Below are positions 1-48,410 of a stretch of DNA of 48,410 nucleotides, in pieces. The position numbers were made by a program, and so were the translations under genes. Source of the stretch: a virus; IMG/VR virus record IMGVR_UViG_3300025086_000047, positions 1 to 48,410 of that record; one strand, given 5' to 3'. Positions within the stretch are counted from its first letter, which is position 1, and every line of letters begins with the position of its first letter. The notes beneath the pieces are model-generated. The model saw only the letters and a list, made by a program, of their open reading frames with translations. It searched no databases and was not told the origin of the DNA.

Positions 1-36
1 CATTGTAAATTGTATTTCCAAATTCTTGTTTTACTT

Positions 37-255
37 TCAATCAATCACCCTCTTTTGTGTCCAGTATTGATAAGTCATCATTGCTGTCTTTAGTAAATTG
101 TAGTTAGTTGCACTTGGATTTTCTTTGAAATGCCTTACTGCCATATCAATACCTTCACTTGATGCTGTTTTACCATTTTCTACTTCTTCTTTCGGTGCGG
201 CTTCGTAAACCGTACCATAGGCTTTTGTTATTATTTCATTTATTTTTTCTTCCAT
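37..255 (-). CDS. Hypothetical small protein, 72 aa
   Basis: I do not recognise this protein. It is 72 residues, acidic and mostly helical in appearance, with no Cys pairs, signal peptide or membrane segment. The ATG is preceded by a strong Shine-Dalgarno (AAAGGAGGAATAAAA before ATG), which supports the start. It is the last gene seen of a leftward set; the upstream gene ends three bases before, so the two are cotranslated or at least cotranscribed. Only 36 bases of unassigned sequence remain to the window edge. Confidence 0.7.
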   Translation of the reverse strand: MEEKINEIITKAYGTVYEAAPKEEVENGKTASSEGIDMAVRHFKENPSATNYNLLKTAMMTYQYWTQKRVID

Positions 256-257
256 TT

Positions 258-485
258 TTATTCCTCCTTTATTATTGGTGGGATGTAGTCTTTGTCATAC
301 AAAACAAATAATTCTGTATGACAATGACTACAAAGTTGGACTAGAATATTATTTTCTATTTCTTCTAGTTCCATTGTTTTAAATTCCATAAACACCATCG
401 TTGATGCTACTAACCCACACTTGTAGCACTTAGGAATTTTTTCTTTACGCTCTTTTACAAAGAACTGCTTTAACCAGTTAAGCAT
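258..485 (-). CDS. Zinc-ribbon protein, 75 aa
   Basis: The protein has one predicted four-cysteine zinc site: CYKCG near residue 19 and CSHCH near residue 52. The spacing between the two CxxC knuckles is typical of a zinc ribbon. The N-terminus is basic and aromatic. No enzymatic domain is recognised; a nucleic-acid or protein adaptor role is inference. It lies in the leftward operon between two small hypothetical genes and is one of several zinc-ribbon mini-proteins on this strand. Confidence 0.7.
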   Translation of the reverse strand: MLNWLKQFFVKERKEKIPKCYKCGLVASTMVFMEFKTMELEEIENNILVQLCSHCHTELFVLYDKDYIPPIIKEE

Positions 486-500
486 TTAATTCACCAAGAA

Positions 501-683
501 TCATATTTGACCCTTGAAGAATTTCTTGTAGGCTTCGATAACTTTTCTCACCCGAAGGTGAGGGTTATCGTCAAGAAACTTATCAAATTCCTTGATTAGT
601 CCTACAAGATATTCCCCATCTTTATTTAAATCTTCTTTCGGTTTAGACCGTGTTTGTCTCTTACTGTTTTTCTTCTGTGTCAT
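501..683 (-). CDS. Hypothetical small protein, 60 aa, basic N-terminus
   Basis: A 60-residue protein with a very basic, likely unstructured first 20 residues (KKNSKRQTRSKPKED) followed by a predicted helical body. I recognise no family. Its ATG overlaps the stop of the upstream gene, the usual sign of translational coupling in this operon. The basic tail would suit nucleic-acid binding, but that is inference. Confidence 0.6.
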   Translation of the reverse strand: MTQKKNSKRQTRSKPKEDLNKDGEYLVGLIKEFDKFLDDNPHLRVRKVIEAYKKFFKGQI

Positions 684-1990
684 TGCTCTCCCTCAAAGGT
701 GTCGTATTGTTTCTTGTTGGTAATCATGATACTGGCTTTCCTTTTAGTGATGTTATCAAACTCACCATCATAACCCAAGTTAGTTAGGTATTCCTTTTGT
801 TTAATTGTAGCAGGTTCACCACTACAAATATTCTTAAGAGTTTTTAGTTGATTAACTGATAACTCATTACCGCTAGCCATTCTTCTTCTAATATCTATTA
901 GGAAAGAAGATTCCCATATTGATATAGGGAAGTTACCGTCAAAGACAGGTAGGCCATAGTAGTCGCACATATTTGTGAACTCACTAACTTCTGCATTATT
1001 GAACATAGACAAGTCATTTAGTAGTTCTCTTTCTTGAGAAAACTTATCACCATTAGAAATCTTAAGTTCGGCTTGGCGTACTTTTTCTCTTTCTTGACGC
1101 TCGACTTCCTGTTGTCTTTGTAACTTTAGTCTCTCAGCCCTTTGTTTTTCCCATTCTAAATCTCTAAGTCGTTGTCGCTCTTGTCTTTCTAAACGCTCTT
1201 GTTCTTGTCTTTCCATTCTTTCATGTTGTTTTTTAGTTGCCTTATCGAGTCTAGCATCTTCGGCTTCTACTCTTGCTTTATGCTCGACATCGTACATTAC
1301 ACTAAAGTAATTTAAGTCTGCCCACAATTTATCATTAGGATATCCTCTAGTTGTTGATTGATTCTTAGAGTTATGTGGGTGATTCCATCGCCATACGATA
1401 GATGACATTTGATAGTTCTCTTCACCAAGTTTACCACTACCACGCTTTAGCATGCGACTTCTAATCTTATATTTTTTATCATCAAAACACCAATATTGGT
1501 TTTTAGACTTAACATTGATTCTCAAATCAGCCTCTTTGATTTTATCAAACATTTGAGTGAAGTGTTCACCATTAGTATGCCACCATGCTGTTTGAATCAT
1601 AGATTGCGTTCTTTCATTAATCCACTGTTGAATCATTTCATCAGTAATCTCCGACTCTTTGAGTCCGGTTCTCTCTTTGATTTCTCTAAGAATAAGATAT
1701 GAACCGATATGTTCACTACCAACACATTCTTCATTGCCGTTTTCCGTATTCAATATCTTGAAGTGATAGACAACTCTATGCCCACAAAGACACTTACCCG
1801 CATGTTCATTCACCCATGATGGTCTTTCATTGGAATTACCACTCCACCAAACATCTCCGGTAGCAATCCATTCAAGTTTTGCTTCTTCATAGTTGTCTGC
1901 GTTAGATAGTTCTACCATATTTGCGATAAGTTTCTTATCCCAATGTCCGTCACCTAAACTTCTTTTTGCTCTAATTATTTCTGTTTCCAT
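680..1990 (-). CDS. Large Cys-motif/coiled-coil protein of unknown function
   Basis: I chose the ATG at 1990 (METEII), because GGAGGAATAAAA lies directly before it; the reading frame opens six codons earlier, over that ribosome site. The 436-residue protein has three parts. The N-terminal part carries the CLCGHRVVYHF stretch and a later NGNEECVGSEHIGSYL stretch, a likely metal site. The middle, about residues 235-310, is a long charged Glu/Arg/Gln coiled coil. The C-terminal part (ATIKQKEYLTNLGYDG...TKRKAS) is a short helical module seen in many viral proteins. A DNA-associated adaptor role is inference. The gene overlaps the small membrane-protein gene upstream. Confidence 0.72.
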   Translation of the reverse strand: METEIIRAKRSLGDGHWDKKLIANMVELSNADNYEEAKLEWIATGDVWWSGNSNERPSWVNEHAGKCLCGHRVVYHFKILNTENGNEECVGSEHIGSYLILREIKERTGLKESEITDEMIQQWINERTQSMIQTAWWHTNGEHFTQMFDKIKEADLRINVKSKNQYWCFDDKKYKIRSRMLKRGSGKLGEENYQMSSIVWRWNHPHNSKNQSTTRGYPNDKLWADLNYFSVMYDVEHKARVEAEDARLDKATKKQHERMERQEQERLERQERQRLRDLEWEKQRAERLKLQRQQEVERQEREKVRQAELKISNGDKFSQERELLNDLSMFNNAEVSEFTNMCDYYGLPVFDGNFPISIWESSFLIDIRRRMASGNELSVNQLKTLKNICSGEPATIKQKEYLTNLGYDGEFDNITKRKASIMITNKKQYDTFEGEQ

Positions 1991-2111
1991 TTTTATTCCT
2001 CCATTCATATATTTTTATTATTGATGTGACGATTAAGCCGAAGATTACAAATAATGTTAAATTAATAAAAGGTAACATATAGTAAAATTCAGGACTTAAT
2101 CTATCACTCAT
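1971..2111 (-). CDS. Small single-span membrane protein, 46 aa
   Basis: This short ORF lies between two annotated genes. It encodes 46 residues beginning MSDRLSPEFYYML. Residues about 11-33 form one hydrophobic segment (PFINLTLFVIFGLIVTSII), followed by a basic, polar tail, so the predicted topology is N-out, C-in. The ATG follows the helicase stop directly (TGAATG), which argues for coupled translation. Its 3' end overlaps the next gene's start by 20 bases. Holin-like or membrane-anchor roles are possible but not shown. Confidence 0.6.
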   Translation of the reverse strand: MSDRLSPEFYYMLPFINLTLFVIFGLIVTSIIKIYEWRNKNGNRNN

Positions 2112-3545
2112 TCAGTTCTTTGGTCTTGGCCCACAATAATATAAGTTTTGCTTAGCCCTTGTTATAGCAACATAACAAATGTTTCTTTCTTCTTGCATAT
2201 TAGATGCTTTTGGATGTGGCATTCTTTCTGTTGCTAGGATGAATACATTATCAGCCTCAAGACCTTTAGCCTTGTGAACAGTTGATAATTTAATATCACC
2301 TCTTGTTTTACTGTTAAACAGTTTCTCGATTTCTGTTATGATACCGCCGACATGGTTAGCCTTTGTAGCGAATATCTTTACACATTCATACTTATCACTA
2401 AGTGTGTTTGCTTGGTTTTGCTTCTCAGCCGCAACCAGTTTGTTGTATTCTGTGTGGTAGTTCATGTTGAGTAATTCAACAAAGTCTTCGGATGACATAC
2501 CACTATTCTTGGTTATTTTATTTACATAGTTCACTAAACCTTTATGCATGTCACGACCTAGAATATATGCTGACTTACCTTGTGTGATTAAATCATAGAA
2601 AGCACCGACTAGTGGTGCATTATATCTGCACAAAACCATGTCACCCTTCTGTGGGTTTAGATATGCATTAACATGAACATTACCTGTTTCAGCAGTTTCT
2701 AAACAATTGAAGTCTTTGACATATCTGTTTGCTTCTGCAACTACTAACTTAGGACATCTCCATGTTAGAGTCAAACCAAACTCTTTGACAATTTTACCTC
2801 TTAATTCTAATTGTTTCTTGAAGATACCAATACTTCCGCTATCTGCTCCTCGGAAGCCATAGATTGCTTGATTTTTATCTCCAACAATAATACATCTGCC
2901 GATTTGTGTGCAAGCCAAAACTAGTTGTCTTTGCATCTCATTGAAGTCTTGTGCTTCATCTACGAATAGAATGTCATATTGTGGTAGTGGATAGTTGTTG
3001 ACTAGTGGTAGCCAAATCATATCATCAAAGTCAATTTCATAGGTGTTTGATTTACACTCATCGAGTATTTGACAAACTGCTTGAACGCCCATAACTTCTT
3101 CATTATCATTACTGAACTGAATGTTATATTCGTCAATCAACTTGTAGATTTCTTTCTCATTGGTACAATCAATCATTGAACCTTTTACCAAACTGATTAG
3201 TTTGATAAGTGGTTGTGCTTGATAATCACGACCAAAGATTTCATCAATGATGTTCTTTACTTTCCACTTGTTCATTTTGATTTTACCGACACTATCTCTA
3301 ACTGCTTTCATGCCTAATGCGTGAAATGTCTTTGCTTCTACACCTTCGGGTAGCCTTTCATTTAGTTCGGTTTGAATAGATTTGTTAAAGCATAGGAATC
3401 CTTTCCTAGCCTCGTTTGCTCTATTTGCACCTTCTACGATTGTGAAAGTCTTACCTGTTCCTGCACCGGCATTGACTATTACATCATTGGTTGTGTTCGT
3501 TATTTCGTTCCATATTTTATCTTGTTCTTCTGTTCCTTTTATCAT
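2112..3545 (-). CDS. UvrD/PcrA-like superfamily 1 DNA helicase
   Basis: This is an ATP-dependent DNA helicase of superfamily 1A, expected to unwind DNA 3'-5' in replication or repair. The motifs are in order: Walker A GAGTGKT near residue 28, motif II DEAQD near residue 196, motif III GDKNQAIYGFRG, motif IV TWRCP, motif V STVHKAKGLEAD and motif VI CYVAITRAK near the C-terminus. At 477 aa it is shorter than cellular UvrD (about 700 aa), as expected for a compact viral form with small 1B/2B subdomains. GGTGA precedes the ATG. A structured leader (3582-3684) lies just upstream and may regulate it. Confidence 0.92.
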   Translation of the reverse strand: MIKGTEEQDKIWNEITNTTNDVIVNAGAGTGKTFTIVEGANRANEARKGFLCFNKSIQTELNERLPEGVEAKTFHALGMKAVRDSVGKIKMNKWKVKNIIDEIFGRDYQAQPLIKLISLVKGSMIDCTNEKEIYKLIDEYNIQFSNDNEEVMGVQAVCQILDECKSNTYEIDFDDMIWLPLVNNYPLPQYDILFVDEAQDFNEMQRQLVLACTQIGRCIIVGDKNQAIYGFRGADSGSIGIFKKQLELRGKIVKEFGLTLTWRCPKLVVAEANRYVKDFNCLETAETGNVHVNAYLNPQKGDMVLCRYNAPLVGAFYDLITQGKSAYILGRDMHKGLVNYVNKITKNSGMSSEDFVELLNMNYHTEYNKLVAAEKQNQANTLSDKYECVKIFATKANHVGGIITEIEKLFNSKTRGDIKLSTVHKAKGLEADNVFILATERMPHPKASNMQEERNICYVAITRAKQNLYYCGPRPKN

Positions 3546-3581
3546 TATTATTCACCATTTTTATTTCGGGGAAAGTGAGGT

Positions 3582-3684
3582 GGTTGATTGAATTGAGTAA
3601 CGCATGTTCCCCCCGAAACATGGTAAAATTATCTAGGAATGATAATACTTCTTTGTTGCCACTTTACTTACAATTCAATCAACC
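3582..3684 (-). ncRNA. Structured leader element before helicase gene
   Basis: An inverted repeat of 14 bases (3582-3595 with 3671-3684) extends by AGTAA/TTACT (3596-3600 with 3664-3668), with a 2-base bulge, giving about 19 base pairs. Inside lie two separate hairpins: CATGTT/AACATG (3603-3608, 3617-3622) and ATTATC/GATAAT (3628-3633, 3641-3646). The whole folds as a three-way junction. It sits in the presumed 5' leader of the helicase gene. Whether it is a cis-regulator or an independent RNA is unknown. Confidence 0.6.
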
Positions 3685-3739
3685 GTGAAACTATAACAAA
3701 AGTTAGTGAAACTAACTAGTGTTGTAGTCGAGGGGTGGA

Positions 3740-3780
3740 TGGTCATTTGACCAATACTAGGGGGCAGGGGGGGTATATAA
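3740..3780 (-). promoter_or_regulatory. Promoter and operator for helicase leader
   Basis: Read on the minus strand, TTTATATAC (around 3772-3780) is a good archaeal TATA box. About 20-30 bases downstream lies a palindrome, TGGTCA-TT-TGACCA (3740-3753), placed where transcription should start, as expected for a repressor operator. A second dyad, AGTTAGT-gaa-ACTAACT, lies near 3703-3719. The AAAGTTAGTGAA word is repeated directly near 3699 and 3818. Confidence 0.5.
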
Positions 3781-3830
3781 AGACCCCTCACCGTCGCCCG
3801 ACCCCTCTCCGACAACGAAAGTTAGTGAAT

Positions 3831-4301
3831 TTACTCTTCTTCAAGAGGCATTATTCCCTCTAGCGTTCCATCCCACTGTCCTAAACGATATTCTTTTTTG
3901 AGCCTAGTAATTAGCCTCTTTTTATTGGCTATTGCATACTCTTTACTTGTTTTGTAGAACCCACCGCCGGATTTCTTATGTCTAGGAGTGATGCATATGA
4001 TTATTGGGTCATGCTCCATGTATTGCATACAGGCCTCATACATTTTCTTACCTAGTCTCTCTACATTTACCCTCACCTTAGCAGGAAGGTCACTCTTGTT
4101 ACCCTTATGGAACGGAGTTCCTTCCTTATCCCTCAAGAGAGCCTTTAGGGATTTTAGCACCCCCACTCTAGCCCTTTCATCGTTATTTCCAACCTCAAGA
4201 TTCAACCTCAAGATTTGAATTAGCCCATCGGACAATTCTGCACCCGATTCTAAATATTCTTCTACATCCAGTTTGACATTTTGCCACTTATCTTCTTCCA
4301 T
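3831..4301 (-). CDS. Member A of a three-gene paralogous family, 156 aa
   Basis: A 156-residue protein of unknown function. It shares a layout with the genes at 6507 and 7262: a middle block (KALL....GTPFHKGNKSDLPAKV) and a C-terminal block (KSGGGFYKTSKEYA ... QWDGTLEGIMP). It is the most diverged of the three. The gene seems leaderless: CTTTATATATAA lies about 24 bases before the ATG and no ribosome site is present. Conserved G-G-G-x-[FL] and W-[DN]-G-x-L residues suggest one folded domain. I do not assign a function. Confidence 0.7.
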   Translation of the reverse strand: MEEDKWQNVKLDVEEYLESGAELSDGLIQILRLNLEVGNNDERARVGVLKSLKALLRDKEGTPFHKGNKSDLPAKVRVNVERLGKKMYEACMQYMEHDPIIICITPRHKKSGGGFYKTSKEYAIANKKRLITRLKKEYRLGQWDGTLEGIMPLEEE

Positions 4302-4905
4302 TAGTTTACTTACTGTTCAAATTATATATAAAGGAGGCTTTATCTGAATAAGGCAAAAATAATTCTATCGTTTAACTTGTGCAAATAAACACTCAAACAG
4401 TTAAAATACAATCATATCAATTTTCATTCACCAAACATTAGTCTCATCCCGAATCTCACATTAATCTCAAGGCTAAACGGGCAACTGCTCTAATATTCTC
4501 AAAGTCTCACCAGTCTCACCCTAGTATAGAAGTGGAGAATTTGGGTATATTTTCTGTGTGTAAATTATGTATGAAGAAATGGGATAGATAATTAGAGGAG
4601 GGGAGAGGGGAAAGGGAGGGGTAGTGAGAATAATGAGAATAATGAGAATAATATATATATATATAATATCTTAACACATAATTAGATTATCTATCAAGAA
4701 ACTTTGTCTCACTTTCAGTCTCACCCCTAAAAATTTTGTGAGACACTCAAAAACTTCTATATTATATGGTATAGGATATGGATATAGATATGACTATAGA
4801 TTATTCTCTATACATTCAATTGAAAGAGACTGTAAGGAAGGGTAGGAAATTTTGGTAGTGACAAGTTAGTTACAAATGAGAGCCTATGCTTATATATTGA
4901 CTAGG
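4302..4905. other. Non-coding block with iterons, G-rich tract and AT run (origin-like)
   Basis: This 600-base stretch holds no convincing gene. GTCTCAC-type repeats lie at 4441, 4453, 4464 (variants), 4504, 4513, 4706 and 4718, with an inverted GTGAGAC at 4738. A purine run at 4595-4621 contains four G-runs (GGGG, GGGG, GGG, GGGG) separated by 1-3 bases. Three GAGAATAAT units (4625-4651) pass into an AT dinucleotide run to about 4672. Iterons beside an easily melted AT run are the usual structure of a replication origin, so I infer one here. Confidence 0.45.
4625..4676. repeat. GAGAATAAT tandem repeat and AT dinucleotide run
   Basis: Three near-perfect copies of the 9-base unit GAGAATAAT are followed by about ten AT dinucleotides ending in TAATATC. 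It is the most AT-rich short stretch of the leftward region and a candidate duplex-unwinding element. Confidence 0.75.
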
Positions 4906-4927
4906 TTACTTTGGAACCTTGAGTCGA

Positions 4928-4975
4928 GCCACAAAAAAAAAATAAGGGCGAGAAGAATGGAAGCAATGGCCTAAA
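4928..4975 (-). terminator. T-tract terminator after zinc-ribbon gene
   Basis: On the minus strand a small hairpin (AATGG/CCATT arms near 4959-4978) is followed by a run of about ten T residues (the A-run at 4932-4941 on the plus strand). Archaeal terminators are T-tracts, so this probably ends the two-gene transcript of the genes at 5131-5838 and 5027-5131. Confidence 0.45.
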
Positions 4976-5026
4976 CCATTAACTTCACATTCTCCTCTAA
5001 GCATAATCAACGAAAGTTGTTGAATA

Positions 5027-5131
5027 TTATTCTGTGTAGTCTTTTTGTGACTTACACTCGAAACATTGCTCGTATTTTTTGCTGATGACCTTTTGACAGT
5101 CAATGCAACGATTAGGTAATTTACTAATCAT
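5027..5131 (-). CDS. Zinc-ribbon mini-protein, 34 aa
   Basis: This short ORF encodes MISKLPNRCIDCQKVISKKY followed by EQCFECKSQKDYTE. Two CxxC pairs 12 residues apart make a compact zinc ribbon. The start overlaps the stop of the upstream gene (TAATG), so translation should be coupled. A longer reading frame in another phase across this stretch (from 5103) lacks such features and is a shadow. Confidence 0.7.
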   Translation of the reverse strand: MISKLPNRCIDCQKVISKKYEQCFECKSQKDYTE

Positions 5132-5838
5132 TAGTTTCTAGCCTCCCTAGTCATCTTGATGATGTCGGGTGAACACTTACTTTCGTTTTGTGTCATTGCT
5201 TTGAAATTACAATCAATATCAACATCATTAACATCATAGCCAAACTTTTTGAGTTTGAGTACCGATTCAAATATGCGTTGTATATCGCCAACTACTTCTA
5301 GTGGTGATTCGACTAATGTTTCTTTAATTACATCCTCTCTTTGGATTTTATCAGTTTGCCAAGAAGTCTTTATTTCTAATTGTAGACTCCTATGGAATTG
5401 ATAGAAACTTGCTTCAACATATAGAAACTCACCATCAATGTTGAGACTATGCTTGCCACTAAAGTATTCTCCTTCATAATCTTCAAGTTCGATAAAATTA
5501 CCTTCTACTCTACGCCATTCTTTTCTAGTCTTTAGAATTTCAGTTCTTTCTACTTCTGCGGTTTGTTCGGACACTTCATTCATCCTATCTCTTGCTTCAT
5601 AGGCTACATAATTTCTAGTTGTTGTAAAAATTGGTTCACCGTTTAGTAAGACTTCATATTCGGAAGATTCCTTTGTAACTTCATTGAAGCCATATACGGG
5701 CTTAGTACCGTATCTGCTTCTAAGAGTTATACCACGCTTTTGTAGTTCGTGGGCAAATCTACTCTTTTGGTCTTTGTTCATTTCATCATCATGCTTATAA
5801 TTTATTTCTATTGTTCTTTCGTATTCAATATTGGACAT
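5131..5838 (-). CDS. Hypothetical protein, 235 aa
   Basis: No family is recognised. The protein is soluble, rich in Glu, Arg and aromatic residues, with no Cys motif in the body and no membrane segment. The start is well supported: GGAGGTAATAAT precedes the ATG, and TTAATATAC about 40-45 bases upstream is a TATA box next to palindrome copy 1. It heads a two-gene unit with the 34-aa zinc ribbon. Confidence 0.75.
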   Translation of the reverse strand: MSNIEYERTIEINYKHDDEMNKDQKSRFAHELQKRGITLRSRYGTKPVYGFNEVTKESSEYEVLLNGEPIFTTTRNYVAYEARDRMNEVSEQTAEVERTEILKTRKEWRRVEGNFIELEDYEGEYFSGKHSLNIDGEFLYVEASFYQFHRSLQLEIKTSWQTDKIQREDVIKETLVESPLEVVGDIQRIFESVLKLKKFGYDVNDVDIDCNFKAMTQNESKCSPDIIKMTREARN

Positions 5839-5888
5839 ATTATTACCTCCATTAGTAATTAGTTATTCTAGTATATTAACAGGATTTC

Positions 5889-5915
5889 CAAAGTAAACCA
5901 TATGGTACTGCTTTG
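5889..5915. promoter_or_regulatory. Promoter palindrome copy 1
   Basis: Arms CAAAGTA and TGCTTTG flank the 10-base palindrome ACCATATGGT (5897-5906). The TATA box of the leftward gene starting at 5838 lies just beyond it (TTAATATAC near 5871-5880). Five related copies follow to the right. Probably a binding site for a shared transcription factor. Confidence 0.7.
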
Positions 5916-5930
5916 TCTACGGAGTGTACC

Positions 5931-6101
5931 TCAAAAAATAAAAAATTGAGAAACTCCGGCTACTCGTTCAAATCCAGTGAATGCGTGATGCTTGAATCGA
6001 GGGGAGTGATTGAAGGACAACTAGTATTCTTCATTTTGCACCCTGTCATGCATATCCGACCGTCTTATATTTACATTTGACTTTCGCCTTTGTTTCTCAA
6101 T
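5931..6101 (-). terminator. T-tract plus long inverted repeat
   Basis: ATTGAGAAAC (5945-5954) and GTTTCTCAAT (6092-6101) form a perfect 10-base inverted repeat enclosing about 137 bases. On the minus strand it is followed by TTTTTTATTTTTTGAGG, a T-tract terminator. This would end the transcript starting near 6297. Confidence 0.5.
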
Positions 6102-6223
6102 AGTGTTATGGCCACTAATAACCATTGGAATGTGTGCAGATTAAGAGGTCGTCACCTCATGCGTAAATCATGACACTTACGATATGCCGAACACCGTATC
6201 ACAACGATGCAACTTTAGAAAAG
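5955..6223. other. Structured intergenic region without a convincing gene
   Basis: No open frame of normal length exists here on either strand; only ORFs below about 35 codons without ribosome sites are present. A hairpin GAGGT-cgtc-ACCTC lies at 6145-6158. Because a promoter (near 6320) and a terminator (near 5931) bracket this stretch on the minus strand, it probably gives a short RNA, coding for at most the mini-protein at 6224-6298. Confidence 0.4.
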
Positions 6224-6298
6224 TTAGGTATCATGCATAACCCACTCAACATATTCGCAGTTATCCGAACCACCCGAAGGTGTGCCTTTAGTCTGCAT
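6224..6298 (-). CDS. Possible leaderless 24-aa peptide
   Basis: The ORF encodes MQTKGTPSGGSDNCEYVEWV then MHDT. It is very short, but the ATG is about 22 bases downstream of a clear TATA box (TATATA at 6318-6323), the same spacing as other leaderless genes here. The transcript may instead be a non-coding RNA. No family is recognised. Confidence 0.35.
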   Translation of the reverse strand: MQTKGTPSGGSDNCEYVEWVMHDT

Positions 6299-6334
6299 TA
6301 CTAATATACGACTGTGGTATATAATCGAGGTTCC

Positions 6335-6361
6335 CAAAGCACACCATATGGTACTGCTTTG
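6335..6361. promoter_or_regulatory. Promoter palindrome copy 2 with TATA box
   Basis: The most perfect copy: CAAAGCA, one base, ACCATATGGT (6343-6352), two bases, TGCTTTG. On the minus strand TTATATACC follows after about 12 bases (6318-6323). It drives leftward transcription into 6298 and below. Confidence 0.72.
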
Positions 6362-6377
6362 TCTATGAAATGTACCC

Positions 6378-6468
6378 CGAAAAAACAAAAAAAACATAAC
6401 CACCCACCGAATTTAACAAAGGGAGCAATAGTTCAACTTGCTATATGTTTTCATTCGGTGGGCGTTAT
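6378..6468 (-). terminator. Long-stem hairpin and T-tract after paralog B
   Basis: CCCACCGAAT (6403-6412) pairs with ATTCGGTGGG (6453-6462); the stem extends through ATAAC/GTTAT (6395-6399, 6464-6468) after a small bulge. An inner hairpin AGCAA/TTGCT lies at 6424-6442. On the minus strand the stem is followed by TTTTTTTTGTTTTTT, so it most likely terminates the transcript of the gene at 6507-6974. Confidence 0.6.
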
Positions 6469-6485
6469 TAGTGAATTGTGGCAAC

Positions 6486-6495
6486 AAGGGGTTGA
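6486..6495. repeat. 3'-side member of paired repeat around paralog B
   Basis: AAGGGGTTGA here is the reverse complement of TCAACCCCTT at 7005-7014, in the 5' leader of the same gene. Both sit in a wider similar context (GGCAACA / TTGCTTC). See the matching entry. Confidence 0.55.
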
Positions 6496-6506
6496 GTGCG
6501 TTATGA

Positions 6507-6974
6507 TTATTCCTCTACAGTCACCTCAACTGTAGGTAGGCCGGCTAAAGTGCCATCCCATGACTTAGCGTTGTATTGTTGTCTTAGTTTGCCGTAAGTC
6601 ATGTTTGCCATCATTGTTGCATATTCCTCAGCGTTAGCGAAAAGGCCACCGCCGGATTTACCATGTTTGGTCAAGACTCTTGATATGTTGCCGGTATTGT
6701 AGAAGATAGTTGAAGCCTCAACTATTTCTGCCTTGATAGAAGCCATTGCTTCTTGTACTTCAAGAGGTAGGTTTGACCTGTTCACAGTAAAAGGACTGTT
6801 AGGGATAGTTTTGCATAAAGCACGAATACTTGCCCAAAAGTTTTGGGCTTGTGATTCATCCTTACACTTGACAACCATATCCAACATAGACGATAGTGCT
6901 ACATTTTCAATTTTGTCTGTTTTCATTGTTGCTTGCATTTGTTTTGCTCTACTTTGTATTTTCTTTATTTCCAT
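6507..6974 (-). CDS. Member B of a three-gene paralogous family, about 155 aa
   Basis: I chose the ATG at 6974 (MEIKKIQSR), because GGTGAGAA lies just before it; the frame opens three codons earlier at a GTG inside that ribosome site. The protein is close to the gene at 7262: both have WASIRALCKT[IL]PNSP, a following [AN]LPxxVQ-like stretch, and a C-terminal S-GG-x-F/E-x-A-E-Y ... W-[DN]-G-x-L block. Function is unknown. The shared blocks are also recognisable in the gene at 3831. Promoter palindrome copy 3 and a TATA box (GATATACC) lie upstream. Confidence 0.75.
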   Translation of the reverse strand: MEIKKIQSRAKQMQATMKTDKIENVALSSMLDMVVKCKDESQAQNFWASIRALCKTIPNSPFTVNRSNLPLEVQEAMASIKAEIVEASTIFYNTGNISRVLTKHGKSGGGLFANAEEYATMMANMTYGKLRQQYNAKSWDGTLAGLPTVEVTVEE

Positions 6975-7004
6975 ATTTCTCACCTATTGTGTGTTTAACA
7001 TACT

Positions 7005-7014
7005 TCAACCCCTT
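7005..7014. repeat. 5'-side member of paired repeat around paralog B
   Basis: TCAACCCCTT is inverted relative to 6486-6495. It also forms a local hairpin (CTTCAA-CCCC-TTGAAG, 7003-7018). It lies in the presumed 5' untranslated leader of the gene at 6507-6974. Confidence 0.55.
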
Positions 7015-7039
7015 GAAGCAATAATAGATGTAGCGATGG

Positions 7040-7083
7040 TATATCAATGGGGTTCCCAAAGCACACCATATGGTTTTACTTTG
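7040..7083. promoter_or_regulatory. Promoter palindrome copy 3 with TATA box
   Basis: CAAAGCA (7057-7063), ACCATATGGT (7065-7074) and TACTTTG (7077-7083) repeat the shared operator; the right arm has one mismatch. On the minus strand GATATACC (about 7038-7045) follows, placing transcription start near 7015-7020, upstream of the gene starting at 6974. Confidence 0.7.
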
Positions 7084-7112
7084 TGGTGAATGTAATGAAC
7101 AAACCTCGTTTT

Positions 7113-7209
7113 GAAAAAAAAGTGGCATAGACATCCGAGCAAGCAAGTTTTTTAATTCTCATAAGTAACACTAATTTCCTGTGTTGTATGAGTTTCACTT
7201 GCTCGGATG
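7113..7209 (-). terminator. Nested long-stem structure and T-tract
   Basis: CATCCGAGCAAG (7132-7143) and CTTGCTCGGATG (7198-7209) form a perfect 12-base-pair stem. Inside, CTCATA/TATGAG (7158-7163, 7187-7192) and AACAC/GTGTT (7167-7171, 7181-7185) form a second stem. On the minus strand an eight-T run follows (7114-7121). It probably ends the transcript of the gene at 7262-7765, but is larger than a simple terminator needs to be. Confidence 0.6.
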
Positions 7210-7239
7210 CTAATTTAATTGAGTGTAATAGTGGCAACA

Positions 7240-7249
7240 TGGGGTATTG
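7240..7249. repeat. 3'-side member of paired repeat around paralog C
   Basis: TGGGGTATTG is the reverse complement of CAATACCCCA at 7799-7808. The similarity continues into AGTTAG on both sides (7254-7259 and, inverted, near 7790-7795). Confidence 0.55.
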
Positions 7250-7261
7250 CACTAGTTAGAC

Positions 7262-7765
7262 TTACTCGGAAGCCTCCTTAACTTCCTTGACTGGTAGTGA
7301 TAGACCTGTGATATTATCTTTGGTCAATTCACCGTTCCAGTTTCCTGCTTTGTATGAGTCAGTTAGAAGTCTTCTAACACGACTGCCAAAGTATTCAGCC
7401 ATTTCCTGTCCTGTTTCAAATTTGTTACCGGATGTGTTACGCATAGGCATAACAGTATCTAGCACAAGTTCAATATCAGTAATAGATGCAAAGGCAACTA
7501 CTACTCGATTCACTACAGAATCCGCAATGGCTTGAACTTGTGTAGGCAATGCTGTAGGTTGCCCTTTGCGGATTGGGGAGTTTGGGAGTGTCTTACATAA
7601 TGCTCGAATACTTGCCCAGTAGTTATCATATTGTGCTTCAGTCTGTCCTTCGACTTGAGAAGTTTGTACCATGCTTCTTAGTACACCATCTAGCGCACCA
7701 ACATCGTTAACATCCAACCAAGTTATAATTCCATCAGTCTTGTCTTTTAGTTTTGTATATTCCAT
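7262..7765 (-). CDS. Member C of a three-gene paralogous family, about 167 aa
   Basis: The ATG at 7765 (MEYTKLKDK) follows a GGTGAAAA ribosome site; the frame itself opens three codons earlier at GTG. The protein shares WASIRALCKTLPNSP and the C-terminal FETGQEMAEYFG ... NWNGEL block with the gene at 6507. It differs by a longer C-terminal tail. Function is unknown. The position of three related genes in separate promoter units suggests duplication and divergence rather than an operon. Palindrome copy 4 lies upstream. Confidence 0.75.
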   Translation of the reverse strand: MEYTKLKDKTDGIITWLDVNDVGALDGVLRSMVQTSQVEGQTEAQYDNYWASIRALCKTLPNSPIRKGQPTALPTQVQAIADSVVNRVVVAFASITDIELVLDTVMPMRNTSGNKFETGQEMAEYFGSRVRRLLTDSYKAGNWNGELTKDNITGLSLPVKEVKEASE

Positions 7766-7798
7766 ATTTTTCACCTTGTTTATTTTGTGCTAACTGCA

Positions 7799-7808
7799 CA
7801 ATACCCCA
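7799..7808. repeat. 5'-side member of paired repeat around paralog C
   Basis: CAATACCCCA lies in the leader of the gene at 7262-7765 and is inverted relative to 7240-7249. The surrounding GAAGCAATA word also occurs beside the equivalent repeat of paralog B. Confidence 0.55.
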
Positions 7809-7851
7809 CGAAGCAATACTAAGGGTGACTAATGTACTTAAACAGGCTTTT

Positions 7852-7880
7852 CAAAGCAAACCATATGGTTCTACTTTTTG
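7852..7880. promoter_or_regulatory. Promoter palindrome copy 4
   Basis: CAAAGCA (7852-7858), ACCATATGGT (7860-7869) and a degenerate TACTTTTTG right arm. The TATA element on the minus strand is weaker (TTTAAGTAC near 7835-7843). It serves the gene starting at 7765. Confidence 0.65.
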
Positions 7881-7891
7881 TGGCTTGCGAA

Positions 7892-7940
7892 CCTCAAAAA
7901 AACAAAAAAAGCCAATCCCGACCCCGAAAGGTCGAGAAAG
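7892..7940 (-). terminator. Short hairpin and T-tract
   Basis: CGACC/GGTCG arms (7919-7935 region) form a small hairpin. On the minus strand TTTTTTTGTTTTTTTGAGG follows. It lies directly after the stop of the gene at 7954-8262. Confidence 0.5.
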
Positions 7941-7953
7941 GCAGTTATAGTCC

Positions 7954-8262
7954 TTAGACTATTGTCCATTCGTTGCCGTTTTCCCACCTTCTATCATTAA
8001 GATACCATGTGAAGTCCTTTTGATGAATGTTGACATTTGGCAAACCGTTCAAGCGTTCTTTAGTGGTGTTAGTTTGCCATCCTGCGTGACGAATGTATAA
8101 ATTGTTTCTTTCAAGTTTAGCAATACCGTTACCGTGTAAATACATAACCATACAACTAGTTGCCGACATGTAGTTGATTACTTGTTTAACTTCTGTATTA
8201 TCTCGCTTGAAGTCTCTTTTCTCATATAGTGCCTTTATTGCGTCTTCTGTTATCTTTCGCAT
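7954..8262 (-). CDS. Hypothetical protein, 102 aa
   Basis: I place the start at the ATG at 8262 (MRKITEDAIKALYEK). The frame stays open to 8415, but that extension runs back through a TATA box, the palindrome and a terminator and is surely not translated. The true start is about 23 bases from ATATATAC, with no ribosome site, so the mRNA is probably leaderless. The protein has a helical N-terminal half and a C-terminal part rich in Trp and Asn. I recognise no family. Confidence 0.68.
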   Translation of the reverse strand: MRKITEDAIKALYEKRDFKRDNTEVKQVINYMSATSCMVMYLHGNGIAKLERNNLYIRHAGWQTNTTKERLNGLPNVNIHQKDFTWYLNDRRWENGNEWTIV

Positions 8263-8281
8263 GTTAATAACTAGGAGTTGA

Positions 8282-8328
8282 GTATATATTGGGTTTCTCA
8301 AAAGTAACACCATATGGTTCTGCTTTTG
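8282..8328. promoter_or_regulatory. Promoter palindrome copy 5 with TATA box
   Basis: CAAAAGTA (8299-8306), ACCATATGGT (8309-8318) and TGCTTTTG (8321-8328). AATATATAC on the minus strand (about 8282-8290) is the TATA box for the leaderless gene starting at 8262. Confidence 0.7.
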
Positions 8329-8341
8329 CGGTTTACGAACC

Positions 8342-8400
8342 TCAAAAAAATAAAAAAAAGGTAAAAACCCCCTGTTCCTAAAAACAAGGGGTTTTTTTAG
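8342..8400 (-). terminator. Strong hairpin terminator
   Basis: AAAAACCCC (8363-8371) pairs with GGGGTTTTT (8388-8396). On the minus strand this stem is followed by TTTTTTTTATTTTTTTGAGG. It ends the two-gene transcript at 8412-9052. The flanking T and A runs make it look bidirectional. Confidence 0.7.
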
Positions 8401-8411
8401 CCACCTAAACA

Positions 8412-8612
8412 TCATTCAAATAGATGCTTAGTGTGAAACTTGATAGTAACCTGCGTTACCATGTGGTCGCCATAGTCCTCTTCTGTGTCGCCTAAGTAAC
8501 TATAATGCTTCTTAGCCGCCTCCATAGCAATTTCTTTACTAGGGTATATATCACTATATACTACACGCCAAGCCTCACTATCCCAAACTGCCCAACCGCT
8601 AATAGTCGGCAT
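8412..8612 (-). CDS. Hypothetical small protein, 66 aa
   Basis: A 66-residue protein beginning MPTISGWAVWDSEAWRVVYS. Its pattern (short beta strands, then a helix KEIAMEAAKKHYSYL, then an acidic loop) suggests a small alpha/beta domain. No named family is assigned. It overlaps the upstream zinc-ribbon gene by one base, so the two are coupled. Confidence 0.65.
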   Translation of the reverse strand: MPTISGWAVWDSEAWRVVYSDIYPSKEIAMEAAKKHYSYLGDTEEDYGDHMVTQVTIKFHTKHLFE

Positions 8613-9052
8613 TATTCATCATCCCACCTATGTGCTTTAATGACTGTAACTATATTCTCATTAAGTTTTTCATCATCACCATTGAAATTATAGCCACATT
8701 TAGTACAATTGAAAGACAACTCTTGAATTTCATCAAGTAAGGTATTACCTTGTACCATTTCACCGTTATACAAGTATTGACACCACATTTTACCCTTAGT
8801 AGGCATTAATTTAGGTTTAAACTCCTCCCAGTCATTCAAAACAAAGTCTCCATGAATACAATCTACAGCCTTGCACTTAGGGCATTGATATTCTTGTCTT
8901 TCTCTTGGGTCTTTTGATATTACCATTTCTTTCTTGTCTTCTTCTTGCATAAAGCGTTCATAGTTTTCACTCACTAAATCGTTCATACAGCCTATACATA
9001 AGTTATAGCCTGTTTTAAATCTCAATCCTCTACCACATTCTTTACATACCAT
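8612..9052 (-). CDS. Multi-zinc-ribbon protein, 146 aa
   Basis: The protein holds four CxxC-type knuckles: CKECG at residue 3, CIGC near 19, CPKC near 57 followed by a CIHG stretch, and CTKCG near 116. The first two probably form one zinc ribbon; the later ones pair with each other or with nearby Cys/His. GGAGAGATAAAA precedes the ATG, so the start is firm. TATA CTATATACC and palindrome copy 6 lie upstream. A DNA- or RNA-binding regulator is a reasonable inference. Confidence 0.75.
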   Translation of the reverse strand: MVCKECGRGLRFKTGYNLCIGCMNDLVSENYERFMQEEDKKEMVISKDPRERQEYQCPKCKAVDCIHGDFVLNDWEEFKPKLMPTKGKMWCQYLYNGEMVQGNTLLDEIQELSFNCTKCGYNFNGDDEKLNENIVTVIKAHRWDDE

Positions 9053-9089
9053 TTTTATCTCTCCTTATTTACTATTATATTACAGGCTT

Positions 9090-9168
9090 GGTATATAGTG
9101 GGGTTAAACAAAGCCACACCATATGGTATGATTAACCACGCTTGTATCTACAACCATATGGCTTTGTT
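9090..9168. promoter_or_regulatory. Promoter palindrome copy 6 (expanded, two cores)
   Basis: CAAAGCC (9109-9115), then ACCATATGGT (9118-9127), then a second core ACCATATGG (about 9153-9161) that runs into GGCTTTG (9160-9166). The outer arms are perfectly complementary. CTATATACC on the minus strand (about 9089-9097) drives the gene starting at 9052. This copy lies at the leftward/rightward transcription switch. Confidence 0.65.
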
Positions 9169-9302
9169 CTAAAATTTTTTTTTATTGTTAAATAGCCTTA
9201 GTTAACCATTTCTCGTTAAATTAACCTCATTAACGATATGTACTTAACAAGTTAGACCATAAAACTGCTACATTTATTACCCCTATCTTCTTACGACCTG
9301 TT
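9169..9302. promoter_or_regulatory. Divergent switch region with GTTAA repeats
   Basis: No gene is visible. GTTAA or TTAAC words occur at about 9103, 9131, 9188, 9200, 9215, 9220, 9229 and 9243, some fused into near-palindromes (CGTTAAATTAACC). A T-run is at 9174-9183. The density and position between divergent gene sets suggest an operator cluster for a second regulator, possibly the early/late switch. Confidence 0.4.
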
Positions 9303-9316
9303 AAGGAGGTTGTGAT

Positions 9317-9556
9317 ATTAGCAAGAAGATTGAATTTGGCTTAGTACAAAGAATAGATACAATAGCAAGTTCAATCAAAGAAGTTCTTAATGAATTCAAA
9401 GGTGACAATAGAAGATATACTGATGAATTAGACCAAGAACTTAAAGAAGCAAAGACTAAACTAAAGCGTTTACTGCGTTACATTAGAGATATTAAAATTA
9501 ATAATACTAAAGGAGCAAAAGAAACTAAGTTTGGTAATTTAAGAGATTTTAACTAA
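9317..9556 (+). CDS. Small coiled-coil protein, 79 aa, apparent ATT start
   Basis: The frame is open from 9305 and codes for a helical, charged protein (KKIEFGLVQRIDTIASSIKE ... ELDQELKEAKTKLKRLLRYI). No ATG, GTG or TTG exists in frame near its start. A perfect ribosome site AAGGAGGT (9303-9310) lies six bases before ATT at 9317, giving (M)SKKIEFG. An unusual ATT start, or a one-base error, are the alternatives. The neighbouring GTG at 9312 opens only ten codons. Function is unknown. Confidence 0.55.
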   Translation: MSKKIEFGLVQRIDTIASSIKEVLNEFKGDNRRYTDELDQELKEAKTKLKRLLRYIRDIKINNTKGAKETKFGNLRDFN

Positions 9557-9662
9557 GGTATGTTAACAATCTTATTCTGGGAATACATAAGAAAAGAAAA
9601 AAAATTTTTCGCTAGTGCTACACAAAATCCGCCACATTTTTTAAAAAAAGAGTTGAATTTGA
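9557..9662 (+). promoter_or_regulatory. Candidate late-operon promoter
   Basis: TTTTTTAAAAAAA (9637-9649) is centred about 20 bases before the ATG at 9663. No ribosome site precedes that ATG, so the first late gene seems leaderless, like several leftward genes. The TATA element is atypical, and the assignment depends on spacing. Confidence 0.4.
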
Positions 9663-10001
9663 ATGAATTGGAAAGATATAGTTAAAAAAGACAAAGGCGA
9701 TAGTAGATTAACCAGTCATAGAAAAAGGGGTAAAAAACAAATGAAAGAAATGTATGGTGATTCAAAAGACCCCTATGGTAAGCCGGAAGCAGAAAGTCTT
9801 GCTACAGATACTAGAATGGACAGACCTCAACCTTATCCTTTGGGTAGGCTAGGAACTAAAAATAGAAGAACTGCTATTTTTGAAGATGATAGAAAAGAGG
9901 GCGTTAAGAGAACAATGCCTCTTTATCCAATAGGCGACGGAGATGAACCCGTAGATGCTACTCGCAGGGCTAGAGAAAGAGCAAAGAGACAAAGGAGATG
10001 A
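9663..10001 (+). CDS. Tagged basic protein (MNWKDIVKK), 112 aa
   Basis: The N-terminus MNWKDIVKK is the shared late-protein tag. The remainder is very basic and Pro/Asp-rich with no clear fold (GKKQMKEMYGDSKDPYGKPE, C-terminal RRARERAKRQRR), so it is probably disordered and may bind DNA. It is the first gene of the late operon. I do not recognise a family; an internal virion protein is inferred from the tag. Confidence 0.72.
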   Translation: MNWKDIVKKDKGDSRLTSHRKRGKKQMKEMYGDSKDPYGKPEAESLATDTRMDRPQPYPLGRLGTKNRRTAIFEDDRKEGVKRTMPLYPIGDGDEPVDATRRARERAKRQRR

Positions 10002-10005
10002 TTAA

Positions 10006-10341
10006 ATGAATTGGGAAGATATAGTTAAAAAAGAAATATCGGATAAAGATATTAAAGAATATCTTGAAGAACGGCAAAGGTTTGAAGATGAAGACGAGGA
10101 TTGGAATAAGCCGAGAGGCTCGGACAATAGCGTTCAAAGAGATAGAGATGATACTTTCAATCCCGACTTAACCGAAGAACAGAAAAAAGAATTGGGAAAA
10201 GCAAAACAGGCAGTTAAAGAATTTGCTAGTAAATTAGAATTAAGCATATTGAATAACCCTATGACAAAGAAAAAATTTGTTGATAATATGATTGATGGAA
10301 TGCTTGATGCGCTAAAAAGAGAATATAGAAAAAATTCCTAG
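10006..10341 (+). CDS. Tagged protein (MNWEDIVKK), 111 aa
   Basis: It begins with the tag MNWEDIVKKE. The first half after it is highly charged (EYLEERQRFEDEDEDWNKPR); the C-terminal half is helical (EEQKKELGKAKQAVKEFASK). GGAGATGATTAA lies before the ATG. The DNA around its start is almost identical to that of the preceding gene (AATTGGRAAGATATAGTTAAAAAAG), a likely sign of recent copying of the tag. Confidence 0.72.
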   Translation: MNWEDIVKKEISDKDIKEYLEERQRFEDEDEDWNKPRGSDNSVQRDRDDTFNPDLTEEQKKELGKAKQAVKEFASKLELSILNNPMTKKKFVDNMIDGMLDALKREYRKNS

Positions 10342-10383
10342 AAAAATTTTTGAAAAAAGCGTTTAAAATAAAAGGTGAATAAT

Positions 10384-10830
10384 ATGACATGGGAAGATAT
10401 ACTAAAACAAAAGGACTTTGACTTAGTTCGGCCAAATTTCCTTGTAGAACTGTTAGAAGAATATGGTAAAGAAGATGTAATAGATGTTTTAGAGACTATG
10501 TTAAAAAACAATGAGCAATCTCTAAAAGAACAAAATAAGGCTCTTAGAGAGTTCTTCCAATTAGATGCACTTAAAGATAGAACCATTGGTAATAATAATT
10601 CCAATACTTACAAAGAATCAATGGAGGCGTTGTATATGTTAATAGACAAAGAAAATTTAGATATATCTAAATTAGGATATGATGATGAATTAGAATATAT
10701 TAAACTAAAAGAAGAATTTTTAGAAGAAGTCGGCAACAGAATGAGCGCAATTTGGCCTTCAAGAGCAGAAAATCAACTTACTGGTACACTAAAACATGTG
10801 ATAAAAGAACTCAAGAAAAAAGGTGAATAA
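10384..10830 (+). CDS. Tagged helical protein (MTWEDILKQ), 148 aa
   Basis: I chose the ATG at 10384 because GGTGA (10374-10378) is the ribosome site; the frame opens three codons earlier inside it. After the tag MTWEDILKQKD the protein is acidic and helical with likely coiled-coil segments (EDVIDVLETMLKNNEQSLKE; DELEYIKLKEEFLEEVGNRM). No domain is recognised. Confidence 0.72.
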   Translation: MTWEDILKQKDFDLVRPNFLVELLEEYGKEDVIDVLETMLKNNEQSLKEQNKALREFFQLDALKDRTIGNNNSNTYKESMEALYMLIDKENLDISKLGYDDELEYIKLKEEFLEEVGNRMSAIWPSRAENQLTGTLKHVIKELKKKGE

Positions 10831-10831
10831 T

Positions 10832-10939
10832 ATGACAAGGTGTAATTATCTCGATAAGTGGTTTGATGCCAAATCAAAAGAAGTAGATGAAAAAGAGTCA
10901 AAGTCAAAGAAATGTTTTGTTACAGGTGATAAGAAATGA
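10832..10939 (+). CDS. Mini-protein, 35 aa
   Basis: A 35-residue ORF starting MTRCNYLDKWFDAKSKEVDE and ending CFVTGDKK. It fills the gap between two tagged genes. GGTGAATAAT precedes the ATG, and its stop overlaps the next start as ATGA. The sequence pattern (MTRCNYL...F, then KCFV) suggests a tiny folded or metal-binding peptide. It lacks the tag. Confidence 0.6.
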   Translation: MTRCNYLDKWFDAKSKEVDEKESKSKKCFVTGDKK

Positions 10940-11250
10940 GTTGGGAAGGTGTATTGAAGAGGAAACCTAGAGATTCTAAAAAAGTTAGAGATGCACACAT
11001 GCGAGAACAAGAAGAAGAATTTGGTAATGTAACAGATTCACCTAGTTTTGGACAGCCTCAACCAAAGGGTAAAACTCAACAAAGAAAAAGAAAAAAGGTA
11101 GGATTTGGAATGGCAGGTAACAAAACTAACCCAATGCCAAGAAAGGCTAGAATGAAAGCAAGAAATCGGCCATATAATCCATTTTCAGGAGAAGGCAGAC
11201 AGGTTGGTAAGAAAAAGCATCATCACAAGTATTTAGGTGATAAGAAATGA
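10936..11250 (+). CDS. Tagged very basic protein (MSWEGVLKR), 104 aa
   Basis: After the tag MSWEGVLKRK, the protein is extremely basic and rich in Lys, Arg, Gln and Gly (QQRKRKKVGFGMAGNKTNPM; RKARMKARNRPYNPF), ending GKKKHHHKYLGDKK. It is probably disordered and DNA-binding. Start and stop are both ATGA overlaps with neighbours. An internal, DNA-condensing virion protein is inferred. Confidence 0.72.
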   Translation: MSWEGVLKRKPRDSKKVRDAHMREQEEEFGNVTDSPSFGQPQPKGKTQQRKRKKVGFGMAGNKTNPMPRKARMKARNRPYNPFSGEGRQVGKKKHHHKYLGDKK

Positions 11251-11627
11251 GTTGGAAAGATATACTAAAAACCATGAGTGAAGAAGACCGCAAGAAACTT
11301 ATGGAAGATACTGAAAGGTCTATGAAACCTTTGATGATTACAAGAGCGCACCAAAAGGGAGCATTGGGAGATAGGTGGCGTTCAATGAAAAGGGATTATA
11401 GGTTAATAAGTAAAGATAAGCCTATTATTGAATTTCTGCAAGATATAGATGACGAAAAGCCTCCTTTTGATGTTATTCACACAAAGAACACTTTCAAAAG
11501 AATGGTTGAAGAATTTATGTTAGAACAGGGAATAGGCAAATTCAAAGAAGAATACGAGAAAAACAAAAAAGAAGAATATGAAAATGCCCCAACATATAGT
11601 AGATGGGGAGAACCGCCTCACAAATAA
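11247..11627 (+). CDS. Tagged protein (MSWKDILKT), 126 aa
   Basis: The tag MSWKDILKT opens a 126-residue protein of mixed charge. The middle (KRDYRLISKDKPIIEFLQDI) and the following segment are helical. The last 20 residues are Lys/Glu-rich and then Tyr/Pro-rich. The family is unknown. The start is an ATGA overlap with the upstream stop; the ribosome site is GGTGATAAG. Confidence 0.72.
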   Translation: MSWKDILKTMSEEDRKKLMEDTERSMKPLMITRAHQKGALGDRWRSMKRDYRLISKDKPIIEFLQDIDDEKPPFDVIHTKNTFKRMVEEFMLEQGIGKFKEEYEKNKKEEYENAPTYSRWGEPPHK

Positions 11628-11640
11628 AGGGATTGAAGTC

Positions 11641-12543
11641 ATGGGTTGGTTTGACATACTTAAAATGCCGAAAACGGTATTTCCTAAAGATAAGGATTCT
11701 AAAAAGTATGTTCCTAAATTAAGGCTTAAAGAAATGTTTGATATTCTTGAGGATGACCCCGCAGAAAGATATTCCGCAGTTGATGTTATTTCGGGAGAAG
11801 GTCTAGGAGTTAGAGGTGGAACTGGTAGATTAAATAAAATAAAAGACGAACCTTACTATCAAATAGATGTCATTGGAGGCTTGCGTAGTAGAACAATAGA
11901 AAGATTGAGAGATTCGGACTTCTTTGTAAATATTAAGAAAATGGAAGGTTTCACTAGATATGAAATAAGGCCTTTCAATTACATTATAGATAGTGGTCGT
12001 GCTTTATACGAACCTAAAGAATCTAAAAAAGATACTTTAGCAGATATAGAGGTTCTTCGTGCTACTAAGGAATTAAATGCCGAATTCCAAGAAAAAGCAG
12101 ATGAAATAATGGAAGATGCTAGAGCAAAAATAAGAAAAGAAGCGGCATACAAAAGAGTAAAATCCGGTGATTTAAGAAAACCACTAACAGCAGAAGAATT
12201 TGGAGGCCATGTAAAAGACTTCCCTACTGGATGGAAGAATTTTAAGCCTTATGAAATTGAAGCACTACTTGAAACTCTATTAGATGTTGATTTTAAACCA
12301 CTACCCGTAACAAGCAAAGGCAGGTCTTTTGAAGATAAAGTTAGAAAATACAAAAAACTGTATGATGATGAAATGAAAAGAAAGCGTGATGCATATTTAA
12401 AAAGCCCCGAATATAAAAAGAAGCAGGAAGAAATGCTAAAAGAGAAAATGCGAAGAGAGCGAGAAATGAAACTACAAGGTAGTAGGTTCTTCCAAACAAA
12501 GGGTCAAAGAAAAAATATTGGTAGGCAAAGGAGGAGATATTAA
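11641..12543 (+). CDS. Tagged protein (MGWFDILKM), 300 aa
   Basis: I chose the ATG at 11641, since MGWFDILKM matches the tag; the frame extends 21 codons further upstream over the previous gene's end. AAGGGATTGA lies before it. The N-terminal half carries an alpha/beta pattern (AERYSAVDVISGEGLGVRGG ... RYEIRPFNYIIDSGRAL). The C-terminal third is a Lys/Glu/Arg helical tail ending in QRKNIGRQRRRY. I do not recognise a family. It overlaps the next start. Confidence 0.72.
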   Translation: MGWFDILKMPKTVFPKDKDSKKYVPKLRLKEMFDILEDDPAERYSAVDVISGEGLGVRGGTGRLNKIKDEPYYQIDVIGGLRSRTIERLRDSDFFVNIKKMEGFTRYEIRPFNYIIDSGRALYEPKESKKDTLADIEVLRATKELNAEFQEKADEIMEDARAKIRKEAAYKRVKSGDLRKPLTAEEFGGHVKDFPTGWKNFKPYEIEALLETLLDVDFKPLPVTSKGRSFEDKVRKYKKLYDDEMKRKRDAYLKSPEYKKKQEEMLKEKMRREREMKLQGSRFFQTKGQRKNIGRQRRRY

Positions 12544-12770
12544 TGACATGGCAAAGTATTCTAAAGCGTCAAACTACGCAAAATGCCATTGATAACTTTG
12601 GTAAACAAAGAGATGTTTTGAAAGAATTAGATGAAATGGTTAGAAAGTTTCACGGTGAAGAAATGATTAGTGGTGAAGAGTTTGAAGACTTAGCCGGAGA
12701 ATATCATAGATTGCATAAGACCACAATGGATAGCATTAAGAGAATACTTGGAAGTTTAAGGAGGGCTTGA
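12543..12770 (+). CDS. Tagged small helical protein (MTWQSILKR), 75 aa
   Basis: A short all-helical protein that starts with the tag MTWQSILKRQ. The body (KQRDVLKELDEMVRKFHGEE ... EYHRLHKTTMDSIKRILGSL) reads as two amphipathic helices, probably a coiled coil. The start overlaps the stop of the preceding gene (TAATG). Function unknown. Confidence 0.7.
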   Translation: MTWQSILKRQTTQNAIDNFGKQRDVLKELDEMVRKFHGEEMISGEEFEDLAGEYHRLHKTTMDSIKRILGSLRRA

Positions 12771-12771
12771 T

Positions 12772-13143
12772 ATGAATTGGGAAGAAGTATTGAAGCGCAA
12801 CCAAGAACTTGAAGAAGTTGCTGTTAAACTAAAAAGGGCTTTAGAAAAACATCACGGCGTTTTGTTAAAGATAACGAAAGATACTGATTTATATGAAGAT
12901 ATAGAGCAAAGATATGAAATGTATGACGCATCGGTTTTAAATGATGACAAACTAAGAGAGGCTATGAAAAAACAATTTGATAGTTTCATGGAAGAGTTCA
13001 GCGACATTATAGAAAACACTAGCGATACTTTTGAGAAAAAAGCCGGAGGAGTTTCTTTTGGCGGTCATGGGGCTAACCCCGAACTATTCAACATAAGATA
13101 TGGTAAAAAGAGGAGGGATAAGAATGACAAAGAAAGCAACTAA
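12772..13143 (+). CDS. Tagged helical protein (MNWEEVLKR), 123 aa
   Basis: The tag MNWEEVLKRN is continuous with a long helix (QELEEVAVKLKRALEKHHGV). A second helical segment (REAMKKQFDSFMEEFSDIIE) follows, then a Gly-rich end. GGAGGGCTTGAT precedes the ATG. The 3' end overlaps the next gene by 20 bases. Function unknown. Confidence 0.7.
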   Translation: MNWEEVLKRNQELEEVAVKLKRALEKHHGVLLKITKDTDLYEDIEQRYEMYDASVLNDDKLREAMKKQFDSFMEEFSDIIENTSDTFEKKAGGVSFGGHGANPELFNIRYGKKRRDKNDKESN

Positions 13144-14263
13144 GACATTAATGGATGCCACTCTTGAATATCAAGAAGAATATGAATTTAAGAAATTTTA
13201 TGATATTTGGTTGAGAACATGCGAGGGTATTTCTTCTACACAAATTCTAAGCACTGGTAGAACTAAAGACGGAAAGAAAGTTAGACCAACACCCAATACC
13301 TTGTATGGTCAATTAGAGGAGCATGTAACTTCTTCATTTAGAAGACCTAACTCTAAGAATGATGGTAGTGACGGAACTTACAAATTATTAGAGGCAATTA
13401 GAAAGTTTATGAATGAAGAATACAAAGGTATTCTCTTGGAAGTTCATAGAGAGACTCTTGCAGAATTTAGTGATAAGTTAGAAAGATTTGAAGATGCTTC
13501 TTCGTACAATCCAAAAAGAATACACTTTACTAGACCCGAAAGATATGTAAAAACCGGAAAGAAAAAGGGTCAAGCCATTGGTAGTAAAACTAAAAAAGTC
13601 TTTGGCCACTATGCTGATGATTTTTATGAAGCCAAGTACAAAGGAAAGGAAGGCTATCAAGGTAAGGCACCTACAAAATGGTATTCGTATGATATAGATG
13701 GGCCACAAAATCCTCCTCTTGCACAGGCTTTGTTTGGTAAAGGAGAGTTAGTTAAGATTGGTCTTATTACTATTATTGATAGGGCTATTGAAGAACTAGA
13801 TAACGAAATAGATAATATTTCTATAGTGGCTAAGAGGCCATCGGAACTAAGAAGAATACCATCAGTAAGAAAGCATGTGTTTTCATTGCTAAAGAATAAG
13901 GCTATGTTTAGAAAAGGTGGTAGGCCGAATCTAGGCAAGATGGCACAGTCTTTCGTTGGTATGAGATTTCAACTTATCAAAGGTAGAAGTAAATCATCGG
14001 CTTCCCCTAAGAGAATCATAACTTATGTTGGTAAAATCCCTACACCTTCGGGAGAAGTAAATACATTTTCACTAACTAACAAATTTAAGGAAACTGCTAT
14101 GGCTTCTTTAATTAGAGCCATAATTGGTAAAGATACTTACAAACTTAGGTGGGGAGAACACCTAAACATGAAAGGAATGAAAGTTCCTCAAAAGACCACA
14201 GAAGAGGATAAAGTAGAAAAGGCTTGGTTCGATTATCTATGGAGGAATTCAAGTGGTTACTAG
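13124..14263 (+). CDS. Hypothetical virion-associated protein, 379 aa
   Basis: I place the start at the ATG at 13124 (MTKKATKTLMD), directly after GAGGAGGGATAAGA. The protein has no tag. It is soluble, with basic patches (KKKGQAIGSKTKKVF) and a helical part around the middle (LITIIDRAIEELDNEIDNIS). No motif of a known enzyme is seen. It lies just before the terminase-associated zinc protein, so a head or packaging role is possible, but this is only position-based. Confidence 0.7.
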   Translation: MTKKATKTLMDATLEYQEEYEFKKFYDIWLRTCEGISSTQILSTGRTKDGKKVRPTPNTLYGQLEEHVTSSFRRPNSKNDGSDGTYKLLEAIRKFMNEEYKGILLEVHRETLAEFSDKLERFEDASSYNPKRIHFTRPERYVKTGKKKGQAIGSKTKKVFGHYADDFYEAKYKGKEGYQGKAPTKWYSYDIDGPQNPPLAQALFGKGELVKIGLITIIDRAIEELDNEIDNISIVAKRPSELRRIPSVRKHVFSLLKNKAMFRKGGRPNLGKMAQSFVGMRFQLIKGRSKSSASPKRIITYVGKIPTPSGEVNTFSLTNKFKETAMASLIRAIIGKDTYKLRWGEHLNMKGMKVPQKTTEEDKVEKAWFDYLWRNSSGY

Positions 14264-14909
14264 AAAACGATGTGGCTTTTGCCAACATGAAGATAGAGAA
14301 GAATTAGAAAGAATGCTAGAGACTGGCGAAGTTTCTTGTGATGATTTAGATTCTAGGTTTAATTGGAGAAGTGGAACTGCGGCTCAACATCAGCGAAACC
14401 ACATGGGAGATTATGTCAATAGTAGTAATCCTAAGTGTGTATTATGCACAGACCCAATGAGAAAGCACTACGAAGTGTCATTATCAAACGGTGACATTTC
14501 TAGTGACGATATTGCCGAAGCATTGGGAACAACTAAGGAACAAATTCAAAGACATATGAAACACCACTTGGCACCAATTGTCCAAGAGTCTGCCGCAGTA
14601 ATAATAGCAAAGAAAGAAGTTAATGAGATTGATTTACTAAGTGCTAACATACAAAGGCTTGATAGTAAGTTGAATGATTTGTTTAATGATATTGATTTAG
14701 AGCCTAGAGAAATAGATAGCCTAACTAAACTTGCGAAAGAAGTTAGAGAGTCGCTAAAATATCTCATGGAGTTTAAGGGCAAACTTATACATAAGAGACA
14801 GGACACAATTATATTTGCACAGATGCAGATAGTCCAAGAAGTGTTGGCGCAAAACAATCCTGAAATTTGGTTAGACATTAAGAAAAGAATGCAGGAGAAA
14901 TTACAATGA
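14253..14909 (+). CDS. Duplicated zinc-finger/HTH protein, candidate small terminase
   Basis: Two copies of the same 45-50 residue module make up the N-terminal half. Each has CxxC, a helical region, then Q-x-H-x3-H: CGFC ... QHQRNH near residues 7-50, and CVLC ... QRHMKHH near 61-105. Four ligands per copy suggest two zinc sites. The C-terminal half is helical, with likely oligomerisation. Start is GTG, with GGAGGAATTCAA before it. DNA-binding plus oligomerisation upstream of TerL fits a small terminase subunit; this is inference. Confidence 0.65.
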   Translation: MVTRKRCGFCQHEDREELERMLETGEVSCDDLDSRFNWRSGTAAQHQRNHMGDYVNSSNPKCVLCTDPMRKHYEVSLSNGDISSDDIAEALGTTKEQIQRHMKHHLAPIVQESAAVIIAKKEVNEIDLLSANIQRLDSKLNDLFNDIDLEPREIDSLTKLAKEVRESLKYLMEFKGKLIHKRQDTIIFAQMQIVQEVLAQNNPEIWLDIKKRMQEKLQ

Positions 14910-15178
14910 AAAAGGTAACATATGAAGAACTAATGGCCGCTAAAGATAAAGTCATGGCTAAAGAAAATAAATTACCTCCCCCCGAAAGTAGAAAAGCAAC
15001 ACTAACAAGACTTAAAAAAGTAAGATTCATTTCTAAGAAGATGGATGCCATCGGTAAGAAAATTTTAGAGAATAATAAAGATTTAGATAAAAAGGATAGG
15101 CTTTTCCAAGAATGGAAAAATGAATATGAAAAATATAAATCTAAAAGTTTGGAGTATTATTTGGAGTTATTACAATGA
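14906..15178 (+). CDS. Small helical protein, 90 aa
   Basis: A basic, all-helical protein starting MKKVTYEELMAAKDK. The VTYEELM stretch loosely recalls the tag (aromatic, acidic pair, hydrophobic pair) but lacks the Trp. The remainder is Lys-rich. It starts in an ATGA overlap and its stop overlaps the start of the tag mini-ORF at 15175. Confidence 0.65.
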   Translation: MKKVTYEELMAAKDKVMAKENKLPPPESRKATLTRLKKVRFISKKMDAIGKKILENNKDLDKKDRLFQEWKNEYEKYKSKSLEYYLELLQ

Positions 15179-15213
15179 GTTGGGAAGATATAATTAAAAT
15201 TACTTTGGGGTGA
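15175..15213 (+). CDS. Tag-only mini-ORF (MSWEDIIKITLG), possible 5' part of next gene
   Basis: Twelve codons encode MSWEDIIKITLG and then TGA. The tag is complete but has no body. In the +1 frame, skipping one base at TTG-GGG-TGA continues as ...LGDFLRFPPPAQFF, straight into the 717-aa gene. So this ORF is probably the N-terminus of that protein, separated by a programmed frameshift or by a one-base error in the G4 run (15207-15210). The start is in an ATGA overlap. Confidence 0.6.
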   Translation: MSWEDIIKITLG

Positions 15214-15217
15214 TTTT

Positions 15218-17371
15218 TTGAGATTTCCACCACCTGCACAATTCTTTGATTACTTGGCGAATAATAAAATATACCCTATTATTGAAGATATATACAAGGT
15301 TAAGTCTAAAGAGTCGCAAGGTAAAGTTCCAATAGAAAAAGAAATATTCCCTAAGTTTGCTAATGTAGATGATGCTGACGGATTTAGAGAAGTATTAGAA
15401 AGAGAGTTTAATGACCAAAGAAGAAGAGTCTTAGCGGCAGTTGGCCCAAAAGGTCGAGAGAAACAATATGAGTCTAGTGCTGAATTATATTCTACTATGT
15501 GGGATAGGCTAAGTAAATTCCTCGAAGAGAAAGGTGTTGCTAGAAGTAGGCCACAATCAGCAAGAGAGACGATAGAAACTTTTATTGAAAACCCTAAAGA
15601 TTATCAAAAATTCTATGATTATATTAGAAAAACTATAGGGGATAGTGAAAGTAGCAAGGGAAAAAATGTTGAAAATTTAAAAGTTAGAATTTTGGGAGAA
15701 GACCGAGTAGGTATTTTACTAGAAATTATGCAAAAAAACTATACTGGTTCAAGTCCACCTACTCTTGAAGAATTTTATACTGATGATTTTCCATATTTTA
15801 ACTATGTTGCACTAGAAATTAGCATGACTAGAATATCCGATGATAAAAAAGCCCCCGAAGGTTGGGAAATTCAACGAAATTTAGCAGGAGATGATGCAGA
15901 TTTTGTAAAATTTACTAAAATTTTAAGAAATGACGCTAAAGAAATCACTGACGCTAAAGAAAGGCGTAAACTTATAGCACAATTGAGAGATGCTATTGTC
16001 GAAATGACAGAAAAAGATGTAAAAATTGGAGAAAATGAGGTGATGGAAGCCTATGTTCCTAAAGATAAACAAATTCAATACCAATCCACTATAAATTATC
16101 CATTAATGTATGAAATTTTGGTGCAAAGTGATAGAAAATTGACCACAAAGACACTAAAATTAACAACAGCGTTGGAAACTAGCCTAGAATTAAAGGGAGG
16201 TAGTGACGATGAAAAGATTTCTGCCTATTTTGATGTAATGGAGGATAGAGATGGAGTAATTAGTAAGATTTTATTATTTAGTATTAGAGAAGAAGCCCTA
16301 CTTCCCTATTTTTCTAAAGCAAAAGGCAGTTCCAAGTATTTTCCACCACATCGTTCACTAGAAAAGATACTTACTAAAGGGTTGTCAAGTGCAATTAGTG
16401 ATGTAGTAGCGGATTCCATTATCAGTGAGAAGGGTTTCATATCTTCAAAAGAAAGAAGTAAAAAAATAAAATTCAAAGGTGAGGAACTGCAAAGAATCAA
16501 AGAAGAAAGAAGGAAATTGTTGCAGGACATTAAAATTTACGATAAAAAGACCTTATTGACCCTATTCAACGGTGCTAGAACTGGCCGAGTTAAGAAGAAA
16601 TTTGCTAAATATGGCAAATATATTACAGAAAGTAATCAAATAGACCTAAATACTGACATATTTAGTGGAAATTTTGGAAATATAGGAGAAAAATTAGTTC
16701 CTGTTTCTGAAGCAACAGCCTATGCTACTAGCAATAAAACTCTACAAAACACTTTAGATAAGGACTTACAACTAATGTTTGAAGACTATAGGGTGAATGA
16801 TGATGAAGATTTAGAGGATAATAATAGGCTTTTCTTCAATAATGCAACAAAAACAGTTAGCCTTCGTGCAGGTACAAAACTAGAAGACAACGAATTGTCT
16901 TTAGATGAACAAGAAGGAGATAAAGACACTACTTTTGCTAAAGTAGAAGAAAGAGCATTGTATTCCTTAGTAAAGTCTGTTGAAAAAGGCGAACTGTTGA
17001 GTTTAGTTAAAGGAGATATAAAATTTACAGGTAAATTAACTCAAGCAGATTTATTCGAGTATGGTTTTATTCTGTCTCAAGACTTACTAGACAAAGATTA
17101 TGATGCTGATAAAGAAAAACTGGAAGAGTTACGAAAAGAGGATAGTTCAACTAATAATGAAGAGTTAGTTAGTGAAATAAAACAATTTGCGGCTAAGTTG
17201 GATAATGATTTAAAACAACTCAAAAAAGAATTTGTTGGTGAATTAGATAGAAAACTACAAGACATCGTGGAGAGTCGGGGTAGATATAAAAACCTCTACG
17301 GCACAGATGCAGGACAAAAATTAATATCAATTATGGTGAGAAATAATTTACTAAATAGGGGGAAGAAGTAA
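15218..17371 (+). CDS. Large late protein, 717 aa, unknown function
   Basis: A soluble, charged protein of 717 residues, helical for most of its length, without a recognised motif. As written it starts at TTG 15218 with GGGGTGAT before it. With the frameshift described above it would gain the tag MSWEDIIKITLG at its N-terminus, in keeping with its neighbours. It is followed by an overlapping 840-aa gene of similar composition. Large internal or ejected virion proteins often lie in such positions, but this role is only inferred. Confidence 0.7.
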   Translation: MRFPPPAQFFDYLANNKIYPIIEDIYKVKSKESQGKVPIEKEIFPKFANVDDADGFREVLEREFNDQRRRVLAAVGPKGREKQYESSAELYSTMWDRLSKFLEEKGVARSRPQSARETIETFIENPKDYQKFYDYIRKTIGDSESSKGKNVENLKVRILGEDRVGILLEIMQKNYTGSSPPTLEEFYTDDFPYFNYVALEISMTRISDDKKAPEGWEIQRNLAGDDADFVKFTKILRNDAKEITDAKERRKLIAQLRDAIVEMTEKDVKIGENEVMEAYVPKDKQIQYQSTINYPLMYEILVQSDRKLTTKTLKLTTALETSLELKGGSDDEKISAYFDVMEDRDGVISKILLFSIREEALLPYFSKAKGSSKYFPPHRSLEKILTKGLSSAISDVVADSIISEKGFISSKERSKKIKFKGEELQRIKEERRKLLQDIKIYDKKTLLTLFNGARTGRVKKKFAKYGKYITESNQIDLNTDIFSGNFGNIGEKLVPVSEATAYATSNKTLQNTLDKDLQLMFEDYRVNDDEDLEDNNRLFFNNATKTVSLRAGTKLEDNELSLDEQEGDKDTTFAKVEERALYSLVKSVEKGELLSLVKGDIKFTGKLTQADLFEYGFILSQDLLDKDYDADKEKLEELRKEDSSTNNEELVSEIKQFAAKLDNDLKQLKKEFVGELDRKLQDIVESRGRYKNLYGTDAGQKLISIMVRNNLLNRGKK

Positions 17372-19893
17372 TGGCAGAAGATTATGAAAATTTTGTAGAT
17401 AAGACAAAAATAACTCCAAAAGTTTTGAGTAGATACAACAAACTAATGGCACAGGGTACGCCTGTAAAAAAATTAGTTAGAAAGTTAAGGCTAGAAGAAG
17501 TTGATGGTCTAATTACCTATCCTCAAAACATCATAGATAATAATATTCAAGAAGACTTCGATGAAGATATTGGACAGTTCATCGTAGAAGAAATCTTACC
17601 TAAGATGGGAAGTAAAACACAGGAAGTTCAAGCCGCTAGTAGGCAATATATTGTTGGAGCAGTTGATAAAATATTTGATGCGTTATTCCGTACTGTCACT
17701 GATAAAGACAAAGGCATACCACTAAGGGGTGGCGGAAAACTGGGCATCAATGACTTGGCTTCTACAGACTTTACAACTAACATGATAGATATAGAAAAAC
17801 TAAAATTTAGAAGAAAATCGGCAAGAGGTAACATAAAAAAATTTAACATTAGAGATGCTAAAAATGAATTTAATGGAATAAAGGTCAGTTTAGATAGTGT
17901 TATGAAAAGAAACTTTGTAGAGTTGTTCAACTACCTCACCCTCAAAGAAAAGAATACTGAAGAAGAACAGGATGTAGTGTTTAAGTTTATAGATATACCA
18001 ACAGAAGAATTATTCAGTAACAAAACTATGAATGACTTAAACCAAAGATACGCCACTTACAATTACTGGAAAAAGATTAGTGAAGGGTTTGATGAACTTC
18101 TTAAAGATAAAGGAAATAAAAAGTCTCCAATAAATAGACTAGTAGAAGTCTTAACTATTGACATCGAAGAAACTGCAAAGAAAGAATTGACTGGCGACCA
18201 AAGACTCTTTTTACAAGATGCCCAAAACTTTGTCAACAAAATGAGAAAGGTTGGTGATTTAAATTACATTGTTAAGACTAAGCCTAAAGAAATTAAGGTT
18301 GAAGACGCAGAAGAAAGGGCTTTCTTATTCATAGAAAGATTCTTCAAAAACCACCATGCTATTAGTGAAGCATTTGACCAAGACAATGTAGAATTAATCT
18401 ATGAGAATGTTATCACAGAAGAGGGAGAAAGTAAGAATATGTCTTCTATTAATGTAAAAGATACTGATAATCCCGATGTAGATGACATAGACTTAGGAGT
18501 GTGGGAGAAGGTTACATTAGACCCTCTAGCCATAAAATATTTCAAAGAAGACTTAGAAGGACTTGCAGAATTTTACAATGATTACAAAAGCAATATGCTA
18601 AAAGAACTTAGAAAGCAATTTGCTGAATACCAAGTATTTCTTTCAAAGCCGGAAGATTATGAAGCGGTTTTGGAAGGTTTAGAAGACGCACTAGAATCAA
18701 TACAAATGAAAGAAATAGATGATGAAATACATTTGCCTGTTTTCTTATTCAATACTCCTACACTATCTAGGTATTACAAAGATGAAGCAAGTGAAGCAAA
18801 TGCAATACAAGAAGACATTTTTGTATTCTTAGATGCTTATAGAGATTTACTAGAAGATGACAAAACTTTCTCAGCAATAAATGTTAATCTAATGTTATTG
18901 GGCGCAGGTACTACTAGTAAAGTTCGTGACCCTACGCCTTTTGAGCGTTATAAGAAAGTCGAACCTAGTAAGGTAGGAAGCATTAGAAAGTTGAAGAAGG
19001 AAATAAAAAACATCACTGATGAGATAAATAATAGCATACTAGAATTGTTTGTTAAGCCAATGCATAGCATTCACAGATTCGGTATGTCACTACCGTTTGA
19101 GAAAAGCGTTCAACTTAGAAGTATAGTTTCTGCAAGCGATAATGTTGGTGAAGAATTTTTGGCGTATAAGGAGATTGGTGAAAGATTGAAAAACTTTGAC
19201 ACTAACTTTATTGAACAGGAAGATGCTGAAGATATGTTAAATTTCTTACAAAAAGTAACTAGAGGCGATATATATGATAAGCCAATAGACACACAATCAA
19301 GTGCTAGACAGTTTGTAAATGGCATAATGGTGGCTTTTAATGGCAATAAGAAAGTTAAGGAGCAGTTGAAAAGAGAAGTTTCTTCAATATATGGTGCATT
19401 GATTTCAGTCTCTAAAGAAGAGTTAGACATTCCTAATGTGTTTAAGGATGTTAACATAAAAGATTCTTATGTTAAAGAAAGAATAGATGACCCTAATGAA
19501 ATACAAGCCCTTCAAGTTTTAACAAACGCCATTAGAGAAAGACAAGATATAATGCGAGAATCAAACGATGGGCCGATAAATGATTCAACGCTAGACTCTT
19601 TATTGTCGGAGTTAGATAGAGTTGCTAAATCGGACATTTATTCTAGGCTAATAGAAGCCCACGATGCTCTTAGAATATTAAAAGGAAAACCAATTCATTA
19701 TGGTAAAAGAGATGAAAATAATTTTGAGCATGTTGAAGATATGTTAATTAAAATACAAGAAGACCATAACTTAGATATGTCTGCCAGTGAGTTAGTTAGC
19801 GTAGTGAATGACATAGATTCATTCAATAATATTAGTAAAGCACATGGGATAAGCCAAGAGCATGTATATTTAATCAAAGCAAACTTTAGGTGA
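17371..19893 (+). CDS. Large late protein, 840 aa, unknown function
   Basis: An 840-residue acidic, mostly helical protein beginning MAEDYENFVDKTKITPKVLS. No catalytic motif, transmembrane segment or Cys cluster is seen. The ATG shares its first A with the stop of the preceding gene (TAATG), so the two are coupled and probably work together. Possible roles are ejection protein or internal core protein; I cannot choose. Confidence 0.7.
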   Translation: MAEDYENFVDKTKITPKVLSRYNKLMAQGTPVKKLVRKLRLEEVDGLITYPQNIIDNNIQEDFDEDIGQFIVEEILPKMGSKTQEVQAASRQYIVGAVDKIFDALFRTVTDKDKGIPLRGGGKLGINDLASTDFTTNMIDIEKLKFRRKSARGNIKKFNIRDAKNEFNGIKVSLDSVMKRNFVELFNYLTLKEKNTEEEQDVVFKFIDIPTEELFSNKTMNDLNQRYATYNYWKKISEGFDELLKDKGNKKSPINRLVEVLTIDIEETAKKELTGDQRLFLQDAQNFVNKMRKVGDLNYIVKTKPKEIKVEDAEERAFLFIERFFKNHHAISEAFDQDNVELIYENVITEEGESKNMSSINVKDTDNPDVDDIDLGVWEKVTLDPLAIKYFKEDLEGLAEFYNDYKSNMLKELRKQFAEYQVFLSKPEDYEAVLEGLEDALESIQMKEIDDEIHLPVFLFNTPTLSRYYKDEASEANAIQEDIFVFLDAYRDLLEDDKTFSAINVNLMLLGAGTTSKVRDPTPFERYKKVEPSKVGSIRKLKKEIKNITDEINNSILELFVKPMHSIHRFGMSLPFEKSVQLRSIVSASDNVGEEFLAYKEIGERLKNFDTNFIEQEDAEDMLNFLQKVTRGDIYDKPIDTQSSARQFVNGIMVAFNGNKKVKEQLKREVSSIYGALISVSKEELDIPNVFKDVNIKDSYVKERIDDPNEIQALQVLTNAIRERQDIMRESNDGPINDSTLDSLLSELDRVAKSDIYSRLIEAHDALRILKGKPIHYGKRDENNFEHVEDMLIKIQEDHNLDMSASELVSVVNDIDSFNNISKAHGISQEHVYLIKANFR

Positions 19894-19897
19894 TTAA

Positions 19898-20641
19898 ATG
19901 GCTGATGAAGTTACTGGCCCACATTCTAAGATGGAAGCGGAAGGTGCTTGGAATAATGATAATCCCGAAGACAAAATATCTAGGAGTGTTCCTGTTTGGT
20001 ATGACTTGGATGAATATGTTATACGAAGAGTAGATGGTAAAGTAGTTGGCATTGCAGGATATAGCGATAAGGGAACTTATGCTATATTAGGTGGAATGAA
20101 ATCACAAGAAGGCTCAAAGAGTTGGAGGCCGATGTCCGAAAAAAGATTGGAGTTGATAGGTGATAAACCTAAGATTGCAGGATTCAAAGCAAAGACAATA
20201 CCCAATGAAACTTGGAAAGAAAAGAATAGACAAGTGTATAATTTTGACATACCTCCCGAAGATGAAATGGGTATAGATTCTAAACTAATAGAACAATTTA
20301 GAAATAGATATGGAGAAGACTTTGGAATAAAGAAGTGGTTTGAGGTGTTGAAATTTGATTGGAAGTATGGAGAAGCCTCTCAACAAAAATCACCTAAATT
20401 ATCTACATTTAATGTAGAAGATAAGTGGAGAAAATTTGATGAAGGTGCTGTTGAATTTATTCTTGATTTAGCAAGAAAGGTAGCCAATTACAAAATAACT
20501 CCTAATAAAATTAGAAGGAAGATTCTTGTTCATTCCTATGCTCTTACTCAAATATATGAATATTCTGATTATTTGGAGAAAAAATCAAACAATAAAAAAT
20601 TAAAACGAGGATTAAATAAAATAAAAGAGGCAACACAATGA
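19898..20641 (+). CDS. GNAT-like protein before terminase, 247 aa
   Basis: The N-terminal half (DEYVIRRVDGKVVGIAGYSD followed by GTYAILGGMKS) has the strand-helix rhythm of a GNAT acetyltransferase-type fold, though I do not see a clear acetyl-CoA loop. The C-terminal half (EFILDLARKVANYKITPNKI) is helical. It overlaps the terminase start as ATGA, so it is translated with TerL. A role beside TerL, such as small-subunit or head maturation, is possible; the GNAT assignment is tentative. Confidence 0.5.
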   Translation: MADEVTGPHSKMEAEGAWNNDNPEDKISRSVPVWYDLDEYVIRRVDGKVVGIAGYSDKGTYAILGGMKSQEGSKSWRPMSEKRLELIGDKPKIAGFKAKTIPNETWKEKNRQVYNFDIPPEDEMGIDSKLIEQFRNRYGEDFGIKKWFEVLKFDWKYGEASQQKSPKLSTFNVEDKWRKFDEGAVEFILDLARKVANYKITPNKIRRKILVHSYALTQIYEYSDYLEKKSNNKKLKRGLNKIKEATQ

Positions 20642-22068
20642 ACCTTGACGATTTTAATTTTGAACATCAAATGGACATGGAGTTATCTAAAAACTCATTT
20701 CCATACTTCTTTCAAAATGTATTGGGTTGGGATTTTGCATCCCATCAGCAAGAGTGGCTAGAGTTAATGAACGATACTCAAAGAACAGTTATCATTTGTT
20801 CAAGAGGTCATGGTAAATCAGTATTCATGCACAGTTGGGTTGTATGGAATCTAATCTTTAGAGAGCCACCGTATCAAATGCTATACATTTCTTCTAACCA
20901 AAAGCAGACTTTGGTTCACATGAGAGATATAGATAAACTATTCAATCACCCTATGCTTAAGAAATACAAACCTGCAAAGGGTTGGGCGATAGGAAACATT
21001 ACACTTACTAATGGTAATCAAATCTTAGAGCGTTCCGTAGGTTCGCAGATTCGTGGTCTTCATCCTCAAGAGATTATTATTGACGACCCTTTGAAAGAGT
21101 TCAGTATGACTGGTATTCAAAAAGTTACAGATTGGTTTTATGGTGACATGATACCAACACTTCACCACACCGCTTCTTTAAGAGTTATTGGAACTCCATT
21201 TAGTTATACAGATATATATCAACAACTCTCCGAAAACCCTGCTTATACTCTTAGAACCTATCCTTGTCTTAATGCTCTTAACGAACCTCTATGGCCTAAC
21301 AGGTGGGATTATGATGCTCTTATGGCAAGAAAGGCAGAAGTCGGTTCTCTTATGTTTACAAGAGAATATATGTGCGTTCCTATATCAACTGGAACTTCTT
21401 TGTTTAATCCCGAATATTTGGAAGCGGCTAAGAGTAAAGACCATGTTTTGAAACCAATGCGTAGAGAAGGCTACAAATATTATGTTGGTATTGACCCTGC
21501 TATTTCTACTGATGGAGATTACAATGTAATTACTGTATTAGAAGTGGATGAGAATGATAACAAAACTCTTGTTTATATTGACCGTTCAAAGAATGTAGAG
21601 TTTAGAGAAAACATACAGAAAGTAAAGTTGATTGGTAAAGTGTTTCACCCCGAAGCAATATTGTTTGAAACAAACACATTTGCTAAAACATTTACACAAG
21701 AGATTAGAAATGTTACAGACTTAAATGTGCATGACTTTAATACCACTAGAAAAAAGAAAGAAGAGATTATTCTAAGTTTACAAATGAACTTTGAAAACGG
21801 TAAGATAATATTACCTTATGCTAATGAAGAAAGTCGTCGAGTAACTTCTACATTAATAGAAGAATTGTCTATGTTTGCTATAACAGATAAAGGAAAGTTT
21901 GAGGGTATAGGGGCGCATGACGACATGGTTATGAGTTTAGCATTGGCTAACGCCGCTACTCATACAATGAGTGAAACATTCATACTCTTAGATGACATGG
22001 GCATATTTGACCCGCCAAAGGTTAACAAGTATAAACGAACTCAAGGAGTCATGGGAATTAATTTTTAA
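20638..22068 (+). CDS. terL: Terminase large subunit (TerL)
   Basis: The DNA-packaging motor: an N-terminal ATPase drives DNA into the prohead and a C-terminal RNase H-like nuclease cuts it. The Walker A is CSRGHGKS (residues 54-61), Walker B IIIDD (146-150). The nuclease acidic residues are D286 (GIDPA), E344 (FETN) and D428/D429 (AHDDM). All key residues are present at 476 aa, a usual TerL length. The start overlaps the upstream stop. It is separated from the portal by a Nudix/homing-type gene and a Cys-rich cluster, an unusual gap. Confidence 0.95.
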   Translation: MNLDDFNFEHQMDMELSKNSFPYFFQNVLGWDFASHQQEWLELMNDTQRTVIICSRGHGKSVFMHSWVVWNLIFREPPYQMLYISSNQKQTLVHMRDIDKLFNHPMLKKYKPAKGWAIGNITLTNGNQILERSVGSQIRGLHPQEIIIDDPLKEFSMTGIQKVTDWFYGDMIPTLHHTASLRVIGTPFSYTDIYQQLSENPAYTLRTYPCLNALNEPLWPNRWDYDALMARKAEVGSLMFTREYMCVPISTGTSLFNPEYLEAAKSKDHVLKPMRREGYKYYVGIDPAISTDGDYNVITVLEVDENDNKTLVYIDRSKNVEFRENIQKVKLIGKVFHPEAILFETNTFAKTFTQEIRNVTDLNVHDFNTTRKKKEEIILSLQMNFENGKIILPYANEESRRVTSTLIEELSMFAITDKGKFEGIGAHDDMVMSLALANAATHTMSETFILLDDMGIFDPPKVNKYKRTQGVMGINF

Positions 22069-22077
22069 GGTGATATT

Positions 22078-23925
22078 ATGGTAACTGAACAGGACTTAAT
22101 AGAATCTAAAGATGAAATAGAAGAATTAGAAGAACTTGCTGACAAAAAACAACCTGTTGTTAGTAGGCTAAGAGATGCAGGGATAGAGTTGAAGGGCATC
22201 AATGATTATGTTATGTCTGATTATGAAGCAGTAAACTTACTCTCTAAGAATCTAAACATTAACGCTAGTGATGCTAGAAAACAATTAAGTTGTTTCCCTA
22301 GTGAATATTCCATTGATGGAGAAAACATTCCCGACCTTGTAAAGAAAATGAGAAAGGCTAGAAGACAACTGAAAGGAGAACAAAGAACTAAGATGGCTAA
22401 GGCTATTGATACTGTTATTGACGGCTATTCCGACCATATCAATAAATGCATAGATTCTATCTATTGGATTAAGCCATACAAACCTGCAATACTTAAGATG
22501 GGGTTTAATGAAAAAGACTTAATAAAAATAAATAAAATAAATAGTGTCAATGGTAGAAGAGATATTATTGATGCCATTTGTAAGTATTGGGAATGTGATT
22601 TGAATAAGACAGACATGGTTTATTCTAAGGAATATGCTCAACTAGAAAAAGAATGCCGTATTGCTAAAAGAGATTACAAAAAACAAATAAAAAACATTAG
22701 TGACCAGTCCATTACTAAAAGCAAGAAAGAAAGAATACTTTCTTTTATTGAAAGTGAAATTATTAAGAGTCCTTCTATTGGTGCTAAACAAATTCACGAT
22801 AGAATGCCAAACACTTTGCATAAAAGCACGACAACAAATATGATTTCTAAAATGGTAAAGAAGTTAGATGTTGCTAATGTTGATGGAGCATATTATAAAT
22901 TACCAACAATGCTTAAGAAAAATATTTGGGCTTATACTGCGGCTTTTATTGATTCGGATGGTTATATTACAATGGATAGAAACCATAACCCTAGAGTCGG
23001 ACTTATTGCTACAGGAGAAAGAGGAAGGGCATTTATGGAAGAGATGCACAAGAGTATAGGTTTCGGTAAGTTACATCTAAATCAAAAATCCCCGCAACAA
23101 ACTAGGCCGGTTCAAAGATTAAATTTTTATTCTCAAGATGATGTTTATGGCTTATTAGAAAAGTGCTTACCACACTTTAGATTAAAGAAAGGTAATGCTA
23201 AATTACTTATGGAACTTATACGAATGAAAAAATCCTACAAAAAACAAGATTGGTATAAGGGAAGATGTGATGAGATATTCAAGTTAATGAAGTGGGAGAA
23301 CCACAAAGACCATGTAGGGTTTGATTGGTTGAAAGAGGGAATATACCTTGACAATATACAGAAATACAAAGACAATTGTAAGATGTCTATAATGGATAGT
23401 ATGGAAAATATTGGTGGTATGATTATCAAAGCAAATGAAATGGAAGATAAAGGGCTTTCTTGGTATGCTAAAGGAAACAACAAAAAGAAATTTTTGTTAG
23501 ACAAAGATGGCGTTAGACATGCGGCAGGTGCGGCAGTTTTCAAAGGAGATAAAGTTTTGATTGTTCAGCGTTCTCCCGAAGAAGATACTATGATAGGTAT
23601 GTGGGAATTTGCCGGAGGTAAGGTAGAAGAACTTGATGAGTTTAATGCTGATGGAACTCCCGATGCAGAAAAGGTTTGTATGATTGAAGCAGGTGAAGAG
23701 TTAGGACTTAAGAAAAAACCATCATCTAAATTAGGAGTTCATTTTGATAGGAACATGAAACCACCAAAGAAATATCATTGTTTTAGAATAGAAGTAGAAG
23801 ATGACTGGAACCCTACTCTATCCTTTGAGCATAGCGACTACAAATGGATTACTGTTGATGAGTTGAAAGAATATCCCGATAATAAATTAAGCCACCATGT
23901 TGCTTATTTGATAGACAAGATGTGA
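22078..23925 (+). CDS. LAGLIDADG-Nudix fusion protein, 615 aa
   Basis: Three parts are visible. Residues 1-280 are helical with no recognised domain, with an HTH-like stretch near 240-270. Residues about 283-410 contain AYTAAFIDSDGYITM, a LAGLIDADG-type homing endonuclease helix with the acidic residue, followed by the alpha/beta pattern of that fold. Residues about 478-612 form a Nudix hydrolase; the box GGKVEE ... EAGEELGL holds the catalytic Glu cluster but has an inserted loop of about eight residues and Ile in place of the usual Arg. GGTGATATT precedes the ATG. Homing-enzyme and nucleotide-sanitising modules in one chain are rare. Confidence 0.78.
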   Translation: MVTEQDLIESKDEIEELEELADKKQPVVSRLRDAGIELKGINDYVMSDYEAVNLLSKNLNINASDARKQLSCFPSEYSIDGENIPDLVKKMRKARRQLKGEQRTKMAKAIDTVIDGYSDHINKCIDSIYWIKPYKPAILKMGFNEKDLIKINKINSVNGRRDIIDAICKYWECDLNKTDMVYSKEYAQLEKECRIAKRDYKKQIKNISDQSITKSKKERILSFIESEIIKSPSIGAKQIHDRMPNTLHKSTTTNMISKMVKKLDVANVDGAYYKLPTMLKKNIWAYTAAFIDSDGYITMDRNHNPRVGLIATGERGRAFMEEMHKSIGFGKLHLNQKSPQQTRPVQRLNFYSQDDVYGLLEKCLPHFRLKKGNAKLLMELIRMKKSYKKQDWYKGRCDEIFKLMKWENHKDHVGFDWLKEGIYLDNIQKYKDNCKMSIMDSMENIGGMIIKANEMEDKGLSWYAKGNNKKKFLLDKDGVRHAAGAAVFKGDKVLIVQRSPEEDTMIGMWEFAGGKVEELDEFNADGTPDAEKVCMIEAGEELGLKKKPSSKLGVHFDRNMKPPKKYHCFRIEVEDDWNPTLSFEHSDYKWITVDELKEYPDNKLSHHVAYLIDKM

Positions 23926-23929
23926 TAAT

Positions 23930-24076
23930 ATGAATACAAAAGAATGGGTAATTAGTAAACAGAAACTACAATTCAAGTATTGTGGTAGATGCTTTACTGT
24001 TAAAGATGTTCATCCATTTGGTTTTTGTAAAAAATGTTGGGAACAAGCAGGTAAACCTATGGGGATGAAAGCATGA
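23930..24076 (+). CDS. Zinc-ribbon mini-protein, 48 aa
   Basis: A 48-residue protein with CGRC near residue 18 and CKKC near residue 33, a clean zinc ribbon (KYCGRCFTVKDVHPFGFCKK). GTGATAAT precedes the ATG and the stop overlaps the next tagged gene (ATGA). It lacks the tag. It starts a run of Cys-rich small genes. Confidence 0.7.
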   Translation: MNTKEWVISKQKLQFKYCGRCFTVKDVHPFGFCKKCWEQAGKPMGMKA

Positions 24077-24267
24077 GTTGGGAAGAAGTGTTGAAAAAGA
24101 AAAAAGCAGGTAGGGCTACTGCTACTCATAACAGTAAAGGTGAGGAAAAAGACCGTTGCGCTAGAATTGCAGATAGGCCAAGTAAATACGGCTCAAAAGG
24201 AAGCGCATACAAATCGGGTGCAATTGTTCAATGTAGACAAGGGAAGATTTGGAGAGATATAAAATGA
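24073..24267 (+). CDS. Tagged mini-protein (MSWEEVLKK) with CARI...AYKSGAIVQC module
   Basis: The tag MSWEEVLKKKK is followed by a module with CARIADRPSKYGSKGSAYKS and GAIVQCRQGKIW. From memory, a similar YASGALVxCR module occurs alone in many large viruses and marine phages; I cannot verify it here. Two conserved Cys could bind a metal or form a disulfide. The module fused to the tag is one of the best examples of tag plus separate cargo. Confidence 0.7.
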   Translation: MSWEEVLKKKKAGRATATHNSKGEEKDRCARIADRPSKYGSKGSAYKSGAIVQCRQGKIWRDIK

Positions 24268-24530
24268 GTTGGCAAGAAGTTCTCAAGATTGAGAAAAATC
24301 TACGAGTATGGTTTGGACAAACTGCTCAAGGCGAAAAAGGAAAACCAAAAGTAAAGGGTTGGGTTTCTTGTCAATCTTGTGAAGATGATAAAGCAGGAGT
24401 AAAACCTTGTGGAAGAACAGATGCCTCTAAAGGAACTAAACAAAGATGTAGGCCGACTTGTGCCGCTTGTAAAACCTATAAGAGAAGAAAAGGTAATAAG
24501 AGAAGTAGAGGCAGGGGATTCACAAGATGA
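24264..24530 (+). CDS. Tagged Cys-rich basic protein (MSWQEVLKI), 88 aa
   Basis: I chose the ATG at 24264 (ATGA overlap); the frame opens five codons upstream. After the tag MSWQEVLKIEK come seven cysteines: CQSC, KPCGR, QRCRPTCAAC. The tail is extremely basic (KTYKRRKGNKRSRGRGFTR). The KPCGR...CRPT pattern recalls DUF5872-like viral proteins (from memory). A DNA-binding, metal-containing virion protein is inferred. Confidence 0.7.
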   Translation: MSWQEVLKIEKNLRVWFGQTAQGEKGKPKVKGWVSCQSCEDDKAGVKPCGRTDASKGTKQRCRPTCAACKTYKRRKGNKRSRGRGFTR

Positions 24531-24898
24531 GTTGGAAAAAAATATTAAAAACGCACTGTAATGAAAAAATGGATTGCGGTTGTGCTAAGTGTAGAGAGAA
24601 AACTAACAAGGCACTTGTAGGAAATCAAAAAAGAATTGATGTGGCTAAACCAAAAGGAAGAATAACAAGAGCAGATTTTGATAAACTTAGAGACGAAAAG
24701 AAAGCCATGAAGAGTGATGCTCAAATAGAAAAAGAAATACTCGCTGAAATTAAAAAAGAAGGTGGAGCATTAGGTATGAAAAACCTAAAAGCAATAGCCC
24801 CTCCTAAAGAATTAAAAAGAATTCTTGATGCTATGAAAAGAAAGAAAGTTATATTCATGCACAAAGATGGAGACATTTATACACACAGTCCGAGATGA
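24527..24898 (+). CDS. Tagged protein (MSWKKILKT) with Cys motif and winged-helix-like C-terminus
   Basis: The tag MSWKKILKTH leads into a Cys cluster (CNEKMDCGCAKC). The C-terminal half (IEKEILAEIKKEGGALGMKN then LKRILDAMKRKKVIFMHKDG) has the helix-helix-wing order of a winged-helix DNA-binding domain. The start is an ATGA overlap. A DNA-binding protein carried into the virion is a fair inference. Confidence 0.68.
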   Translation: MSWKKILKTHCNEKMDCGCAKCREKTNKALVGNQKRIDVAKPKGRITRADFDKLRDEKKAMKSDAQIEKEILAEIKKEGGALGMKNLKAIAPPKELKRILDAMKRKKVIFMHKDGDIYTHSPR

Positions 24899-24902
24899 TT
24901 TT

Positions 24903-25304
24903 ATGACTTGGCATATTATTCTTAAGCAACTAGAATGTCCTAGAGCAACACAAGACTTAATGCTCAATACTAAGAATAGAGATGCCGCAGTTAAAAATCC
25001 TAATATTAGATATGGCCCACTTAATCTCAACGACAAAAAATATTGGGAAGAATATGCTAAGAGATGGAAGACTACTGCTGATGTAGCAAAGAAATCTAAT
25101 TGTAGTAATTGTGTTGCTTTCGACATATCACCAAGAATGGATGAATGTATGCCACTAACTACTGATGATGATGGGCGTTTAGGATATTGTTGGATGCATC
25201 ATTTCAAGTGTCATTCAGCAAGAACTTGTTATACTTGGGCTAAAGGTGGCCCAATTGATGATGATAAAACATCTAAAGAAAATCAAATGAGGGGTAAAAA
25301 ATGA
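24903..25304 (+). CDS. Tagged HiPIP-like Cys-rich protein (MTWHIILKQ), 133 aa
   Basis: I chose the ATG at 24903 (MTWHIILKQ, a tag variant); the frame opens 12 codons earlier over the previous gene. The C-terminal part has CSNC, then DECMPL, then GYCWMHHFKCHSARTC and TWAKGGPI. This Cys/His pattern recalls small high-potential iron-sulfur-like proteins reported in marine phages (memory, unverified). At least six Cys could hold a cluster or zinc. The tag is absent from those stand-alone forms, as far as I recall. Confidence 0.68.
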   Translation: MTWHIILKQLECPRATQDLMLNTKNRDAAVKNPNIRYGPLNLNDKKYWEEYAKRWKTTADVAKKSNCSNCVAFDISPRMDECMPLTTDDDGRLGYCWMHHFKCHSARTCYTWAKGGPIDDDKTSKENQMRGKK

Positions 25305-25744
25305 GTTGGGAGGATATATTAAAGAATCCGCCACCGTTAGATGCTAACGATGAAAAAGAAATTCAAGATTTAATGCGCTTTAGAAACATGGATAGGCAAA
25401 CTGCCGAAAGAACGATTAGACGAAAAAATAAGAAAACAGGTCAAAGAAAACAACCCACTTATGAAGATTATATGCGTTCTAGAAAAGAAGAAGTTTTAAA
25501 ATTCAAAAGACGCTTTAAGAAAGTAGTCACCAATAAAAAGACAGGTAGAACTAAGACTGTTAAATATGGTCAAGCAGGGAAAGCCAAAGACGGCGGAGAT
25601 AGAATTAGACCAAATACTTCTAAGGGAGATGCTTATTGTGCTAGGTCAAATAAAATCAAAGGTAATTGGAGAAGCGACCCAAATAGCCCTAATAATCTAA
25701 GCCGTAAAAAGTGGAAATGTCATGGTAATAAATCCAGTAAATGA
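25301..25744 (+). CDS. Tagged DUF6321-like protein (MSWEDILKN), 147 aa
   Basis: It starts with a perfect tag MSWEDILKN. The C-terminal 60 residues (KGDAYCARSNKIKGNW ... LSRKKWKC) match the pattern of DUF6321-type viral proteins: a CAR motif, then R-K-x-W-K-C at the end. The middle is very basic. It seems to be a stand-alone viral domain with the tag added. The start overlaps the upstream stop as ATGA. It is the last gene before the portal. Confidence 0.72.
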   Translation: MSWEDILKNPPPLDANDEKEIQDLMRFRNMDRQTAERTIRRKNKKTGQRKQPTYEDYMRSRKEEVLKFKRRFKKVVTNKKTGRTKTVKYGQAGKAKDGGDRIRPNTSKGDAYCARSNKIKGNWRSDPNSPNNLSRKKWKCHGNKSSK

Positions 25745-25797
25745 TGCGAAGATTCTATAATAGATAGAATAGTCCAAAGTAAACGGGGGTAGTTGTT
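25745..25797 (+). promoter_or_regulatory. Dyad before portal gene
   Basis: ATTCTAT (25752-25758) and ATAGAAT (25764-25770) form a 7-base inverted repeat, followed by GGGGGT as ribosome site. CTATAATAG within it could be a TATA element; operator or terminator hairpin are equally possible. Confidence 0.35.
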
Positions 25798-27435
25798 ATG
25801 GCAGAAAAACGAAGACGGTTCTCTTTCACAAATCTTTTCAGGCGTACTACACCAAAACCTGCCGATAGGAATATTTACAACATGGGTATTCAAGAAAGGC
25901 AAAATAACTACATGATGACTGCCCCCATCATCTATTCTATGGTTCAACAATCAGTTATTGTTAGAACTTGTATAACTCAACTGAAGCAGGAAGTCTACAG
26001 AAGAGGCTATGAATGGGAAAAAGCATACGAAGCACTTTGTAATGATTGCGGTAAGAAACACACTACTCCTGCTACAGAATGTATTAGGTGTGGCTCAACT
26101 AATTTGAAAGTTCCCGATGTCAAACAGTTAGAATATGCTGAAAAATTCTTAGAAGGTTATGTCAATTCATCCGAGCAATTGTTTATTGATGTCTTAAAAG
26201 AACTAGAGGATGATTTGAATATCATGGATGACGCATACATAGTTATGGTCAAAGAATATTTCTTAGACGGTAATGGTAAAATTAGAATGCATCGTGTTAA
26301 AGAAGTATATCGTGGCGACCCTGTTACCATGTTTATTTATGCCGATGAAGATGGTGTTAAAGGAACAAAGGGTTTCACTTGTGTTCATCATAGAGATGCT
26401 ATCTCTACAGAACCTCATGACACTTGCGAAACTTGTGGCTCTCCTCTTAAGCCAATACACTATGTAAATAGAGCAAAGGGAGATGACCAATATTTCCTAA
26501 AAGGAGAAGTCTTACATTTTAGTAAGTATAGTCCTTCTAGGCTTTATGGTTTCTCTCCTGTAATTACACTTTACAATCACATTATGACTTTAATTGCTAT
26601 GGAAAACTATGTCAATTCAGCCTACACTAAGAGCAGAATGCCAAGAGGTTTACTGGCCGTTCAAACTAGAAACATGGATTCAATGAGAGCCTTTTGGAGA
26701 GGAGTAAAAGAAAAGATGGAACAAGACCCTCATTTTATTCCAGTAATGGGAATAGAAGCAGAAGGTGGTAAGGGTGCTGTTGAGTGGATTAAGTTCATGG
26801 ATAGTCTAAAAGAGATGGATTATATTTCTGTTAAGGATGATTTGAGAGATAGAATATCAGCATTTTATGGAGTAAGTAAAGTTTTCATGGCTGATAATAC
26901 TACAAGTGGTGGATTAAATAATGAAGGCATGCAGATACTTGTAACTAATAGGGCAGTTCAAATGGCTCAAAATGTTTACAATAATTATGTATTTCCATAT
27001 CTTGTTAAGCAATTTGGCATTACTGACTGGAAACTTAAACTTCCTCCAAGTGAAGAAGAAGATGAAATTGCGGGATTAAGAAAGAAAGAAATCGAAGTTA
27101 ATATTGCGGCTTCAATAAAGAACTTAGGTTTTGAAGTTGATATGGATGAGGATGGTAACTTTACTTACAATAAACCCGAACCCGAACCAACGGAGGGAGA
27201 GCCACAAGAAGGTGGAGAAGAACAAATAGAAGGCGACCCGTATGCGGGAACTAATATAGATGCTTCACAAATGGGGCAGATGCAGGAACAGATGATGTCT
27301 CAACCACAAGAAAATCCGGCAACAACTAGAAATAAACCTTCTATGAGTACAGGGCCGGATAAAAGATTAACTGGATTACCTCAAGATGCAGGTAATCAAA
27401 ATGTAGATACACGAACCGAAAGGAGGACAGGTTAG
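25798..27435 (+). CDS. Portal protein with two zinc-ribbon insertions
   Basis: The dodecameric ring at the head vertex through which DNA enters and leaves. The length (545 aa), position after TerL and sequence pattern (GEVLHFSKYSPSRLYGFSPV, DLRDRISAFYGVSKVFMADN, then GGLNNEGMQILVTNR) match phage portals of the SPP1/HK97 type. Two Cys clusters are inserted: CNDC...CIRC near residues 81-101, and CVHH...CETC near 199-222. These are not usual in portals. The C-terminal 80 residues are Gln/Pro/Glu-rich and probably disordered. Confidence 0.88.
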   Translation: MAEKRRRFSFTNLFRRTTPKPADRNIYNMGIQERQNNYMMTAPIIYSMVQQSVIVRTCITQLKQEVYRRGYEWEKAYEALCNDCGKKHTTPATECIRCGSTNLKVPDVKQLEYAEKFLEGYVNSSEQLFIDVLKELEDDLNIMDDAYIVMVKEYFLDGNGKIRMHRVKEVYRGDPVTMFIYADEDGVKGTKGFTCVHHRDAISTEPHDTCETCGSPLKPIHYVNRAKGDDQYFLKGEVLHFSKYSPSRLYGFSPVITLYNHIMTLIAMENYVNSAYTKSRMPRGLLAVQTRNMDSMRAFWRGVKEKMEQDPHFIPVMGIEAEGGKGAVEWIKFMDSLKEMDYISVKDDLRDRISAFYGVSKVFMADNTTSGGLNNEGMQILVTNRAVQMAQNVYNNYVFPYLVKQFGITDWKLKLPPSEEEDEIAGLRKKEIEVNIAASIKNLGFEVDMDEDGNFTYNKPEPEPTEGEPQEGGEEQIEGDPYAGTNIDASQMGQMQEQMMSQPQENPATTRNKPSMSTGPDKRLTGLPQDAGNQNVDTRTERRTG

Positions 27436-27675
27436 ATGAGTTGGGAAGATATATTAAAAGCAGGTAAAGAAAAAACCTTAATCAATAGGCTAAAAAACAT
27501 GGCAAAAAAAACAGGAGAAACATTAGGTTATTTATTGATGATGTTCATAATGGGTAAAGGAACTGCTAACTTTGTTAAAGAAACTGGATTTAGAATAGGG
27601 CAATTTACAGAAGAAGAAATAGAAAGGTTGGAATCTTATAGACATGAAATCTACCCAAGCCCCGATGATAATTAG
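27436..27675 (+). CDS. Tagged small protein (MSWEDILKA) with hydrophobic segment, 79 aa
   Basis: The tag MSWEDILKAGKEK is followed by a basic helix, then one hydrophobic stretch (TLGYLLMMFIMGKGTANFV) that could be membrane-spanning or a buried helix. The C-terminal part is acidic. The start is close behind the portal stop. An inner-virion, membrane-interacting or ejection role is possible. Confidence 0.68.
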   Translation: MSWEDILKAGKEKTLINRLKNMAKKTGETLGYLLMMFIMGKGTANFVKETGFRIGQFTEEEIERLESYRHEIYPSPDDN

Positions 27676-27683
27676 GTGATAAA

Positions 27684-27911
27684 ATGAAAGAAGACAATAG
27701 ACAGAAAGAGATTAGATTGAAAAAAGAACTAGCAAAAGTAAAGACACAGAATGCAAATGAGACTAGAAAGACCACGAAGAATCGTGATTTTTCTGTTGGT
27801 GGACTACCACCGGACACAACTCATAAAGCAATAAGAGCATCTAATGATGTTCCCGATGTTATCTTACCCCCACAAAAGCGTAGGGGTAAGAAAGAGAACA
27901 TTCCATTTTGA
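27684..27911 (+). CDS. Small basic protein, 75 aa
   Basis: A Lys/Arg-rich, probably disordered protein (MKEDNRQKEIRLKKELAKVK), untagged, ending in KRRGKKENIPF. GGTGATAAA precedes the ATG. No family is recognised. Confidence 0.62.
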   Translation: MKEDNRQKEIRLKKELAKVKTQNANETRKTTKNRDFSVGGLPPDTTHKAIRASNDVPDVILPPQKRRGKKENIPF

Positions 27912-27920
27912 GGCGTTACT

Positions 27921-30900
27921 ATGTTTATGAAGGCTATCTTGCACAATAAAGAAGATGACCTTCATTTTCTTTTGAAGTGTTTGGTAGATGAAATAGATGA
28001 AGGCTTACTTCTAAAGCAGGATGAGTTTGAAGAGGCTGATAAAAAACTAGAATCGGCTAGAGAAAAAGATGAAGAAACTGCCGCACAAACAGAAAAAGAA
28101 CTCGCTTCGCATATTGAAAACACAATGGGAGAAAAGGTGGCGGATAAAGACGAAGAAAATAAAATGGTTGAAGCCTATAATAAAATGTATAGCGGTTTCC
28201 TAAATTATGTTAAAGATAGATTTACTGACAAAGAAGTTATTGAAAGGTATGAAGGCACAGAAGAACAAAAGGGCAGAATACAATTATTACAAGATGAACT
28301 GGATGAGAAAACACCGTTAAGAGAAGGTTCAAGAAAAGCCCCCCTTACTGATGCACAAAAAGAAAACTACAAACAACAAATTGAAGGAATGGAAAAAGAA
28401 GTTGCTAATGCAAAGAAAAACATTGCAGATAAAAAGGCAAGAGAAGAAAAAGCCCTTAAAGATATTGAGGATGGTAAAGATTTAGTCATAGACTTAGGTA
28501 GTGATTCTCAATTTAAACCACTTACTATTCCTAATGCCGATGTCGTAAGAGCATTGAATGAATATAAGAAAACTGCTAAAGTAAAAGCAGAAGCAAAAGA
28601 CATACGCCCACCGAAGGCTTCTACTTTAGAAGGTTTAGAAACCCTAGCAGGAAATCCCACTAAAAGACTAAAAGAATTATTAGGAGATAAAAAGGTAAAA
28701 GACGCTTTAGGAGATAAAGTTGAATTGGGTACAAAAACTATTTCCGACGCTTTTATTGAAGCAGAAGATAAAGGAAAGGCACTTGAAGCCTATGATAGAG
28801 CATTGGGTTTAATTCAAACCGAATTAAAAAATCTAAAAAGACTAAAAACTAAGACTACTACTAAAAATAAAATAGAAGAACTTGATAAGAAAGTGAAGGA
28901 TTTACAAGGTTTATACAACACTTTCCAAGAAAGAAGAAATAATGTCCGTGAAGACAAAGGAGATAGGTCTGTTACTCCTATGTCTACTACTAAAACATAC
29001 TACAAAGACCTTAAAGAAGCCATAGAAGATTTTAGAGCAAGTGCTATTACACATAAAGATAACCCCAACAGAATAAAAATAGCCGCAAAAAAACATTTAG
29101 ATTCAACTAACTTAGGTGATTTTCAAACAGTTCTTGCTGTTATTAATGTAATGAAGGGTAGCGAAGTTAGAGCAGATAAGTTACAAGAAGCCGAAAAGAG
29201 AAAGGCTAAACTCAAAACAGAAATAGAGGGTTTGAAAGGGCAAGGCAGAAAAACCTCAAGAAGAAATAAACTTATTCAAGAGTTTGAATCTACTATTAGA
29301 GAGATACAAGAGTTACACCAACTTAAAGATATTAAAGAAGGTAAGATAAAAACAAGAACACAGTTAGGAATAGAACCTACTGCTCCTAGTAAACAAGTAA
29401 AAACTATGAGCGATAAAGATTTTAGAGAAGTCCTATCGGGAAGTCCTACATCTATAGACAAAATAAAGGAACAGGTAGAACAAGAATTATCTTTGACATA
29501 TGACCAGTTTAAGGCTGAAGGTGAAAAGAAAAGAAAAGAAGCAATCAAAGCATTAGATGTTGCTTTTGAAAGAAAGGAAGAGAATGATGACAATACTAAA
29601 GAATATAATAAAAATAAAGAAAGAATAAATCTTTATTATAGTGATGATGAAAAAGACGGTTCTCTTAGCAAGAAAACATATAATCAACAGAAGAAGAGAC
29701 TAAAAGTTAGATTGGCAGAAATAAAACAATCAGTGAAGGATTCTGCCGAAGACAAAAAACGACAGTCAAGAACATCAGCAGACATTAAAGAAAGAAAAGA
29801 AAAGGAAGATGCTGAATTAGCAGAAGACTTGAAAAGAATTCAACAAGGAAGAAAAAAGCGATTGAAAAAACAAGACATCGTAGATACTTTCTTAAGATAT
29901 GATATTAATAAAGATAAAAAATTAGTATTAAGAGATATTCCCTTTGATGAAGAATCTAAAGACTATGCTACTATTAAGAAAACCATAGATGAAATACTGC
30001 AACTATTACAAAAAGAAGTCAAAGGTTTTGATGCTAATCTTGAAACTGTTATAAAAGCATCATTTGATTACAATGAACCCGATGTATCGGAAGCAGGTAA
30101 AGAGAAAAGAAAGAAACTAAAAGAAAAATTACAGGCTAAGAGAAGAAGCCTTAGAGGAAAGAGGGCAGGTAAAGAACAAATAAAAGCAACACTACCTGCT
30201 AACTTGATTAAACAACTTGCTGATTTAGAAGATGATATATCGGATTTAGTTATAGAATATTTAACAAAAATGTTTCCCAATTTTACTTTGTCATTAAAAC
30301 TACCTACCCTCAATGTTTTTCCAGTTGTTGTATATACAAAAGAGTCTGTTAAGTTAAGGGAAAAAGAATTCAAAGAATATGTTGAAAAGGGGGTTGAACG
30401 GAAAAAAAGAAAATACACGCCTTTAGTTAAAGAAAAAATAGGTTCGCCTAGAGTAATAGAGGCGAGAGTAGAGATATTTAGTAAGGAGGGTAAGGCTAGT
30501 AAGACTAAAGATAACTATGTCAAATCGTCTCTTTCGGAGCATTTTAGATTATTCCCTACTCTAATTGATGATAGCGATAAACAAAAACCAAACTCACTGG
30601 CAGTACAAGAAATGTGGGGAGGACTTATTGATAATTTAAATGAATTAAGTAAACTCTCCATAACTAAAAAAGAAAAAGAAGACACCAAGAAATTCCTTGA
30701 AGAATATGATAAAGATTTAGAAAATAAATTCAAAGCGTTCAAAGGTGCTAAAACAGATTTACTTAAGTTCTTTGAAGCCATAACAAAATTTGCTGAAGAC
30801 TATGAAAAACTCGCTGACGAGTATGATAAAGTAGTAGCGCAGATGAAAGGCGGTAAGGCTAAAACAGGCAAGGCTTTAGAAAGTGAACTTAGAACTAAAT

Positions 30901-31907
30901 GGGATGCTTGGATGAAAACAAACGAAGGCAAAGAACTGCCACTGAATTTTATGGGAGTTGAAATAAAAGACTCGGATTTAAAAGATAAAACTATTTCAAA
31001 AGAAGAAAAGGAGAAGACACCATTAGACTTCTTTATCGAAAGAATGTCTCGAACTTTAGAAATTATTAGAGAATATTACAGAAGGGCAAAGAAAGTCAAT
31101 GAAGGCCAAAGACCTACTAAAGAGGAAGTGACTTCTTTAGAAAATGATATTGTGTCTACAATCAAACAGACAGAATCCTTAGATTCTACTAAAGAAATAT
31201 TCTTGACTAAAGAAGAAAGAGAAGACATCATGGATGGTTTAGTTCATCTAAAGAAAGAAATAGGATTACCAACTCAAAGTGAAAAATCCGTAGATAATTT
31301 AATAGATTTAGAACAAGCGTATGAGAATGCATTGAGTAGATTGACTACAAAAGAAACAGAAGAATCCACAATCAAACCATCTACTACAGAACAAAAAGGA
31401 ACGCCACCATCCGCAGAAGAGTTACAGGCTTGGTTTGAAAATTGGTTGGAAAGAGAATTAAAATTTTCCAACAAAAAAGATTTGAAAGGAGATAAGAAGA
31501 ACTTACAATCAAAGGCTAAAGAGTTAGAAGAAAGACTAGTCGGTTTATTAGAAGTTTTCTTTGTTAATATCAAAAAGTCTTCAATAGTTGAATTTAAGAA
31601 TAAACTAAAGATACAGGACTACAAAAGAAATCCACAATCTCTAAGAAGAATACTACTAACCAAAACAGTAAGTGACTCTAAGGCATTTGATAATGTTGCA
31701 GACCTAGAAAGTCTAATGAAACAATTTATGGGATTAGATGAAAAGTTAAAGAAAGAAATGGACTTGAATAGAATTTTGGCTGAAGTAGATAAAATAGAAA
31801 TACTTGCTGATTTTGCAGAATTGCCGAAGAACTTTTCTGAAGAAACAAACGCACTTGAAAGAGAAATTCTTGAAGAAATTAGAGCAGAAAAGGAGGAAGG
31901 AAAATGA
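27921..31907 (+). CDS. Giant coiled-coil protein, 1,328 aa
   Basis: The largest gene in the window. The protein is about one-third Lys plus Glu and consists of long charged helices, probably coiled coils, with no membrane segment and no recognised catalytic motif. A short hydrophobic N-terminus (MFMKAILHNKEDDLHFLLKC) precedes them. Such length and composition fit a scaffold/core, tape-like or ejected internal protein; tape-measure is less likely, because it lies before the capsid genes and has no hydrophobic stretch. The stop overlaps the next start. Confidence 0.72.
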   Translation: MFMKAILHNKEDDLHFLLKCLVDEIDEGLLLKQDEFEEADKKLESAREKDEETAAQTEKELASHIENTMGEKVADKDEENKMVEAYNKMYSGFLNYVKDRFTDKEVIERYEGTEEQKGRIQLLQDELDEKTPLREGSRKAPLTDAQKENYKQQIEGMEKEVANAKKNIADKKAREEKALKDIEDGKDLVIDLGSDSQFKPLTIPNADVVRALNEYKKTAKVKAEAKDIRPPKASTLEGLETLAGNPTKRLKELLGDKKVKDALGDKVELGTKTISDAFIEAEDKGKALEAYDRALGLIQTELKNLKRLKTKTTTKNKIEELDKKVKDLQGLYNTFQERRNNVREDKGDRSVTPMSTTKTYYKDLKEAIEDFRASAITHKDNPNRIKIAAKKHLDSTNLGDFQTVLAVINVMKGSEVRADKLQEAEKRKAKLKTEIEGLKGQGRKTSRRNKLIQEFESTIREIQELHQLKDIKEGKIKTRTQLGIEPTAPSKQVKTMSDKDFREVLSGSPTSIDKIKEQVEQELSLTYDQFKAEGEKKRKEAIKALDVAFERKEENDDNTKEYNKNKERINLYYSDDEKDGSLSKKTYNQQKKRLKVRLAEIKQSVKDSAEDKKRQSRTSADIKERKEKEDAELAEDLKRIQQGRKKRLKKQDIVDTFLRYDINKDKKLVLRDIPFDEESKDYATIKKTIDEILQLLQKEVKGFDANLETVIKASFDYNEPDVSEAGKEKRKKLKEKLQAKRRSLRGKRAGKEQIKATLPANLIKQLADLEDDISDLVIEYLTKMFPNFTLSLKLPTLNVFPVVVYTKESVKLREKEFKEYVEKGVERKKRKYTPLVKEKIGSPRVIEARVEIFSKEGKASKTKDNYVKSSLSEHFRLFPTLIDDSDKQKPNSLAVQEMWGGLIDNLNELSKLSITKKEKEDTKKFLEEYDKDLENKFKAFKGAKTDLLKFFEAITKFAEDYEKLADEYDKVVAQMKGGKAKTGKALESELRTKWDAWMKTNEGKELPLNFMGVEIKDSDLKDKTISKEEKEKTPLDFFIERMSRTLEIIREYYRRAKKVNEGQRPTKEEVTSLENDIVSTIKQTESLDSTKEIFLTKEEREDIMDGLVHLKKEIGLPTQSEKSVDNLIDLEQAYENALSRLTTKETEESTIKPSTTEQKGTPPSAEELQAWFENWLERELKFSNKKDLKGDKKNLQSKAKELEERLVGLLEVFFVNIKKSSIVEFKNKLKIQDYKRNPQSLRRILLTKTVSDSKAFDNVADLESLMKQFMGLDEKLKKEMDLNRILAEVDKIEILADFAELPKNFSEETNALEREILEEIRAEKEEGK

Positions 31908-32263
31908 CATGGGATTATTATGAAGAAGGTAAAGAGTTTACCATAAAGAAAGAAGAAAAAGTAAAGAAGAATATATTAGACACACTGGATAAAAAACAGA
32001 CTAAGCGTTTAAAGAAAATACTACAATCAACACAACCAACTGAATTTTTTGGTCAAGACTTTACTAAGTTAGGCGAATTAATTACTGCACTAAAAGATGT
32101 AGAATTAGTTAAGTCCGATAAGAAACTTACAAAGAAAATGAAGTCTATGGATGAACGGAATGTAGATATAGTCGCTTCGGCTACCGAACTTCGTAAGGAC
32201 TATGAATTGCTTTACAGACAACTAAGAGATTTAGTATATCCAAAGAAGGAGGAAAAGAGATGA
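31904..32263 (+). CDS. Hypothetical protein with tag-like start (MTWDYYEEG), 119 aa
   Basis: The N-terminus MTWDYYEEGKEF has the Met-Thr-Trp start but lacks the hydrophobic pair and Lys of the tag, so it is a degenerate or independent case. The body is a Lys-rich helical protein (KVKKNILDTLDKKQTKRLKK). It overlaps both neighbours by a few bases. Confidence 0.65.
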   Translation: MTWDYYEEGKEFTIKKEEKVKKNILDTLDKKQTKRLKKILQSTQPTEFFGQDFTKLGELITALKDVELVKSDKKLTKKMKSMDERNVDIVASATELRKDYELLYRQLRDLVYPKKEEKR

Positions 32264-32547
32264 CATGGTGGAGCATAATAAAAATTAGCGAAGATGCTAA
32301 ACGCTCTATTATGGATAGGTTTGGGTCTAAAAAGGAAAGAAGACCTAAAAAATCCATAGGGCAATCTTTTGGAACTAAAGGAAAAGCCGCTACTTCGGCA
32401 ACTAAACCTTGTCAAATGTGTGGACAAAAAAAATCTATGCGAAATATAAATTATTATCCTCCCATGAAAGCACTATGTAATTCATGTGCTAAGTTCAAAT
32501 ATGGGGAAGATTACAAATCAAAGAAGACAAAGATAGAACCGGATTGA
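32260..32547 (+). CDS. Tagged zinc-ribbon protein (MTWWSIIKI), 95 aa
   Basis: The tag variant MTWWSIIKIS is followed by a basic linker and then one zinc ribbon: CQMCG near residue 50 and CNSC near residue 73. The last 20 residues are Lys-rich. The start is an ATGA overlap. Another example of the tag joined to a metal-binding module. Confidence 0.7.
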   Translation: MTWWSIIKISEDAKRSIMDRFGSKKERRPKKSIGQSFGTKGKAATSATKPCQMCGQKKSMRNINYYPPMKALCNSCAKFKYGEDYKSKKTKIEPD

Positions 32548-32552
32548 TAAAT

Positions 32553-32801
32553 ATGAGTGAAGAAAATACAATTAATGAAGAACTACTTGAGATAATCAAG
32601 GCACTAACTTCTAAGATAGAAAGTTTAGAGAGAGCAGTTTACAATGACGATAACCTACTAATGAAGTCCGGTTTTGTTGTTGTTGATAGCCCTACTCCAA
32701 GAATGAACAACGGAACCATTGGTGGTTCTCCATTGAAAGATGTTGGAAATATGGAATGGAAAGACATTCATAAGATGGTAGAAAAAGTAGGTGGACAATA
32801 A
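32553..32801 (+). CDS. Small protein with C-terminal WKDIHKM motif, 82 aa
   Basis: I chose the ATG at 32553 (MSEENTINEELLEI); the frame opens three codons earlier. A short coiled coil (EELLEIIKALTSKIESLERA) is followed by a Pro/Gly linker and the C-terminus GNMEWKDIHKMVEKVGGQ. The W-x-D-I-H-K-M end also closes the protease/scaffold protein. It may be a second scaffold-like protein that recognises the same partner as the N-terminal tags. Confidence 0.7.
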   Translation: MSEENTINEELLEIIKALTSKIESLERAVYNDDNLLMKSGFVVVDSPTPRMNNGTIGGSPLKDVGNMEWKDIHKMVEKVGGQ

Positions 32802-33340
32802 TGCCGGAAAGAGTAACAAGAGAAGAAAAAATAATTAGCCTCGCTATTGAAAAAGCAAGAAAGGCTAAGGAAGAATTAAGCGCAAAAAAGAGAATGAACA
32901 TAGAACCTACTCAAGTAAAAGAAGTAGATACTAGCGTAGAGGAAGTTAAGATTAAGCGACCTAAAGTACAAGATGCTTCTAAGATTACTAACCAAACCCG
33001 AAAAGATGAAGGGTATGGTTTAGCCGGTGAGAGTTTGAAAAAGGCAGAAAGAACAATAGAGCAAGATAATGAATCCTATGCTAGAGCAGTTAAGCAACTC
33101 GAAAATGAATTTAAAGTTGCCATCAAAGAGATAAAGGCTTTTGGGAGAGTAGGAGCGTATGCGGGGAGAGAACCTAGTCTAAAGGAATTAGAAAACGCAC
33201 TTAAGGGCATGGAAATTAATCTTGATAGAAAAGAATACAACAATTCTAGGATAAGACAGGGTAAGGAAAATATGCCAAGTTATAGCGAATATAAAACAAG
33301 CCTAGAAACCCCCGAAGAAAGAGCAAGAAAAGTTAGTTGA
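32801..33340 (+). CDS. Hypothetical helical basic protein, 179 aa
   Basis: A 179-residue charged protein starting MPERVTREEKIISLAIEKAR. Central helices (ESLKKAERTIEQDNESYARA) could form a coiled coil. There is no tag and no recognised motif. Its ATG shares a base with the upstream stop (TAATG). Confidence 0.66.
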   Translation: MPERVTREEKIISLAIEKARKAKEELSAKKRMNIEPTQVKEVDTSVEEVKIKRPKVQDASKITNQTRKDEGYGLAGESLKKAERTIEQDNESYARAVKQLENEFKVAIKEIKAFGRVGAYAGREPSLKELENALKGMEINLDRKEYNNSRIRQGKENMPSYSEYKTSLETPEERARKVS

Positions 33341-33346
33341 TGTTTC

Positions 33347-35896
33347 ATGCCACTCCTTATTGAGAAGGATAAGTCAATATCCACAGATATTCTAAGACTC
33401 TTTGAAAGAACGAGAGTTGCTTATCTTTCAGCAAGAACCGACCCAAAGGAATACGGTTCTAAATGGAGAAACGCAGTAAATAAAATTAAAGAAGCATATG
33501 AAATGACAGATGCTCTTTCAAAAGAACTCAAGGATTATATTGATGAAGACTTATTAGAATCAAATGATGTTTCCGACCCAACAACAAACAATGCCGAAAA
33601 ATTATATCAAGGAATTAAAGCACTAAGGTATTCTTCGGAAGAAGTTAGTGACCCCTTCGCTAAAAAATTCAAAGGTAGTGTATTAGAAGCATTATTAGAA
33701 TCACCCGAACTTATGATTAAGTTTGTTCACTATGCTATTAGAGAAGATGACAAGGCATTACCTAAAGAAGCCTATTCAATTAAAGACATGAAGCCCGATG
33801 ATATTACTGAAGGCTTAACTGGACTAGACTTAGAAGTTGATGATGTTGCACTTTACATCATAGAGCATTATGGCGACGATAAAGATTCTAAAAAGGTGGA
33901 GTCTAAGGTGAAGGCCGCTATGAATATGCTAGAATTAATATTCTTATCTAAGAATACTAAAGAAGAGTGGCTTGAACTAGAAGATATAGACACAGATGCA
34001 GACGAAACTAAAGCCAAGGATGAAACTGATAAAGATAAAAAAACTATCTTGAAAGAAAAGAAATCCGATGAAGAGAAAGCCCAAAGTGATTTTATTATTC
34101 CTAACAAACCAATGTATAGGATATTTACAATAGAAGATATGAATGAACTAAAAGGATTTAGTGGAGAATACTATGTCCAAGAAAAATATGATGGATTTAG
34201 AATACAACTTCATAAAATAGATAAGAATATTAAAGTCTATGATTATACAGGTAAAGATATATCTAGTAAGTGTAAAGATGCAATAGAAGAATTAGAAAAG
34301 AAACAATTTGGAGACTGTATACTAGATGCTTCCTTGGTTTTATTTGACGGAGAAGATTCTCTTAAAAGAAAAGAAGCGGTAGAATACTTAGAAGGAAAGA
34401 GAGAAGGCAAGGCTAGAATCCATGTGTTTGACATTATGAGACACAACGAAGAAAATCTCATGGAAGATACATTACAAAACAGAATGCAAATAATGTTCAA
34501 TAACTATTCTATACATTCTAGTGAAGCCTTAACATTCCCATCTAAAAAAGATACAAGAGTGGCTGATAGTCTAAAGGATGTTGAAGAATATGCTAAGAAG
34601 ATTATGGAAATGCCTACTGCTGAAGGTGCTATGATTAAAGACTCTACATCAACTTACTACTTAGGAACAAAGAAAAACCCTAAGTGGATTAGATGGAAGC
34701 CTTTTGTTGAGTTAGATTTAATTGTACTTGATAAGAAAAAGAGTGGTTCTAACTTTTCTTACAAGTTAGGGGCGGGGCCAGTTGAAGAAGATGGTGAAAA
34801 AATAGAAGGCGTAAACTATCTTAATGTAGGTAGTGCTACTAATACTAAAGTTTCAGCAGATGTCGGAGAAGTTGTTAGAGTTTCTATTGATAAGGTAAAA
34901 GAAGTTAAGGGCAAGCCAGTTGTTTATTCAGCGAAGATAAATGAAATTGCTGAAAGTAAGGCACCGGATAAGTTAGTTACACTACAAATGCTAATCAACG
35001 ATACTGATAAGTCTTTGAAATATAATGTAGAAGAAGTAGAGAAAGGTATTGTAGTTTCTGACCATATTCACGGCGAAGCCAATATTATAATCAAAGGAGA
35101 TATGGATGGTTTTACTATCTATGGATTTGAAGAAGACAATCTAATGGCTAAGAATGCACTAATGGATTTAGACCTGTGGAAAGAACAGGCAGAAGAAATA
35201 ATGAAAACAAAACAATCTAAACTTACTGTTGCTATATTTAATTTCTTAAAGGAAAAGGGCGCACAAGTACCGAAAGTTGTTCATAATTTCTTAGTTAAAA
35301 ATCACAAAAAAGAATATCAAGACATACTAGAAAGTAAAGAAAGTCGAGTTAAAGACTGGTTTGAAAACAGGGATGGAATATCTTTTGATGTTAAAACGAA
35401 AAAGTTGTTTGCTGAACATGATAAGATATTGATGGACACCATTAAGAAAGAGTATGAAACTCCCGAAAAATACAGAAGTGGTGAGTTTAAGATATATCTT
35501 AGAGATGATGATAACCTAAATATTGTTATGAAGTTGGGCGATGAAAGCATAAACTGGATGGTTAGATTAGATAGCAAAGATGACATCTTTGAATTGTTTG
35601 GTAAAGCCGGTAAGTTCCCTGCTATTGTTGCTAAGAATATATCTAAGCGTAAAGTCATTGATAGTGGAGATGTTAAATTAGGCGTTCAAAAGGAAGGCTA
35701 CCATGAGTATTTCTTAGATGGTAATAAGTTTGAAACTAAACTTCATGTTAGAATGCTTGAAGTTAAAGGAAAAAGAATGTGGCTAGCATGGACAGGCTAT
35801 GAACAAAAACCTGCTGATACTGATAGTGATAGAGGACTATGGAATATTTATGAAGATAAATACAGTAGTCTTGAATTACCTCCAAAAGACGACTAA
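33347..35896 (+). CDS. ATP-dependent DNA ligase-like protein in head module, 849 aa
   Basis: The core at residues about 265-455 matches the nucleotidyltransferase domain of ATP-dependent ligases: motif I EKYDGFR with K280 as nucleophile, then VFDIM (motif III-like), motif IV EGAMIKDS (426-433) and motif V WIRWKPF (447-453). The usual DGE motif reads LDASLV, so the metal-binding Glu is replaced by Ser. An OB-fold-like part follows. The N-terminal 260 and C-terminal 300 residues are extra; the C-terminus weakly recalls LigD phosphoesterase modules. Its place between portal and protease is unusual. No ribosome site is visible. Confidence 0.75.
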   Translation: MPLLIEKDKSISTDILRLFERTRVAYLSARTDPKEYGSKWRNAVNKIKEAYEMTDALSKELKDYIDEDLLESNDVSDPTTNNAEKLYQGIKALRYSSEEVSDPFAKKFKGSVLEALLESPELMIKFVHYAIREDDKALPKEAYSIKDMKPDDITEGLTGLDLEVDDVALYIIEHYGDDKDSKKVESKVKAAMNMLELIFLSKNTKEEWLELEDIDTDADETKAKDETDKDKKTILKEKKSDEEKAQSDFIIPNKPMYRIFTIEDMNELKGFSGEYYVQEKYDGFRIQLHKIDKNIKVYDYTGKDISSKCKDAIEELEKKQFGDCILDASLVLFDGEDSLKRKEAVEYLEGKREGKARIHVFDIMRHNEENLMEDTLQNRMQIMFNNYSIHSSEALTFPSKKDTRVADSLKDVEEYAKKIMEMPTAEGAMIKDSTSTYYLGTKKNPKWIRWKPFVELDLIVLDKKKSGSNFSYKLGAGPVEEDGEKIEGVNYLNVGSATNTKVSADVGEVVRVSIDKVKEVKGKPVVYSAKINEIAESKAPDKLVTLQMLINDTDKSLKYNVEEVEKGIVVSDHIHGEANIIIKGDMDGFTIYGFEEDNLMAKNALMDLDLWKEQAEEIMKTKQSKLTVAIFNFLKEKGAQVPKVVHNFLVKNHKKEYQDILESKESRVKDWFENRDGISFDVKTKKLFAEHDKILMDTIKKEYETPEKYRSGEFKIYLRDDDNLNIVMKLGDESINWMVRLDSKDDIFELFGKAGKFPAIVAKNISKRKVIDSGDVKLGVQKEGYHEYFLDGNKFETKLHVRMLEVKGKRMWLAWTGYEQKPADTDSDRGLWNIYEDKYSSLELPPKDD

Positions 35897-35916
35897 TGGT
35901 TTAAAATAACCGTGTG

Positions 35917-35946
35917 TATTATATATCAAAAGGAAATTTTTTCTTT
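35917..35946 (+). promoter_or_regulatory. Internal promoter before protease/capsid genes
   Basis: TATTATATATC (about 35917-35927) is a strong TATA box. TTG at 35947 is about 25 bases downstream and ATG at 35956 slightly further. AAGGA lies at 35930. A separate promoter would allow high expression of the capsid genes. A short T-run (35937-35948) may also end upstream transcripts. Confidence 0.5.
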
Positions 35947-37173
35947 TTGAGCGAAATGTCATCGGCAGTATTAGCAACGAGAAATGATGGGTTCTCCATC
36001 CTCAAGGCTAGAACTGATGATTTAATGATTGGTGGCTATGCTAGCATAGAGATAGTTGATAAGCAAAACGACTTAATCACACTAAAGGCACTTAATGAAG
36101 CAGTTACTAAATTTATGGGAGACTCTAAATTTAGAAATGTTATGACAAACCATTCCAATGTTCAAGTTGGAGAAGTTGTAGATTCTTATAGAGACACTAC
36201 AGGAAGACTTTGGAAATCCGAAGTAGATGATGTAGGTTTCTTTGTAGTAATTAAACTACGAGACGATATAGAAAAAGCCAAAGAAGTTGGCAGAAACATT
36301 CGCAAAGGGTCATTAAGGTCTTTTAGCATAGGAGGCCAAGCCCTCCAAAAAGTAAAGAAAAGCCATGAAAACTTGGGTGAGTATAATGAAATCAGCAAGT
36401 TAGAGTTGCATGAAATTACTATATGCGAAAAAGGAATTAATCCCGAAGCGAGGTTCGATATTTTGAAACAAGATAAAGGAGACATAAACATGAGTGAAAA
36501 ACTAGAAAAAGCATTAGCGGAGTTAGATACTTTGCTAGAAGAAGTAAATACGCTTCGTAAAGAAGAAGAGATAGACCTGAAAGAAGAAGAGATGGCTGAT
36601 GAAACAGAAATGGGCGACTACGGTATGGACAAGGAAGATGAAGAAGACATGGAAATGGCTGATGAAACAGAAATGGGCGAATACCAAGATGATGAAACCA
36701 AGGCTTACTTAAGAACTCTTGATGGTGCAGGAAACCAAATTGGAGAACCTGCTGACCGTATTGTTATTAACAACGGTAAGCCAACTTCATCCGATATGCC
36801 AGTCGTAAAGGCTTTTGGTAACGGTGAATTTGACACACTAGATTTGTCAGTTGGAAACATCGAGAAGGCTTACGAGGCTTTCCGACAAGAGCAGTTAGAA
36901 ACTCTTGCTTATGATAACCTAAAGAAATCATTTGAAGCAAGATTCGCTACTGAAATTACATCAAGAGAAAACACAATCGCAAAGCAAAACTATGATGCCG
37001 CTAGCGAGATTGCTTCTCTTAAGGATGAATTTACACAACTAAGGAAATCATTGACCGCAGAAAAGGAAACTATTCTAAAGGCTCAAGAAGAATCCGCAGT
37101 AAAACTCCCAAGTATGGATGAAATGGCTAACATGGATTGGTCGGACATTCACAAAATGGTAGGAGGAATTTAA
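35947..37173 (+). CDS. XkdF-like prohead protease with acidic scaffold tail
   Basis: The N-terminal 175 residues match XkdF-type prohead serine proteases: GYASIEIVDKQNDLITLKAL, then TNHSNVQVG with H69, then RSFSIGG with S125/S127. Residues after about 180 form an acidic scaffold-like region with a duplicated MADETEMG[DE]Y unit and coiled coils. The C-terminus is MANMDWSDIHKMVGGI, with a tag-like motif. I place the start at TTG 35947; ATG 35956 is possible, and the GTG at 35914 lies upstream of the TATA box. It should cleave scaffold and head proteins during maturation. Confidence 0.85.
   Translation: MSEMSSAVLATRNDGFSILKARTDDLMIGGYASIEIVDKQNDLITLKALNEAVTKFMGDSKFRNVMTNHSNVQVGEVVDSYRDTTGRLWKSEVDDVGFFVVIKLRDDIEKAKEVGRNIRKGSLRSFSIGGQALQKVKKSHENLGEYNEISKLELHEITICEKGINPEARFDILKQDKGDINMSEKLEKALAELDTLLEEVNTLRKEEEIDLKEEEMADETEMGDYGMDKEDEEDMEMADETEMGEYQDDETKAYLRTLDGAGNQIGEPADRIVINNGKPTSSDMPVVKAFGNGEFDTLDLSVGNIEKAYEAFRQEQLETLAYDNLKKSFEARFATEITSRENTIAKQNYDAASEIASLKDEFTQLRKSLTAEKETILKAQEESAVKLPSMDEMANMDWSDIHKMVGGI
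36591..36682 (+). repeat. Duplicated acidic segment in protease tail
   Basis: ATGGCTGATGAAACAGAAAT occurs near 36591 and again near 36655, giving two MADETEMG units 21 residues apart. The near-identity at the DNA level suggests a recent internal duplication. Confidence 0.75.
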
Positions 37174-37174
37174 G

Positions 37175-38512
37175 ATGACAGGATATATTAATACAATCGC
37201 AGACTTAGAAGCAAGCACATATGGAATAAACAATCTACCTGCCGGTAATGCTCTTTTGAAGCAAGCCGGTGCTATTGGTGGAATACACACAGGACACGAT
37301 GGTTCTCCGGCATTCTCCGGTAGTGCTGTTAGTGATGTATCTGCACTATACAATATTGTTTACGGACAAAAAGTATGGTCAATGTTGAATAGAGAAGTTA
37401 ATGCTCTTTCAATGATTTCAAAAAGACCTTACAGTTCTAGCGGATGGAGAGTTCTACAATCACGACCTGCCGGTGGAAGCGGTAACTTGTTTACTGTTGA
37501 TGCAACAGGTAATGCAACACTAGGAGAATTAGGTTCGGATAACCCAAGAGCAGACCTTATTGGTGGTGTTCCTGAAAATGCAGGACTTTCAACTGCGGCT
37601 GACGGACTTGGCCCAATTGCACCAACTTATGCACAACTCAACATGAGTCCTAAAGTAGTTGCACACCAATTTGATTTCAGTGAACTTGCTATGGAAATGG
37701 CACAAATTGATGATGGTATTGGCGATATTAGAGCGCAAATGCGTGAAGATATGGGTAAGCACCATGCAGAAGTTCAAAACAAAATGTTGGTTATGCCACT
37801 AGAGCATTATGGTGAATCATCCGCTATGCCAAATATCGGTAACAACTATACTTCTCTAAACAAGGTTATTACTTCAAGAGCAGAACTACTAGCAATTGAT
37901 GGCGGAGTTATCGCAACTGATACCGCTTCCGCTTCTAACGCACTAGGAAAAATTTACGGTAGAGAGAGATTTACTGCCGCTTCTTTCCTTGATGCAGAAG
38001 TAGACTTTGGTAGTGGATATGCTAGTGGTGATGTTCGTTCATTAACCCTAACAAGACTTAACGATATGATTAGAAACCTAAGACTATCCGGCGGTTCTCC
38101 AAAGGTTATTCTAACTGGATATGATACTATTCAAGCAATCGCTGACTTGCTACAAAGTCAAGAAAGATTCATGGATAGAAAAGAAATCGTACCAACCGTA
38201 AACGGTGTTAGAGGAACAAAGGGTCAAGAAGTTGGATTTAGAGTTGCTACTTATTACGATTTGCCACTTATTCCTGTAAAGGACATGTGCCAAACAGGTA
38301 GTGCTTCAACAAAACTAAGCGACTTATTATTCCTTGATACAGACCACCTATGGCTATCCGTTATGAAGCCAACTCAATACTTTGAAGATGGTATTGCTAA
38401 CGGAAATCCATTCGGTGTTGGAACTCTAGGTAACAGGGCATTATACAGAACAATTGGTGAAGTAGGATGTTCATTCTTTAGAGGACAAGGAAAAATAACA
38501 AACATACAATGA
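37175..38512 (+). CDS. Major capsid protein, HK97-fold
   Basis: The shell protein of the head, 445 residues, directly after the protease as in HK97-type phages. The pattern fits the fold: an N-terminal arm, a long helix (QFDFSELAMEMAQIDDGIGD), and P- and A-domain segments (RLSGGSPKVILTGYDTIQAI; GFRVATYYDLPLIPVKDMCQ). Its codon and residue composition (Gly, Ala and Ser rich) differs from the Lys/Glu-rich neighbours, as expected for a structural shell. AGGAGGAATTTAAG precedes the ATG. The assignment rests on context plus pattern, not on an alignment. Confidence 0.88.
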   Translation: MTGYINTIADLEASTYGINNLPAGNALLKQAGAIGGIHTGHDGSPAFSGSAVSDVSALYNIVYGQKVWSMLNREVNALSMISKRPYSSSGWRVLQSRPAGGSGNLFTVDATGNATLGELGSDNPRADLIGGVPENAGLSTAADGLGPIAPTYAQLNMSPKVVAHQFDFSELAMEMAQIDDGIGDIRAQMREDMGKHHAEVQNKMLVMPLEHYGESSAMPNIGNNYTSLNKVITSRAELLAIDGGVIATDTASASNALGKIYGRERFTAASFLDAEVDFGSGYASGDVRSLTLTRLNDMIRNLRLSGGSPKVILTGYDTIQAIADLLQSQERFMDRKEIVPTVNGVRGTKGQEVGFRVATYYDLPLIPVKDMCQTGSASTKLSDLLFLDTDHLWLSVMKPTQYFEDGIANGNPFGVGTLGNRALYRTIGEVGCSFFRGQGKITNIQ

Positions 38513-38523
38513 GGTGAAGAAAT

Positions 38524-38790
38524 ATGGCATTTAGTTATACAATAGAAAACGAGCAAATATTAGAAGGAAACATGAAGATTGTCTATGGAACATGGAACGC
38601 AGACTCGGTAACAGGTGGCGACATCGTTACTGGATTAAGTCGAGTTGATGTGTGTGTTCTAGGACATACAGGTTCAGCAGTAGAAGCGGCGGCGGCAGTT
38701 GTCAATGAAACACTACCTTTGGCTAGTGGTTCAGTAACAATTGTAACAACAAGCGGTGATACTGGAACTTTCATAGCAATTGGACAGTAA
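38524..38790 (+). CDS. Small beta-rich protein, candidate head decoration, 88 aa
   Basis: An 88-residue protein with alternating beta strands (KIVYGTWNADSVTGGDIVTG; SGSVTIVTTSGDTGTFIAIG) and few charges, typical of head-decoration or minor capsid proteins. GAGGTGAAGAAAT precedes the ATG. Its place just after the capsid gene supports the role, but no family is proven. Confidence 0.65.
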   Translation: MAFSYTIENEQILEGNMKIVYGTWNADSVTGGDIVTGLSRVDVCVLGHTGSAVEAAAAVVNETLPLASGSVTIVTTSGDTGTFIAIGQ

Positions 38791-38801
38791 GGTGATTAAT
38801 A

Positions 38802-39146
38802 ATGGCACTAACAGTAACATTATTAGCAGACCATAAAGGAGTTACCCGACCAAAAGTTAGTGGTGATGAATATGTGGTTGATGCACTAATAGATATGGAC
38901 ACTTACGCTTCCGGCGGTTTAGAAGTATTGGCTTCAGCACTTGGTCTATCAACAGTTACTCAAGTCATAGTTACAGGACAAGATTCAGTAGTTGGATTAG
39001 TTGTTCCCGAAGTATCAGCAACAGGTTTGTATGCAGGAACTACCTCATTCAAACTTAATGTGATAATCGGAACAAGCGGTGCTAACGAAGAAGGCGGTTC
39101 AGTGGACTTTGGCTCGGTTAGAGTAAGAGTTTATGGAAACCTTTGA
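38802..39146 (+). CDS. Beta-rich protein, candidate head decoration, 114 aa
   Basis: A 114-residue protein of beta strands and Gly/Ser/Val residues (GGLEVLASALGLSTVTQVIV). The end (GGSVDFGSVRVRVYGNL) is strand-like. Ribosome site AAGGTGATTAAT. Similar in style to the preceding gene; both could form a decoration layer on the capsid. Confidence 0.63.
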   Translation: MALTVTLLADHKGVTRPKVSGDEYVVDALIDMDTYASGGLEVLASALGLSTVTQVIVTGQDSVVGLVVPEVSATGLYAGTTSFKLNVIIGTSGANEEGGSVDFGSVRVRVYGNL

Positions 39147-39156
39147 GGTGGCTTGA

Positions 39157-39513
39157 TTGGTAACAGTTAGATTAACTGATAACTCAAAAATCGGTAGACT
39201 TAACATTACACCAAAGCAAGAAATAACAAGGAAAGAAGAAGCGACAGTCTCAGTAAAATGGGCTGTCCTTCGTCTTTCCGACCCAAATTATTTCTTTAGT
39301 TTTAGTGAAGAAGACCGTGAAGAGTTATTAGAACTTAATGAAAAACTAGTTCTAATGGGTTGTAAGGAAACAGGAAAAGATATTTCAACTGTTAAAGAAT
39401 TAGCAGACGAACTACTTCCTAAGAAAGAAGTTATTCGTAAGAAACCAACTCCTAAACCTAAGCCAAAGCCTAAGCCTAAAGCAAAAACTCCTTCTAAAAC
39501 AAAGAAAGAGTAA
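39157..39513 (+). CDS. Protein with Pro-Lys repeat tail, 118 aa, TTG start
   Basis: The start is TTG with GAGGTGGC before it. The N-terminal 85 residues are alpha/beta (MVTVRLTDNSKIGRLN; EEDREELLELNEKLVLMGCK). The tail is KPTPKPKPKPKPKAK, a KP repeat encoded by repeated CCTAAR codons. Such tails resemble flexible linkers that bind DNA or other virion proteins. Family unknown. Confidence 0.65.
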   Translation: MVTVRLTDNSKIGRLNITPKQEITRKEEATVSVKWAVLRLSDPNYFFSFSEEDREELLELNEKLVLMGCKETGKDISTVKELADELLPKKEVIRKKPTPKPKPKPKPKAKTPSKTKKE

Positions 39514-39565
39514 TCGCTACATTAAATAGGTGGAGTCTTTCTCCATAGATTGAACAGGTGATAGT

Positions 39566-39871
39566 ATGGCGGGCATAGGCGGTTGTAGAAGTAGTGGCGT
39601 ATTAGGGGCAAGTGCGATTGTAAGTAGTGAAAACGCTAAGTTAATTAGCATTCATGCGGCAATTACAATTGCTTCTAATGCGGCAGTTACAATTAAGGTT
39701 TTTAATGGAACGGATAATACCGGAACAGAAGTAGCGAGAATACATCATAGCGTTACAGGACATTATAATCTTGAATACGATATGCATGGGGTTCTGTGTA
39801 GGAGTGGAATATTCTTGGAAGTAACAGAAGGAGGAACTTCTACGGCCAATGTTTCTGTCGAGTTCAACTGA
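39566..39871 (+). CDS. Beta-rich small structural protein, 101 aa
   Basis: A Gly/Ala/Ser-rich protein (MAGIGGCRSSGVLGASAIVS) with predicted beta strands, no coiled coil, and two Cys. It resembles jelly-roll-like or decoration proteins of phage heads. AGGTGATAGT precedes the ATG. A small hairpin TGGAG-tcttt-CTCCA lies upstream (39531-39545). Confidence 0.62.
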   Translation: MAGIGGCRSSGVLGASAIVSSENAKLISIHAAITIASNAAVTIKVFNGTDNTGTEVARIHHSVTGHYNLEYDMHGVLCRSGIFLEVTEGGTSTANVSVEFN

Positions 39872-39880
39872 GGTTTTATT

Positions 39881-40288
39881 ATGGCGGCACTAAGTCAAGA
39901 CACAAGATTAGTTATGACAATTTTATTTGTCGGAACAGTTAGCGGAGCGAATGTATATTTCTATTCTGCTTATGGATTAAATTTCCCTTACGGAGCATTA
40001 GCACATTCTGTTCTGTTTGGACTTATTACGGTGGGTGGAATAATGGTTATGAAAGCATTGTTTGACCTATCACTAAACGATAAGATTGAGATACGATTAC
40101 TAGACAGACAGATAGAAAATCATTTTCAAAGACTACAAAGAGAAGAACAAATTAAATCTAAACTACAAGATAGTATGAAGCAGTTCGGTACAGTAAGGCG
40201 TGAAAACTGGCGAAGTGGGGTCATGGCTACTGAAGACTACGACGATAATACAATAGGAAATGAATTCTTAGCAACTATACAACAATAG
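39881..40288 (+). CDS. Membrane protein with two spans and coiled-coil tail, 135 aa
   Basis: Residues about 9-30 (LVMTILFVGTVSGANVYFYS) and 37-60 (GALAHSVLFGLITVGGIMVM) are hydrophobic, so two transmembrane helices are predicted. The rest is a charged helix (KIEIRLLDRQIENHFQRLQR) with polar end, predicted on the same side as the N-terminus. It is the first of two membrane proteins directly before the GTPase gene. Confidence 0.7.
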   Translation: MAALSQDTRLVMTILFVGTVSGANVYFYSAYGLNFPYGALAHSVLFGLITVGGIMVMKALFDLSLNDKIEIRLLDRQIENHFQRLQREEQIKSKLQDSMKQFGTVRRENWRSGVMATEDYDDNTIGNEFLATIQQ

Positions 40289-40299
40289 GTTGTGGTTGA

Positions 40300-40518
40300 T
40301 TGGTCTTTGGCGACATAATGGGCTTTAGTGAGTCCGACTATGTATATAATCAAAGTCGGGCGCACTCGGCAGATATGTTCTTCATAAAAATGAAGATGTA
40401 TTTTTGGGGAAGTTGTGTTGGATTATCAGCATTTTTGATAGGCAATATCATGGGAGTCTTTGACATCAATATAATGGGTTGGATTATAGCGAGGGCAAAA
40501 GATATTTGGGGGCATTAA
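40300..40518 (+). CDS. Small single-span membrane protein, 72 aa
   Basis: The TTG at 40300 is the favoured start; ATG at 40318 is an alternative. One hydrophobic segment (MYFWGSCVGLSAFLIGNIMG) lies near residues 32-52, followed by an amphipathic end (NIMGWIIARAKDIWG). It stops immediately before the GTPase ATG, so coupling is likely. Confidence 0.62.
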   Translation: MVFGDIMGFSESDYVYNQSRAHSADMFFIKMKMYFWGSCVGLSAFLIGNIMGVFDINIMGWIIARAKDIWGH

Positions 40519-41181
40519 ATGTCCATAATGACGGGCTTCGCCATACTAGTTGGTGAAGCAATAATAGGCTTTTACAAAAAAGTTCATGCAATTAATTTTG
40601 GAGTTTATGGTTCTACAATGGTTGGTAAAACAACCCTAAGCCACCAACTTAGAACAAGGGGGGAAGTTCCCACAATAAAAGACAGAACCGTTGGTTTACA
40701 TAGAGCCACTAGAAAGAATGTTAAGATTGATGGTAGTTCTCACACAATTAAGAGTGCTGACTTGGGAGGGGAAGCAATCTACTGGAAAGAATGGGTTAAA
40801 GATATGCAAAAGCGTAAAGTAAGATATATTATTTTTATGATAGACCACAGGCATTTAGATTCCCCTTCTAATTTAGACCATCAACTAGCATGGAAATTTT
40901 TAGTAGATACTATTGTAGCAGATAGATGGCCTTCGGGCAAAAAGAAAAAAGAAACAGACTATCCTATGGCAGTTGGTATATGGGGAAATAAATATGATAT
41001 GTGGGGAGAGAAGTATAAAAGTGACAATCCTATAGACAAACATGAAATATTTGAACCTTTTAAGTATGGAATGAGGCAGTTAAATGACAAGGGAATACCT
41101 TGTTTCAAATATATAGTATCGGCTAAGTCCGACCCTGAGATGGTGTATAAAGGAATAACCACTATGATAAAGGATTATTGA
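40519..41181 (+). CDS. Arf-like small GTPase, 220 aa
   Basis: A small GTP-binding protein of the Ras/Arf superfamily. All five G motifs are present: G1 GSTMVGKT (31-38), G2 Thr57 in KDRTVGL, G3 DLGGE (81-85), G4 NKYD (157-160) and G5 VSAK (about residues 202-205). The DLGG form and the strand pattern after it are Arf-like. At the position of the Arf catalytic Gln there is Glu85, so GTP hydrolysis may be slow. A hydrophobic N-terminal helix (residues 3-19) could contact a membrane. Two membrane-protein genes lie directly upstream. Such a GTPase is unusual in a virus structural operon. Confidence 0.83.
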   Translation: MSIMTGFAILVGEAIIGFYKKVHAINFGVYGSTMVGKTTLSHQLRTRGEVPTIKDRTVGLHRATRKNVKIDGSSHTIKSADLGGEAIYWKEWVKDMQKRKVRYIIFMIDHRHLDSPSNLDHQLAWKFLVDTIVADRWPSGKKKKETDYPMAVGIWGNKYDMWGEKYKSDNPIDKHEIFEPFKYGMRQLNDKGIPCFKYIVSAKSDPEMVYKGITTMIKDY

Positions 41182-41191
41182 GGAATGAAAG

Positions 41192-41824
41192 ATGTATCAG
41201 CAACCGAATTTGATAAACACGCAACAAGCAAAGAACGCTTTTTTACCTAAACTGCAACAATATAGAGCAGTTGGGCCAATTGAAGATTATAAGTTTGATG
41301 CGTTAAAACCAAAGAAGCAAATGAAAGAAATAAGAAAAGTATTGTTACCGGAAAAGAAAAAGGTTCTCTTCATAAGATATGGTCACAAGTTTAACTTTAA
41401 AGATAGATGTGTAGTTTGTGGAACTCATCAAATTTGGGAAGCAGGAGATTACTTAAGGCCACCAATACCACTAGATAAAGTAGAGAAAGGAAGGCCACTA
41501 AGAGGAACTTACTGTCAAAAACATGCGGCTATCCATAAACAAATGGAAATGCTACAACAACAAATATTAGCAGATGAACACGGACTAGATTTTAAAGCGT
41601 TTATTCCTAAAGCCAAAATGCCTAATATGTTAAAAAGACAACAATTAAACAACTTAACGAAAGAAGATGTTATGAGGTTGACTAGCATGGGATGGACTAT
41701 AACGCCACCAACACCGGCTACCGATGCAGAAACACAAATGGCAGAAATAGTTAGATTGATGGCGGAAATACAACTAAATACAGAAAGAGTTAATTATCTA
41801 ATTAAAGGAGAACAGGGTGAATGA
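41192..41824 (+). CDS. Zinc-finger protein, 210 aa
   Basis: The centre holds CVVC near residue 73 and YCQKH near residues 109-113, one probable zinc site (three Cys plus His). The N-terminal part is Gln-rich and the C-terminal part is helical (DVMRLTSMGWTITPPTPATD, then TQMAEIVRLMAEIQL). Possible head-completion or connector role by position. It starts 10 bases after the GTPase gene. Confidence 0.65.
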   Translation: MYQQPNLINTQQAKNAFLPKLQQYRAVGPIEDYKFDALKPKKQMKEIRKVLLPEKKKVLFIRYGHKFNFKDRCVVCGTHQIWEAGDYLRPPIPLDKVEKGRPLRGTYCQKHAAIHKQMEMLQQQILADEHGLDFKAFIPKAKMPNMLKRQQLNNLTKEDVMRLTSMGWTITPPTPATDAETQMAEIVRLMAEIQLNTERVNYLIKGEQGE

Positions 41825-41825
41825 T

Positions 41826-42494
41826 ATGGGAATTTTAGGAACAAGTAACGGAACAGTCTTGGCATCAGTACAAGCACAAAGCGACCAACAATTCAAGAAT
41901 GTAAATAATTTACTTTCTTTACAAGATAATCATGTTGAGGAGTTTTTTCAATATCACGGTCAAATGTTTTTAACACAAATAGAGAAACTTATGGAAGATG
42001 TTGTGGAAAGAGTAGTTAGTAAGATGTTGGCTAAATTACAATTCACAACTGATTCTACAACAGGAATGTTAAGAATACACAATGATGCTATGAGAGAATT
42101 TGAAAAGATAACTCAAGAAAATATTGAATTAGACATTCAAAAGATATTAGATGCGGCAATCAATACTGAAGTTGTAAATCAAAGAAAGTTAGCAAAACAA
42201 CAATACTTAGAATCTCAAGGATTTAGCGGTGGTGGTGGCATGCAACAAATGGCACAACCAACAGCAGGTATGGCAATAGCAGGACTAACAGGACAAACTC
42301 AACAATATCAACAAATGCAAGGTGCTGTGAATAATGGTAGTGGCTATCCTATTCCACCAACGGGAACTGATAATTATGGAAGACCATATTGGATAGATGC
42401 TCAAGGACAAATGAGTTACGAACCTCCACAAAGCGGATTAGGTTTAGGTAGTGCTATACAAAAAGGTGCGGCTTGGGCTAAATGGTTAATGTGA
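41826..42494 (+). CDS. Hypothetical structural protein, 222 aa, Gln/Gly-rich C-terminus
   Basis: I chose the ATG at 41826, because GGTGA (41816-41820) is its ribosome site. The N-terminal 130 residues are helical (QIEKLMEDVVERVVSKMLAK) with an amphipathic pattern. The C-terminal half is Gly/Gln/Met-rich, probably disordered (GGGGMQQMAQPTAGMAIAGL). No family is recognised. Confidence 0.65.
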   Translation: MGILGTSNGTVLASVQAQSDQQFKNVNNLLSLQDNHVEEFFQYHGQMFLTQIEKLMEDVVERVVSKMLAKLQFTTDSTTGMLRIHNDAMREFEKITQENIELDIQKILDAAINTEVVNQRKLAKQQYLESQGFSGGGGMQQMAQPTAGMAIAGLTGQTQQYQQMQGAVNNGSGYPIPPTGTDNYGRPYWIDAQGQMSYEPPQSGLGLGSAIQKGAAWAKWLM

Positions 42495-42504
42495 AGGTGG
42501 TCTT

Positions 42505-44346
42505 TTGAAAGTAGACATCTTAGGTGGCTCTATCCCAAATTGGAGCGAAGATGTTGCTTTAGAGTTTTTTAAAGAGTATGTAGTTGTCGGAGTTTTAGAT
42601 AAAAAAGAACAAGTTAGATTAGGGGATAATAATGAAAACGCTAATCAAATAAATAACATATTAGAGTTAGATGCAGTTAAGCAGTATAACACTAATACTA
42701 AGATAGTGGATGAATATAAAAAAACATATAAGCAGGGGTTAGATAAACTAAAAAATACTCCTATTAAAGAACTCATTGAAAATAAACCAATTAAGCCAAA
42801 ATATGAATCAATAAAAACCATTGAATCATTAATGGATAAAGCACCTAACGAGTTAAGTAGAGCAGTTGTGTCGAGAATATTAGAATCTCCTACCGATGAA
42901 AAAGATACTAAGATTGCATTAAAAGAAGGTATTGATAATTACGATAGTTATTTTGATAGTTTGTATAATGTTACAGAAAAGGTAAGCAATGTTAAGAATG
43001 GTAAGAAGATTACTAAAACAGTTACATTAAATGAAATGAGTAATTTTAGAGAGGGTGCTAAATTTAAGAAGTTAGTAGAATTAGGTTTTACTAATATAAG
43101 TATAAAGGGAGAAAATAAAGATGGTCAAAGTTATAACTTGATTGAGGCCGTAGGTAATCAAACTAAAGCAGGTGATATTACTAGTAGGAAGGATGGCTTT
43201 AAGTCTAAAAAAGAAGTTACTTCGGGAGGAAGAACATTCCAAACCCGTTTCGCCATGACAGATGATAGTAGAGGAACTACAGTAAGAGGATTAGACTTAC
43301 AAGAGATACCACTCTACTTAATTAATAGACGGAATAATAGTTTAAGAAAAATAGAAGAGGGTAGTTCAATAGACCCTTTAATTTTAGAAGCGGCTATTAA
43401 ATACGATAGAGATAATCAAGAAGAAGTAGACACCTACAAGTTTGTTGATACAATTCCAAACATGCTAAAAGGTTTAGAAAAAACTATTCTCAATGAACTT
43501 AGAAAAGAAATGATAGACATTGAAAGAGATTTAGAAGATAAAAGTATTTACGAAGATAAAGAAACTGAATCGGGAAGAAGAATAAAAGAAGGCTCTAAGT
43601 TTGCTCCCGAACAAAGCAAAGTTATGGGTTTAGCAAAAAAGAAAAAGGTATCAAATAAAGTCGCTAAAGAAATAGTAGAATTGCACAATAAGTTAGAGAA
43701 AATAAAAGAAGATAGAAAAGAAAAAGAGGATGCTAAAAAGGTCAAAGAAATTCCGTTTGAAGAAATAATAGGCATCGGTATGAGTGGAATAAACTATAGT
43801 AATGCTGAAGATATTACGGAAAAAATACCATACCAAGTATTCTTTAAAGGTCAAAACAAATCAATAGAAAGCACACTATCCGCAGGAAATTATGTAGCAA
43901 GCATAAAGGAAGAGATAATAAAGAAGAAAGCAGAATTCTTGGACAAAGAAGAAGAGGATATATATTCCGATACAAGTGCAAAGATAAAATCTATGAAAGT
44001 AAATGCAGAATTTACAGACGGAGCGATTTATCAAAAATCTAAAGAGTTTCTACAAAAAGTGTTGATGAGATATTTAAATGACTTAGAGTATGTTTTTGAT
44101 ATTGAGTTTATTGTAATTAAAACCGAAAAAACTACAAATAAAGGCAAGACAAACACGACTTACAATTTTAAGAGACTCAACGCTAAAAGAAAACAAATCA
44201 TATTCAAAGGTGGCGGCCTTAATCCCATTCCAAAAAACAAAAGACAAACTACCAAAATATTAGAAAGCAAAACTAATATCTCTATGATAAATACATTTAT
44301 TAATTCTATTAGAAGTAGGGTTGATACACTAGAGAGAGGAATTTAA
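42505..44346 (+). CDS. Large hypothetical protein, 613 aa, TTG start
   Basis: The TTG at 42505 follows GAAGGTGGTCTT, a good ribosome site, so this non-ATG start is credible. The protein is charged and alpha/beta (VDILGGSIPNWSEDVALEFF at the N-terminus; QVFFKGQNKSIESTLSAGNY later). The second half has long Lys/Glu helices and then strands. No catalytic motif is seen. Function unknown; it sits between a zinc protein and the head-tail adaptor. Confidence 0.68.
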   Translation: MKVDILGGSIPNWSEDVALEFFKEYVVVGVLDKKEQVRLGDNNENANQINNILELDAVKQYNTNTKIVDEYKKTYKQGLDKLKNTPIKELIENKPIKPKYESIKTIESLMDKAPNELSRAVVSRILESPTDEKDTKIALKEGIDNYDSYFDSLYNVTEKVSNVKNGKKITKTVTLNEMSNFREGAKFKKLVELGFTNISIKGENKDGQSYNLIEAVGNQTKAGDITSRKDGFKSKKEVTSGGRTFQTRFAMTDDSRGTTVRGLDLQEIPLYLINRRNNSLRKIEEGSSIDPLILEAAIKYDRDNQEEVDTYKFVDTIPNMLKGLEKTILNELRKEMIDIERDLEDKSIYEDKETESGRRIKEGSKFAPEQSKVMGLAKKKKVSNKVAKEIVELHNKLEKIKEDRKEKEDAKKVKEIPFEEIIGIGMSGINYSNAEDITEKIPYQVFFKGQNKSIESTLSAGNYVASIKEEIIKKKAEFLDKEEEDIYSDTSAKIKSMKVNAEFTDGAIYQKSKEFLQKVLMRYLNDLEYVFDIEFIVIKTEKTTNKGKTNTTYNFKRLNAKRKQIIFKGGGLNPIPKNKRQTTKILESKTNISMINTFINSIRSRVDTLERGI

Positions 44347-44347
44347 T

Positions 44348-45466
44348 ATGGCAATAGCATCATCCCCAAGCGACTACACTTCTATTGATGTAGATTATTC
44401 AACAGGAAAAGGCTACTATACGGACAAAGGAGCAGTATCGGATATGCTACAGGTTCCTGCTTTTAGTGGTTCTACTTATCCTTCTCAAGCACAAGTAGGT
44501 TCTATAATAAAAACAATAGAAGGTATTGTAGATGAAAAGGTAAAAAGGTCTTATAGGCCAATCATTCACAAAGATGAATACCATAACTTTGAATTTATGA
44601 ATCACCCAATGCAAACTTACTACGGTGGCTATGTTGGTTTTGTTCAATTAACTACTATGAAAGTAAAGAAGATAGTTTCTCTTAAAGTATGGCAAGGAAA
44701 TAGTTATTTAGAATTGGCATCGGCTCAAGCAAGCGTCACACTACACCCCGATGATTTTCATAGGCTTAGAAGCATAACATTACAATTGCCTAATAGCGGA
44801 GATTCATTTATTTTATATCACCATGCCGAAGGTGCAATGTCAGCACACAATACATTCGATAGTAGATTTGGAGCAAAGACTACTGCTAGAGATATTTGCC
44901 ATTTAATTAATGAAGAATTCCCTGCTAATACTGCTCAATTTACAGGAGCAAATAGAGAAAAGGAGAGAACTTCTTCTCCTAATAGTCTAAGTATAAGTGA
45001 TTTCTTTTATGCTTCTATTGACCCCGATAATGGATATAGAATTAATATTTCAAGTTTGTTAGCGGGCGAAGACGGTTCGGGATGCACAATAACACTTGCA
45101 GATAAAGCAGGACAAGACTCACAATCAACTTCCGAAGCATTTACAGATAAACAAGATATGAAGAGATTAGGAAGTTTTTGGAAGATAGGAGATGAAGGAA
45201 GAATATTTTTCTTAAGAGATTATCCATATCATACTCAAAATTCTATAATAGCAACTTATGTTGCGGGTGATGGTAGAGTTCCTTCTAGCATACATAAGGC
45301 TACAACAATGTTAGTTGCGGCTGAATTATTAAGACACGATGACCAAACTATTATGATTGCTGAAACTGGTGGCAATATATCTACTAAAGAAAAGTATGAT
45401 ATTTTAACAACTGAAGCCAACGAAATCTTAAAGGGCAAAGGCGACCTCGTTTACTTATTGGAGTGA
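44348..45466 (+). CDS. Head-tail adaptor-like protein, 372 aa
   Basis: The two ends look like an HK97 gp6/SPP1 gp15-type adaptor: an N-terminal helix (VGSIIKTIEGIVDEKVKRSY) and a C-terminal helical block (SIHKATTMLVAAELLRHDDQ then STKEKYDILTTEANEILKGK). A long beta-rich insertion lies in between (residues about 80-290), making it much larger than the usual 100-120 aa. The adaptor assignment is an inference from pattern and position. Confidence 0.6.
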   Translation: MAIASSPSDYTSIDVDYSTGKGYYTDKGAVSDMLQVPAFSGSTYPSQAQVGSIIKTIEGIVDEKVKRSYRPIIHKDEYHNFEFMNHPMQTYYGGYVGFVQLTTMKVKKIVSLKVWQGNSYLELASAQASVTLHPDDFHRLRSITLQLPNSGDSFILYHHAEGAMSAHNTFDSRFGAKTTARDICHLINEEFPANTAQFTGANREKERTSSPNSLSISDFFYASIDPDNGYRINISSLLAGEDGSGCTITLADKAGQDSQSTSEAFTDKQDMKRLGSFWKIGDEGRIFFLRDYPYHTQNSIIATYVAGDGRVPSSIHKATTMLVAAELLRHDDQTIMIAETGGNISTKEKYDILTTEANEILKGKGDLVYLLE

Positions 45467-45470
45467 TTAT

Positions 45471-46817
45471 ATGTCTTGGATGAATATTATTCATAAGGCC
45501 AAAACAATAAGACAAGAAACAGCACCCAAAACAGGAAACAGACTAGTACCTACTTCATTATTAGGTGGCTTACCTCCTAGGGATGTTCCATCACTTAATG
45601 AAAATGTGAATAGAGATAATAAAATACAAGACCAAATTAGAAGAAATATAGAAGTAGAAACTAAAAATGTAAGAGACAAAATAGCGGAACAACAGTATTT
45701 AATTCAGCAAGAAAAGCGTGGAGAAAGAATACTCGCTGACGGAACTAAGGCAAATACTAGAAACAACCCCGCATATATCCGAGCAAGAAATGATGAAATA
45801 AAACGATTAGACGCAGAAAAAGGTAGAATAGAAGCAGGTGTTAGACAAAAATCTGGTTTAAAACAAAGGCAAGCCTCTAAGTTAGCAAGAGGTGGAAAAA
45901 ATAATTGGAAAGATGTGTTACGAACTGAAGGAAATAAAGCCCCTGCTCAAAGTGTAAGGCAAACTACAGAAAATGTTCCTAAACCTATGGGTGATGTTGC
46001 ACTACCACCCGTTGAAGGACAACAACCAACTAAAGACCCATTAGTAGGTTTTGCTCAAGAAAGGGGCTTAATGCCTCAAACCACGCAAAATGTTCCTAAA
46101 CCTACAGGTAATGTTCCTATAAATAAACCTCCTAGTAACTTGTTACCTAGAGATGCACAAGGTAATGTTATATCTGCAAAAACTCCTACTAAACCAACTC
46201 AAAATGTTGAGTTACCTAATGTTCCACAACAAACTCAACAAGAAGTTACACAAGAAGCAACACAACAGGCTTCACCACCAACTCCTCAACAAGGACAAAG
46301 AACTGGCCCACCTCCTAAAAAAATGACTACAGCGCAATTAAATCAACAAGCACAACAAAGAAGACAACAACAATCTAACAATCCTCCTCCTCCTCCTAGC
46401 GATGCTCAAGGTAATCCTATTCCTCCAAAAGAAATTCCTAATCTCAATCAACAGTTGATACAACAGAATAAAAGAATGAATGAAAAATATTTACGGGAGT
46501 TAGGAAGAACAGCAACAACTCCTAAACAGCGAAGAAAGGATGCTAAGGCACAGACTAAACAACAAAAGGCTCAAAGAAGACTGGCAAGAGATAGACAAAA
46601 ACTAGAAGAAAAAGAAGCAAAGCGTAAAGCAAAACAAAATCCTAGAGGCGGTGGACAACTAGTTCCTAGAGGAACTGGGCGTAGGCAAAATCCGGCATTA
46701 GTTCCTAGAGGAACTGGGTTTAGACAAAATCCGGTATTAAGGCCAAAACAAACTGGTGTAAAAATAGGAAAGAGCGATGAACTTTCAAAATCAATTAAAA
46801 ACATACTAAGGAGATGA
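45471..46817 (+). CDS. Gln/Pro-rich disordered protein with tag-like motifs, 448 aa
   Basis: The start MSWMNIIHKAK is a tag variant, and NNWKDVLRTEGNK near residue 144 is an internal tag-like copy. The protein is low-complexity: Asn-Val-Pro repeats (QNVPKP twice), Gln-rich and Pro-rich tracts, and two copies of a LVPRGTGxRQNPxL unit near the C-terminus. Much of it is predicted disordered, with a basic end. A linker or DNA-binding virion protein is possible. Confidence 0.68.
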   Translation: MSWMNIIHKAKTIRQETAPKTGNRLVPTSLLGGLPPRDVPSLNENVNRDNKIQDQIRRNIEVETKNVRDKIAEQQYLIQQEKRGERILADGTKANTRNNPAYIRARNDEIKRLDAEKGRIEAGVRQKSGLKQRQASKLARGGKNNWKDVLRTEGNKAPAQSVRQTTENVPKPMGDVALPPVEGQQPTKDPLVGFAQERGLMPQTTQNVPKPTGNVPINKPPSNLLPRDAQGNVISAKTPTKPTQNVELPNVPQQTQQEVTQEATQQASPPTPQQGQRTGPPPKKMTTAQLNQQAQQRRQQQSNNPPPPPSDAQGNPIPPKEIPNLNQQLIQQNKRMNEKYLRELGRTATTPKQRRKDAKAQTKQQKAQRRLARDRQKLEEKEAKRKAKQNPRGGGQLVPRGTGRRQNPALVPRGTGFRQNPVLRPKQTGVKIGKSDELSKSIKNILRR

Positions 46818-46820
46818 GTT

Positions 46821-47024
46821 ATGTCTAGCAAACAATTAGTTGCAGACTTTAGAAAATTTGTAGAAATACAAAAAGAAAGACAAGCGGCGACGCAAGAACT
46901 TTCTCAAGTATTAGGTATTGATGTATCTTTTAGTGATGAAGAAGTTATTGAATATGCAATGCAATCATATAATAAAGTCCTTAAAAAACAAATAGCGGAG
47001 GATGTTTTGAAATGGATGAAGTAA
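46821..47024 (+). CDS. Small helical protein, 67 aa
   Basis: A 67-residue helical protein (VADFRKFVEIQKERQAATQE) with mixed charge. It overlaps the next gene by 13 bases, so the two are coupled. Position between adaptor-region genes and the tail-completion candidate suggests a neck or connector component, without proof. Confidence 0.65.
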   Translation: MSSKQLVADFRKFVEIQKERQAATQELSQVLGIDVSFSDEEVIEYAMQSYNKVLKKQIAEDVLKWMK

Positions 47025-47521
47025 GTTTACTTATAGATTTGGTTTCAAGTAAATGGAGTTCTTCTGTTACTACTTTAATTAGCGAAGGAAGGATAACTGC
47101 TGACCATGCAGGAACTCCTAACTTTGTTGATGTTAGAACACTACAAAAGAATAAGGGAGTTAGATATGACTTAACTGCTAAAGATGTAATTATATTCTTT
47201 GAAGATTCTCAAAACATAACTTACCCAACAATACATTTTGATTTAAGAAATGAAACGCATTCGTTCACAATGCACATTAGAACGATACATGATGAAAGAG
47301 CAGGAACAGATGCTAACTTCGGCAAAGACAGGCTAAAGGCTTTATACTTGATAGCCCGTCATACGCTTGAGCGAGGTCGTAAAGGTTATACCGCAAGTGA
47401 TGGTTCTAAGTTTAATCAAGTGTTTGTAGGTTCAAGAAGCGAAAGTAACGATAGAGCAAAGAGGTTATTTGGTTATAAATTAACAGTAGAAACAAAACGA
47501 TTCGCATTAACACTCCCTTAG
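47012..47521 (+). CDS. Tail-completion/neck-like protein, 169 aa
   Basis: An alpha/beta protein of 169 residues: N-terminal helix (SLLIDLVSSKWSSSVTTLIS), central strands (DVIIFFEDSQNITYPTIHFD) and a helix (KDRLKALYLIARHTLERGRK). The size, strand pattern and place directly before a tail-tube-like gene fit tail-completion proteins of the HK97 gp10/lambda gpU type. Sequence alone does not prove it. Confidence 0.55.
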   Translation: MDEVSLLIDLVSSKWSSSVTTLISEGRITADHAGTPNFVDVRTLQKNKGVRYDLTAKDVIIFFEDSQNITYPTIHFDLRNETHSFTMHIRTIHDERAGTDANFGKDRLKALYLIARHTLERGRKGYTASDGSKFNQVFVGSRSESNDRAKRLFGYKLTVETKRFALTLP

Positions 47522-47551
47522 TAAGTAAGTAAAAGGAAGGAGAGGAACAGC

Positions 47552-48410
47552 ATGGCAAACACAGATATATTTTTAGGAAGCGGGGCAAGTATAACATTTA
47601 TACCAGAAAATGATTTATTTTTAGGTATAGGATTAAAAGACGGCGGAGGAGCATTAGACGGTTCTGCTCAAAGCGTAATACAAGTAAGCGCAACCTTTGA
47701 TTCCGATTTTGAATTAATTACTAACTTGTATAAAGGCTGTCTTTTAGAAAGATATAATACAAGTGATGCCTTACAATCCACTCATAGAATAACATCTAAT
47801 GATGCTAATTCTGTAACAATAAGTCCTTCTGCTTCAGCCGCTTCTACTGATTATTTTATAATTAAGTCATATGGCGCACCTGTACCTGCTCCGGTTTCTA
47901 CAGCAAAGAGACTACTTTCCGACCAATGGTTAGGTATTCTTGAAAGTGCTACTTTCCCAACTAGTGAAGTTGAAATGAAACAACAGAACCTTTCTCTTGG
48001 TGGGTCAAGAAACTTCACTTATCAATACAAGGGCATTACTTCTTTTACCGGAGGTAACTTAGGTCTTGTAGCAAATCATGGAGCATGGCTATATTATTTC
48101 TTAGGAAAGTGTACTACACTAACATGCAGTACGGATGCTTTGACTACTGCATTAACATTAGATGCACATAGACAAACATTACCTGATGCGGGAGATAACA
48201 ATAGTTTCTTGATTCGTTCCATAGATGCGGCTACTCCACCGGCTGAAGTTACGGTAGGCGATGATAAGGTTATTGACGGTATTATAGAAACAGGGCCAAT
48301 ATTTAGAAGAAGTGTTGGTAGTAAAATATGCCCACCTATTACTCCTTTTGAGGCCACTGATGCTCAATTAGACTTTTACCATAAATTAGATAGGCCAACT
48401 GGTTCGACTA
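47552..48410 (+). CDS. Tail-tube-like protein, partial
   Basis: The frame opens at ATG 47552 (MANTDIFLGSGASITF), after AAGGAAGGAGAGGAACAGC, and runs through the window end without a stop (at least 286 residues). The protein is beta-rich, with Gly/Thr/Ser (ASITFIPENDLFLGIGLKDG; LGGSRNFTYQYKGITSFTGG). This is typical of tail-tube or major tail proteins. The C-terminus lies outside the window. Confidence 0.6.
   Translation, partial: MANTDIFLGSGASITFIPENDLFLGIGLKDGGGALDGSAQSVIQVSATFDSDFELITNLYKGCLLERYNTSDALQSTHRITSNDANSVTISPSASAASTDYFIIKSYGAPVPAPVSTAKRLLSDQWLGILESATFPTSEVEMKQQNLSLGGSRNFTYQYKGITSFTGGNLGLVANHGAWLYYFLGKCTTLTCSTDALTTALTLDAHRQTLPDAGDNNSFLIRSIDAATPPAEVTVGDDKVIDGIIETGPIFRRSVGSKICPPITPFEATDAQLDFYHKLDRPTGST

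Follow-up and report, generated by a model that had tools for sequence, protein, structure and literature searches.

In the surface ocean, magroviruses rank with the most abundant viruses, and to our knowledge little is understood of how tailed archaeal viruses leave or enter their hosts. Arf proteins carry a Trp before the G3 motif (WDxGG), and SAK is not their usual G5. In giant viruses, proteins of the Rab/Ras type are host-derived accessories. MglA and Rup proteins are single-domain switches of prokaryotes; the archaeal Rup/MglA groups have been proposed as the nearest kin of Arf and SR-beta, and MglA lacks the Asp of G3 (PMC4316618).

We analyzed a window of 48,410 nucleotides (IMG/VR record IMGVR_UViG_3300025086_000047, positions 1 to 48,410) and compared it with related viral loci. 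Many marine archaeal tailed viruses carry a fixed five-gene set, built around a small GTP-switch protein, among their virion genes; in cells, switches of this kind serve to control membranes. A core and strongly conserved GTPase module in such a place would be unusual, in that a tailed virus would have a small-GTPase switch of its own. The module supplies named candidate genes for exit or entry and would extend the account of archaeal Arf-type GTPases by a viral branch.

The small GTPase and its relatives

The ORF at 40519–41181 (+ strand, 220 aa) is, judging by its motifs and modeled fold, a Ras-superfamily small GTPase, with GTP binding and hydrolysis predicted. It begins with a hydrophobic helix (residues 2–22; 40522–40584, + strand; hydropathy approximately 1.66 and also seen in the AlphaFold2 model), a predicted membrane or interfacial anchor, and continues as a Ras-like G domain. 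The original prediction that the five G motifs are intact was borne out: G1 is G31STMVGKT38, G2 is T57 within RTVG, G3 is D81LGGE85, G4 is N157KYD160, and G5 is SAK at 201–203. In all 55 aligned members, G31, G36-K37-T38, T57, D81-G83-G84, N157-K158-D160, and S201-A202-K203 are invariant, and G1 to G5 are kept throughout the family (motif counts from 156 unique sequences).

Four scans of IMG/VR showed that relatives are encoded at no fewer than 400 places in that collection. We used 198 loci; counted by GTPase gene, 171 of these are non-redundant, and the lowest identity to the window protein is approximately 60%. The Glu first noticed at the catalytic position is present in the window but is not a trait of the family, and we rejected it as a hallmark: 144 of the 198 loci encode Glu and 54 encode Gln. 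The residue changes twice on the GTPase tree; catalytic Glu therefore belongs to a lineage. As most members carry it, the protein may cycle slowly or depend on a partner.

The gene is under strong purifying selection (dN/dS 0.025–0.06), the lowest or nearly the lowest value among the late genes. In the first set of relatives, its product was the most conserved protein of the late operon (80–87% identity, versus 63–69% for the capsid protein); there are a few viruses whose capsid protein is closer to that of the window than their GTPase is. Single-sequence profile scores were weak, with E = 2e-4 for NCBIfam small_GTP and E = 0.005–0.03 for Pfam P-loop GTPases, below the curated cut-offs, and a phmmer search of the window protein against PDB sequences gave no matches. 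Consequently, the case for a small GTPase rests on the family and the fold. Strong purifying selection together with the small-GTPase fold predicted in silico argues that this is not a chance ORF.

The AlphaFold2 model was built from 55 diverse sequences (pLDDT 73, pTM 0.74); an earlier input of 31 near-identical sequences had given a pLDDT of 51 and was unusable. After the N-terminal helix, the model is a single alpha/beta domain whose strands and helices follow the usual Ras-like order. Its best fold matches in the PDB are Rab and Ras proteins (E approximately 1e-8, TM up to 0.75 on the target). In a viral structure library, the matches listed were nearly all Rab/Ras-like proteins of giant viruses, and none of the best 50 was labeled as a protein of a tailed phage or an archaeal virus. 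Among 50,697 phage records, no match covered more than 25% of the query. The rarity in tailed viruses that had been claimed from the sequence thus holds in both collections. One scan of a genome collection for homologs found only a viral contig of this group filed in a Maricaulis MAG (NZMJ01000024.1), likely a binning error.

The term “Arf-like” stands only in part. The family shares with the Arf group, and with SR-beta, a DxGGE/Q G3, a TIG-like switch I (RTVG), and an ANKxD G4; a predicted hydrophobic helix before the G domain may be a further common mark. It differs in that residue 80, where Arf has its Trp, is Ala and rarely Ser in the 55 aligned members, in its SAK G5, in its many Trp residues of its own, in the Glu of most members, and in a fold search that favors Rab and Ras. 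Profiles did not discriminate. One divergent member scored above the Pfam Arf (PF00025) cut-off, but so did E. coli and eleven other control genomes, and we rejected this match as proof of Arf membership. The SRPRB (PF09439) score was below its cut-off, and the top hit of a broad profile against PDB sequences was an Arf-like protein at an insignificant E = 0.024. The Rab/Ras proteins, including those of giant viruses, have the same fold, but their G3 is DTAG rather than DxGG, and the viral protein has no C-terminal Cys for a lipid anchor. Furthermore, its gene belongs to the late core of a tailed archaeal virus, whereas the giant-virus proteins are accessories. With MglA and Rup the viral protein shares the build of a prokaryotic single-domain switch; unlike in MglA, Asp81 is invariant in the aligned members, and no Roadblock/MglB partner domain was present among the neighboring proteins scanned. 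The family may be Arf-like or Rab-like: several sequence marks fit Arf, but the profiles and the fold do not decide between the two.

The five-gene module and the viruses that carry it

Two membrane-protein genes directly precede the GTPase gene, at the positions originally described. The first, tmA (39881–40288, + strand, 135 aa; identified by ORF call, hydropathy, profile, and alignment), has two predicted membrane helices (approximately residues 10–28 and 43–61; hydropathy 1.5–2.0), followed by a charged helical tail that has a conserved NEFLA.(L/I)Q peptide at its end. The second, tmB (40300–40518, + strand, 72 aa, TTG start; identified by ORF call, hydropathy, and profile), combines a conserved soluble N-terminus (GFSxSDYxYNxxRAHSAD) with one predicted membrane helix (approximately residues 37–55). 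Both proteins are strongly hydrophobic, and their helices are hydropathy predictions only. The three ORFs, all on the + strand and 11 and 0 nt apart, form an operon-like run. Next come g411 (41192–41824, + strand, 210 aa), with a conserved and predicted metal-binding Cys/His site of the CxxC...CxxH type (RCVVCG...GTYCxKH), and the coiled-coil protein g418 (41817–42494, + strand, 225 aa), with a helical N-terminal half, a Pro-rich part, and an invariant C-terminal AWAKWL. A WW-like domain considered for g418 was a visual resemblance only, and the window protein has no Pfam match.

The late-operon context proposed for these genes also proved correct. Upstream lie the portal (25798–27435), the prohead protease (35914–37173), and a Druskaviridae-like major capsid protein (37175–38512). 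The upstream border of the module is the conserved g396 (39566–39871, + strand), also found in viruses without the module; downstream is the connector-like g443 (44348–45466, + strand; PHROG 17057), common to halovirus HCTV-1 and the other module-minus viruses. Two enzymes were observed elsewhere in the window: a protein of 849 aa that contains an ATP-dependent DNA ligase domain, amid the head genes and directly before the prohead protease (33347–35896), and a protein of 615 aa that carries a NUDIX domain at its C-terminal end and whose gene immediately follows the large terminase (22078–23925).

Loci were collected with neighbor-gene profiles and with a capsid-protein scan ranked by likeness to HCTV-1, to reach viruses unlike the window. 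Co-occurrence of the GTPase with the two membrane proteins was confirmed and extends to five genes. Where a locus spans the capsid protein to g443, tmA, tmB, GTPase, g411, and g418 are all present in 142 cases, all absent in 34 (33 marine loci and HCTV-1), and mixed in none, some loci being overlapping pulls of one record. The tmA profile was found in 142 of the 142 module loci. In whole-record searches, each of 10 long module-plus records encoded one GTPase copy and 8 module-minus records (up to 94 kb) encoded none, bearing in mind that IMG/VR records may be fragments. One contig of 184,733 bp (IMGVR_UViG_3300021958_000021) holds two different modules, L057 and L077, and is probably a joined assembly of two viruses.

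One large protein occupies the place of the module in those module-minus viruses that we inspected. The idea that this protein of 600–1000 aa corresponds to g425 of the window found no sequence support. In HCTV-1, a single membrane protein, gp116, lies at the site. In a tree of the capsid protein, the module-minus viruses group as a single clade; gain and loss of the module look alike there because the outgroup branch is long. Given the all-or-none pattern and this single clade, the module is a stable, vertically kept unit, never seen broken.

As for the viruses themselves, they look like magroviruses, the viruses of Poseidoniales. Magrovirales (Aoguangviridae and others) have genomes of 84–110 kb, PolB, chaperonin, an HK97-type Druskaviridae-related capsid protein, and two opposed gene clusters, one for replication and one for the virion (PMC10768690, PMC12999244, PMC5332604). 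Our relatives of 84–98 kb match them in size, PolB, and, in many records, Cpn60. The window itself, a 48 kb record, shows the Druskaviridae-related capsid protein and two opposed ORF clusters and lacks PolB and Cpn60. No mention of the GTPase module was found in the open-licence magrovirus literature searched, although an earlier mention is possible. PolB is in two pieces in most module-plus records (G009–G012, G014, G018); G015, G016, and the module-minus records have it as a single piece. A figure legend on Aoguangviridae names PolB-NTD/CTD (PMC10768690), and the two-piece PolB of module-plus records is a lead toward that family.

A terminal motif on neighboring proteins

Additional genes lie within the module in some viruses, at 18 of 167 tmB–GTPase junctions and 28 of 162 GTPase–g411 junctions. 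None were found at the g396–tmA, tmA–tmB (0 of 164 interrupted), or g411–g418 junctions. Among the 49 inserted ORFs, 47 match an M(x)WxxILK-type pattern near their start, and one more, recognized by eye, reads VWKDILK. The bodies of these proteins are diverse, with a GNAT-like fold in one case (E = 0.003) and others unmatched; by eye, inserts at L012, L026, L056, L080, and other loci appear GNAT-like, nucleotidyltransferase-like, or HExxH-like. Homing endonucleases, which we had considered as the source of the gaps beside the GTPase, were rejected, as the inserts are W-tagged proteins of other kinds.

The motif reaches well beyond the module. In the window, 14 terminal motifs were counted, where shuffling predicts 0.12. 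The motif M(x)W..[IV][LIV]K is shared by a dozen small proteins that are unrelated to one another, their N-termini being mostly M[NST]WxxILK; the tagged genes lie at 9663–13143, 24249–25744, 32260–32547, and 45471–46817. A C-terminal form, W[SK]DIHKMV, is found on a scaffold-like small protein (32544–32801) and on the prohead protease, where it recurs across module-plus and module-minus loci. In both kinds of loci together, the late (+) strand holds 304 tagged ORFs and the − strand 0.

On the simplest reading, the tag would be a docking peptide by which cargo of various kinds enters the prohead. The analogy is with the capsid-targeting sequence of phage T4, likewise one short conserved N-terminal peptide on unrelated, fast-changing proteins encoded near head genes (PMC3012670). 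The sequence here is different, a related motif sits at the C-terminus of the prohead protease, and packaging of the candidates is presumed. In the open-licence literature searched, we found no paper joining capsid targeting and archaeal viruses.

Possible roles of the module

Judged from sequence and the structural model, the GTPase would most likely control a device that the virus itself builds in the host membrane. An exit or other late membrane step is the likeliest use, with a place in the virion or in ejection close behind. Our tentative preference is for a membrane-anchored, GTP-dependent docking switch that would work with tmA and tmB, as a virus-made membrane complex, in a late membrane step, probably exit. 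The evidence that leads us there is the presence of five genes all or none, the low dN/dS, the N-terminal helix joined to a Ras-like fold, the hydrophobic and never separated tmA and tmB, and the absence from module-plus records of a membrane pair found in their sister viruses.

The GTPase, presumably expressed late, would be held at the cytoplasmic side of the host membrane by a predicted N-terminal helix. There, tmA and tmB may form a membrane platform, with g411 and g418 as putative soluble or peripheral partners. By analogy with SR-beta and Arf, which recruit partners to membranes, GTP loading might recruit or open the complex. Its use would come late, in virion release or in a membrane assembly step just before release.

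The sister-virus pair consists of a one-helix protein (approximately 70 aa) and a two-helix protein (approximately 140 aa) with a charged helical tail, encoded at the end of the late cluster, a place where lysis genes often lie. Examples of this holin-like pair are at G001:6015-6915 (L254) and G002:36727-37373 (L260). The two-helix protein was found in 7 of 11 module-minus records, in 0 of 15 long module-plus records, and not in the window; its one-helix partner was found in 4 of the 11 and in none of the others. In two module-plus records read through, tmA and tmB are the clear late-strand membrane proteins. The sister-virus pair (approximately 71 and 139 aa) resembles tmB and tmA in sizes and build, but profile comparison detected no homology between the two pairs, and the idea of tmA as a homolog of the two-helix protein found no support. 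Neither pair matched known holin families. One membrane pair thus seems to have been swapped for another, with the GTPase added. This swap is why we lean toward a late membrane or exit role; as the viruses fall in two clades, it is a single contrast, suggestive only, and possibly a coincidence. A broader proposal is a GTP-switched membrane device in which a virus-owned GTPase, acting together with two membrane proteins and two further partners, would govern exit or entry; the device would have replaced the holin-like pair in one large magrovirus lineage. This is conceivable but doubtful. The position of the module speaks against exit, as it lies amid head and connector genes and not at the end of the late operon.

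That same position between head-decoration and connector genes would suit a module belonging to the virion neck or to a complex that is ejected, with tmA and tmB entering the membrane of the new host at entry and the GTPase carried in to work at that place. The HCTV-1 membrane protein gp116 at the same site, the cargo-like genes flanking the GTPase, and a weak match of a g418 relative to a head/packaging (virion-structure) PHROG (E = 0.005) also point this way. However, GTPase, tmA, tmB, g411, and g418 lack the W-x-x-I-L-K tags of the presumed cargo, and the sister viruses, which lack the module, form heads of the same kind, so that we consider this role somewhat unlikely.

The tags raise another reading, in which the module is a membrane platform for assembly or cargo loading and the GTPase sets the moment at which W-tagged cargo is loaded or the prohead closes. 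Inserts, nearly all of them tagged, enter the module only directly beside the GTPase, and the C-terminus of the prohead protease has the related motif. However, module-minus viruses also have W-tagged genes and a tagged protease; the tag system therefore does not need the GTPase. The inserts may merely mark a tolerant spot. Such a loading platform is unlikely.

It is less probable still that the GTPase imitates a small GTPase of the host, or competes with one, and thereby alters the archaeal cell surface or membrane traffic. Small GTPases do occur in archaea (PMC4316618), and the switch regions of the viral protein are strongly conserved, but the constant company of four viral genes suggests that its partners are viral, and the one scan of a genome collection led only to the viral contig in a MAG. 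Finally, the below-cut-off single-sequence scores could fit another P-loop NTPase or a non-functional relic, a reading that is highly improbable and largely refuted by the GTP-specific NKxD and SAK kept family-wide, the PDB fold matches at E < 1e-7, and the low dN/dS.
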